NCBI GenBank assembly: GCA_030694905.1
Contig: JAUYTY010000116.1
Coordinates: 1-34,575, forward strand
DNA length: 34,575 bases
Reading direction: 5' to 3'
From: Eubacteriales bacterium
Lineage (GTDB): Bacteria > Bacillota > Clostridia > Tissierellales > Dethiosulfatibacteraceae
Shown: piece after piece, positions 1 through 34,575 of the stretch
How the letters are laid out: every line of letters begins with the position of its first letter
How positions within the stretch are numbered: position 1 is the first letter of the stretch
Made by a program: the position numbers and the translations under genes
Notes under the pieces: generated by a model
The model's input: only the letters and a program-made list of their open reading frames with translations
What the model was told of the DNA's origin: nothing
Database searches by the model: none

Positions 1-522
1 ATCGAAAACCTAATCGAAAGGATGGAAAGTCAATTATCCTTTACTAGAAAATTGATGGAAGAAGATATCCAATTTAGAATAGATAAAAGCCCTACCTTTT
101 ATTGTTTCGATTATATGGCAGATAATGAAATTACATTAGAAGACAGCTATATAAAACATTTTACTCAATGGACAGAATATATGTTGTTTGTGCTGAATTA
201 TTCTCGTTGCTCAATAGATAGTTTACATCATGGCAGTAATTCTATTGATATAGGACTGGCAGTTGAGGAAAAATATTTAGATATTTTCAATTTAGATATT
301 TCTAAACCTGTCTATAAGCGCCCTTCCAAATTAAGCGTTATTTGTCCAATTAGACATAGCCTGAATGGTAAAATAATTGGCAATTATGCAGAGAAAATGG
401 TGAAGTTTATAATTAGTAATAATATTACAATAAATAGTGAATTGTTTTATGTTAATGAAATTTCTTTTCATCAAAATGGTGAGGAGCATTTCTATAGTAA
501 TTTGTATATACCAATAGAATGA
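1..522 (+). CDS. C-terminal part of an effector-binding transcription regulator (MerR/GyrI-like), cut by the window edge
   Basis: The reading frame is open from base 1, and the first ATG (22) has no ribosome site, so the gene very probably starts upstream and only about 173 residues are seen. The first 25 or so residues are charged and heptad-like, as in the linker coiled coil of MerR regulators. The rest ends in a short pattern (FYVNEISF, then SNLYIPIE) typical of the last strands of GyrI-like effector-binding domains, which often close with LYIPI. No DNA-binding domain is visible because it would lie outside the window. A hairpin terminator follows within about 50 bases, so this is the last gene of its transcript. 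The family call is by pattern only; a stand-alone GyrI-like protein is the alternative. Confidence 0.55.
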   Translation: MENLIERMESQLSFTRKLMEEDIQFRIDKSPTFYCFDYMADNEITLEDSYIKHFTQWTEYMLFVLNYSRCSIDSLHHGSNSIDIGLAVEEKYLDIFNLDISKPVYKRPSKLSVICPIRHSLNGKIIGNYAEKMVKFIISNNITINSELFYVNEISFHQNGEEHFYSNLYIPIE

Positions 523-572
523 CTGTTTCTTATACTTAGTTAATGAAGCTGACTTAATACAGATGTTCAAAT

Positions 573-597
573 AAAAAGACCTCAAGGTCTTTTTTTA
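573..597 (+). terminator. Rho-independent terminator after the first gene
   Basis: A 9-bp stem (573-581 with 586-594, core AGACC/GGTCT) closes a TCAA loop. The 3' arm runs into a seven-T tract. It sits about 50 bases after the stop of the regulator fragment. Confidence 0.8.
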
Positions 598-671
598 GGT
601 TTAGTATTGGTTGGGATTCGAACCGCGGAAAACATAGTATTCAAAACAACAACATCAAAACAACTAAAGCA

Positions 672-719
672 TTGACAGAAGACTAATACGTATGATATAT
701 TAATATCGATAAACGATAT
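672..719 (+). promoter_or_regulatory. Promoter with overlapping inverted repeat, probable PadR operator
   Basis: TTGACA (672-677) and TATATT (696-701) are separated by 18 bases. Immediately downstream, at the expected start point, lies a perfect inverted repeat ATATCG-N5-CGATAT (703-719), extended by a second CGAT at 726-729. PadR regulators commonly bind such repeats in their own promoters, so autorepression of the padR-chrA pair is a reasonable inference. Confidence 0.55.
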
Positions 720-760
720 CGTAAGACGATAACAAAAACCAATATAGATAGGAGAAAATT

Positions 761-1069
761 ATGTCTGACAAAGTGTTAAGAAAATTGTTCTTAGGGTTTA
801 TCAGTATCCATATTCTGCACCATGCCAAAAAAGAGCCAATTTATGGACTTTGGATGATTGAGGAACTCGAGCATCATGGATACTCCATTAGTGCGGGTAC
901 ACTTTATCCGATATTGAATGGAATGGAGAAGGATGGTCTTCTTGTATCTTCAGAAGAAAATGTTCAGGGTAAAATTAGAAAATACTACAGGACAACATCT
1001 CATGGAGACTTGATTCTAAAGGAAGCAAGGGTAAAAGCCTATGAGCTGTTCAAGGAAATGAAGGATTAA
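761..1069 (+). CDS. PadR-family transcription regulator
   Basis: This 102-residue protein has the PadR winged-helix pattern. A helical start is followed by the hallmark YGLWMIEELE near residues 28-37, then GTLYPILNGMEKDGLL (about 46-61) for the recognition helix and wing, and a short C-terminal dimerisation helix. The size is normal for the short PadR subfamily. The start has a good GGAG site about 8 bases upstream. It is followed after about 45 bases by the chromate transporter gene, and its promoter carries an inverted repeat, so it probably represses itself and the transporter. PadR and chromate transporter genes are paired in other Bacillota. The inducer cannot be deduced. Confidence 0.88.
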   Translation: MSDKVLRKLFLGFISIHILHHAKKEPIYGLWMIEELEHHGYSISAGTLYPILNGMEKDGLLVSSEENVQGKIRKYYRTTSHGDLILKEARVKAYELFKEMKD

Positions 1070-1115
1070 GAGAGGATATGAAATAATTCAGATGAAGAAA
1101 AAAGGAGGAAATAGT

Positions 1116-2288
1116 TTGGAAAATATAAAATGGCGTACTTTTCTTAAAGATGTATTCATTTGTTCATTGGGGGCATATGGCGGACCTGAAGCCCATTACG
1201 GTGTTTTTACGGATCAACTGGTCGTCAAAAAGAAGTATTTATCTGAGGAGGAATTGGTTGAACTGATTGCGTTAACAGGTATTCTGCCAGGGCCAAGCAG
1301 CACGCAGACTATTGTTGCCATTGGTCATAAAACGGGGGGACCTTTGCTGGCTTTTTTGACGATGCTGGTGTGGGCTTTACCAGTTCTAACACTGATGACA
1401 TTGCTATCGTTTTTAAGCCAATTTTTAGGCAATATGAATTTATCTCAGGATGGTCTACGTTACATCGGTCCCATGGCAGTGGGATTTATCGTCGTAGCCG
1501 CATATCGCATAGGACGCAAGGTGGTAAAAGACAAGATCACTTTGTTGTTGTTGATAATGGGAGGCGTAACCACGTACTTTATTCGGGCACCCTGGATCTT
1601 TCCATTGGTATTGATAATCGGTGGAGTGGTGAGTATTATTACCTCAGGAGAGAAGAATCTTTGGAATCACGTCAAATTAAACCCACCTTGGAAATACCTT
1701 ATCGCTTTTGGTTTCTTTGCACTTGGAAGCCTTTTATTAAAGCTCTTATGGGATAACCAAATCATTAATCTGTTTGAAAGTTTTTATCGGTATGGCTACT
1801 TGGTTATTGGAGGCGGACAAGTCGTAGTACCCATGATGTACAGTGAGTTGGTGGAAGTGAACCAGTATATGACAAATCAGGAGTTTCTTACTGGTTTTGG
1901 TCTGGTTCAGGGACTACCTGGCCCTATGTTTAGCTTCAGCGCGTATGCTGGAGGAATGGCCGCTCGCGGAGGGAGCACGTTAACTCAAGTGCTAGGTGCT
2001 GTTGTAGGCGGGATTGCTATATTTTTGCCTGGACTTCTATTGATTTATTTTGTATTTCCGGTTTGGGAAAACTTAAAGAGAATAAAAGGGATTAAGGTTT
2101 CTTTAAAAGGCATTACAGCTGTTGCTGGAGGATTAATTGCAGTTGCGGCGATCATCCTTATGCAAAAGAGTGGTTTTGTGTATGATAACATTATTGTTAT
2201 GATTATTACGGTTGCGCTTTTGTTAACAAAAAAAATACCAGCTCCCCTGATCGTTGTAGCTGTTTTGGCCGCTGGTTTTATTTTGTAA
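1116..2288 (+). CDS. chrA: Chromate transporter, two-domain (long-chain) CHR family
   Basis: This is an integral membrane protein of about 390 residues with two homologous CHR halves. The first carries YGGPEAHYGVF and ILPGPSSTQ, the second GGGQVVVPMM and LVQGLPGPMFSFSAY, the paired signatures of long-chain CHR proteins. The family is described as chromate-efflux transporters, but many members have untested substrates. An ATG at 1092 is in frame, yet AAAGGAGG (1101-1108) lies inside that extension and is ideally spaced from TTG 1116, so I choose the TTG start (protein begins MENIKWRTF). It follows the PadR gene and is probably repressed by it. A fragment homologous to its last 45 or so residues recurs at 24236-24379. 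No clear terminator follows. Confidence 0.88.
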   Translation: MENIKWRTFLKDVFICSLGAYGGPEAHYGVFTDQLVVKKKYLSEEELVELIALTGILPGPSSTQTIVAIGHKTGGPLLAFLTMLVWALPVLTLMTLLSFLSQFLGNMNLSQDGLRYIGPMAVGFIVVAAYRIGRKVVKDKITLLLLIMGGVTTYFIRAPWIFPLVLIIGGVVSIITSGEKNLWNHVKLNPPWKYLIAFGFFALGSLLLKLLWDNQIINLFESFYRYGYLVIGGGQVVVPMMYSELVEVNQYMTNQEFLTGFGLVQGLPGPMFSFSAYAGGMAARGGSTLTQVLGAVVGGIAIFLPGLLLIYFVFPVWENLKRIKGIKVSLKGITAVAGGLIAVAAIILMQKSGFVYDNIIVMIITVALLLTKKIPAPLIVVAVLAAGFIL

Positions 2289-2502
2289 TTTGGGATAGGG
2301 GTAAAATATGGATGTCTTCTATTTGAGCCATTGAAATGAATATTCTCCTTGTGTGGAATATGACAATAAACTATAATAAACAAAAATTTGAAGATTCAGG
2401 TCAGAGATAATATTATTCAATGGATATAGTTAACATTTCAGGAAAGCATGGACTAAAATAATGTTTTAAATTAATCGGGTTCGGATAACTACATAATAAA
2501 TG

Positions 2503-2533
2503 ATGTCGCCCTCAGTTTAAATGAGGGCGACAT
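2503..2533 (-). terminator. Strong hairpin, terminator of the minus-strand stalk-protein gene
   Basis: A perfect 12-bp stem (2503-2514 with 2522-2533, core GTCGCCCTCA) closes a 7-base loop. It lies 30 bases past the stop of the minus-strand gene. Neither side has a strong T tract, so it may act in both directions or need Rho. The preceding 2289-2500 stretch holds no gene I can support. Confidence 0.6.
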
Positions 2534-2563
2534 TTGTTATAGTCAATGATTATTTTCGCTTGA

Positions 2564-3148
2564 TCAAGGAAACACTTCAAGCACTACAAAGAGTTCATTA
2601 ACGCGTGAACCGTCCATGGCGCTTTCTTCAAACAGAATCAGCATAAGCGTTGCGTTGCCAGGCAAGTCCGCTTCGGGGATATTGAGGTTGATGGTGAATG
2701 TTCCCCAATCGGGAGCGCCTGCACTGGCCATTTCAAAGCCTTCAAGATAAACGAAATGTCCATCCTCTACCTCATATTGAAGAACAGCCTCAAAAATACG
2801 TGCTTCACCTGTGACAACATAGTTACCTTGAGAACCAGTTACTGAAATATTTCGAAACGCTTGATTTTCTGTAGGATCTCCATGAGTGATTTCAACCTGT
2901 TTTAGGGTTTCATTCCAGAATATGTTGACATTGAGAAGCTCACTCATAGTTCTTAAGGGTACATAGGTGGAACCTTCATAATTGAGTATAGGCAAATCAC
3001 CTTCGTACAAATTATCATCAACCATAATGGGATACTGTGCCTTGACCAGGATATACTGTGTTAATGAACTGGCAAATGAAGAAACGGGAAGCATTAAGAC
3101 TGCGCCAATTATTATACCTAGGATTAGGCCTTTCATTGTTTTATTCAT
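2564..3148 (-). CDS. Secreted protein with copper-amine-oxidase-like stalk domain and Gmad2 domain
   Basis: This protein of about 194 residues begins with a signal peptide (lysines, then GLILGIIIGAVLMLPVSS, then an Ala-Ser cleavage region). Next comes a stalk-domain pattern (ILVKAQYPIMVDDN, then YVPLRTMSELLNVNIFWN, about 35-90), as in the N-terminal domain of copper amine oxidases and many Bacillota surface proteins. The last 95 or so residues fit Gmad2, an immunoglobulin-like domain linked to spore germination (EARIFEAVLQYEVEDG, then ESAMDGSRVNE). An upstream GTG (3166) is in frame, but AAAGGAG at 3157-3163 sits 8 bases before ATG 3148, which I take as the start. It is the only confident minus-strand gene here and has its own promoter. 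It is probably exported or wall-associated; its exact role is unknown. Confidence 0.8.
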   Translation of the reverse strand: MNKTMKGLILGIIIGAVLMLPVSSFASSLTQYILVKAQYPIMVDDNLYEGDLPILNYEGSTYVPLRTMSELLNVNIFWNETLKQVEITHGDPTENQAFRNISVTGSQGNYVVTGEARIFEAVLQYEVEDGHFVYLEGFEMASAGAPDWGTFTINLNIPEADLPGNATLMLILFEESAMDGSRVNELFVVLEVFP

Positions 3149-3175
3149 ATTAACAACTCCTTTCACTTTAACTTA

Positions 3176-3204
3176 ATTATACACTATTTTATATAGTAGT
3201 TAAA
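3176..3204 (-). promoter_or_regulatory. Promoter of the minus-strand stalk-protein gene
   Basis: Read on the minus strand, TTTAAC (3204-3199) and TATAAT (3181-3176) are 17 bases apart and lie just upstream of the ribosome site. The 330-base gap 3149-3478 holds this promoter, the divergent promoter of the YtxH gene at 3348-3376, and otherwise only AT-rich sequence. Confidence 0.6.
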
Positions 3205-3347
3205 TATCAAATTAAGGATAGTTGACTCACGCAATTGTAATATACTCATGTTTGCTATTGCGATGTTTTAAACGCAGTCACTTAATAGTAAACTATAATT
3301 ATACATATTATATGAAATATATATAGCATAAATACTAATAACATAAG

Positions 3348-3376
3348 TTGACAAATAGTTTTAATTGTAGCATAAT
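3348..3376 (+). promoter_or_regulatory. Sigma-A-type promoter of the ytxH/DUF948 pair
   Basis: A perfect TTGACA (3348-3353) is followed after 17 bases by CATAAT (3371-3376). The predicted leader to the YtxH gene is about 95 bases. No SigB-like pattern was seen, although this gene pair is stress-linked elsewhere. Confidence 0.7.
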
Positions 3377-3478
3377 GTAAGTAAGCCGAATAATTGAGAA
3401 GTTGTTGAAGGTATGAAAACTTCTAAAAAGAATGACAAGAGAAGTTTTTCGGATAAAAAATATAGGAGGTATTTAATT

Positions 3479-3820
3479 ATGATAATCAAAGATTTGATAG
3501 AACAGAGCAAGAAAAAAGCAAAAGTGGAGGCAGCGAAAAAAACCGCAAAAGATGTCGCAATAGGCGCCAGCATTGGTGCGGCTGTGGGTGTTGCTGCAGG
3601 TACGCTACTTGCACCTAAGTCTGGTAAAGAGACAAGAGAAGACATAGCGAAAAGCGCAAAACAAGCTGCGGAAAATGTCAAAGAAAAAGTCGAAGAAGTA
3701 AAAATAAAAGCAAAAGAAGAGTATGCTGACATGAAAGAATTCAAAAATAAAGTTGAAGATGTCAAGACACAAGCAAAAAAAGATGTGGCTGATATCAAAG
3801 AAGAAGCTAAGAGCTATTAA
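3479..3820 (+). CDS. YtxH-domain stress protein
   Basis: This 113-residue protein has the YtxH pattern. A lysine/alanine-rich start is followed by a glycine-alanine membrane segment (IGASIGAAVGVAAGTLLAP, about 28-46) and the conserved APKSGKETREDI. The rest is a long lysine/glutamate coiled coil with repeats like late-embryogenesis proteins. The frame is open from 3413, but AGGAGG at 3464-3469 fixes ATG 3479 as the start. YtxH proteins are small membrane-anchored stress proteins whose molecular role is poorly known. It is followed after 68 bases by a DUF948-like gene, as in the ytxG-ytxH pairing of Bacillus. Confidence 0.82.
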   Translation: MIIKDLIEQSKKKAKVEAAKKTAKDVAIGASIGAAVGVAAGTLLAPKSGKETREDIAKSAKQAAENVKEKVEEVKIKAKEEYADMKEFKNKVEDVKTQAKKDVADIKEEAKSY

Positions 3821-3888
3821 ACAATAGCGCATAGGCAGTTAGCGGAAATGCCTGTGCGACGGCAAATCGATCATAGAAGGAGTGGGCT

Positions 3889-4266
3889 ATGAGTATATAT
3901 GTTAGCGACCTGCTGATTTTTTTGGCAGTGTTTATAGGAATTAGTTTATTGGCGACCATTTGCGCACTGCTCATTATCGCAGTTGCAAGACTGAATAAGG
4001 TATTGAAAAGGGTTGGAAAGATACTTGATGACAACTCAGACAATATCGATAAAACAATGAAGAAGGTGTTATTGGTAGCGGAGCATTGGGATGAGACCAG
4101 CGAGAGCCTCAAGTTAGTTGCAAACAAGACTGAGACCACTGTTGACGCTGTTAGTGGATTGCTGACTGGTGTAGCTTCAACAGGGACCGCTCAGTCAGTC
4201 GTGAACATCGTTGAAAGTGCTTTGCAGGTTGCACTTGGGTTTTACGCAAATAGAGACAACAGATGA
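3889..4266 (+). CDS. DUF948-like (YtxG-like) single-pass membrane protein
   Basis: This 125-residue protein has one long N-terminal membrane helix (LLIFLAVFIGISLLATICALL, about residues 8-28). Helical, polar heptads follow (RLNKVLKRVGKILDDNSDNI), then a second coiled stretch and an Ala/Val-rich amphipathic tail. That layout matches DUF948 general-stress proteins such as YtxG. Its position just after a YtxH gene supports the call. AAGGAG lies about 8 bases before the ATG. I infer that the two proteins act together at the membrane. The sequence is too simple for certainty; another coiled-coil membrane protein is possible. Confidence 0.6.
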   Translation: MSIYVSDLLIFLAVFIGISLLATICALLIIAVARLNKVLKRVGKILDDNSDNIDKTMKKVLLVAEHWDETSESLKLVANKTETTVDAVSGLLTGVASTGTAQSVVNIVESALQVALGFYANRDNR

Positions 4267-4408
4267 ATGAACATTAGATCATCTTCTTTTGTCAAAGACG
4301 CCTTAGACTTTGCATCGTTCAATTAAAATAAAAATGCGAGATAGTATTTTGGATTCGATGACTGCTTGACCTGATTTGGACGCTTTGGCCATGCAAGAGT
4401 TAATAGCG

Positions 4409-4436
4409 TAACCGGCCTTTAGCCGGTTATTTGTTT
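4409..4436 (+). terminator. Rho-independent terminator after the DUF948-like gene
   Basis: TAACCGGC (4409-4416) pairs with GCCGGTTA (4422-4429) around a CTTTA loop, followed by TTTGTTTT. It ends the ytxH/DUF948 transcript. The 140 bases between it and the stop contain no gene I can support. Confidence 0.82.
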
Positions 4437-4459
4437 TAGATGCTATGGATTAATATAAA
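4431..4459 (+). promoter_or_regulatory. Possible promoter of the 24-residue membrane peptide gene
   Basis: TTGTTT (4431-4436) and TATAAA (4454-4459) are 17 bases apart, about 30 bases before the ATG at 4487. The -35 overlaps the T tract of the preceding terminator. Confidence 0.4.
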
Positions 4460-4486
4460 AAGAAATAAAGAGAAGGAGAGGTTACT

Positions 4487-4561
4487 ATGAATAGAGGGTT
4501 GGGTATAATAGGAACAATATTGGTTATTGTTTTGGTCCTTTGGCTTTTAAAGATAATTTAG
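4487..4561 (+). CDS. Very small hydrophobic membrane peptide (24 aa)
   Basis: An ATG with a good site (AGAAGGAGAG, 4471-4480) opens a 24-codon frame whose product is almost entirely one membrane helix (IIGTILVIVLVLWLLKII) after a short MNRGLG start. It resembles, by pattern only, the tiny single-helix membrane proteins of Bacillota annotated as lmo0937- or DUF5670-like, which share a GTIL-VLWLL core. It lies between a terminator and a hairpin upstream of cphB, so it probably forms its own small transcript with the neighbouring stress genes. Function unknown. The ribosome site and composition are what argue that it is real. Confidence 0.6.
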   Translation: MNRGLGIIGTILVIVLVLWLLKII

Positions 4562-4609
4562 TTAGATTTCATGTAAAGTCTAAAAACCAATATAAGTTTG
4601 ATTGAGATG

Positions 4610-4646
4610 AAGGGGTGGAGTCGGGAAAAACCGTCATCTGCCCCTT
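4610..4646 (+). other. Hairpin between the small peptide gene and cphB
   Basis: AAGGGG (4610-4615) pairs with CCCCTT (4641-4646) and encloses an inner CGG/CCG stem (4622-4624 with 4631-4633) with a GAAAAA loop. The downstream sequence is T-rich but broken (TTACTTTATATTT). It could terminate the small-peptide transcript or be a leader structure for cphB, whose ATG lies 37 bases on. I do not match it to a known riboswitch. Confidence 0.4.
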
Positions 4647-4683
4647 ACTTTATATTTCACTACTTTAATCCTGGAGGTAAAAA

Positions 4684-5580
4684 ATGAACAATAAATCATA
4701 TTATATTAGAAAACAACACATATTGCCAAAAGGTCTATTGGTGGCTATCGGCGGAAATGAAGACAAAGAATATGATCTGAGGATTCTTTCCACCATACTG
4801 TCACTGGTGAAAAAACAAAGGAAAAACATCGAAATCATTACTACCGCCAGTCGTTATTCGGAAGATGCCGGTAAAGCCTATTACAAAGCTTTTACCAAAG
4901 AAAGCGATCATAATGTCGGGCTCATGCATATAACCACACGTGAACAGGCCAATGATATCAGTTTATTGCAACGAATCACCGCAGCTGACGTTATTTTTTT
5001 CACTGGAGGGTATCAATTGCGTATTACCAGTGTTTTGGGTGGGTCCCCAATTGAAAAAGAAATTCTTCGTAGGTATGAACAGGATTATTGCATTATCGCC
5101 GGAACCAGTGCCGGGGCTAGTGCCATGTCGAGAACCATGATTTATGGTGGTGAGGGTAAGACAGCCTTGCGAAAAGGCACCGTCAAAGTGTCAGCAGGCA
5201 TGGGACTTATCGACAACGTCATCATTGATACACATTTTGTGGAGCGGGGACGATTCAGTCGTTTAATGGAGGTTGTAAGCATGAATTCAAGTATTACTGG
5301 GATCGGTCTCGGTGAAGACGCTGCGATTGTAATAGAGGATGGTTGTATACTTAGAGCTATTGGGAGTGGTGTCACGGTGATCCTGGATGGTCAGCACATT
5401 AAACATACAAACGTAGCGGATATTGATTTTGATGAATCCATCGCCATTGAAAATCTGGTCATTCACACCATTGTGAATGGGTACGGATATGATCTGTGTG
5501 AAAAGAAATATTTGAAACCCGATAATCTTAATAAGTTGGATATGGTTGAAAGTGAGGCGAATAACTATGAAAATAATTGA
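4684..5580 (+). CDS. cphB: Cyanophycinase (peptidase S51)
   Basis: This 298-residue serine exopeptidase cuts cyanophycin (multi-L-arginyl-poly-L-aspartate) to beta-Asp-Arg dipeptides. The nucleophile elbow is GTSAGASAMS with Ser142. Earlier motifs are LVAIGGNEDK (19-28), TTASRYSEDAG (53-63) and FFTGGYQLR (105-113). The histidine-containing IDTHFVERGRFSRLM (about 181-195) is the other catalytic-region block. Length and motif order are normal. GGAGG lies about 8 bases before the ATG. Its end overlaps the start of cphA by 14 bases, so the two are translationally coupled and co-expressed, giving matched synthesis and mobilisation of a nitrogen reserve. No signal peptide is present, so it acts in the cytoplasm. 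Confidence 0.95.
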   Translation: MNNKSYYIRKQHILPKGLLVAIGGNEDKEYDLRILSTILSLVKKQRKNIEIITTASRYSEDAGKAYYKAFTKESDHNVGLMHITTREQANDISLLQRITAADVIFFTGGYQLRITSVLGGSPIEKEILRRYEQDYCIIAGTSAGASAMSRTMIYGGEGKTALRKGTVKVSAGMGLIDNVIIDTHFVERGRFSRLMEVVSMNSSITGIGLGEDAAIVIEDGCILRAIGSGVTVILDGQHIKHTNVADIDFDESIAIENLVIHTIVNGYGYDLCEKKYLKPDNLNKLDMVESEANNYENN

Positions 5581-8185
5581 AATGAGAGCCATACGAGGCC
5601 CAAATTACTATAGCAGACATCCGGTTATTTTTATGCAGTTGGATATTGAGAAGCTTGAATCAAAACCAACGGATATGGTTCCTGGATTTAAAGATAATCT
5701 GGCAATTATGATGCCTAGCCTTTTGGAACACAGATGCTCTCCCGGGGAAGTGGGAGGGTTTTTTGAGCGACTTGTCAGAGGCACCTGGGCTGGTCATGTT
5801 GTGGAACATGTGTCGTTGGAGCTGCAATGTCTTACCGGTCATGAAGTAACTTTTGGGAAAACCTTTAGCACAAATCAACCAGGCATTTACAATCTGGTCT
5901 ACCGGTATCTGGATTATAAGTCTGGCTTGCGGGCAGGTGAAATGGCTGTCGAACTGGTTGGAAAGCTATACGAGGGAATCATTACCGATGTACAACCCCT
6001 TATTGAAGAACTGAAATTAATTGCGGTATCAAGTCTCCTGGGACCTTCTACACAATCAATTGTCGACGAAGCTACCAGTCGTGGTATCTCTCATTTCCGA
6101 CTAAACGATGATAGCTATGTGCAGCTAGGGCAGGGAGTTCGCCAAAGAAGAATTCAGGCAACTATGATGGATAATACCTCTGCTTTGGGGGTGGAAATTG
6201 CCGACGATAAGGAGAACGCGAAAAAGCTATTATATTCCATGGGTATTCCAGTACCAGAGGGGCGATCTGTTCGGACTGCTGATGAAGCACTGAAAGCGGC
6301 AGAATCCATCGGGTACCCTGTGGTGGTCAAACCATTGATAGGCAATCACGGTAGGGGTGTAACCATAAATGTGATAAATAAGGAAGAATTACTCGTTGCC
6401 TACGAAATAGCATGTGAGATTTGTGAAATCTGTCTGATTGAAAAATACCTGGAAGGATTTGACTTCAGAATACTCGTCATTGATGGGAAATTTGTGGCAG
6501 CTGCGCTTCGGGAACCCGCTTACGTCATCGGAAATGGAAAGGACACTATCCGCCAGCTGATAGAAGAAATCAATAAAGATCCTGAACGGGGCATTGGACA
6601 TGAAAAAAACCTGACCCGTATCACCGCTGATTCCATGACGGAACGGTTGTTGGCTGTCAAGAAGCTTACCCTAGAGAGTGTTCTGGCTGAGGGTATAAAA
6701 AGGTATGTTAAATCCACCGCGAATCTTAGTTCTGGAGGCACAGCCCTAGATGTCACAGAAAATGTACATCCTCTAAATCAGTTGATGGCTGAACGAATTT
6801 CACAAATCATTGGATTGAATGTCATCGGCATTGATATTATTGCTGATTCACTGGAAAAACCTCTTAGCAGCGATTCTTCCGGTGTTGTGGAAGTTAATGC
6901 GGCGCCGGGATTCAGAATGCATCTTAATCCCACAAAAGGAACTCGTCGAAACATCGCATCCCACATTATAAACATGTTGTTTCCGCCTGGATCCACCCAT
7001 GCCGTTCCTATTGTTGCAGTCACTGGTACCAATGGCAAAACAACAACCACAAGGTTGATTTCCCATATTTTGGGACTTAACGGCAGGACCGTGGGGATGA
7101 CATCCACGGATGCTGTGATTATTAATAATATCCCCATCCTCACAGGGGATTATAGTGGTCCGGAAGGTACTCGAAAAGTCATGATGGATTCCACCATAGA
7201 CATGGCTGTTCTAGAAGTAGCGAGAGGTGGTATACTACGAAGTGGTCTTGGATATGATGAAAGTGACGTAGGGGTTTTCCTCAATATTTCTTCTGATCAT
7301 TTGGGTGAAGGTGGGATTGACACACTGGAGGAGTTGACGAGATTAAAATCTACGGTGATTGAAGCAGTTAAACGATCCGGTTATGCGGTTTTCAATGCTG
7401 ATGATCCAATGGTTCTTTCATGTATTGATAAGACACCGGGGTCTCCGGTTTTATTCTCAAGGTATCCAGACCACCCTGCCCTTAAAACAAATTATGATAA
7501 GGGTAATTTAAACGTAACTGTGCAAGATGGTAACATTATCATCCAAAGAAAAGGATGGAGGTCAACCGTTGCCAGTGTGATTGAAATTCCCATCACATTC
7601 GATGGTAAGGCTTGGTTTAATGTTGAGAATGTTATGGCGGCGGTAGCTGCTACAGCTGTGTTGGGTCTCAATGAAGTCAATATCCGTGCAGGCCTGGTCA
7701 GTTTCAGCCCATCCATTGGTCAGTCGCCAGGTAGAATGAATGTCATAGACGTGGGAAATTTTAAAGTGGTGGTTGATTACGGCCATAATATAGGTGCCAT
7801 CAAAGCTACAGGTGAGTTCATCAAAAGCTTGATGCCGGGCAGAAAAATTCGAATGGCTTCCGGCGTTGGCAATCGTAGAACAGAAGATATTATAGCATTT
7901 GGGCGTGCTCTCGCAGAGTATTACGATCATATTGTCATTTGCGATGCGGATCCAAGGGAAAGATCTGTCGGTGAAACGGCCCAAATTGTGAAAGAGGGAC
8001 TATTGAAGGGCGGTTTCTCACCTGACATGATCACCATTGTCATTGATGAAAGAGAAGCTACCAGAATATCTCTAGATATGGCAAATCCTGGAGACCTGAT
8101 AGTGTTGCAAGCGGATAATATAACCCAAGTGATTAAGGATGTTCTGAACTATAAAAAAGAGTCGACAGGATTGCGTTTGAAATGA
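5567..8185 (+). CDS. cphA: Cyanophycin synthetase
   Basis: This 872-residue enzyme polymerises Asp and Arg into cyanophycin with ATP and needs no ribosome. The N-terminal domain begins MKIIEMRAIRGPNYYSRHP, the usual CphA opening. An ATP-grasp domain covers about 200-460, with VVKPLIGNHGRGVT and the metal-binding end VVEVNAAPGFRMH. A Mur-ligase-like domain follows with P-loop VTGTNGKTTTTR (about 485-496), GGILRSGLG and the substrate-site block VVDYGHN. Length is typical. The frame opens at TTG 5546, but ATG 5567 matches family starts and gives the overlap with cphB. Cyanophycin outside cyanobacteria is known, including in clostridia. The catalytic domains look complete, with no frameshift. Confidence 0.96.
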   Translation: MKIIEMRAIRGPNYYSRHPVIFMQLDIEKLESKPTDMVPGFKDNLAIMMPSLLEHRCSPGEVGGFFERLVRGTWAGHVVEHVSLELQCLTGHEVTFGKTFSTNQPGIYNLVYRYLDYKSGLRAGEMAVELVGKLYEGIITDVQPLIEELKLIAVSSLLGPSTQSIVDEATSRGISHFRLNDDSYVQLGQGVRQRRIQATMMDNTSALGVEIADDKENAKKLLYSMGIPVPEGRSVRTADEALKAAESIGYPVVVKPLIGNHGRGVTINVINKEELLVAYEIACEICEICLIEKYLEGFDFRILVIDGKFVAAALREPAYVIGNGKDTIRQLIEEINKDPERGIGHEKNLTRITADSMTERLLAVKKLTLESVLAEGIKRYVKSTANLSSGGTALDVTENVHPLNQLMAERISQIIGLNVIGIDIIADSLEKPLSSDSSGVVEVNAAPGFRMHLNPTKGTRRNIASHIINMLFPPGSTHAVPIVAVTGTNGKTTTTRLISHILGLNGRTVGMTSTDAVIINNIPILTGDYSGPEGTRKVMMDSTIDMAVLEVARGGILRSGLGYDESDVGVFLNISSDHLGEGGIDTLEELTRLKSTVIEAVKRSGYAVFNADDPMVLSCIDKTPGSPVLFSRYPDHPALKTNYDKGNLNVTVQDGNIIIQRKGWRSTVASVIEIPITFDGKAWFNVENVMAAVAATAVLGLNEVNIRAGLVSFSPSIGQSPGRMNVIDVGNFKVVVDYGHNIGAIKATGEFIKSLMPGRKIRMASGVGNRRTEDIIAFGRALAEYYDHIVICDADPRERSVGETAQIVKEGLLKGGFSPDMITIVIDEREATRISLDMANPGDLIVLQADNITQVIKDVLNYKKESTGLRLK

Positions 8186-8264
8186 GTACAAGAATTGTAT
8201 CCAATTTAAGCTGTTTAGTTCAATTCTGGTGTTTTGGATTATGCTTCAATGAAGGAGGAAAAAA

Positions 8265-9713
8265 ATGAAAAGAAAAACATCATTAAACATCATTCAATTA
8301 AACGACAGTCATTCCTATTTTGAATTACATCAGGAATTGTTCTGGCAGGGTGGACAGGCAGTATATCGTCCTACTGGAGGATACGCCCGAATTGCTACCA
8401 TTGTCAAAAATATCCGGTCTGAGAATACTAAGGGTTTTTTGTTCTGTGATTGCGGGGATACCTTACACGGTACATATCCTGCGCTGCATAGTCAAGGCGA
8501 AGCGATGATTCCTGTTTTGAACGCACTTGGGATTGATGCGATGACTGCCCATTGGGAATTTGCTTTTGGCCCTGAAATCTTCCAAGAGAGAGCCAGTGAA
8601 CTCAATTATCCAGTGCTCGCACTCAATGTTTTTGATCAAAGGACAAAGAAACTGATCTTTCCCCCGTATATAGTGAAAGAAATCGGTGGGCTAAGGATTG
8701 GTCTAATTGGTGCCGCTTCAAATATTATAGACAAGACTATGCCACCGTCTTTCAGTAAAGGAATAGAATTCACTCTAGGTCTTGAAGAACTCCCCCCGAT
8801 CATTGACACACTACGTAATCAAGAGAAGGCGGACCTCATCATTCTTATTTCGCATTTGGGTTTTCCGCAAGACATGAAGCTTGTGGAGGAGGTTTCAGGT
8901 ATTGATATATGCCTCAGTGGACATACACACAACCGTCTTTATAAACCGGTCCTTCAAGGGGAGACACTGGTCATTCAATCAGGCTGCCACGGATCCTTTC
9001 TGGGTCACTTGGAGCTGGAATTGGAAGGCAACAAAATCATTGATTACAAGCACCGATTGATAGAGGTAGAAGAAACTATAGCTCCTGATCCTGAAGTAGA
9101 GGAAATCATACGTCAGGTGTTGGAGCCCTATAAAAAGGAATTGTCAACAGTTGTTGGCAGAACGTCAACGGCTCTCAATCGAGCTACCACATTGGAAACG
9201 ACGATGGACAATTTTCTACTGCAGGTTTTACTTGAAAATACAGGGGCACAATTGGCATTTTCTAATGGTTGGCGTTATGGTGCACCGATAATTCCCGGTG
9301 AGATCACAATGAATGATCTGTACAACATCATACCAATGAATCCACCAATATCAACTACAGAAATATCTGGAAAAGAACTATTGACTATGTTGGAGGAAAA
9401 CCTCGAAAGAACGTTTTCATGTGATCCATACTTGCAGATGGGAGGATATGTTAAACGCTGTCTTGGTCTAAACGTCTATTTTAAGATAGAAAATCCATCG
9501 GGGAATCGTATCCAGAAGCTTTTTATTGGCAATGAAGAAGTTAATCCTGAGCGATACTACACAGCAGCATTTGTCACTTTACAGGGAGTCCCTCAACAAT
9601 TTGGCCGCAATCGTGAAGACCGACCAGATAGGATCATAGATGCGATGCAGTCATATCTAGTCAAGAATAACCCACTTCATGCTGAACTTAGGGGAACTTT
9701 TACAGCAGTGTAA
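8265..9713 (+). CDS. SoxB-like / 5'-nucleotidase-family metallophosphatase, no signal peptide
   Basis: This 482-residue two-domain protein has an N-terminal calcineurin-like metallophosphatase with NDSHS (13-17), CDCGDTLHG (61-69), TAHWEFAFG (94-102), ISHLG and the closing SGHTHNR. The C-terminal domain fits the 5'-nucleotidase substrate-binding family. The AHWEF block in place of the usual GNHEFD, plus a later QMGGYVKR, recalls the SoxB thiosulfohydrolase subgroup more than UshA. There is no signal peptide, unlike most of the family, so it is probably cytoplasmic. GGAGG precedes the ATG by 7 bases. It lies 80 bases after cphA and ends at a terminator. Substrate unknown: nucleotides, sugar phosphates or a sulfur ester are all possible. 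Confidence 0.82.
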   Translation: MKRKTSLNIIQLNDSHSYFELHQELFWQGGQAVYRPTGGYARIATIVKNIRSENTKGFLFCDCGDTLHGTYPALHSQGEAMIPVLNALGIDAMTAHWEFAFGPEIFQERASELNYPVLALNVFDQRTKKLIFPPYIVKEIGGLRIGLIGAASNIIDKTMPPSFSKGIEFTLGLEELPPIIDTLRNQEKADLIILISHLGFPQDMKLVEEVSGIDICLSGHTHNRLYKPVLQGETLVIQSGCHGSFLGHLELELEGNKIIDYKHRLIEVEETIAPDPEVEEIIRQVLEPYKKELSTVVGRTSTALNRATTLETTMDNFLLQVLLENTGAQLAFSNGWRYGAPIIPGEITMNDLYNIIPMNPPISTTEISGKELLTMLEENLERTFSCDPYLQMGGYVKRCLGLNVYFKIENPSGNRIQKLFIGNEEVNPERYYTAAFVTLQGVPQQFGRNREDRPDRIIDAMQSYLVKNNPLHAELRGTFTAV

Positions 9714-9748
9714 GATAACATCACAGTAAAAAATAACCCAGTTAACAC

Positions 9749-9796
9749 AAGGAGTCAACAATACACCTGAAAAGGCGTTTTGTTGATTCTTTAATT
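9749..9796 (+). terminator. Rho-independent terminator after the metallophosphatase gene
   Basis: A long imperfect stem pairs 9749-9761 (GGAGTCAACAA) with 9780-9792 (TTGTTGATTCTTT), extended inward by an ACC/GGC-type pairing, and ends in TTTAATT. It closes the cphB-cphA-phosphatase stretch. Confidence 0.65.
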
Positions 9797-9842
9797 GGCA
9801 GGAGGACAAATATGATATAATTATTCAAGGAGGTTTAAACTG

Positions 9843-11069
9843 ATGAATAAGAAATGGAGGATACTACCAGTAATTTTGGTTGTTTTAATTGTTTTTTGGC
9901 AATTTGGAGGACTAGATTTGATCTTAGCTCGAACTATTTTTGCGCCAGATTATAAACCAAGTTCAACAGATGATGCAAAAACAGAAGAGAGTAGTAAGAC
10001 TAACACAGAGGAACAGAGTTCAAATGAGGAGACAACAGATCATTCTGGTAACAGCGAGAAGATTTTATTTTCTACACAGGACTTAGTTTATGAAATTGAA
10101 ATCATTGGCGAAGGATTGGAAATCCCATGGGAAATAGCACACTTACCTGATGGACGGTTGCTTGTAACTGAGAGATCAGGAAGAGTTGCTATGCTGGATA
10201 GCGGAGAAAAATATGCAGTTCATGATGTAGAGCATATAGGAGAAGGTGGTCTATTGGGCATGGCAGTTAGTCTGGATTTCAAGGAAAGCAGTCAACTTTT
10301 TCTTTATTACACATACAAATCAGGAAATCAAATATATAATAGGGTTTCACGGTTTACCCTTGTGGAAAACGTCCTTACAGACGAGATATATATTTTGGAT
10401 GAAATTCCCGGAGCAAGATTCCATAACGGAGGAAGACTGAAATTTGGTCCTGATGAAAAGCTTTACATTACTACCGGTGATGCTCAGGATTCCAATCTAT
10501 CTCAAGATATTAACTCTTTAGCAGGCAAGATCTTAAGGATTAATCCAAATGGCACTATACCAGAAGATAATCCATTTGAGGACAGCCCTGTATTTGCCTA
10601 TGGATTGCGTAACCCACAAGGTTTGTCATGGCATCCTGTCAGTGGAGAATTATTCGCAAGCGACCATGGACCCAATAGCCAGGATGAAATAAACCTGATA
10701 TTGCCAGGAAAGAATTACGGATGGCCGATAGTGACCTGTCTTGAAGGCGATTCGCAGTATGAAGATCCGGTTACTTGTTATTCGGATTTCACATTGGCTC
10801 CTTCGGGAATAGCTTTTTTACCGTGGAATAACCTGGTAGAATCACCTTTGTATGTAGCAGGGTTAAGAGGTAATATGGTTATGAGAATCGATTTGGATGA
10901 TGTGGGAGGTTTTGTTAGACAAGAGGAGCTGTTTAGAGACTATGGGCGAATTAGAGCTATAGTCTATTATGAAGGTTCTATTTATATAGCTACAAATAAT
11001 AGAGACGGAAGGGGCGTTCCGGGAGAAAAAGACGACATGATCATAAAAATAACACCTATCTTGGAATGA
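9843..11069 (+). CDS. Membrane-anchored glucose/sorbosone dehydrogenase-like beta-propeller
   Basis: This 408-residue protein starts with an uncleaved-looking anchor (ILPVILVVLIVFWQFGG, about 7-23). A Ser/Thr/Glu-rich linker (about 39-75) leads to a six-bladed propeller of the GSDH family. Diagnostic blocks are IPWEIAHLPDGRLLVTERSG (about 98-117), HNGGRLKFGPDEKLYITTGD (about 194-213), YGLRNPQGLSWHP and DHGPNSQDEINLI. Relatives include PQQ-dependent aldose and sorbosone dehydrogenases, but PQQ use is not proven for many members and no PQQ synthesis genes are in the window. The protein should face outside the membrane. AAGGAGG (9827-9833) sets the start. It follows a terminator and appears monocistronic. 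The family call is firm; substrate and cofactor are open. Confidence 0.85.
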   Translation: MNKKWRILPVILVVLIVFWQFGGLDLILARTIFAPDYKPSSTDDAKTEESSKTNTEEQSSNEETTDHSGNSEKILFSTQDLVYEIEIIGEGLEIPWEIAHLPDGRLLVTERSGRVAMLDSGEKYAVHDVEHIGEGGLLGMAVSLDFKESSQLFLYYTYKSGNQIYNRVSRFTLVENVLTDEIYILDEIPGARFHNGGRLKFGPDEKLYITTGDAQDSNLSQDINSLAGKILRINPNGTIPEDNPFEDSPVFAYGLRNPQGLSWHPVSGELFASDHGPNSQDEINLILPGKNYGWPIVTCLEGDSQYEDPVTCYSDFTLAPSGIAFLPWNNLVESPLYVAGLRGNMVMRIDLDDVGGFVRQEELFRDYGRIRAIVYYEGSIYIATNNRDGRGVPGEKDDMIIKITPILE

Positions 11070-11176
11070 AGGTCTATTGTGCTGGACTTTTCATAATTTA
11101 TTAATTAATATAGAATAAAGAAAAATAGTGATATCGGTATGAAAACAAGAAAGAAAAAGCTTCAAGGAGGTATGCC

Positions 11177-12199
11177 ATGGATTACAATTTGATCAGGGAG
11201 AAGGCTAAGGAGACACTTTCGCCTCTATGCCTTGTCTGCAAGGAATGCAACGGAGTCGCCTGTAGAGGCTGGGTTCCTGGAGTTGGTGCTAAGGGGACAG
11301 GCAACAGCTTTATCAGAAACTACAGTTATCTGCAAGAAGTCAAGGTTGTGATGGACATGATATACAAAGCGGAAGGACAGGAAACATCCATCAGTCTTTT
11401 CGGCAGGAAGTTCACAGCACCGATCTTTGTCGCGCCTATTGGTGGAATGGACATCAATTACGGCGGGAAGATTGCTGAGGGTGAATATCACAGAAGAACC
11501 CTAATTGGAGCAAAGAATGCTGGCATAGCCGCATTTACTGGGGATGGAGCAAACGACATATATTTCAACGAGCCTTTAGTACCCCTAAAAGAGGTTGAGG
11601 GATGGGGGATACCCACATTGAAGCCATGGGCAATGGGAAAAGTATTGGAGAAGATAAAGACAGTCGAAGAGTTAAATGTAATGGCTTTTGCTATGGATAT
11701 AGATTCAGCAGGCCTTGTGCATCTTGCTAAATCGGGAAAACCTGTCTATACAAAGACAGTTCAGGATCTGAAGGAAATTGTTGATTCCACTGAGTTACCG
11801 TTTATTATAAAAGGCATAATGTCAGCGGAAGGCGCAAAAAAAGCCGCTGATTCAGGAGCCTACGGAATAGTCGTATCGAACCATGGGGGAAGGGTCCTTG
11901 ACAACACACCCGCAACCACAGAGGTTTTACCAGAAATTAGAGAGGCTGTGGGCAACAGGATAAAGATATTCGTGGACGGAGGAATCCGCACAGGATCGGA
12001 TGTCTTCAAGGCTATTGCCCTAGGTGCCGATGCTGTTCTTATTGGGCGAACCTTTACAATCATGGCCATTGGTGGTGGATCAGATGGCGTTCAGCTGTAT
12101 GCTGAAAAGCTTATTGCAGAACTGAAAGATACGATGCTTATGACAGGGTGCAAGGATATCTCCGACATTACAAAAGAAAAGATAGTGATGCCTCGATAG
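11177..12199 (+). CDS. FMN-dependent alpha-hydroxy-acid dehydrogenase with Cys-rich N-terminus
   Basis: This 340-residue TIM-barrel flavoprotein belongs to the lactate/glycolate oxidase family. FTAPIFVAPIGGM (about 75-87) forms the N-terminal FMN region. FIIKGIMS carries the conserved Lys. VVSNHGGRVLDNTPAT holds the catalytic His-Gly-Gly-Arg, and IFVDGGIRTGSDVFKALALG-like and ADAVLIGRTF blocks bind the FMN phosphate. The N-terminus contains CLVCKECNGVACRG: four cysteines at 18, 21, 24 and 29. This pattern recurs in clostridial relatives and could bind a metal or Fe-S cluster that hands electrons to an anaerobic acceptor; that role is inference. AAGGAGG precedes the ATG. The hydroxy acid oxidised (lactate or another) cannot be told. 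It is closed by a terminator. Confidence 0.85.
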   Translation: MDYNLIREKAKETLSPLCLVCKECNGVACRGWVPGVGAKGTGNSFIRNYSYLQEVKVVMDMIYKAEGQETSISLFGRKFTAPIFVAPIGGMDINYGGKIAEGEYHRRTLIGAKNAGIAAFTGDGANDIYFNEPLVPLKEVEGWGIPTLKPWAMGKVLEKIKTVEELNVMAFAMDIDSAGLVHLAKSGKPVYTKTVQDLKEIVDSTELPFIIKGIMSAEGAKKAADSGAYGIVVSNHGGRVLDNTPATTEVLPEIREAVGNRIKIFVDGGIRTGSDVFKAIALGADAVLIGRTFTIMAIGGGSDGVQLYAEKLIAELKDTMLMTGCKDISDITKEKIVMPR

Positions 12200-12294
12200 G
12201 TTGAAACAGTCGGACATGCCCAACTATACAAGGTCGTGCTGATCCACTTTGACAGACTTATAGCCAGTCGTTAAATCACTTAGCTTGATAAATG

Positions 12295-12325
12295 AAAACC
12301 TCTTGAGTTCAAGGGGTTTTTGTCT
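12295..12325 (+). terminator. Rho-independent terminator after the FMN dehydrogenase gene
   Basis: AAAACCTCTTG (12295-12305) pairs with CAAGGGGTTTT (12310-12320) over 11 pairs, one of them G-T, around an AGTT loop. A T-rich tail follows. The rest of the 317-base gap holds the promoter of the next gene and no coding sequence I can support. Confidence 0.8.
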
Positions 12326-12336
12326 TTGAAATACGA

Positions 12337-12365
12337 TTGACACTAGCCTAAAATCAGCATAATAT
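12337..12365 (+). promoter_or_regulatory. Promoter of the beta-helix/SLH protein gene
   Basis: TTGACA (12337-12342) and TAATAT (12360-12365) are 17 bases apart. CATAAT at 12358 is an alternative -10 with 15-base spacing. The leader to the ATG at 12517 would be about 145 bases. Confidence 0.5.
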
Positions 12366-12516
12366 GAATTTAGAGATTACTAAAAGATGGTGTTTATTAA
12401 CATTTGGTAAGCTTGTTAGAGGGTAATTAAAATACTATTTGATGCTGGCTCGAAAAATTGTCTTCATAGCTTCGCACTTGAGAAATGTATTAATTGCAGG
12501 TTATAGGGAGGATGTT

Positions 12517-15177
12517 ATGAGAAAGTTCTATTTATTTTTAAGCGTCTTCTTATGTTTTGCTTTAATGAGTGCTTTTATTCCTTCTGTGGAAGGCCTATCT
12601 GTCGGATTAGAAGTATGGGTCAGTCCGGTTTACAGTCAAAAAACAGCAGGTTGGGGAATGACCCGCTTTTCAGAGATTAAGGATGCTGTTGATGTTGTAT
12701 TGCCAGGGGGAACGGTGTATGTCGGGCCAGGTACATATTATGAGAATATAATTATAGCAAAGAGTATAACGCTGCAAGGGGAGAATCCCGATAGTATTCC
12801 TGTAATAAACGGTGGGGGAAACGGAGACGTAATCACTCTTCTGTCTGATGGCATAACCTTAAAAAACCTTGAGATAACAAAAGGCAGTTTTGGAATAAAC
12901 GTTGTGTCAGACAATAATACCATCACTGATTGCAGGTTAACTGAAAATTACTTTAGAATCATGATAAGAGGCGCAAACAACAACACAATTACCAGTTGCC
13001 ACTTTTCAGGGAAAGGCGAAGGTATTGCTCTATCTTCCGGCGCGAGCAACAATATTATCACTGACAACACGATATTAGGCAACTATCCTGATCACAGAGG
13101 ATGTACTGCTATCCGCCTTGGCAACTCATCCTATAATTTGATTGCTGACAACACAATGGACTATTATCGGGTGCATGTTCTGCTTGCCGGTTCAGACCAT
13201 AACATTGTTGCCAACAACACCATCTCTAGATCTTGGCCTAGTCCTCTTGTTACAGATTACAGTGGCATCAGCATATATGCTTCCGATTATAATACCATCA
13301 TTAACAACAATATTTCTTCAATTGCACAATCAGGGATCAGAATGATGAATCACTCGACTTATAACACTATTCAGTCAAACAAGATAAAAGACATAGATCA
13401 TGCAGGTATTGACCTATATTATAATACTAATGAAAACCGTATAGAAAACAACGAGATCAATCAAACCACTTATGGCATTATTCTCGATAAGGCTTATGGT
13501 AATAGAATAGACAGCAATAGTTTTATTAACACTAATAAATCATTCGACAATGGGAGCAATATCTGGAATTATATGGGCAAGGGAAACTATTGGTCCGATT
13601 ACAAAGGCGTTGATTCAAACAATGATGGGTTGGGAGATACTTCAGTTCTCATATTGCCATCAGGTAAACAGACATATCCGTTAATTGACGCTCCAATAAT
13701 TGTTGCCGCTCAAAAACCAGATCTTGAATCAGCTCCTGTCAAACCGATAGAAGGAGAATTACTGGTCATCACTTCAACAGAGACTTGGGAGAATAAAACC
13801 ATAGAGCAAAGAAGTCCGATCATGATTATGGAAGGTGGCACTTTGACGATCAGCAACTCAAATCTTCAGTTGTTTAGCGGTATCTCTGTATGGAATGGCG
13901 GGAAATTAATACTGGAAAATTCAGAATTGCTTGTTAGCACAATTGAAGGTAACTTTATCGAGGTGTTTCCTGATGCCGAGCTGGTCGTGCGAAACAGTGT
14001 CATAACAGGCAAAGGGCACTCAATCTGGGTGCGGAAAGACACCAGACTATTAGTTGAAAACAATGAATTTCACCAATTAGGTAGCTGGACCGCGGCATTG
14101 CATGTTGAAACAGACGGCGCTGTTATTAAAAACAACATAATAGAGGGTAGCTATCTCGCCATTCAGCTTAATCAGTCCAAGGACCATCAGATAATTGGGA
14201 ATACAATCCTTGATGGCGTTATAGGTGTTAACAGTTATGGTGGCCTGTCCAATAGCAACCATTGTATTAAAGATAATGACATATCAAATATGATAGTTGC
14301 AGGATATCATGGAGCTGGCGTAACAAACAGCATCATTACAGGAAATACGTTCAGGAACATATGGGGATCGCCTGTTTCTTTAAGCCATTACTCTCCCGAT
14401 AGACATACTGAAGGCAATGTTCTGTATTATAATAACTTCATTAATTCAGGCAGTGCTTTGGATAACGGAAATGGTAATTTATGGTATTTCGGCAATAGTG
14501 GCAACTATTGGGACGATTATCTCGAGAAAAATCCTGATGCAAAGGAAGATGCGCTGTATGCCGGCACATGGGACAAAGATTATTCCATAACGTTAGTAGA
14601 AGGTTTAAGTAATTCTGACAAATATCCTTTAATGGTTGAAGATAAACCCAGCGATTGGGCATTGGTGGAGATAGACCGGGCAAAGACAGCAAACATCACA
14701 ACAACCAAAGTTTTAGGTGGTTATCATACGAATATTACCAGGGAAGAATTTTGTGAATTGGCTGTGAAACTTTATGAAGCTTTAAGCGGAAAGAAAGCCC
14801 AGCCTGTTTTTCCAAATCCATTTAATGATACGGATAATCCTGAAATCTTAAAGGCGAATCGTCTTGGGATAGTCCTCGGAGTATCAACTGACAGATTCGC
14901 GCCTGAGAGTTCCATCACAAGACAGGAACTTGCTGTGATGCTGTTTAGAACATTAAAAATTACTATACCGGAACTTGGATCACCCGCTGCAGGGGCGGAA
15001 AGATTTTCCGATAAAGATGAAATAGCTTCTTGGTCTATCGATGCCATCTTATTTTTGAATGACCACGATATAATGAAAGGCGTGGGAGAGGATAGAATAA
15101 ACCCAAAAGGCAACACAACAAAAGAACAGGCCATCGCTTTGGCAATAAGAACGTATGGGACTTTCGTTAATCAATGA
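12517..15177 (+). CDS. Surface NosD/CASH beta-helix protein with C-terminal SLH repeats
   Basis: This 886-residue exported protein begins with a signal peptide (MRKFYLFLSVFLCFALMSA). A right-handed beta-helix follows (about 60-385), with many NNTI, SNNIIT and GNTI-type rungs of the NosD/CASH family, ending in GNYWSDYKGVDSNNDG. A second helix segment (about 410-700) repeats the theme and ends in GNYWDDY. The last 170 or so residues hold SLH repeats (NITREEFCELAVKLYEAL; SITRQELAVMLFRTLK; NTTKEQAIALAIRTYG), which bind secondary wall polymers. The frame is open from 12439, but AGGGAGG just upstream and the signal peptide select ATG 12517. Such helices bind or cut polysaccharides; no catalytic set was recognised. 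It is probably an S-layer-associated carbohydrate-interacting protein. Confidence 0.88.
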   Translation: MRKFYLFLSVFLCFALMSAFIPSVEGLSVGLEVWVSPVYSQKTAGWGMTRFSEIKDAVDVVLPGGTVYVGPGTYYENIIIAKSITLQGENPDSIPVINGGGNGDVITLLSDGITLKNLEITKGSFGINVVSDNNTITDCRLTENYFRIMIRGANNNTITSCHFSGKGEGIALSSGASNNIITDNTILGNYPDHRGCTAIRLGNSSYNLIADNTMDYYRVHVLLAGSDHNIVANNTISRSWPSPLVTDYSGISIYASDYNTIINNNISSIAQSGIRMMNHSTYNTIQSNKIKDIDHAGIDLYYNTNENRIENNEINQTTYGIILDKAYGNRIDSNSFINTNKSFDNGSNIWNYMGKGNYWSDYKGVDSNNDGLGDTSVLILPSGKQTYPLIDAPIIVAAQKPDLESAPVKPIEGELLVITSTETWENKTIEQRSPIMIMEGGTLTISNSNLQLFSGISVWNGGKLILENSELLVSTIEGNFIEVFPDAELVVRNSVITGKGHSIWVRKDTRLLVENNEFHQLGSWTAALHVETDGAVIKNNIIEGSYLAIQLNQSKDHQIIGNTILDGVIGVNSYGGLSNSNHCIKDNDISNMIVAGYHGAGVTNSIITGNTFRNIWGSPVSLSHYSPDRHTEGNVLYYNNFINSGSALDNGNGNLWYFGNSGNYWDDYLEKNPDAKEDALYAGTWDKDYSITLVEGLSNSDKYPLMVEDKPSDWALVEIDRAKTANITTTKVLGGYHTNITREEFCELAVKLYEALSGKKAQPVFPNPFNDTDNPEILKANRLGIVLGVSTDRFAPESSITRQELAVMLFRTLKITIPELGSPAAGAERFSDKDEIASWSIDAILFLNDHDIMKGVGEDRINPKGNTTKEQAIALAIRTYGTFVNQ

Positions 15178-15322
15178 GCTTTTGCCAAAGAGTGAGCAAC
15201 TCAATGAATAAAAAATATGAGTATGAAATAATAATAAAAAAGCACCTGACATTGACGTAGCACTTGTTGAAGTTCCATTAGATGCTATAAGTGAGTTAGG
15301 GAGAAGGAGAGATGAGGAACAA

Positions 15323-15685
15323 ATGAAACCCAGTGACAAACCATATCAATCAATTGACGTCTATATTACAGCTCAGTCTGAGGATATTCAGCCATTGCTG
15401 AATAGGGTCAGAGATAAGCTGCGGGAAGTGCTGCCAAATGCAGAAGAACGAATTTCATGGCGGATGCCGACTTTTTGGCGCACGCATAACATCATCCACT
15501 TCGCAGCTTATAAAAATCATATTGGTTTATACCCTGGAGATAAGGCAATAGAACACTTTCAAGACCGTTTAGGAGCATACAAATCAAGCAAAGGGGCTGT
15601 GCAGTTTCCATATGACAAACCGATACCGCTCGAACTGATCGGAGATATTGCCCTATGGTGCTATGAAACAGGTAACCATCATTGA
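15323..15685 (+). CDS. DUF1801 (YdhG-like) domain protein
   Basis: This 120-residue protein fits the DUF1801/YdhG fold. Its blocks are IDVYITAQSEDIQPLLNRVR (about 11-30), the central ISWRMPTFW, NIIHFAAYKNHIGLYPG and a C-terminal helix after VQFPYDKPIPLELI. Members are small cytosolic proteins compared structurally with frataxin; YdhG of Bacillus has been called an iron chaperone. GAGGA lies 6 bases before the ATG. The frame stays open for 96 bases upstream and reads like protein without a start codon (see findings). A VOC-family gene follows after 57 bases. Function in this organism unknown. Confidence 0.82.
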   Translation: MKPSDKPYQSIDVYITAQSEDIQPLLNRVRDKLREVLPNAEERISWRMPTFWRTHNIIHFAAYKNHIGLYPGDKAIEHFQDRLGAYKSSKGAVQFPYDKPIPLELIGDIALWCYETGNHH

Positions 15686-15742
15686 TTTATTACATGATAT
15701 GATGTATTTAATAATTGAATTAAGCAACCTAGGAGGATTGTA

Positions 15743-16111
15743 ATGAAATTTTGTTGGAGTACTTTACATGTAAAAAGCATGCCAGATTCATTGGCATTCT
15801 ACCAAGAGGTGATTGGACTAAAAATTGAGAGATTGTTCAAAGCCGGACCTGGCATGGAAATCGCATTTTTAGGAGACGGTGAAACAAAAATTGAACTGAT
15901 TTCAGTTGATGGAAATGAAAATATAGAGGTTGGAAAAGACATATCCTGGGGATTCGAGACTGAATCAGTCGACAATATGATGGATTTTCTTAGAGACAAA
16001 GGAATTGCAATCCACGAGGGACCCTTTCAACCAAATCCGAATACAAGGTTTTTTTATATACTTGATCCAAACGGATTGAAGATTCAGTTTGTGGAAAGCT
16101 CAAATCAATAG
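15743..16111 (+). CDS. VOC-family (glyoxalase/bleomycin-resistance-like) protein
   Basis: This 122-residue single-module VOC protein shows two beta-alpha-beta-beta-beta halves. They are WSTLHVKSMPDSLAFYQEVIGL (in two parts, 5-26) with IAFLGDGETKIELI, then SWGFETESVDNMMDFLRDKG with TRFFYILDPNGLKIQFVE. The candidate metal ligands H9, E54 and the final E118 of the family pattern are present, so it may be a divalent-metal enzyme such as a lactoylglutathione-lyase relative. Thiol and substrate are unknown. GGAGG precedes the ATG by about 6 bases. The lipoprotein gene starts 21 bases later, suggesting one transcript with DUF1801. Confidence 0.85.
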   Translation: MKFCWSTLHVKSMPDSLAFYQEVIGLKIERLFKAGPGMEIAFLGDGETKIELISVDGNENIEVGKDISWGFETESVDNMMDFLRDKGIAIHEGPFQPNPNTRFFYILDPNGLKIQFVESSNQ

Positions 16112-16132
16112 GTTTTTATTGGAGATGATAAT

Positions 16133-16579
16133 GTGACTATAAGAAAAAAAATCTTGGTTGGGATGGCTCTTGTTTTTCTGTTTACTGTTACCGGATGCAG
16201 TGATAAGAGTAATGGTTTGTCCATTAATCCAGAGATATATGAATACACACCAGCCATGTCCTCTGTGCCTGGCATTGCCCTTACCGCTTCATTTCAAAGA
16301 GATTTGAAAAATAAGAACTATAAATTTCATTGGATTGCGGAACAGGGGATCTTTCTCACCTGGCATGACGATGGAAAGGGACGAATAGAGGTATTAGGCA
16401 ATGATATAAAAACAAATGTACATAAAGTATATTGGACAGTCAATCCAGAACAGGCTATCAAGGAAGATTCTTTTACAATATATCTGACTGTTGAGAATAT
16501 TGATACTGATGAGATCATGTACGAGACCAATATTGTAATCCTACAACAAAAGGAAGGCTACTTCTCGATTAAAAAGTAA
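16133..16579 (+). CDS. Small lipoprotein of unknown function
   Basis: This 148-residue protein starts at GTG 16133, with GGAG 8 bases upstream; the overlapping ATG at 16131 runs straight into a stop. It has a lipoprotein signal: basic start, hydrophobic core and lipobox VTGC at about residue 22. The mature part is beta-rich and includes GIFLTWHDDGKGRIEVLG, without a family I recognise. It is likely anchored to the outer face of the membrane. It lies 21 bases after the VOC gene and is closed by a terminator, so it ends the DUF1801-VOC-lipoprotein unit. Confidence 0.75.
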   Translation: MTIRKKILVGMALVFLFTVTGCSDKSNGLSINPEIYEYTPAMSSVPGIALTASFQRDLKNKNYKFHWIAEQGIFLTWHDDGKGRIEVLGNDIKTNVHKVYWTVNPEQAIKEDSFTIYLTVENIDTDEIMYETNIVILQQKEGYFSIKK

Positions 16580-16609
16580 TGTCACAAATAAATGATTAAA
16601 TCGATAGAG

Positions 16610-16637
16610 ACACAGTTTGAATAGACTGTGTTTTTTT
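16610..16637 (+). terminator. Rho-independent terminator after the lipoprotein gene
   Basis: ACACAGT (16610-16616) pairs with ACTGTGT (16625-16631) around an 8-base loop. It is followed by a run of T to 16637. Confidence 0.82.
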
Positions 16638-16739
16638 ATGCACGGAAGCGTATTGAATATTTGCACAAAAGGAGTAGAATGAAATTATGGAAGGAATTTT
16701 ATTGATTGAGCATCACTGAATGAAAGGAGATTGTTGATT

Positions 16740-17204
16740 ATGTCCAATGAAAGAAAGCACAGTCCTATTATTGCACTGATATTCATACCATTGGTGGGGT
16801 TTGTATTGCTGAACATAGCATTCTTGCTGACGGCAGTTATTCGGATGGGTTTAGCCAGACTGTTTTTTATGGGGAATTCAGAGCCGGCGGCCTGGATGCC
16901 AAGATTTTTCCATATTGGAACAGCAATGCTTTTTCTATTGTTGTCTTTTCTGGTTCTTAGAATGAAAAGTCTCAAGCCTTTATTCAAAGCCACTTTTTCG
17001 GTGGTGCCAACAGCCGTATTACTGGTTTATACCGGCATGTTTTTGTATAACTGGCCAGCTGTTGTTTATGTGGTTAGTGGTCTGATAGTCGCATCCATCA
17101 TATTCTACCTTTACAAGACCAAGCGCTCCTGGATGTTTTACTATGCGGTAGGACTGGTTTCAGCAACACTGTTGTATATGCAGATCAATGGCATAGACAT
17201 TTAG
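16740..17204 (+). CDS. Integral membrane protein of unknown function
   Basis: This 154-residue, strongly hydrophobic protein has about five membrane helices: PIIALIFIPLVGFVLLNIAFL, a segment around AMLFLLLSFLVL, one around AVLLVYTGMFLYNW, one around VVSGLIVASIIFYLY and one around YAVGLVSATLLYM. I recognise no family. The frame opens at TTG 16731, but AAAGGAG at 16723-16729 is too close to it and well spaced from ATG 16740. It stands alone between a terminator and the promoter-like element at 17261. Confidence 0.7.
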   Translation: MSNERKHSPIIALIFIPLVGFVLLNIAFLLTAVIRMGLARLFFMGNSEPAAWMPRFFHIGTAMLFLLLSFLVLRMKSLKPLFKATFSVVPTAVLLVYTGMFLYNWPAVVYVVSGLIVASIIFYLYKTKRSWMFYYAVGLVSATLLYMQINGIDI

Positions 17205-17260
17205 ACGAAAAAATCAGCAACCAATAAGAACAATTAAGTGATTTATGCATTTGAATATTG

Positions 17261-17269
17261 TGGTATAAT
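17261..17269 (+). promoter_or_regulatory. Extended -10 promoter of the ArsA-like operon
   Basis: TGG followed by TATAAT (17264-17269) gives the TGNTATAAT extended -10. No good -35 lies 17 bases upstream. The start point would fall about 11 bases before GTG 17287, giving a very short leader. Confidence 0.4.
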
Positions 17270-17286
17270 CAGAGTAGAAAAATCGG

Positions 17287-17583
17287 GTGCGGGTGATTAA
17301 GTTGAAAAATAAAAGAGAGCTAATTGATAATCTTAAGGAGTTTTTGAAATCAGCGTTTGATTTTAAGGAAAATTCCAGACAACGTATCAGAAAAGAAGCT
17401 TATGACGAAATGGACAATTTTATGCTTCTATGTTTTGGAGATTTGTTGGGAATTCCTGTACCTACTGCCTACTATACACTTGAATTATTGCCTTATCTTG
17501 CAGAAGATCTGGAAGGCTGGGAAAGAAGAATAATGGCTAGAGAAAGTATATATGGAGATAGATGGGGAGATTTTTGCTGTTAG
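17287..17583 (+). CDS. Unrecognised 98-aa protein preceding an ArsA-like ATPase
   Basis: This small helical cytosolic protein has a basic first half (KNKRELIDNLKEFLKSAFDF, RQRIRKEAYDEMD). Its second half is more conserved-looking, with LCFGDLLGIPVPTAYYTLEL, LPYLAEDLEGWERR and a C-terminus ending GDRWGDFCC with two terminal cysteines. I know no family for it. The start is GTG 17287; TTG 17302, preceded by GGGTGATT, is an equally fair start. Its stop lies 10 bases before the ArsA-like ATPase gene, whose ribosome site overlaps its end, so the two should be co-translated. The position suggests a partner or substrate of that ATPase; this is inference from context alone. Confidence 0.6.
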   Translation: MRVIKLKNKRELIDNLKEFLKSAFDFKENSRQRIRKEAYDEMDNFMLLCFGDLLGIPVPTAYYTLELLPYLAEDLEGWERRIMARESIYGDRWGDFCC

Positions 17584-17593
17584 GAGGGGAAGA

Positions 17594-18529
17594 ATGAATA
17601 AACTCGTATTTTTTGGCGGCAAGGGGGGCGTTGGGAAGACTACGGCTTCATCCGCTTATGCATACCACTGCACAGAAAAAGGAGAAAAAACTTTGTTGGT
17701 ATCAACAGATCCAGCTCACTCTTTGTGCGATATTTTTGAAAGAAAAATCGGATCAAGAATAACAGAAATCAAAGAAAATTTGTATGCCTTTGAGATTGAC
17801 CCAGAGGAAGAAAGCAAAAAATATATTAACAATATTAAAAAAAATATGAAGGATGTTGTAAGTCCGATCATCGTAAAAGAAATAGAGAGGCAGCTGGATG
17901 CGGCGGCCGTATCGCCGGGATCTGATGAGTCGGCTGTTTTTGATAAGCTGATGGAGATAATTATTGACTACCAAAAGGACTACGACAGGATAATTATTGA
18001 CACAGCCCCTACAGGACATACTTTGAGGCTGCTTTCCCTGCCTGAGTTGTTGGGAGGCTGGATGGACAAGCTGATCGAGAAAAGGAAAAAAGCCATGGAG
18101 CTTTATGAAATGGCGACCAGAGAAGATAAAAAAATGGAATCAATAATAAAAAAAGATCCGGTTCTATCAAAATTAAATGAAAGAAAAAGAAAAATGGAGA
18201 AAGCCAGAGAAATATTGACTGACGGGGATTTAGTGTCATTTGTTTTTGTCTTGAATCCAGAAAAGCTACCAATAGATGAAACCAAAAAAGCGGTTACTAC
18301 CTTAGGGAAGTACAATATACACATTAAGGAGCTCATTATTAATAGAATATTACCGATTAAAACAGAAGGCAAATTCTGGGAGAATAGAAAAAAATTGGAA
18401 GACAAGTATATGAAAGAAATTGAAGATGTCTTTTCAAATAAACGTCTGATAAAAATACCTTTAATCGATGAGGATGTCAAAATGGAAAATCTAAAACATA
18501 TAAGCAAGTATTTTGAAGGGATGAATTGA
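17594..18529 (+). CDS. ArsA/Get3-like ATPase (single-domain)
   Basis: This 311-residue P-loop ATPase of the SIMIBI class has the deviant Walker A GGKGGVGKTT (8-17), the switch I block VSTDPAHSL (36-44) and the switch II block IIDTAPTGHTLRLLSLPE (about 134-151). These are diagnostic of the ArsA/Get3 family. The following WMDKLIEKRKKAMELYEMA and the lysine-rich helices resemble the membrane-protein-binding helical part of Get3-like proteins. Only one ATPase domain is present, whereas classical ArsA has two, and no arsB/arsR lies nearby. The frame opens at 17552, but GGAGGGG upstream of ATG 17594 fixes the start. It overlaps nothing and is followed at once by an acylphosphatase gene. The role (arsenite efflux, membrane-protein handling or another) is not decided by the sequence. 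Confidence 0.85.
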   Translation: MNKLVFFGGKGGVGKTTASSAYAYHCTEKGEKTLLVSTDPAHSLCDIFERKIGSRITEIKENLYAFEIDPEEESKKYINNIKKNMKDVVSPIIVKEIERQLDAAAVSPGSDESAVFDKLMEIIIDYQKDYDRIIIDTAPTGHTLRLLSLPELLGGWMDKLIEKRKKAMELYEMATREDKKMESIIKKDPVLSKLNERKRKMEKAREILTDGDLVSFVFVLNPEKLPIDETKKAVTTLGKYNIHIKELIINRILPIKTEGKFWENRKKLEDKYMKEIEDVFSNKRLIKIPLIDEDVKMENLKHISKYFEGMN

Positions 18530-18537
18530 GGGACAAG

Positions 18538-18921
18538 ATGGGTTTTAAAGAAATAATAAAGAAAATCCAGAAAGACTATGTCGTTAGACGGGTGGTTGGA
18601 ATGAATCTACCAAGCTTTAAAGTAGCGCCATTAACTCGAGAGCACATCGTATTTACTGGCAGGGTGCAGAAAATCGGGTTTAGAATGGAAATGAATCTAA
18701 TAGCACAAAGAATCGGCTTGACAGGTTGGGTCAAGAATAATGACTCTGGATCTGTTGAGGCTGAAGTTCAGGGTGGGAAAGACAAAATTGATTTTTTGAA
18801 GCAACAGATGAAATCCTTGAAGAGGGCGAAAGTATTAGATATAGAGACAAGGGAGTTACCTGTGATTGAAAACGAAAAATCCTTTACTGTTCTAAGAACT
18901 GATCTGACAAGAGAATCTTAA
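18538..18921 (+). CDS. Acylphosphatase with N-terminal extension
   Basis: This is a 127-residue protein. From about residue 37 it is a standard acylphosphatase: FTGRVQKIGFRMEMNLIAQR with the phosphate-binding Arg49, then GLTGWVKNNDSGSVEAEVQG with the catalytic Asn67. The enzyme hydrolyses acyl phosphates such as acetyl or carbamoyl phosphate in the cytoplasm. Usual members are about 90 residues; here a basic extension of about 35 residues precedes the domain. TTG 18526 is in frame, but GAGGGA lies just before ATG 18538. The gene starts 8 bases after the ArsA-like ATPase stop and lies 19 bases before the aldolase gene, so all belong to one operon. Confidence 0.87.
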   Translation: MGFKEIIKKIQKDYVVRRVVGMNLPSFKVAPLTREHIVFTGRVQKIGFRMEMNLIAQRIGLTGWVKNNDSGSVEAEVQGGKDKIDFLKQQMKSLKRAKVLDIETRELPVIENEKSFTVLRTDLTRES

Positions 18922-18940
18922 TTAAATAAATGGAGATTAT

Positions 18941-19696
18941 ATGGCTAATGAATTGATGGAAAAACTGAAAAGAGGCACACCGGTTTACGGCCCTTGGATT
19001 GTGACGAATAGCGTGGATAATGTGATAATGTTTGGCAGGGCAGGTGTGGATTGCCTGATCATTGACTGCGAGCATGGCAACATGAGTATGGAGACTGCAG
19101 GCACCATGGTTTCTGTCGCTCGTCAATTTCCAGTAAACCCATTATTGAGAGTACCGGGTAATGATCTTATATGGATTAAGAAAGGATTGGATACAGGAGC
19201 AGATGGCATTATGATTCCAATGATAAACTCCAGGGAGGAGGCTGAATCTGCAATATCCTACTGTAAATATCCACCTGAAGGCATAAGAGGTCTTGGGGCA
19301 GGCAGAGCAACCAACTCTTTTGTGGATGGCAATGAGTATTTCAATAGAGCAAACAAGGATATTATGATCATCATACAGATTGAACACTATAAAGCTGTGG
19401 AGCAAATTGAAGAGATTCTTTCCGTACCGGGGATAGATGTGGCTTTTATCGGTCCTTTTGATTTGTCGGTTTCCATGGGCATACCAGGCCAGACACAACA
19501 CAAGGACATAGAGCTTGCCATAAAAAAAGTGTTGAAGGCATGTGAAAAAAATGCCATCATTCCCGGTATATTTGCTGGCAAGGCACATTTGAAGCAATAT
19601 AGAAAAATGGGTTTCAAACTGCTGCTAGGTGGGTTGGATGGCCATATGCTATACGAGGCTGCTTTAGATTACAAAAAGGCTTTTGAGGAAGATTAG
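18941..19696 (+). CDS. HpcH/HpaI-family aldolase
   Basis: This 251-residue TIM-barrel class II (metal-dependent) aldolase belongs to the HpcH/HpaI family. The opening GRAGVDCLIIDCEHGNMS carries the catalytic His45; LLRVPGND carries the substrate Arg70; GADGIMIPMINSREEAE and YPPEGIRGLGAGRA are conserved. IIIQIEHYKAVEQIEEI supplies the metal-binding Glu, and VAFIGPFDLSVSMG the metal-binding Asp. Such enzymes join or cleave pyruvate-type ketoacids and aldehydes. GGAG precedes the ATG by 5 bases. It ends the four-gene operon at a terminator. The substrate is unknown; citrate-lyase beta-like activity is less likely because of the length and motifs. Confidence 0.88.
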   Translation: MANELMEKLKRGTPVYGPWIVTNSVDNVIMFGRAGVDCLIIDCEHGNMSMETAGTMVSVARQFPVNPLLRVPGNDLIWIKKGLDTGADGIMIPMINSREEAESAISYCKYPPEGIRGLGAGRATNSFVDGNEYFNRANKDIMIIIQIEHYKAVEQIEEILSVPGIDVAFIGPFDLSVSMGIPGQTQHKDIELAIKKVLKACEKNAIIPGIFAGKAHLKQYRKMGFKLLLGGLDGHMLYEAALDYKKAFEED

Positions 19697-19699
19697 TGA

Positions 19700-19728
19700 A
19701 AAGTTCTGAGAGATCAGAGCTTTTTTTA
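19700..19728 (+). terminator. Rho-independent terminator after the aldolase gene
   Basis: AAAGTTCTGA (19700-19709) pairs with TCAGAGCTTT (19714-19723) around a GAGA tetraloop, with T to 19727. One pair is G-T. Confidence 0.87.
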
Positions 19729-19758
19729 ATGCATTTCTTTAGATGACAGCTTAAATCA

Positions 19759-19782
19759 AACCTTAATTGCAACCTTAATTGC
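19759..19782 (+). repeat. Tandem 12-bp direct repeat
   Basis: AACCTTAATTGC occurs twice with no gap (19759-19770 and 19771-19782), about 50 bases upstream of the -35 of the DUF2975 operon. It could be a regulator site or a simple slippage duplication. Confidence 0.75.
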
Positions 19783-19832
19783 ACATTATGTTTTAAAACA
19801 ATAAAAAAAGAACTAAATACAATAAATATATA

Positions 19833-19861
19833 TTGTAAAACGATAAATAATAGATTATAAT
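19833..19861 (+). promoter_or_regulatory. Promoter of the DUF2975 operon
   Basis: TTGTAA (19833-19838) and TATAAT (19856-19861) are 17 bases apart, about 30 bases before the start codon. Confidence 0.65.
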
Positions 19862-19892
19862 CAGACTATCAAAAGTTAGCGAGGTGCTTTTT

Positions 19893-20375
19893 ATGAAATA
19901 CCCATCAACAATCTTCTTAAAAATAGTTATTTTTCTAATCGGACTTCTGGTGCTTGCCATATGTATTGTGTGGCTGCCAAAGGTCGTCGGGTTTTATTCT
20001 GTAATGGAACCCAAGGTTACTCATTTGATTTATATTGTCTCGCTCATGATGTATTTATCTATGGCGCCTTTTTTCTTCGCACTCTATCAGGGCTTCAAGC
20101 TATTGAGCTATATTGACCAAAACATTGCATTTTCGGATCTGTCAATAAAGGCTATAAAGAATATAAAACTCTGTGCCATTGCAATCAGCGTTCTGTTTCT
20201 GGCAATCTTACCTTTCCTATATCCTATCGCTGACGCTGATGACGCCCCGGGACTATTGGTGTTTGGATTCATCATTGCTTTTGCTTCAACTGTAATAGCA
20301 ACATTCGCAGCCGTGCTTGAAAAGCTTTTGAAAGACGCCATTGAGATAAAAACAGACAACGACTTAACCATTTGA
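19893..20375 (+). CDS. DUF2975 membrane protein
   Basis: This 160-residue protein has four membrane helices, centred on IFLKIVIFLIGLLVLAICI, YIVSLMMYLSMAPFFFALY, LCAIAISVLFLAILPFLY and LVFGFIIAFASTVIATFAA. The conserved FFFALYQGFKLLSYIDQN and a C-terminal FAAVLEKLLKDAIEIKTDNDLTI are typical of DUF2975. GTG 19884 is in frame, but GAGGTG (19881-19886) is the ribosome site of ATG 19893. It lies 10 bases before a small HTH gene, the usual DUF2975 arrangement in Bacillota. Function unknown; the HTH partner suggests a regulated membrane unit. Confidence 0.83.
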   Translation: MKYPSTIFLKIVIFLIGLLVLAICIVWLPKVVGFYSVMEPKVTHLIYIVSLMMYLSMAPFFFALYQGFKLLSYIDQNIAFSDLSIKAIKNIKLCAIAISVLFLAILPFLYPIADADDAPGLLVFGFIIAFASTVIATFAAVLEKLLKDAIEIKTDNDLTI

Positions 20376-20385
20376 GGTGATGAAC

Positions 20386-20601
20386 GTGGCAATTATAATC
20401 AATATCGATGTGATGCTGGCTAAAAGAAAAATGAGCGTGACAACACTTTCCGAAAAAATTGGTATAACAATGGCCAATCTTTCAATACTGAAGAATGGAA
20501 AGGCAAAAGCCATTAGATTATCGACACTGGAGGAAATTTGCAAGGCTTTGGAATGTCAGCCCGGTGATATTTTGGAATACAGAAGTGACAAGGACATATG
20601 A
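20386..20601 (+). CDS. Small Xre/YozG-like HTH regulator
   Basis: This 71-residue protein consists of one helix-turn-helix: IIINIDVMLAKRKMSVTTLS, EKIGITMANLSILKNGKAKA and STLEEICKALECQPGDILEY in order. It matches the YozG-type Cro/CI regulators that accompany DUF2975 genes. Upstream GTG 20377 and ATG 20380 are in frame, but relatives begin MAIIINIDVML, and GAGGTGAT (20374-20381) fits GTG 20386. Its stop overlaps the next start (ATGA), so it is coupled to the DUF4153 gene. It probably controls this three-gene operon. Confidence 0.86.
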   Translation: MAIIINIDVMLAKRKMSVTTLSEKIGITMANLSILKNGKAKAIRLSTLEEICKALECQPGDILEYRSDKDI

Positions 20602-21890
20602 ACATGATGGAAAGAGGTATAAACTTGGATAATTATAATACAATTTTGGAAAACATTTCCAATCCACATGAACTGGAGAGATTGTTCAGGCAGGACCCTA
20701 ATGCTTTTAAGAGTTCATTCACCAGCATATGGGAACAAAACAATGGCTCACAGATTCTTGCCGTCTGGCATGAGAGATTGAATTTTTCAGAGATTGAGAA
20801 TACAGAAATTGAGAATCCGGTAACAGCAAATACGCTTCAGAAAGATTATTTAACCATGGGAATTTTAGCTGTTCTCGCAGGACTCAGCACCAGAATCATT
20901 TTTCATTTTGCCCTAAGGCAAGTGATCGCGCCTATTAATCTTGTGTTTGGCATCCTTCTCTTTATGGCGATCTATTTTATAATTAATAATTCACATAGAA
21001 AAAACATAAGTTATGCGATTGTATCCTTATTCCTGATCTCGGCTGTTTATATCAATATGCTGCCGCTTAAGGAAAATGACACTATCATTCTGGCTTATCT
21101 TCACCTTCCCATTTTCCTGTGGGTAGTGATTGGACTCGCATATACGGGAAATGATTATAGATTGGGAAGCAAAAGACTAGCCTATCTTAAATTCAATGGA
21201 GAGTTTTTGATTCTCTATGCGATCATGGCGATCAGTGGCATGTTGCTGACTCTGTTGACCATGCAGCTGTTTAGCTTCGTCGGCATGGATATTTCTGAAT
21301 TTTATTTCAAAAATGTCGTTCTATTCGGCGCTGCTGCCCTTGCCATTGTAGCGACATATCTGGTATCAAAAAACCTTAAGCTTGCCAAGAATATTGCGCC
21401 ATTCATAGCAAAAATATTCAGCCCTCTTGTGCTGGCTACATTGTTGGTCTATCTGATAACAGTCATTTGGGTCGGGAAAAATCCATTTTCAGACCGCAAT
21501 TTTCTCATGTCTTTTAATGGAATACTTTTATGCGTATTGGCTGTCACAGTATTCTCGATCACTGAAGGCAGTACAGACAATAATAAGAACGTTTCCGACT
21601 ATGTCAATTTTGCCTTGATCGTTCTTGCCCTTGTCATTGACAGTATTGCTTTATCAGCCATATTGTTCAGACTTACTTCCTATGGAATCACGCCAAACAG
21701 GATTGCTGTTTTAGGTGTCAATATTGTGATATGCGTCCATTTGATAAAGATTATGATTGCCTATGTGCAATTCCTTCGAAACAAAAATGGAGCTGCTGTT
21801 ATTCAAGATGCTGTCACAACGTATCTGCCAATTTACGGATTATGGGCAGCGATTGTCACATTTTCTTTTCCTTTGATTTTTAAAATTTAA
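20598..21890 (+). CDS. DUF4153-like polytopic membrane protein
   Basis: This protein of about 430 residues has a soluble N-terminal part of about 85 residues (LERLFRQDPNAFKSSFTSIWE, SQILAVWHERLNF) followed by about ten to twelve membrane helices. The block NGEFLILYAIMAISGMLL and the following paired helices fit DUF4153. The ATG overlaps the HTH stop by four bases; TTG 20625 after an AAGAGGT site is an alternative start. Co-transcribed with DUF2975 and the HTH gene. No enzymatic motif was found, and the role is unknown. Confidence 0.72.
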   Translation: MNMMERGINLDNYNTILENISNPHELERLFRQDPNAFKSSFTSIWEQNNGSQILAVWHERLNFSEIENTEIENPVTANTLQKDYLTMGILAVLAGLSTRIIFHFALRQVIAPINLVFGILLFMAIYFIINNSHRKNISYAIVSLFLISAVYINMLPLKENDTIILAYLHLPIFLWVVIGLAYTGNDYRLGSKRLAYLKFNGEFLILYAIMAISGMLLTLLTMQLFSFVGMDISEFYFKNVVLFGAAALAIVATYLVSKNLKLAKNIAPFIAKIFSPLVLATLLVYLITVIWVGKNPFSDRNFLMSFNGILLCVLAVTVFSITEGSTDNNKNVSDYVNFALIVLALVIDSIALSAILFRLTSYGITPNRIAVLGVNIVICVHLIKIMIAYVQFLRNKNGAAVIQDAVTTYLPIYGLWAAIVTFSFPLIFKI

Positions 21891-22004
21891 AGTATTTTCA
21901 ATCCTAGCCCCAAGGCTTTCAGACCACAGTGAGTTGTGTTGGTAGAACCGGTAGTTGTGATATGAATTGCATTCTGACGTCTAAAATGATTAGCTTGAAC
22001 TGAA

Positions 22005-22034
22005 ATGACGATTGTAATAATATTATGCTATAAT
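22005..22034 (+). promoter_or_regulatory. Promoter of the panB-DUF1116 pair
   Basis: TGC followed by TATAAT (22029-22034) gives an extended -10, and ATGACG (22005-22010) lies 18 bases upstream. The leader to panB is about 40 bases. The stretch 21891-22004 shows nothing else I can name. Confidence 0.55.
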
Positions 22035-22079
22035 GAATTACAGCGTACCATATAATTTAGAATAAATGGAGGCAGTAAA

Positions 22080-22931
22080 ATGGCGAGAAAAAAATCTATA
22101 CTCGATCTTTATAAGATGAAAGAAGAAGGCGAGAAGCTGACATGGATTACAGCCTATGATTTTCCAATGGCATCATTTGCCGAACAGGCAGGAATGGATA
22201 TGATTCTAGTGGGCGATTCACTGGGGATGGTGGTTTTGGGTTATAAAGGGACTGTTCCGGTAACCATGGAAGATTGCATCTCCCATTGTCAGGCGGTAAG
22301 ACGAGGTGCTCCGAATACGTTTGCCATGGGTGACATGCCTTTTGGTTCATATCAGATATCCGATGAAGATGCAGTCAGGAACGCGGTGAGATTTCTCAAA
22401 GAGTCTGACATGGACGCTGTTAAGCTTGAAGGCGGAGTACGTGTCGCAAGTAGGATTAAAGCGATATCAGAGGCTGGTATCGTGGTATGCGGCCATATTG
22501 GGTTAACACCTCAGAGTTCAGGTGCATTGGGTGGTTTTAAAGCTCAAGGTAGAAAAGTTAGCGGGGCCAGGGATATGATACGTGATGCCTTGGCTGTTCA
22601 GGATGCTGGTGCGAGAATGATACTGCTGGAAGCCATGCCACCGGAGCTGACCGCATTTATTACGGAACTGCTTGATATACCTGTATATGGGATTGGTGCT
22701 GGGTTGCCATGTGACGGACAGTTGATCATATGCGGAGATATGTTGGGTCTTTTCCAAGCTTTTACACCGAAATTTGTCAAACAATATGCCAATGTCGCTG
22801 AAATATGTGTCAATGCTATGAAAGCATATGTTGATGATGTTAAGCATTCAGCTTTTCCGGAAGATAAGCATGTCTATCATATTCAGGACAGCATTGAGGA
22901 TTTCGAAAAACTCTTTGACGAATTTAGATAA
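22080..22931 (+). CDS. panB: 3-methyl-2-oxobutanoate hydroxymethyltransferase (ketopantoate hydroxymethyltransferase)
   Basis: This 283-residue enzyme moves a hydroxymethyl group from methylene-tetrahydrofolate to 2-ketoisovalerate, giving ketopantoate, the first step to pantothenate. All expected active-site residues are seen: VGDSLGM (Asp46) and GDMPFGSY (Asp85) for Mg2+, VKLEGG (Lys115, Glu117), GHIGLTPQS (His139) and LLEAMP (Glu184). The C-terminal GIGAGLPCDGQ loop is also intact. Length is normal. GGAGG precedes the ATG. No panC, panD or panE lies nearby. Instead a DUF1116 gene follows after 27 bases, so this copy may serve a different pathway or run in the cleavage direction; that is inference. 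Confidence 0.93.
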   Translation: MARKKSILDLYKMKEEGEKLTWITAYDFPMASFAEQAGMDMILVGDSLGMVVLGYKGTVPVTMEDCISHCQAVRRGAPNTFAMGDMPFGSYQISDEDAVRNAVRFLKESDMDAVKLEGGVRVASRIKAISEAGIVVCGHIGLTPQSSGALGGFKAQGRKVSGARDMIRDALAVQDAGARMILLEAMPPELTAFITELLDIPVYGIGAGLPCDGQLIICGDMLGLFQAFTPKFVKQYANVAEICVNAMKAYVDDVKHSAFPEDKHVYHIQDSIEDFEKLFDEFR

Positions 22932-22958
22932 TTGTTAAATTGCATTTAGGAGGAAATC

Positions 22959-24212
22959 ATGAACTCTTTAAACAGATTAACTGAAATAGCCAATCAACAG
23001 GCGATAGAGAGAATTCAATCATCCAGGATTTTTTTAACTGAAATGAGCCAAGCCAAGGAAAAGATTCCATTTTTTGACGGTTATACTTTATTGCATAGCG
23101 GACCGCCTCTTGAATGGTCGAACATGAACACAGCAATGCGAAACGCCATATGCGGCGCTATTGTTTACGAAGGATGGGCTGAAAATCTATCGGATGCTTT
23201 TGACATGGCCGACCAAGGAAAGATAAAATTTGGCAGCGACAATGAAAACAATGCTGTAGGACCAATGGCTGGCATCATTTCACCCACTATGCCGGTATTC
23301 GTTTTTGAAAACCAGATATTCGGAAACAAGGCCTATGTCACAATCAACGAAGGATTGGGAAAGACGCTGCGTTTTGGTGCGAATGATGAATCCGTCATTG
23401 AGAGGTTGAAGTGGATTGAAAAAACCCTTGCACCTATCTTAAAAGAAGCTTTGCTGATAAGTGGACCTATTGATATTACATCCATTATAACTCAAGGCAT
23501 ACAAAGAGGAGACGAGTGCCACAACAGAAACAAGGCGTCAAATAATCTATTTGTCAATCAGATGGCGCCATGGATGGTGAAATGCAGTTCATCCAGGGAA
23601 GACATTGCCGGAGCGCTTACTTTCATGGCGGGTAATGATCATTTCTTTCTCAATCTATCGATGGGAAACAGCAAGGCCACTATGGATGCCATTCATGATA
23701 TAGAACACTGCTCAATAGTATCCTGCATGAGCACCAATGGTTACCAATTGGGTATCCAAGTCTCGGGGACAGGTCGACAATGGTTTACTGCGCCATCACC
23801 ATATGCAAAAGGAAAATACTTTGAAGGCTATGACGAATCTGATGCCAGTACGGTAATGGGGGATTCATACATTTCAGAGGCTTGTGGGATAGGTGCATTT
23901 GCCATGGGCGCTTCCTTGGGAATCGGGCAGTTCATAGGCATCGACACAAAACAGGCTCAGGACTATTCTCTTGGAATGTATGAGATTACAGTGTCTGAAC
24001 ATGAGCATTTCAAAATTCCTGTCTTTGATTTTAGAGGAACACCATTGGGCATAGATATAAGGAAGGTCATCTCTTCAGGAAGGCTACCCATAATAAATAC
24101 CGGCATAGCATACAAAAACCCCGGTGTTGGTCAGATTGGCGCTGGTATAGTCTATCCACCGATGGCGTGCTTCAGAAAAGCCTATGAATCCTATTTACAG
24201 ATAAATCAGTAA
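22959..24212 (+). CDS. DUF1116 (AllG/YlbE-like) protein
   Basis: This 417-residue cytosolic protein fits DUF1116. Its blocks are LLHSGPPLEWSNMNTAMRNA (about 44-63), AICGAIVYEGWA, NAVGPMAGIISPTMPVFVFE and ALTFMAGNDHFFLNLSMGNS. They continue with MSTNGYQLGIQVSGTGRQWF and a C-terminal GIGAFAMGAS and PLGIDIRKV. DUF1116 includes AllG, one of the three AllFGH proteins linked to oxamate carbamoyl transfer in allantoin breakdown. The partners AllF (FdrA-like) and AllH are not adjacent here. It is co-transcribed with panB. Its activity in this context is unknown; a transferase acting on a CoA- or carbamoyl-type intermediate is a guess. Confidence 0.82.
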   Translation: MNSLNRLTEIANQQAIERIQSSRIFLTEMSQAKEKIPFFDGYTLLHSGPPLEWSNMNTAMRNAICGAIVYEGWAENLSDAFDMADQGKIKFGSDNENNAVGPMAGIISPTMPVFVFENQIFGNKAYVTINEGLGKTLRFGANDESVIERLKWIEKTLAPILKEALLISGPIDITSIITQGIQRGDECHNRNKASNNLFVNQMAPWMVKCSSSREDIAGALTFMAGNDHFFLNLSMGNSKATMDAIHDIEHCSIVSCMSTNGYQLGIQVSGTGRQWFTAPSPYAKGKYFEGYDESDASTVMGDSYISEACGIGAFAMGASLGIGQFIGIDTKQAQDYSLGMYEITVSEHEHFKIPVFDFRGTPLGIDIRKVISSGRLPIINTGIAYKNPGVGQIGAGIVYPPMACFRKAYESYLQINQ

Positions 24213-24235
24213 AACTGAGCGCCTTTCGCATTTGA

Positions 24236-24379
24236 CAGAGTTTCCAGACTACTGTACAGAGCGGGTTAGAAATGGATAAAATATTAGTAACTGCGATATC
24301 GATATTGGTTTTGACAACAAAAAAAATTCCTGCACCTATTTTGGTCGCGGCAGCTTTATTGGCGGGATTTGTCTTCTAA
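24236..24379 (+). pseudogene. Decayed C-terminal fragment of a chromate transporter
   Basis: This frame reads into TKKIPAPILVAAALLAGFVF and stops. The intact chrA product in this window ends TKKIPAPLIVVAVLAAGFIL, an obvious homologue. The match extends upstream through DKILVTAISILVLT, which aligns with DNIIVMIITVALLL, and through QSGLEM, which aligns with KSGFVY. It is lost near an in-frame stop at 24233. An ATG at 24272 could open a 35-residue peptide, but no ribosome site precedes it. I read it as the tail of a second, deleted CHR gene left between DUF1116 and ppk2, not a functional gene. Confidence 0.75.
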
Positions 24380-24506
24380 TAAAAAAACAGGAAGCCTTTC
24401 AATGAATCATGATATAATATAATTGAAGATTGACAGGGTTCTTGGGTTCAGGTGGCGTTTGAAACGCCATGCACTGTTAGTCGTCGGATAAATTCAGGAG
24501 GTTTTT

Positions 24507-25319
24507 ATGTCTAAAGTAGTGAAGCTACCAAAAAAACTTTATGAAAAAGAACTGAGAAAATTGCATATTGAACTGGTTAGACTCCAAAAATGGGTAATAG
24601 ACAAGGGGTTGAAGGTGGTTGTTATTTTTGAGGGTAGAGATGCCGCAGGCAAAGGGGGAACCATCAAACGTGTCACGCAGACGTTAAATCCCAGACACTG
24701 TAGAGTGGCAGCCTTACCTGTCCCAACCGAAAAAGAAAGATCGCAATGGTATTTCCAGCGATACGTGGCACATCTTCCAAGTGCAGGTGAAATGGTTATG
24801 TTTGACAGAAGCTGGTATAACAGAGCTGGTGTTGAAAAAGTCATGGGCTTTTGCACTGAAGCAGAATATTGGGAATTTCTAAAATCAGTACCGGAGTTTG
24901 AAAATATGCTTAAGAGATCGGGGATTATACTCATTAAGTATTGGTTTTCAGTCAGTGATGAGGTTCAAGCAAAGAGATTCAAAGATAGAATCGAGGATCC
25001 GACCAAGAGATGGAAAATCAGTGAGATGGATGTCGAAGCTCGAAACAGATGGCATGAATACTCAAAAGCGAAGGATGTTATGTTTGAACACACGGATACA
25101 TTGCAATCCCCGTGGTTCGTGGTTGAATCCGACATTAAAAGGAATGCAAGGATCAATTGCATCAGCCATCTGTTAAGTCAATTCGAGTATAAAGATGTCC
25201 AAATGAGAAAAATAGAGCTACCGGACAAGCAAATAGAACCGGAGATTGATAGAACACCTTATGATTTACAGAAATTTGTACCGGATGTTGCCAGTGAAAT
25301 TGCCTTGAAAGGCAAATAA
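24507..25319 (+). CDS. ppk2: Polyphosphate kinase 2 family protein
   Basis: This 270-residue PPK2 enzyme transfers phosphate between inorganic polyphosphate and nucleotides. Walker A is FEGRDAAGKGGTIKR (41-55), Walker B FDRSWYNRAGVE (99-110). The lid block is LIKYWFSVSDEVQAKRF (about 142-158) with a following RWKISEMD. Length and single domain fit class I, which usually phosphorylates nucleoside diphosphates, but the class cannot be fixed by eye. AGGAGG precedes the ATG. A short perfect hairpin (24453-24469, TGGCGTT/AACGCCA) lies in the leader and TATAAT at 24413, without a clear -35. A GNAT gene follows after 25 bases in a likely operon. Confidence 0.93.
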   Translation: MSKVVKLPKKLYEKELRKLHIELVRLQKWVIDKGLKVVVIFEGRDAAGKGGTIKRVTQTLNPRHCRVAALPVPTEKERSQWYFQRYVAHLPSAGEMVMFDRSWYNRAGVEKVMGFCTEAEYWEFLKSVPEFENMLKRSGIILIKYWFSVSDEVQAKRFKDRIEDPTKRWKISEMDVEARNRWHEYSKAKDVMFEHTDTLQSPWFVVESDIKRNARINCISHLLSQFEYKDVQMRKIELPDKQIEPEIDRTPYDLQKFVPDVASEIALKGK

Positions 25320-25344
25320 TAGATAGCCAGAAGGAGCTGAGTTT

Positions 25345-25857
25345 ATGTATATTGAAACGGAAAGATTGTATCTCATACCTCTGACTTTGGATGAGATGAA
25401 ACGAGCGTTGCAGAGTAAAACACAACTGGCAAATGATTTGGGATTCCAGTTGTTCTCTGAAGAGCTTGATGAAAAAATGACACAGGTGTACGAAGCTAAA
25501 ATAGATAAGATGGAAAAGGATCAGGAAAATTATCTTTTCTACACATTTTGGCAACTGGTGTTAAAAGATGAAAAAATCATTATTGGTGAAGTTGGTTTTA
25601 AGGGCCTTGGGGTAGAAGAGGGACAACTTGAAGTAGGATTTGGAACAGAGGAACGTTTCAGAAACAAGGGGTATATGACTGAAGCTTTGACAGAATTAAC
25701 CAAATGGGCATTTTTTCAGGAAAAGGTTAAAATCAAAAAAATTACTGCGCTGACTCTTTCTGATAACATTCCTTCGCAGAAGGTTCTGGAAAAAGCAGGT
25801 TTGTTGCTCTCTCATGAAGAAAGCGGCAAGCTCTATTGGCATGTCAATAAAAAATAA
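25345..25857 (+). CDS. GNAT-family N-acetyltransferase (RimJ/RimL-like)
   Basis: This 170-residue acetyltransferase opens with YIETERLYLIPLTLDEMKRA, typical of the RimJ/RimL-like Acetyltransf_3 group. The core carries IGEVGFKGLG and VGFGTEERFRNKGYMTEALT, the acetyl-CoA pyrophosphate-binding motif A in Arg-Asn-Lys-Gly-Tyr form. The C-terminal LSDNIPSQKVLEKAGL is the usual motif B. It transfers an acetyl group from acetyl-CoA to an amine, with unknown target. AAGGAG is about 9 bases before the ATG. It lies 25 bases downstream of ppk2. Confidence 0.88.
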   Translation: MYIETERLYLIPLTLDEMKRALQSKTQLANDLGFQLFSEELDEKMTQVYEAKIDKMEKDQENYLFYTFWQLVLKDEKIIIGEVGFKGLGVEEGQLEVGFGTEERFRNKGYMTEALTELTKWAFFQEKVKIKKITALTLSDNIPSQKVLEKAGLLLSHEESGKLYWHVNKK

Positions 25858-25880
25858 TTGAAAGTAATTATCAAATGATG

Positions 25881-25909
25881 TTGACAATCAAAATCATTTA
25901 TGGTAACAT
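25881..25909 (+). promoter_or_regulatory. Orphan promoter-like element after the GNAT gene
   Basis: TTGACA (25881-25886) and TAACAT (25904-25909) are 17 bases apart. No coding sequence lies between it and the strong terminator at 25999. An inverted repeat TTACCT-N6-AGGTAA (25914-25931) lies at the predicted start point. Confidence 0.4.
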
Positions 25910-25915
25910 TAAATT

Positions 25916-26036
25916 ACCTTAATTGAGGTAACTCATAAACCCTCCATAATATATGATAGACATTTTTTCATTGAACAATTAACGCCAATAATTTCCTAAA
26001 TATAGCAACTTTTCCCCGAGTTGCTATATTTTTTTT
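25916..26036 (+). ncRNA. Candidate small RNA between promoter and terminator
   Basis: A promoter-like element (25881-25909) and a strong terminator (25999-26036) bound about 120 bases with no reading frame of note. It contains a 5' inverted repeat (25914-25931), a single-stranded-looking CCCTCC (25940-25945) complementary to ribosome sites, and a terminator loop TTTCCCCG. C-rich unpaired patches are a known seed type in Gram-positive regulatory RNAs. I match it to no known family. The alternative is simply the 3' untranslated end of ppk2-GNAT. Confidence 0.3.
25999..26036 (+). terminator. Very strong Rho-independent terminator
   Basis: A 12-bp perfect stem (25999-26010 with 26019-26030, core TATAGCAACT) closes an 8-base TTTCCCCG loop and is followed by T to 26036. 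It separates ppk2-GNAT or the candidate small RNA from the long operon downstream. The 471-base gap 25858-26328 thus holds a promoter, this terminator, a second promoter and an operator. Confidence 0.92.
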
Positions 26037-26146
26037 GTTTTTAAAAACAGAAAACTGAGTATCTGATCAGATTATTTACTTTTTATAATAAACTATTTCC
26101 CTAAATAAACTAATTAAAAAAACATGCTATCTATTTAAAAAACATA

Positions 26147-26175
26147 TTGACAAGGAAAAGGTTTTCTATTATCAT
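26147..26175 (+). promoter_or_regulatory. Promoter of the KASIII-LIV-CoA-transferase operon
   Basis: A perfect TTGACA (26147-26152) and TATCAT (26170-26175) are 17 bases apart. It is the only good promoter before the eight-gene operon. The predicted leader is about 145 bases. Confidence 0.72.
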
Positions 26176-26178
26176 TGA

Positions 26179-26198
26179 ATATGAAAGGTGTTTCATAT
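26179..26198 (+). promoter_or_regulatory. Operator-like inverted repeat at the operon start point
   Basis: ATATGAAA (26179-26186) and TTTCATAT (26191-26198) form a perfect 8+8 bp dyad with a GGTG spacer, directly after the -10. Its position over the start point suits a dimeric repressor of TetR or GntR type. The regulator gene is not in the window. Confidence 0.6.
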
Positions 26199-26217
26199 CT
26201 CATGTTTTAGAACCGCT

Positions 26218-26319
26218 ATGAGACTGAAATGGCTAAGAGAGCATAAATTCAATGACTGGGGGTATTGCGTGGGAGTAGAAGGAAATGTATTGGCACTTAA
26301 GGGAGATATGACGCTCTAG
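26218..26319 (+). CDS. Possible 33-aa leader peptide before the KASIII-like gene
   Basis: An ATG at 26218 opens 33 codons (MRLKWLREHKFNDWGYCVGV, continuing to MTL) and stops at 26319, inside the CTAGGAGG ribosome site of the next gene. The residues look protein-like and the stop placement would allow coupling. No ribosome site precedes the ATG, however, and I recognise no family. It may be a leader peptide, a remnant or chance. Confidence 0.25.
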   Translation: MRLKWLREHKFNDWGYCVGVEGNVLALKGDMTL

Positions 26320-26328
26320 GAGGTAAAA

Positions 26329-27345
26329 ATGACAACGGTAGGGATTGTTGGAATAGGCATATATATTCCAGATAGAATAATGACAGGCAAAGAAATTTCA
26401 GATGAAACCAAAGGTGTATGGACCGAGGAAGCGGTAGTCAACAAGCTTGGCATCAGACAAAAAAACCTCCCCGGTAAAAATGATGGGACCCAAGAAATGG
26501 GTGCGTTGGCAGCATTGGACGTCCTGAAAAAAACAGGAACCGATCCTATGGCTATTGATGTGATTCTTTGTGTGGGAGAAGAGTGGAAAGAATACCCTCT
26601 AACAACTTCAGCTCTTTATATTCAAGACAGGATCAATGCAAAGAACGCATGGGGTATTGACTTGGCCAATAGATGCTGCACAACAGTATCGACCATGAAA
26701 ATTGCAAAAGACATGCTGATCAGCGATGAATCAATCAACACCATACTCATTGCAGGCGGCTACAGAAACTGTGACCTTGTGGATTATACAGACAATGATA
26801 TGTCAATGATGTACAATCTGGGAGCGGGGGGTGGCGCCATTATACTCAAAAAAAATCACGATAGAAATCTACTATTAGGTTCCCATATTATCTCGGACGG
26901 ATCCCTATCAAGAACTGCAGGAGTCGAGATTGGTGGGACAGTCAAGACAATCAATACTCAAAATTTAGAAGTTGCCAACATGTTAAGACTAATGGAACCA
27001 AAAAAAATGAAAGACAGACTCAATGAAGTATCCATGAAGAATTGGTACGAATGCATTGATCAATCCCTCTTAAAATCAGGATTAGAGAGAAAGGACATTG
27101 GTTACTTGGCAATACTGCATATGAAAAGATCAGGTCACAATCAGATCATGAAGGACTTGGGTTTGGATGACGGGAAAACGATATATCTCGAGCAATACGG
27201 ACATATCGGACAGATTGATCAGATTTTATCGCTGCAATTAGGACTGGACGAGAAAAAAATCGAAGAAGGCACCATCGTTTGTATGGTCGCAGCAGGCATT
27301 GGATATGCCTGGGCTGCTAATATCATCAGATGGGGCAAGAGTTAA
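26329..27345 (+). CDS. KASIII/HMG-CoA-synthase-like thiolase-fold enzyme A
   Basis: This 338-residue protein has the thiolase fold of the 3-oxoacyl-ACP synthase III family. It opens VGIVGIGIYIPDRIMT. The nucleophile region is DLANRCCTTVSTMKIAKDM, with Cys116 aligned to the catalytic Cys and an adjacent Cys117. His264 or His270 lies in LHMKRSGHNQIM, where the catalytic His is expected. The usual Asn motif (GNTSAAS-like) is instead YGHIGQIDQ, with His292. It ends AAGIGYAWAANIIRWGK. The family forms or breaks C-C bonds in acyl-thioesters by Claisen chemistry. A paralogue (32241-33275) shares these features and closes the transport block. AGGAGG precedes the ATG. It probably acts on a CoA ester made by the CoA-transferase downstream, not in fatty-acid synthesis, as no ACP or fab gene is near. 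Confidence 0.8.
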   Translation: MTTVGIVGIGIYIPDRIMTGKEISDETKGVWTEEAVVNKLGIRQKNLPGKNDGTQEMGALAALDVLKKTGTDPMAIDVILCVGEEWKEYPLTTSALYIQDRINAKNAWGIDLANRCCTTVSTMKIAKDMLISDESINTILIAGGYRNCDLVDYTDNDMSMMYNLGAGGGAIILKKNHDRNLLLGSHIISDGSLSRTAGVEIGGTVKTINTQNLEVANMLRLMEPKKMKDRLNEVSMKNWYECIDQSLLKSGLERKDIGYLAILHMKRSGHNQIMKDLGLDDGKTIYLEQYGHIGQIDQILSLQLGLDEKKIEEGTIVCMVAAGIGYAWAANIIRWGKS

Positions 27346-27422
27346 TTTGTATTAAAAAGGGATTTACAAAAAGACTTATGACCTGAACAGGTTATAAATA
27401 TTAACAAAAAATGGAGGAGAAA

Positions 27423-28670
27423 ATGAAAACCAAAAAAATCATCGTAATACTGGTAGTACTTGCTATGATGCTTAACATCGCAGCCTGCTCACAACCACAG
27501 CAAACTACAACAGCCGCACCTACTACAGCAGCGCCAACAACAGCAGCACCGACTGAAGCACCAAAAGAGCCGATCGTAATTGGTGGATTGACATCGCTTA
27601 GCGGTGGTTTGATGGACTACGGCAATCAGATGAAAAGAGGCTTTGAACTTGGTCTGGAGTATGCCACAGACGGAACTATGATGGTAGCCGGAAGACCAAT
27701 TGAAGTCATCTGGGAAGACACAACCACAGTCCCTGAAGTTGCAAGAGAAAGAGCAATCAAGCTGCTTGACGAAGACGAAGTGGATATGATAGTTGGTCCT
27801 ACATCTTCATCCGATGCTTTTGCTATTCTTGGTCTAGCAGAAGAGTACGAAACAGTGTTCATTCTCGAGCCGGCAGCAGCAGATTTTTTGACAGGTGAAG
27901 TGGCAAACAGATATATCTTTAGAACAGGAAGAAATACAGCACAGGATGCAGCGGCAATGGCAGCAGTTATGGCAGGATCCAAAGTATCTATATTCGCACC
28001 TGACAGCGCATTCGGAAGAGCCTATACAGATCCGTTCAAACCAGCTTTGGAAGCAGCAGGTGGACAGGTCTTGGCTGAAGAGTATGCACCCCTTGATTCA
28101 ACTAACTTCGCACCTTATATTCAAAGAATTATTGACTCAAAACCAGACTATTGTTTTGTAATATGGGCAGGCGCGAACGATCCATGGAGACAAATGACAG
28201 AAATGGGATTGTTTGAAGCGACAAAAGTGTCAACAGGAGCACCTGAAATTGCAGCACTTAGAAACATGATGCAATTGGAAGGTATGCCAGGATTTACTCT
28301 GTATTACCATGGCGTGGCAAAGAACCCGGTTAATGAATGGTTGATAAAAGAGCATACGGAAAGATTTGGTAACCCTCCGGATGTATTCGTTTCCGGTGGT
28401 ATGGCAGCAGCTATGGCAGCCGTCAAAGCTTTTGAGACTACAGATGGAAGCACTGATGCAGAAGATTTGATTCAAGCTATGAGAGGTATGGAATTTGACT
28501 CGCCGACAGGCATGAGATATTTCAGATCAGAAGACCATCAGGCACAGCAGGTATTGTTTGAAATCACATACACCAAAGTCGATGGCGTGGATCACATTGT
28601 TCCTGAATTGGTAAGGGTAATCCCGATAGAAGAAATATACAATCCGATTCAAACAACTCATCCCAGATAA
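27423..28670 (+). CDS. LIV-type ABC transporter substrate-binding lipoprotein
   Basis: This 415-residue extracellular binding protein is of the leucine/isoleucine/valine (type I) class. The signal peptide ends in lipobox IAAC (Cys22). A Thr-Ala-Pro repeat linker (three TTAAP units, about 30-47) tethers the domain. The mature fold starts with IVIGGLTSLSGGLMDYGNQM and includes DEVDMIVGPTSSSDAFAIL and the hinge-region block KVSIFAPDSAFGRAY. ATG 27411 is in frame, but GGAGG lies between it and ATG 27423, which I choose. Members bind amino acids, amides, aromatic acids or other small acids, so the name leucine-binding should not be taken literally. It is followed by all four remaining subunits. 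Confidence 0.92.
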   Translation: MKTKKIIVILVVLAMMLNIAACSQPQQTTTAAPTTAAPTTAAPTEAPKEPIVIGGLTSLSGGLMDYGNQMKRGFELGLEYATDGTMMVAGRPIEVIWEDTTTVPEVARERAIKLLDEDEVDMIVGPTSSSDAFAILGLAEEYETVFILEPAAADFLTGEVANRYIFRTGRNTAQDAAAMAAVMAGSKVSIFAPDSAFGRAYTDPFKPALEAAGGQVLAEEYAPLDSTNFAPYIQRIIDSKPDYCFVIWAGANDPWRQMTEMGLFEATKVSTGAPEIAALRNMMQLEGMPGFTLYYHGVAKNPVNEWLIKEHTERFGNPPDVFVSGGMAAAMAAVKAFETTDGSTDAEDLIQAMRGMEFDSPTGMRYFRSEDHQAQQVLFEITYTKVDGVDHIVPELVRVIPIEEIYNPIQTTHPR

Positions 28671-28698
28671 ATAAATAATAAAGGGGAAGGATGTAGAA

Positions 28699-29469
28699 AT
28701 GTCAGAAATAATTTTAAGAACAGAAAATCTGGGCATCAGCTTTGGCGCTCACAAGGCGGTAAACAACGTTAGTCTTGAAATTGAAAAGGGTAAATTGACA
28801 ACCATCTTGGGACCAAATGGCGCAGGCAAAACAACGTTCTTTAATCTAGTGAGCGGTCTACTAACCCCTACAACCGGAAAAATCTTTTTTAAGGGGACAG
28901 ATGTTACAAATCTGTCCCCCATTAAAAGGGTTGAAGCGGGAATGGGAAGGTCTTTTCAGTTAACCAATGTTTTTCCAACACTTTCAGCACATGAAAACAT
29001 CAGGTTGGCTGCACAGTCACATCAGAAAGTGGGCTTTAAGATATTTACCAATCACAGGAAATATAAGAACGTAAATGAAAAGACAGAGCTGATTTTAGAG
29101 AGAGTTTTGCTGAAAGATAAGAAAAATACATTAGCCTGTGACCTGACTCATGGTGAGCAAAGAAAACTGGAATTAGGGATGGTATTGGCCCTTGAACCTG
29201 AAGTATTGCTTCTGGATGAACCAACAGCGGGCATGGCTATTGAAGAAGTACCCGCAATGATTGAAATAATAAGGAACGCTCATCAATCGGGCACAACGGT
29301 GGTTTTGATAGAACACAAGATGGACATGGTTAAAATTCTATCGGATAGATTGGTCATATTGGTTAACGGATCTGTCATGGCAGATGGAGATCCCAAAACA
29401 GTATCAGAGAATCCGGAAGTCCTTAAAGCTTACCTGGGAGGTGGGATGTTAGATGAAGTCTCTTCTTAA
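28699..29469 (+). CDS. livG: LIV-type ABC transporter ATPase LivG
   Basis: This 256-residue ATPase has Walker A LGPNGAGKTTFFN (about 37-49), signature LTHGEQRKLELGM (the LivG form, with Thr-His-Gly for Ser-Gly-Gly), Walker B VLLLDEPTAGM and the switch EHKMD. FQLTNVFPTLSAHENIRLA is typical of LivG. It pairs with LivF on the cytoplasmic face to power uptake. The gene is 28 bases after the binding-protein gene and overlaps livF by 17 bases. Confidence 0.94.
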   Translation: MSEIILRTENLGISFGAHKAVNNVSLEIEKGKLTTILGPNGAGKTTFFNLVSGLLTPTTGKIFFKGTDVTNLSPIKRVEAGMGRSFQLTNVFPTLSAHENIRLAAQSHQKVGFKIFTNHRKYKNVNEKTELILERVLLKDKKNTLACDLTHGEQRKLELGMVLALEPEVLLLDEPTAGMAIEEVPAMIEIIRNAHQSGTTVVLIEHKMDMVKILSDRLVILVNGSVMADGDPKTVSENPEVLKAYLGGGMLDEVSS

Positions 29470-30157
29470 AGCGGAAAATTTAGTTTCTTACATTGGTCCT
29501 TATACCATTCTTCAGGGAGTTGACATCGAAGTGGGTCATGGGGAAGCGGTTGTCATTCTTGGTAGAAATGGGGCAGGAAAGACCACATTCCTTAGAACAG
29601 TAATGGGATTGGTTCATACCAGAAGCGGCGTTCTAGAACTGGATGGTCAAAATCTGGCAGGAATGCCAACTTACGCAATTCAAAAGCTGGGGATAGGTTA
29701 TGTGCCTGAGAATTATGGAACCTTTGATCTGTTGACGGTGGAAGAAAACCTACGGCTTGCAATGTGGAAAGAAGACGCCGAAACCATGGAGCGAAGGGAC
29801 TATGTTTTGGACCTTTTTCCGGACCTGAAGGTTGCTTACAAAAGATACTCAAAAACTTTGAGTGGCGGACAGAGACAGATGCTGTCCATAGCTAGACCAT
29901 TGGTGAACAACAATAAAATACTATTGATAGATGAACCGAGTAAAGGCTTGGCACCAGTCATAATTGAAAGAGTAGCACTTGCGCTTAGGGAAATCAAAAA
30001 AACCACAACTGTGCTTCTTGTAGAACAGAATTTTGCGCTTGCCTGTGCCGTTGGGGAAAGATTCTATATCATCAATGAAGGAAAAACTGTTGAAAACGGT
30101 GCGATGGAAAACCTGATTAAGGATAAGGAACTGCAGGCTAAGCATCTGGGGATATAA
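29453..30157 (+). CDS. livF: LIV-type ABC transporter ATPase LivF
   Basis: This 234-residue ATPase has Walker A LGRNGAGKTTFLRTVMGL, the LivF-type GIGYVPENYGTFDLLTVEENL, signature LSGGQRQMLSIARPL, Walker B ILLIDEPSKGLAP and switch VEQNF. The start lies inside the end of livG, with GGGAGGTGGG upstream, implying translational coupling. It completes the ATPase pair. The permease gene livH follows after 38 bases behind a good AGGAGG site. Confidence 0.94.
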   Translation: MKSLLKAENLVSYIGPYTILQGVDIEVGHGEAVVILGRNGAGKTTFLRTVMGLVHTRSGVLELDGQNLAGMPTYAIQKLGIGYVPENYGTFDLLTVEENLRLAMWKEDAETMERRDYVLDLFPDLKVAYKRYSKTLSGGQRQMLSIARPLVNNNKILLIDEPSKGLAPVIIERVALALREIKKTTTVLLVEQNFALACAVGERFYIINEGKTVENGAMENLIKDKELQAKHLGI

Positions 30158-30195
30158 TGCTTGAAGTTTTAGCGGATCAAAAGAAGGAGGATTAA

Positions 30196-31188
30196 ATGGG
30201 TACATTAATAACTTTAATTGTAAGCGGTCTTGCGGAAGGGGCATTGATATTCTTAATGGCGTCAGGCTTGTCTATCATACTAGGCATGATGGGAGTTATC
30301 AACTTCGCCCACGGAACCTTGTTTCTTTGGGGAGGTTATGCTTACATGTTTTCATATTATTCAATTAGAGCCAGAGTGATATTGAGTGTTTTCCCCGATG
30401 CATTTCAGACTGGGACCCAAGGTGGAATACTCAGAGTAACCGGTGTTCAGCTACAAGCCGGACAATATTTACCATTCTCTCAAGAGTTGCTAATATTTGT
30501 CGTCAGTATTCTTATTGCAGTTTCGGTAGTCTTCATTATGGGAATTATATTTGAAAAATTATTTATTAGCCGTGTTTACGGGAATGCGCCGGCGCAAATT
30601 CTGATCACATTGGGATTGCAGGTTGTCTTCACTGACTTGGTGAGGGTTATTTGGGGACCCAATATGATTCCGATGTCTAGGCCTCCGTTTCTGGATGGAG
30701 TTTCATCATTTGCAGGTGGAAGGATAGCACATTATAATGTTTTTCTTATTATTGTTGGGGCAACAGTAGCAATTATTATTCATAGGGTCATTACTAAAAC
30801 TAGAATCGGGATGGTAATCAGAGCTGGATTGCAAAGCCCGGAAAATGTACAGGCACTTGGCATAAACATAAGAAAATACTTCACTGTCATATTTGCTTGC
30901 GGTGCTGCTTTGGCTGGATTAGGCGGTGCACTCTATATGCCGCTTGTTGGAAATGTCGTATCTTCTGCAGGTATGAACAATCAAATTCTGGCATTTATAG
31001 TCGTGGTAATCGGTGGACTTGGAAATTTCATGGGATCATTCCTTGGCAGCATCTTTTTAGGATTGATGGGAGTCGGTGTTGCTGTATTCTTGCCGGCCAT
31101 TTCAGTTGTGGCCAATGTCCTGGTAATGGCCATCGTCTTGGTATTTAGACCTGATGGATTATTTGGAAAGGCGGTGAACAAATCATGA
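30196..31188 (+). CDS. livH: LIV-type ABC transporter permease LivH
   Basis: This 330-residue permease has about eight membrane helices. Diagnostic blocks are GALIFLMASGLSIILGMMGV and INFAHGTLFLWGGYAYMF near the N-terminus and a C-terminal FIVVVIGGLGNFMGSFLGS with the EAA-like contact loop before it (GINIRKYF). It is longer than the usual 290-300 residues because of an extracellular insert of about 35 residues after the second helix (about 57-92, containing QTGTQGGILRVTGVQ). The stop overlaps the livM start (ATGA), so the two permeases are coupled. Confidence 0.93.
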   Translation: MGTLITLIVSGLAEGALIFLMASGLSIILGMMGVINFAHGTLFLWGGYAYMFSYYSIRARVILSVFPDAFQTGTQGGILRVTGVQLQAGQYLPFSQELLIFVVSILIAVSVVFIMGIIFEKLFISRVYGNAPAQILITLGLQVVFTDLVRVIWGPNMIPMSRPPFLDGVSSFAGGRIAHYNVFLIIVGATVAIIIHRVITKTRIGMVIRAGLQSPENVQALGINIRKYFTVIFACGAALAGLGGALYMPLVGNVVSSAGMNNQILAFIVVVIGGLGNFMGSFLGSIFLGLMGVGVAVFLPAISVVANVLVMAIVLVFRPDGLFGKAVNKS

Positions 31189-32213
31189 GTATAAGAATAA
31201 ATGTAGCGGATCAAATGGGATCAAAAAAAATGGGGCCATTGGCTCTGGTATCGTTAATAATACTAGTAATCGGAATGTTTGTTTTACCGCGTTATCTAAA
31301 AAACGCCCAACTGATAATGATGAGTCGAATTTTTTTGTTGGCAGTATATGGTATGAGCTATGATATATTGAGAGGATACACTGGGTTCATCAACCTTGGC
31401 CAGGCTATCTTCTTTGGAAGTGGCGTTTATATGGGCGTTATCTTCTTGAACATTCAAAACGACTTGACTTATTTCATGCTGGCTATCCTAGCTATATCAG
31501 CTTTGTCAGTCATAGGTGGTTATATTATGAGCAAGATAGTCTTAAAAACCGGTGGAGTGGTTGCATCTGCTATGATTACCCTTGCATTGGGGGAAATAGT
31601 CAGAAGCATCGCAGAGAGATGGCGATTTGTTACAGGTGGACAGGATGGTCTCCCGATGAGAGCTTCCAGAGTGGCTTTAGATCCATTGTTTGAAACAAGA
31701 ATAGGCGCGTATTACTTCGCATTGGTATTCCTGATTGTAATGACACTTGCGTTGAGGCAATTTGTATTGTCGCCGACAGGTCGTGTGCTACTGTCAATCA
31801 GGGAAAATGAGCAACGATCAAGATTTTTGGGTTTCGATACCAATAAATATAAAGCAATCGCAATAATAGTGTCGGCATTGGCTTCAGGTTGGACAGGCGT
31901 GTTTTTCGCAGTCATCGCAAGATTTGCCAATACAGATTACTTAAGTATTCAATACACGTTAAACGCTTTGCTGATAACGCTGGTCGGGGGAACAGGTACT
32001 TTATACGGGGCTATCATAGGTAGTGCCTTTGTAACATGGATCAATAATTTTCTGCTGACGCTGGCTAATAGTTATCCAGGAGCAACTATTCTAAGATTCC
32101 CAATGCTTTTTATCGGTAGCGTTTACATATTATTGGTCATTTTCATGCCTTATGGCATAATGGGGGGCATCTACAGACTGCAGGCCAAACTAAACTTAGG
32201 GAAAGACAAATAA
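31185..32213 (+). CDS. livM: LIV-type ABC transporter permease LivM
   Basis: This 342-residue permease partners LivH. It has the LivM pattern YGMSYDILRGYTGFINLGQA (about 54-73), FFGSGVYMGV, the conserved GGQDGLPM loop, the cytoplasmic ATPase-contact loop SIRENEQRSRFLGFDTNKYK and the closing LVGGTGTLYGAIIGSAFV. About nine membrane helices are visible. It starts at ATG 31185 within the livH stop. The KASIII-like gene B follows after 27 bases with AGGAGG, so metabolism and uptake are encoded in one transcript. Confidence 0.94.
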   Translation: MSIRINVADQMGSKKMGPLALVSLIILVIGMFVLPRYLKNAQLIMMSRIFLLAVYGMSYDILRGYTGFINLGQAIFFGSGVYMGVIFLNIQNDLTYFMLAILAISALSVIGGYIMSKIVLKTGGVVASAMITLALGEIVRSIAERWRFVTGGQDGLPMRASRVALDPLFETRIGAYYFALVFLIVMTLALRQFVLSPTGRVLLSIRENEQRSRFLGFDTNKYKAIAIIVSALASGWTGVFFAVIARFANTDYLSIQYTLNALLITLVGGTGTLYGAIIGSAFVTWINNFLLTLANSYPGATILRFPMLFIGSVYILLVIFMPYGIMGGIYRLQAKLNLGKDK

Positions 32214-32240
32214 GCATTAAAGTCTTAAAAGGAGGTTCAA

Positions 32241-33275
32241 ATGGACAAAAAATTCAAAGTGGGCATATTGGATTACGCTATTTACACACCGGAAGAAATG
32301 ATTACAGCAGAGGAATTGTCTAAACTGGTGAATATTAGACCTGAAGTGTTAAGGGATAAGATGGGGATCAACAAGAAATTTGTAGGTGGATCTGAAGACC
32401 ATTCTGGCATGATGGCAACAAAGGCCAGTAAAGCAGTATTGGAAAAAACAGGTATCGATCCGCAGACGATCGACATGATTTTATATGCTGGAGAAACCTA
32501 CGCTGAATACATTTGTTGGACAGTGGGCATTAAGATACAAAATGAAATAGGTGCGGACAACGCATACGCTTGGGACCTGTCCTTCAGGTGCGCCGGAACA
32601 CCATTGGCTATAAAAATTGCTAAAGATATGATGTATGCTGATGAAAACCTGAAGACGGTTCTAGTGACAGGTGGCAATACAAATTCTTATCTGGTGGATT
32701 ATCAAGATCCAATGCAGTCATTTATGTTTGATATGTGTCCCGGTGGATTTGCAATGATTCTTAAAAGAGATTATGATGTAAATGAAGTATTGGGCAGCGG
32801 CATCATTACAGACCATGTTTTCAGTGACGATGTTATTGGGAAATTCGGCGGTACGTTGCATCCTATCACCAGCGAGATGGCTGGCGATCCGGAAAAATTC
32901 AGGAGAGCTAAACTACTTAACTTATCAGATCCGGAAGGAATGAAAAAAAGGCTGGCTGAAAGATCACTTCCCGGTTTTACCGGAGCAGTCAGAAAAGCTT
33001 TGAAAGCATCCGGACTGAAAGCAAGCGATATAGATTTCATAGGCATTACCCATATCAACCCAAAGGCACACTACGCCATCATGGAAGAGTTGGGAATATC
33101 GGAGGAAAAAACATTCTATCTATCCGATTTTGGACACTGCGGACATGCGGATCAATTGATAGCATTGCGTGAGGGTGTCAAAGCAGGAAAAATCAAGGAT
33201 GGTTCAGTGGTCGCTCTTGTGGGAGCTGGTACAGGTTATGCATTTGCCTGTTCGTTGATCAAATGGGGAAAATAA
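32241..33275 (+). CDS. KASIII/HMG-CoA-synthase-like thiolase-fold enzyme B
   Basis: This 344-residue paralogue of the operon's first gene opens VGILDYAIYTPEEMIT. The nucleophile block is DLSFRCAGTPLAIKIAKDM with Cys117. ITHINPKAHYAIMEELG supplies His271 and His277. The motif that is normally Asn-containing reads DFGHCGHADQL with His299, as in enzyme A. It ends GAGTGYAFACSLIKWGK. The two share layout and C-terminus throughout, yet differ enough in the middle to be old paralogues. They may form a heteromer, as PqsB and PqsC do, or act on successive intermediates; both keep a candidate nucleophilic Cys. It lies between livM and the CoA-transferase gene, with 27- and 22-base gaps. Confidence 0.8.
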   Translation: MDKKFKVGILDYAIYTPEEMITAEELSKLVNIRPEVLRDKMGINKKFVGGSEDHSGMMATKASKAVLEKTGIDPQTIDMILYAGETYAEYICWTVGIKIQNEIGADNAYAWDLSFRCAGTPLAIKIAKDMMYADENLKTVLVTGGNTNSYLVDYQDPMQSFMFDMCPGGFAMILKRDYDVNEVLGSGIITDHVFSDDVIGKFGGTLHPITSEMAGDPEKFRRAKLLNLSDPEGMKKRLAERSLPGFTGAVRKALKASGLKASDIDFIGITHINPKAHYAIMEELGISEEKTFYLSDFGHCGHADQLIALREGVKAGKIKDGSVVALVGAGTGYAFACSLIKWGK

Positions 33276-33297
33276 TCAAAAAAGGAGACTAACAACG

Positions 33298-34575
33298 ATG
33301 AGTGTAAAGGATTTATATGCCAGTAAAGTAAAAGATCTTAACGGAATTCTAAACCTGTTCAAATCAGGGGACTTCATCATAAGCGCATTAGGCGGGAGCG
33401 AACCAATCACTATTTTGTCACAGATTCACAGGATAAAGGAACTTGGCGTCAGGGACTGTGATCTTAGCAATTGTCTTCCTATGGCTGATTATGAATACAT
33501 AAAAAACCCCGAGTATAAGGACACCATTTTTACAAATGGCTGGTTCTATTCTCCTCCAATAAGAAAAGCACATCCTAACGGCAATGTGTCACATGTGCCC
33601 CAACATCTTCATTTTGCTTACACAAAGCGTCGCTATGCAGCAGGAGACAGAAGAAAGGTGTTGTTATGCACTTGCTCTCCAATGGACAAACATGGCAATC
33701 TGACACTTTCCTTGGGATGTACCTATGAGAAGGAAGTCATTGAAGACGGCGCTTATGTGATTGCAGAAGTCAACCCCAATCTACCGAGAACTATGGGTGA
33801 TACGACCATACATATCAGTGAACTGGATGCCATATTGGAAGTGGACTACAAAATACCTTCATTACCGGAAGGCTTGTTTACTGAAAAAGACAACAGAATC
33901 GGTGAGTTTATAGCAGACAATATTCAGGATGGGTCAACTATCCAATTAGGGATTGGCGGCATACCAAATGCGGTGGCAAATGCCTTGAAAAGCAAAAGGC
34001 GTCTGGGTATCCATACAGAAATGTTTACAGATGGCATGGTTGAGCTTGTTGAATGTGGTGCGGTTGACAACTCAATGAAGACAATCTACAGGGGAAAATC
34101 CATCGCTACCTTTGCATTAGGCAGTCAAAAGCTATATGATTATCTTGATGACAACCTATCAGTGGTATTAAGAAAAGGAAGTTGGACAAACGATCCACAT
34201 GTGGTTGGGCAAAACCATAAGATGGTGTCCATCAACACAACCCTTGAAGTGGATCTGTTCGGCCAATGCGCTTCGGAATCCATAGGACCTGTCCAATTTT
34301 CAGGTACAGGAGGCCAGGCAGACACGGCTGTTGGCGCTCAGAATTGTCCGGAAGGCAAATCGTTTATTGCGCTATACTCCACTGCGGATGTTAGAGGTGA
34401 AGACGGAAATAAGAAAATCATATCTAAGATTACACCACTGTTGAAAACCGGTTCAATTGTCAGCCTGTCCCGAAATGATGTTGATTACGTTGTTACAGAG
34501 TACGGTGTGGCTTGGCTAAGAGGCCAGTCTATAAGAGAAAGGGTTAAGAGATTGATTGCAATTGCTCATCCTGAT
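33298..34575 (+). CDS. Family-I CoA-transferase (acetyl-CoA hydrolase/transferase type), cut by the window edge
   Basis: An open frame runs from ATG 33298, with AAGGAG upstream, to the window end: 426 codons without a stop. The product fits the 4-hydroxybutyrate/butyryl-CoA:acetate CoA-transferase and acetyl-CoA hydrolase family. It has the N-terminal FKSGDFIISALGGSEP, the middle IQLGIGGIPNAVANAL and the catalytic block FGQCASESIGPVQFSGTGGQ with the candidate active-site Glu327. A later VDYVVTEYGVAWLRG is the usual C-terminal motif. Full-length members are 430-460 residues, so only a few dozen codons are missing. It would activate an imported acid to its CoA thioester, using acetyl-CoA or another donor. 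It is the last visible gene of the operon that begins at 26329. Confidence 0.92.
   Translation, partial: MSVKDLYASKVKDLNGILNLFKSGDFIISALGGSEPITILSQIHRIKELGVRDCDLSNCLPMADYEYIKNPEYKDTIFTNGWFYSPPIRKAHPNGNVSHVPQHLHFAYTKRRYAAGDRRKVLLCTCSPMDKHGNLTLSLGCTYEKEVIEDGAYVIAEVNPNLPRTMGDTTIHISELDAILEVDYKIPSLPEGLFTEKDNRIGEFIADNIQDGSTIQLGIGGIPNAVANALKSKRRLGIHTEMFTDGMVELVECGAVDNSMKTIYRGKSIATFALGSQKLYDYLDDNLSVVLRKGSWTNDPHVVGQNHKMVSINTTLEVDLFGQCASESIGPVQFSGTGGQADTAVGAQNCPEGKSFIALYSTADVRGEDGNKKIISKITPLLKTGSIVSLSRNDVDYVVTEYGVAWLRGQSIRERVKRLIAIAHPD

Follow-up and report, generated by a model that had tools for sequence, protein, structure and literature searches.

For a short-chain 3-hydroxy (or 3-oxo) acid, with (R)-3-hydroxybutyrate or small PHB oligoesters as the best candidates, a regulated operon of import and CoA-dependent degradation is tentatively proposed in the window (the whole 34,575-nucleotide stretch of DNA that was analysed, which is the entire contig C42), with two KASIII-fold enzymes, A and B, as candidate thiolase-like catalysts. 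The pathway class, uptake followed by CoA-dependent breakdown, is fairly well supported; which compound is taken up, and what A and B catalyse, is what we infer from context. In the proposed pathway, a LIV-type ABC system would import the acid and a CoA-transferase would activate it, and oligoesters may be opened by esterases, for which the alpha/beta-hydrolase encoded on contig C41 and a PHA-depolymerase-family enzyme on contig C159 are candidates. Oxidation of the (R)-3-hydroxyacyl-CoA could then fall to a FabG/PhaB-like SDR; alternatively, MaoC may lead to the 3-ketoacyl-CoA, in other genomes together with crotonase and 3-hydroxyacyl-CoA dehydrogenase. This 3-ketoacyl-CoA would be cleaved by A and B, whose KASIII fold would have been rewired for a thiolase-like (retro-Claisen) reaction without decarboxylation; B perhaps serves another chain length. 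An acyl-CoA dehydrogenase (ACAD) with Etf could allow disproportionation to butyrate.

All eight genes of the operon in the window lie on the + strand behind a promoter, and the coordinates bear out the single-promoter, one-strand gene order of the preliminary description: enzyme A (26329..27345), a substrate-binding lipoprotein (SBP) of the Peripla_BP_6 type (27411..28670; PF13458, 208.7 bits; closest solved structures 3n0x/3nnd), LivG-type (28699..29469; PF00005 and PF12399) and LivF-type (29453..30157; PF00005) ATPases, LivH-type (30196..31188) and LivM-type (31185..32213) permeases (both PF02653), enzyme B (32241..33275) and a CoA-transferase (33298..34575, cut by the contig end). The intergenic gaps are 22-77 bases, with overlaps of 17 for LivG/LivF and 4 for LivH/LivM. 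The lipobox of the SBP reads ..NIAAC, and its true start is probably 27423 rather than 27411, since GGAGG falls within the first codons of the 27411 call. The CoA-transferase is represented by 426 of about 442 amino acids, and the reverse complement of C41 opens with its missing C-terminus (ending in RDELRHSAKELMIW and a stop), so the operon runs on into C41. The genes past position 34575, which had been left to be read, thus encode a flavodoxin-fold FMN_red flavoprotein (cluster c35), an alpha/beta-hydrolase and a TetR regulator, on the reverse strand of C41.

Upstream, a terminator-like hairpin (25998..26031, + strand) with a 13-14 bp stem and a subsequent T run ends the preceding GNAT unit. 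The sigma-70 type promoter TTGACA-17-TATCAT (26147..26175, + strand) agrees with the consensus at 11 of 12 positions and is the top match in the region, in a window where promoter-like matches are not enriched (25 against 22.5 in shuffles). Three bases past the -10 element lies a perfect palindrome, the putative TetR operator ATATGAAAGGTGTTTCATAT (AYATGAA-N6-TTCATRT; 26179..26198, + strand), whose exact sequence occurs once in the genome. The palindrome motif, common to modules built around A and around the related C-type enzymes, was found in promoter gaps at 31 of the 42 loci with the same TetR and at 3 of the 77 without it. We infer that the palindrome is the target of the TetR encoded at the operon end, which would repress the operon through it. 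An Rfam scan across the window gave no match.

The importer is a complete LIV/HAAT-type set and, like the branched-chain amino acid and urea importers of that class, consists of an SBP, two ATPases and two permeases; the equivalog cut-offs for LivG (185 of 362) and UrtD (224 of 304) were not reached, and, unlike in those systems, the importer at other A loci is exchanged for another LIV lineage or a sodium symporter. The CoA-transferase, previously placed in family I, can now be assigned more narrowly to the 4-hydroxybutyrate/butyryl-CoA type: PF02550 (43.7 of 24 bits) and PF13336 (181.7 of 23.7 bits) are above cut-off, and the best PDB match is a 4-hydroxybutyrate CoA-transferase (3gk7). TIGR03948 (butyryl-CoA:acetate CoA-transferase) was not reached (256 bits against 674.8) by this protein, which is cut by the contig end.

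Both A (454.9 bits) and B (377.8 bits) exceed the cut-off of 315 of NF005308 (PRK06840), as do the C-type (401 bits) and haloarchaeal (403 bits) enzymes, and no experiment was found behind the name of this family, '3-oxoacyl-ACP synthase'. A, whose orthologues share 52-76% identity, is predicted to adopt the KASIII fold (pLDDT 88.5; TM 0.82-0.91 to the best matches) and shares the nucleophilic Cys with FabH. B is 40% identical to A and falls into a separate clade of the tree. In contrast to FabH, to which they are about 20% identical, A and B have no fatty-acid synthesis neighbours, and their scores reach no more than about half of the FabH cut-offs (A 110 and 103 bits, B 127 and 128 bits on NF006829 and TIGR00747, with cut-offs of 249 and 292). 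In the FabH triad of C112, H244 and N274, the Cys is kept, H244 is replaced by Leu in A and Thr in B, and N274 by His; His244 and Asn274 are likewise not kept among the A/B/C members compared or in the haloarchaeal enzymes. Judged by their sequences, A and B are not KASIII enzymes, despite the database label, and their active-site residues and gene context speak against the ACP-dependent fatty-acid synthesis that the NF005308 name implies. A plain importer of branched-chain amino acids next to KASIII initiators of fatty-acid synthesis would suit the database names and a genome with FabF and no intact FabH, but most other members of the host's family lack both FabH and A, and the gene set and operator form a catabolic unit whose cassette also occurs in haloarchaea; with the residues and profile scores, this makes fatty-acid initiation by A and B highly improbable. 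A stop-ridden fragment on contig C106, considered as a FabH remnant, is a remnant of KS22, a third KASIII-like enzyme, and phage records gave only weak FabH-like matches.

Across many phyla, and in archaea, a KASIII-like enzyme is found linked to an importer and a CoA-activating enzyme, with the same cassette on haloarchaeal plasmids; this conservation strengthens the earlier proposal that an acid is taken up and degraded in a CoA-dependent way. Around A, partners were counted at 40 long loci: an importer is present at 36, an acid-activating enzyme at 35, an alpha/beta-hydrolase at 32, SDR or crotonase/HBD at 30 and an ordinary thiolase at 22, and SDR, MaoC, thiolase, ACAD/Etf and alpha/beta-hydrolases recur as partners. 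The SDR-free loci L076 and L158 hold MaoC, crotonase and HBD in place, and this set was counted for the proposed pathway because it also joins (R)-3-hydroxyacyl-CoA to 3-ketoacyl-CoA. The bracketing of the importer by both enzymes, whose conservation was proposed as a check, is not supported as a general arrangement: B orthologues are rare (G015, G030, G506, G849 and, in divergent form, G998), a B-CoA-transferase pair stands at a separate locus in G015 and G030, and G849 is the only other genome found in which both enzymes cluster with this LIV system. A is the constant part of the cassette and B a rarer add-on. For distant A homologues, a fused acyl-CoA mutase was considered as the neighbour of 1,050-1,090 amino acids and dropped, its start being P-loop, MalT-like regulator sequence.

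Every step of reverse beta-oxidation is found near A in several genomes, and the structural relatives of A are condensing enzymes (FabH, OleA). A and B could accordingly be synthetic, condensing the imported and activated acid with acetyl-CoA, with SDR, MaoC and ACAD/Etf completing chain elongation; this is considered improbable, as the conserved importers, the outer-membrane porin and lipoprotein hydrolase of the Bacteroidota loci, and the PHA-depolymerase-family esterases indicate consumption, and the cassette is found in haloarchaea too. A is like OleA in belonging to the thiolase superfamily, in its KASIII-like fold and in an acidic residue at what may be a nearby loop position. In OleA, the base that acts in one subunit is a Glu supplied by its partner (PMC7064751). 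The defining feature there is the catalytic Glu117, followed by Pro and contributed by the partner subunit, whereas all 104 A/B/C members have an acidic residue at position 88, as EYP or EYI, which is a tentative counterpart of that Glu. OleA, a catalyst of non-decarboxylative Claisen condensation, uses acyl-CoAs to initiate the synthesis of hydrocarbons and beta-lactones, whereas the neighbours of A and B are catabolic. An OleABCD-type beta-lactone pathway was considered, since haloarchaea have the same four enzyme classes. It was rejected because breakdown is favoured by the importer, by MaoC and ACAD, and by the CoA-transferase that often stands in for the ligase.

For the thiolase-like cleavage preferred here, the residues to note in A are Cys116, His264, His292, Glu85 and Glu88; Cys116 is kept in 102 and His292 in all of the 104 members, and these residues and the acidic one at 88 are kept in haloarchaea as well. 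The thiolase signature is incomplete in A and B, with Cys116 and the GHxG His292 present and the second Cys (CxGGG) replaced by Ala, and HMG-CoA synthase cut-offs are not reached (A 48.5 of 244 and 40.6 of 353; B 65.1 of 244). Since about half of the long loci (22 of 40) carry an ordinary thiolase, A may not be the thiolase, and C-C cleavage by A would be redundant there; for ligase-type C modules and haloarchaeal cassettes, mostly no other thiolase is listed nearby, which counts for the cleavage. With the same pathway and substrate class, A and B could instead transfer acyl groups, with activated 3-hydroxybutyrate oligomers (or their CoA esters) attacked by the Cys at the ester bond and the acyl group passed to CoA, which would spare the energy lost by hydrolysis. 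This is rather unlikely, although A and B adjoin an activating enzyme even in minimal modules (ligase and A in L097; B and CoA-transferase in L131, L132 and L182), ester hydrolases are common partners, and CerJ, a KASIII-fold protein outside fatty-acid synthesis, is among the PDB matches: the fixed acidic residue fits carbanion chemistry better, and we know of no KASIII-fold enzyme that thiolyses polyester.

As to the substrate, the preliminary description had left the acid unknown; breakdown of an acid stands, and short (R)-3-hydroxyacids, or oligoesters of these, are now suggested by the context. The hydrolase ABH11 scores 334-458 bits on NF050089, the intracellular scl-PHA depolymerase profile (cut-off 300), and the host's own copy on C159 scores 406. 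Among 100 genomes, 15 of the 16 that are NF050089-positive also hold A (Fisher p 2.3e-13, in a test that takes related genomes as independent; nine families are covered), and in four of the 15 ABH11 lies on a different contig than A. The host genome also has an SDR that matches, at 85%, the SDR directly upstream of A in G002, together with MaoC-ACAD-EtfB-EtfA and thiolases; the SDR, thiolase and ABH11 do not adjoin A. PF10503, the extracellular PHB depolymerase, is missing from 99 of the 100 genomes searched, including the host's, and was dropped as a co-marker of the cassette; for the host, oligomers would therefore need to come from other organisms.

Alpha/beta-hydrolase family names are a poor guide to substrate, which counts against the reading preferred here. 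The haloarchaeal hydrolase is PcaD-like rather than of the PHA-depolymerase type and, like ABH5, is nearest to PcaD-type lactonases; up to three KASIII-like enzymes occur in one cluster (L211), and aromatic acids are among the known cargoes of LIV systems. Lipstatin synthesis is a cited case of a KAS-III heterodimer (reference 12 in PMC7064751). There is accordingly some probability, albeit a low one, that the pathway serves another acid, one that bears an ester, lactone or beta-diketone group (e.g. aromatic or branched) and on which A, B and KS22 would act successively, possibly as heterodimers. Against this, the beta-oxidation partners and the co-occurrence with the PHA depolymerase are typical features for 3-hydroxyacids of the short aliphatic kind, and no aromatic-degradation gene was seen to recur.

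To our knowledge, neither a LIV importer nor a KASIII-like enzyme belongs to the described Ilyobacter-type fermentation of 3-hydroxybutyrate and PHB, from which the host also differs in lacking the PF10503 depolymerase. It is established that 3-hydroxybutyrate is fermented to acetate and butyrate, and the reactions that follow uptake there, namely CoA activation, oxidation of the 3-hydroxyacyl-CoA, thiolysis and the formation of acetate and butyrate, are those proposed here (PMC10096456). A literature search of incomplete coverage found no description of the cassette, in line with the earlier remark that no described pathway has this gene order.

More broadly, and with still less confidence than the operon-level reading, the cassette may represent a cross-domain catabolic system in which a dedicated ABC importer is followed directly by mislabelled KASIII-fold enzymes with a new CoA-dependent mode of cleaving either 3-ketoacyl-CoA or 3-hydroxyacid oligoesters, under one TetR operator type in many bacteria. 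It would be an unrecognised route for anaerobes and haloarchaea to consume what is released when microbial polyesters are broken down. The family is publicly named 3-oxoacyl-ACP synthase, for example on haloarchaeal plasmids, and these labels are wrong if the family is catabolic. With a rewired active site in A and B, the range of reactions attributed to the KASIII fold would become wider. For the uptake of 3-hydroxyacids and small polyesters in anaerobic sediments, guts and digesters, where the physiology is described and no such genes were found described, the cassette is a candidate genetic basis.

All eight genes of the operon listed in the preliminary description were found in the window, in the order enzyme A (26329–27345), substrate-binding lipoprotein (SBP), LivG, LivF, LivH, LivM, enzyme B (32241–33275) and CoA-transferase. 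The CoA-transferase gene is cut because the window is one whole contig (C42) of the source genome, G000 (2.81 Mb, 99% complete). The reverse complement of another contig, C41, opens with a stretch ending in RDELRHSAKELMIW and a stop, matching the missing CoA-transferase end, and a close homologue reads HPDFRDELRFHAKKNMIW at the corresponding C-terminus; approximately 2 bases are absent between the two contigs. The operon therefore runs on into C41, and reading past 34575, as had been proposed, yielded the CoA-transferase end followed by an FMN_red flavodoxin-fold protein with a CxxCxxC motif, an alpha/beta-hydrolase of group ABH5, and a TetR regulator. This arrangement agrees with the B–CoA-transferase–flavoprotein and CoA-transferase–ABH5–TetR orders of other genomes. 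The CxxCxxC flavoprotein is a regular member of modules containing B (L131, L132, L182, and L211) and of ligase-type modules containing C, a further enzyme of the same type (L151–L158). Elsewhere in the window are a cyanophycinase-like S51 peptidase followed by a cyanophycin synthetase-like protein (4684–8182), a 912-aa NosD-like right-handed beta-helix protein with an S-layer homology domain (12439–15177), and ketopantoate hydroxymethyltransferase followed by an AllG-family (oxamate carbamoyltransferase subunit) protein (22080–24212).

Both A and B score above the NF005308/PRK06840 cut-off and far under those of the FabH and HMG-CoA synthase profiles; they share 40% identity and fall in separate clades. 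The predicted structure of A is a KASIII fold (pLDDT 88.5, 16 sequences). Alignment with E. coli FabH, whose hand-entered sequence places C112, H244, and N274 at the expected numbers, shows the catalytic Cys retained in 116 of 118 sequences. At the His244 position A has Leu and B has Thr, in both cases followed directly by a His (264 in A), and every A, B, and C member has His in place of Asn274. The second Cys of thiolases is absent from A and B. Position 88 is acidic in all 117 non-FabH members, as it also is in the haloarchaeal enzymes, and may be comparable to the OleA Glu that acts in the active site of the partner subunit (PMC7064751). These residues may indicate non-decarboxylating Claisen or retro-Claisen chemistry, and the database name of these enzymes is very probably wrong. 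All eight genomes of G000 and its family have FabF, and none has an above-cut-off FabH.

Relatives of A (52–76% identity) were found at 69 loci in a scan of species genomes, spanning Bacillota, Izemoplasmatales, Actinomycetota, Bacteroidota, Ignavibacteria, and Proteobacteria. In the subset of 40 loci that are 15 kb or longer, a CoA-transferase or AMP-ligase accompanies A in 35, an importer in 36, an alpha/beta-hydrolase in 32, a short-chain dehydrogenase (SDR) or crotonase/3-hydroxyacyl-CoA dehydrogenase (HBD) in 30, and a thiolase in 22. The importer belongs to either of two LIV lineages or, in Bacteroidota, is replaced by a sodium symporter accompanied by a porin and a lipoprotein hydrolase; being exchangeable, it leaves activation plus A as the constant core. 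Plasmids of the haloarchaea Halobaculum, Salarchaeum, and Halomicrococcus (L232–L239) carry a LIV and PRK06840 cassette whose order, SBP–ATPase–ATPase–permease–permease–PRK06840 enzyme, is that of SBP to B in the window, with ligase, hydrolase, and MaoC close by in most cassettes viewed and an SDR sometimes. Some of these cassettes adjoin a 2-oxoacid dehydrogenase gene set. Near or adjoining distant A/B homologues lies a 1,050–1,090-aa ATPase-type protein, a MalT-like regulator by its N-terminus (L213, L214, L218, L220–L222, L224, and L230).

Orthologues of B are rare (69% identity in G015 and G030, 62% in G506, 74% in G849, and a divergent 53% in G998). As for conservation of the A–LIV–B order, G015 and G030 hold B and its own CoA-transferase at a separate locus with a flavoprotein and a sigma-54 activator, but G849 unites KS22 (a further KASIII-like subfamily), CoA-transferase, A, hydrolase, LivMHFG (70–84% identical to that of the window), SBP, flavoprotein, B, and MaoC in a single cluster, after which come Etf, ACAD, thiolase, HBD, and crotonase. 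The order is thus uncommon, though not unique to the window. KS22 also adjoins A at L141, L143, L211, L216, and Bacteroidota loci, and keeps the Cys and the acidic residue 88, with Tyr for Asn274 and Thr for His244. Intact copies occur in G849, G032, and G044, and a decayed KS22-type gene with stops, frame shifts, and SQINKS and GYTGSG motifs lies in G000 (L240; C106:2461–3117, minus strand). The best match of this remnant is the G849 KS22; the ancestor probably had all three KASIII-like enzymes.

The palindrome ATATGAAAGGTGTTTCATAT (26179–26198) begins three bases past the -10 and is the sole exact copy in G000. At a match of at least 13/14, the palindrome consensus AYATGAA-N6-TTCATRT gave 52 sites in 31 of 42 loci holding the same TetR and 4 sites in 3 of 77 loci without it; 55 of the 56 are intergenic, and many come from related Izemoplasmatales loci. 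Because the consensus was refined on the same data, the TetR-less loci are the fairer control, and the three with the motif include same-genus G002 (upstream of SDR–A) and a C module. The motif is common to A modules and ligase-type C modules, which suggests that both respond to a common kind of inducer.

The preliminary reading of the operon as uptake and CoA-dependent breakdown of an acid is supported in general. Recurrent partners of two interchangeable kinds convert (R)-3-hydroxyacyl-CoA to 3-ketoacyl-CoA: either a FabG/acetoacetyl-CoA reductase-type SDR, or MaoC together with crotonase and 3-hydroxyacyl-CoA dehydrogenase. Among 100 related genomes, A is present in 15 of the 16 with an above-cut-off protein of the intracellular short-chain-length PHA depolymerase family, to which hydrolase group ABH11 belongs; the two lie on different contigs of the fragmented G000, G015, G030, and G056 assemblies. 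The remaining steps are encoded in G000 away from the operon, namely SDR, CoA-transferase, and a GntP-family permease (C129), MaoC–ACAD–EtfB–EtfA (C51), thiolases (C128 and others), and ABH11 (C159). Organisms are known that ferment 3-hydroxybutyrate to acetate and butyrate (PMC10096456). This context places 3-hydroxybutyrate or its oligoesters first among candidate substrates. The pathway is a variant of an established type, centred on enzymes that very probably carry a wrong database name.

Follow-up and report, generated by a model that had tools for sequence, protein, structure and literature searches.

The window analyzed here, a 34,575-nt stretch of DNA, encodes two KASIII-like enzymes, A and B, in one operon with an ABC importer and a CoA-transferase, and the question is what reaction such enzymes catalyze in this setting. 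Both ORFs are intact, the gene order is A-SBP-ABC-B-CoA-transferase, and the intergenic gaps range from -17 to 65 nt (Table 1).

Table 1. Window coordinates of the operon features and of the active-site codons of enzymes A and B.
Feature	Position	Strand	Basis
Terminator-like hairpin, 5' of operon	25998..26031	+	pattern only; 9 found vs 6.0 expected
Promoter-like site TTGACA-17-TATCAT, 5' of A	26147..26175	+	11/12 matches; regional site number not above shuffles
Enzyme A, KASIII-like, PRK06840 family, 338 aa	26329..27345	+	ORF, family profiles, model
A Glu85 codon	26581..26583	+	Glu in 82/83 A-type rows
A Cys116 codon (FabH Cys112 column)	26674..26676	+	alignments
A Leu263 codon (FabH His244 column)	27115..27117	+	profile alignment, register test
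A His264 codon (FabH Gln245 column)	27118..27120	+	profile alignment, register test
A His292 codon (FabH Asn274 column)	27202..27204	+	alignments
Solute-binding lipoprotein, HAAT-type ABC importer (Peripla_BP_6)	27411..28670	+	profile match
ABC ATPase (LivG/UrtD-like)	28699..29469	+	family-library match
Second ABC ATPase	29453..30157	+	sequence read by eye only
ABC permease (BPD_transp_2)	30196..31188	+	family-library matches
Second ABC permease (UrtC/LivM-like)	31185..32213	+	family-library match
Enzyme B, KASIII-like, PRK06840 family, 344 aa	32241..33275	+	ORF, family profiles, model
B Cys117 codon	32589..32591	+	alignments
B Thr270 codon (FabH His244 column)	33048..33050	+	profile alignment
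B His271 codon (FabH Gln245 column)	33051..33053	+	profile alignment
B His299 codon (FabH Asn274 column)	33135..33137	+	alignments
Acyl-CoA:carboxylate CoA-transferase (butyryl-CoA:acetate type)	33298..34575	+	profiles; truncated by contig end

Profile scores were used to assign the family. Both enzymes exceed the Pfam ACP_syn_III and ACP_syn_III_C cut-offs and fall below the 292.1-bit cut-off of the FabH profile TIGR00747 (A, 102.9; B, 128.1). Both are members of an already named family, NCBIfam NF005308 (PRK06840), with 454.9 bits for A and 377.8 for B against a curated cut-off of 315. A literature search by name and pathway found no paper on point for PRK06840 or its pathway; for the family name, the library searched covers 5.39 million papers. 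Full-length members were aligned (n = 86; 83 A-type, 3 B-type), and 6 of 105 hits (shorter than 315 or longer than 450 aa) were dropped before column counts, leaving 99 family and C-type rows. Twenty-four FabH rows were used, with 7 of 30 FabH loci left out at frame extraction; one row (24% identical to the Escherichia coli protein) looks mis-framed and probably explains the unusual residues in the FabH counts. In the tree, A and B group together in one clade with 100/100 support, apart from FabH and from a third paralogue, C, a frequent companion of A with Cys-Gln-Tyr at the catalytic positions. The tail said to be shared by A and B is present as G.GY in 82/83 A and 3/3 B rows, and the regular expression GH.G..D matches 82/83 A-type, 3/3 B-type, 0/13 C-type and 0/24 FabH rows. 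The clade, these two nearly exceptionless signatures and the PRK06840 scores bear out the earlier note's proposal of a distinct subgroup.

The catalytic columns were compared with the Cys-His-Asn triad of FabH. The Cys is kept, as had been claimed (82/83 A rows, with one Ser, and 3/3 B rows). Single-sequence, profile-sequence and profile-profile alignments agree in placing A His292 (YGHIGQIDQ) and B His299 (FGHCGHADQL) on the Asn274 column, so the predicted replacement of the catalytic Asn by a Gly-His motif stands. This column is His in 83/83 A-type and 3/3 B-type, Tyr in 13/13 C-type and Asn in 23/24 FabH rows. Neither enzyme has an Asn within two residues of this His, and a neighboring Asn therefore does not account for the motif. 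The His near residue 270, thought to be retained, is a different case. Gap-free profile alignments put A Leu263 and B Thr270 on the FabH His244 column and A His264 and B His271 on Gln245, one residue beyond the catalytic His. An explicit register test prefers this +1 register in 79/80 A, 3/3 B and 13/13 C rows, although single-sequence phmmer places the A His on the FabH His by opening gaps. With Leu or Thr at the His244 column and His at the Asn274 column, both FabH partner residues are gone, and A and B each carry two His, the first of them displaced.

Residues outside the triad differ as well. The Arg249 column, which we take to be an ACP contact in FabH, is Ser in 82/83 A rows and Lys in B; the Trp32 column is Ala, Val, Ile or Asn, and Arg151 is not kept. 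The changed positions presumably belong to the ACP patch and the CoA-adenine site. These changes argue against A or B being the organism's chain-starting ketosynthase in place of a missing FabH, as do the importer/CoA-transferase operon, which is no fab operon, and three genomes (G018, G052 and G056) that hold both a GH enzyme and a FabH over cut-off. The window's genome, 99% complete, has a FabF but no FabH over cut-off, the FabH profile matches A and B best among its proteins, and a relative of the same order (G026) likewise lacks a FabH match at E<=1e-25; even so, FabH replacement is improbable. The column changes and the three genomes with both enzymes also favor a catabolic role.

The second His had been offered as a reason to expect cleavage. 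KAS I/II decarboxylate malonyl-ACP. Two papers give Cys-His-His as the triad of KAS I/II, the chain-elongation condensing enzymes (PMC4549310, PMC7645780), and His at the Asn274 column alone is thus no argument for cleavage. The proposed set of Cys, His264 and His292 is also mis-registered at its first His, by profile alignment and register test. What favors cleavage or acyl transfer is the gene context of the family.

Gene neighborhoods were collected around 86 genes, two of them B-type, and 54 of these loci had 6 kb or more of flanking sequence in both directions. Each context probe was one sequence, which probably makes these counts minimum values. ABC or sodium-solute import genes are found in 48/54 loci and an acid-activating gene in 50/54, with import and activation together in 46/54. 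An alpha/beta hydrolase is present in 43/54, an SDR in 32/54, a thiolase in 22/54, MaoC in 18/54, paralogue C in 11/54 and an acyl-CoA dehydrogenase in 10/54. Neighbors of the relatives include CoA-transferases, FabG/PhaB-like dehydrogenases and, often, butyrate-pathway genes. All three neighboring SDRs tested scored best against FabG, and acetoacetyl-CoA reductase also ranked high. One locus (G234) has A, B, C and a CoA-transferase beside MaoC; its adjoining genes, read by eye, are crotonase, hydroxybutyryl-CoA dehydrogenase, thiolase, acyl-CoA dehydrogenase and Etf. In two GH loci of different phyla, extracellular scl-PHA depolymerases exceed the 150-bit cut-off, with 338 bits in G390 and 187 bits in a Bacteriovoracaceae MAG.

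The reading we prefer, held tentatively and at somewhat less than an even chance, is that A and B are catabolic, CoA-dependent C-C acyltransferases of thiolase-like function for an imported 3-hydroxy or 3-oxo acid, possibly 3-hydroxybutyrate. On this reading they would be catabolic enzymes within the thiolase superfamily, on its FabH/KASIII branch. The family, the altered residues, the clade, the operon and the recurrent neighbors are established here; the reaction direction, the substrate and the use of CoA instead of ACP we infer. A carboxylic acid would enter by the ABC importer or a Na+ symporter, a CoA-transferase or ligase would convert it to the CoA thioester, and a FabG/PhaB-like dehydrogenase would oxidize C3. 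The GH enzyme would then use its Cys to form or split the C-C bond of the 3-oxoacyl-CoA, a step requiring neither ACP nor decarboxylation, and the acetyl-CoA would pass into butyrate/acetate fermentation. The likeliest substrate class would be short (R)-3-hydroxy acids, for example 3-hydroxybutyrate or oligomers of it.

Several observations weigh against the catabolic reading. A canonical thiolase is already present in the 22 loci noted above, which makes a second thiolase-type enzyme look redundant. The window operon contains no SDR or hydrolase up to the contig end, and no PF10503 esterase was found in the window's genome. A PHB depolymerase exceeds the cut-off in only 6/50 GH-family genomes tried (a search covering 50 of 69 loci) versus 2/398 phylum genomes, in sets that are not phylum-matched, and one of those two phylum genomes has no GH hit. 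PHB as a universal substrate was rejected; the depolymerase is missing from most carriers, the window's genome included.

Two other substrates or chemistries were weighed. The GH enzyme could be an aryl-3-oxopropionyl-CoA thiolase that removes phenylpropenoid (cinnamate-type) side chains, for which we see little chance. The cluster is present in Papillibacter cinnamivorans (L026), proteobacterial loci have a ligase and crotonase in place of the CoA-transferase, and aromatic acids are frequent ligands of HAAT solute-binding proteins according to one paper (PMC3223731). A literature search for what the nearest solute-binding protein of solved structure binds found no paper. MaoC, the FabG/PhaB-type enzymes, butyrate genes and PHB depolymerases are a better match to a short hydroxy acid, and the fact that many carriers are MAGs of Tenericutes and Bacteroidota type also speaks against the aromatic route. 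The hydrolase neighbors in 43 loci are instead consistent with an O-acyltransferase that splits esters of imported hydroxyacid oligomers with CoA and keeps the bond energy as a thioester, in the manner of KASIII-type O-acyltransferases such as CerJ. Among solved structures, CerJ is one of the sequence matches, and it presumably differs from FabH at the Asn column, which counts for this possibility. The job could, however, fall to the hydrolases already there, and the family alignment has a conserved Glu85/Glu88, with E85 in the loop that follows strand four, that may serve C-C chemistry and that we assume to be comparable to the general-base Glu near the dimer interface of HMG-CoA synthase and OleA. 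Ester splitting is an improbable role. In a search of 81 genomes for an HMG-CoA synthase to serve as a reference row, 0/81 matched at E<=1e-60.

Structures of A and B were predicted, and the fold of A was compared with a structure library. The A model resembles FabH/KASIII enzymes (Z 36-39 over 301-325 residues, rmsd 2.1-2.7) and shares their Cys and GxG tail; the His244 and Asn274 columns and the ACP-patch and CoA-adenine residues set it apart. No thiolase, HMGS or KAS I/II is among the 50 matches listed for A, from which no exclusion follows. The PqsBC match (Z 38.6, rmsd 2.4 over 323) ties with FabH (Z 39.2, rmsd 2.4 over 319), and A and B are two KASIII-like genes in proximity within one operon, as expected of a PqsBC-like heterodimer with a single catalytic subunit. 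Both A and B keep the Cys, the gene context differs from that of PqsBC, a B with more than 50% identity occurs in only 3/398 phylum genomes, one of them that of the window, and in G390 A and B lie about 20 kb apart in separate gene groups, making such a heterodimer very unlikely. A+B as a standard pair was rejected; B is rare, and C is more often found with A.

AtoB-type thiolases share the catabolic context and, by motif comparison only, a GH dipeptide in the loop that leads into the C-terminal strand, presumably the structural equivalent of the thiolase GHP. Thiolase membership by sequence was rejected; hhalign aligns the N-terminal half only, and the GHP region is not reached. The FabH Phe304 column, where the thiolase profiles did not align and which we take to correspond to the Cys of the thiolase CxG motif, is Ala in 82/83 A and 3/3 B rows. 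Ala at this presumed column of the second thiolase Cys is a further point against the catabolic reading.

A broader proposal, rather unlikely as a whole, is that the PRK06840 clade evolved separately into an ACP-independent 'KASIII thiolase', which lost both FabH helper residues and rebuilt its active site on the conserved Glu together with His at FabH positions 245 and 274. With the Cys-Gln-Tyr partner C, it would carry out energy-saving, CoA-dependent cleavage in the anaerobic use of 3-hydroxybutyrate and PHB oligomers in several phyla. The PRK06840 label reads '3-oxoacyl-ACP synthase', whereas the data presented here favor a role in catabolism over ACP-linked synthesis. Annotation pipelines label these genes fatty-acid starter enzymes against the evidence of their residues and neighbors. 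If the enzymes are catabolic, fermentation models for bacteria of the rumen, the termite gut and digesters lack a pathway, and the clade would be a natural experiment in which a condensing enzyme altered its chemistry by moved histidines.

Enzymes A and B, the two KASIII-like proteins of the window, are 39-40% identical to each other. For both, the score against NCBIfam NF005308 (PRK06840, '3-oxoacyl-ACP synthase') exceeds the cut-off, and that against the FabH profile lies far beneath its threshold. PRK06840 is a family already named; a literature search by that name found no paper, and one on the Cys-His-Asn and Cys-His-His triads and KAS III brought up papers on other enzymes.

KASIII-like genes of the window
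Enzyme	Position (nt)	Description
A	26329-27345	intact ORF, 338 aa
B	32241-33275	intact ORF, 344 aa

Alignments set A His292 and B His299 opposite Asn274 of E. coli FabH, or the matching residue, which bears out the earlier note's claim that a Gly-His motif replaces the FabH Asn. In an alignment of family and FabH rows together with C, a third KASIII-like paralogue, this column holds Asn in 23/24 FabH rows and Tyr in 13/13 C rows. Because it is His in 83/83 A-type and 3/3 B-type rows, the residue is, as judged from the aligned sequences, fixed throughout the A/B family rather than a product of chance or of sequencing.

The FabH His, also said to be kept in both enzymes, is not: profile-profile alignments place A Leu263 and B Thr270 over FabH His244. 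FabH 'LVPHQANL' is matched, gap-free there, to 'LAILHMKR' in A, 'GITHINPK' in B and 'FFTQINK' in C. When the register was tested over 25 residues, 79/80 A, 3/3 B and 13/13 C sequences favored this placement. Since both analyses favor this register, the conserved His of A-type sequences (81/83 rows) falls on the FabH Gln245 column. Single-sequence phmmer with A gave the contrary placement, opening gaps so that the His meets FabH His. Of the FabH residues that bind the CoA adenine, Trp32 is replaced by Ala, Val, Ile or Asn and Arg151 is not retained. Arg249, the ACP contact, is Ser in A and Lys in B, and the Phe304 column is Ala. A Lys266 and Asp297 are invariant (83/83 A rows), and Glu85 occurs in 82/83. 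Two diverged genes of the Gly-His type adjoin each other in L120 (12436-13512 and 14260-15327), one with Phe at the A His264 position; L129 (9589-10614) has Lys there, and L124 (9541-10554) has Ser for the active Cys.

AlphaFold2 models of A (pLDDT 94.1, pTM 0.93) and B (pLDDT 93.2, pTM 0.92) are confident. The fits of the predicted A structure to FabH (Z 39.2, rmsd 2.4 over 319), BioZ (Z 38.8, rmsd 2.5 over 323) and PqsBC (Z 38.6, rmsd 2.4 over 323) are ties. A 70-row maximum-likelihood tree, its bootstrap not fully settled, split A and B from FabH and C with support of 100/100; clade supports were 100/100 (B), 99/93 (C) and 100/99 (FabH). C retains the Cys, has Thr-Gln for FabH His-Gln and Tyr for FabH Asn274, and adjoins A in Bacteroidota and several loci of the window's phylum. 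On a small contig of the window's genome (G000:C106, L198; 2461-3117, minus strand) lies a broken C in three pieces and two frames, 46-59% identical to the C of genome G234; intact relatives are present in other genomes. A further contig (G000:C190, L075; 1465-2931) encodes a 488-aa HMGS-like KASIII, apparently fused (by eye) to a zinc-ribbon (DUF35-like) tail. It adjoins a permease as well as a thiolase-like gene and is a separate module.

The window is the entire contig. A heads a tight run (gaps -17 to 65 nt) in which genes for a solute-binding protein, a pair of ATPases and a pair of permeases come next, then B and a CoA-transferase whose gene runs off the contig end. At 22080-24212, a PanB-like ORF (by eye) precedes a member of the AllG family (oxamate carbamoyltransferase subunit). 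A scan of genome_contigs (84,980 species, one genome each) found 69 loci encoding A relatives; B was matched at E<=1e-60 in 33/398 phylum genomes, A-type matches counted in. Of 54 loci flanked by 6 kb or more on each side, import genes occur in 48, an acid-activating gene in 50 and both in 46, alongside an alpha/beta hydrolase (43), SDR (32), thiolase (22), MaoC (18), C (11) and acyl-CoA dehydrogenase (10). G234 is the closest full counterpart, ordered MaoC, B, flavin reductase-like gene, importer, hydrolase, A, CoA-transferase and C, and butyrate-pathway genes (read by eye) adjoin this run. An extracellular scl-PHA depolymerase scores over cut-off near Gly-His genes in genome G390 and a Bacteriovoracaceae MAG. 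At genome level the tie is modest (6/50 carriers tried vs 2/398 phylum genomes, sets not matched), and the window's genome has no PF10503 member.

The earlier note reasoned from a second His to cleavage. That step fails: KAS III has a Cys-His-Asn triad and KAS I/II, chain-elongation condensing enzymes, have Cys-His-His, according to PMC4549310 and PMC7645780. Because Cys-His-His enzymes condense, the second His by itself makes no case for cleavage. A better argument is the gene company, in which uptake genes stand with those for CoA activation and oxidation at C3 and with butyrate genes. A or B might instead substitute for FabH in the window's organism, an explanation that gains from the whole genome having FabF and no FabH over the TIGR00747 cut-off (G026, of the same order, has no FabH match either) but loses weight across the family. 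Some carriers may also possess a normal FabH, and together with the gene company this therefore favors an acyltransferase of breakdown. We tentatively suggest, at somewhat less than even chances, that the enzymes are CoA-dependent C-C acyltransferases active in the breakdown of what is probably a short 3-hydroxy acid.
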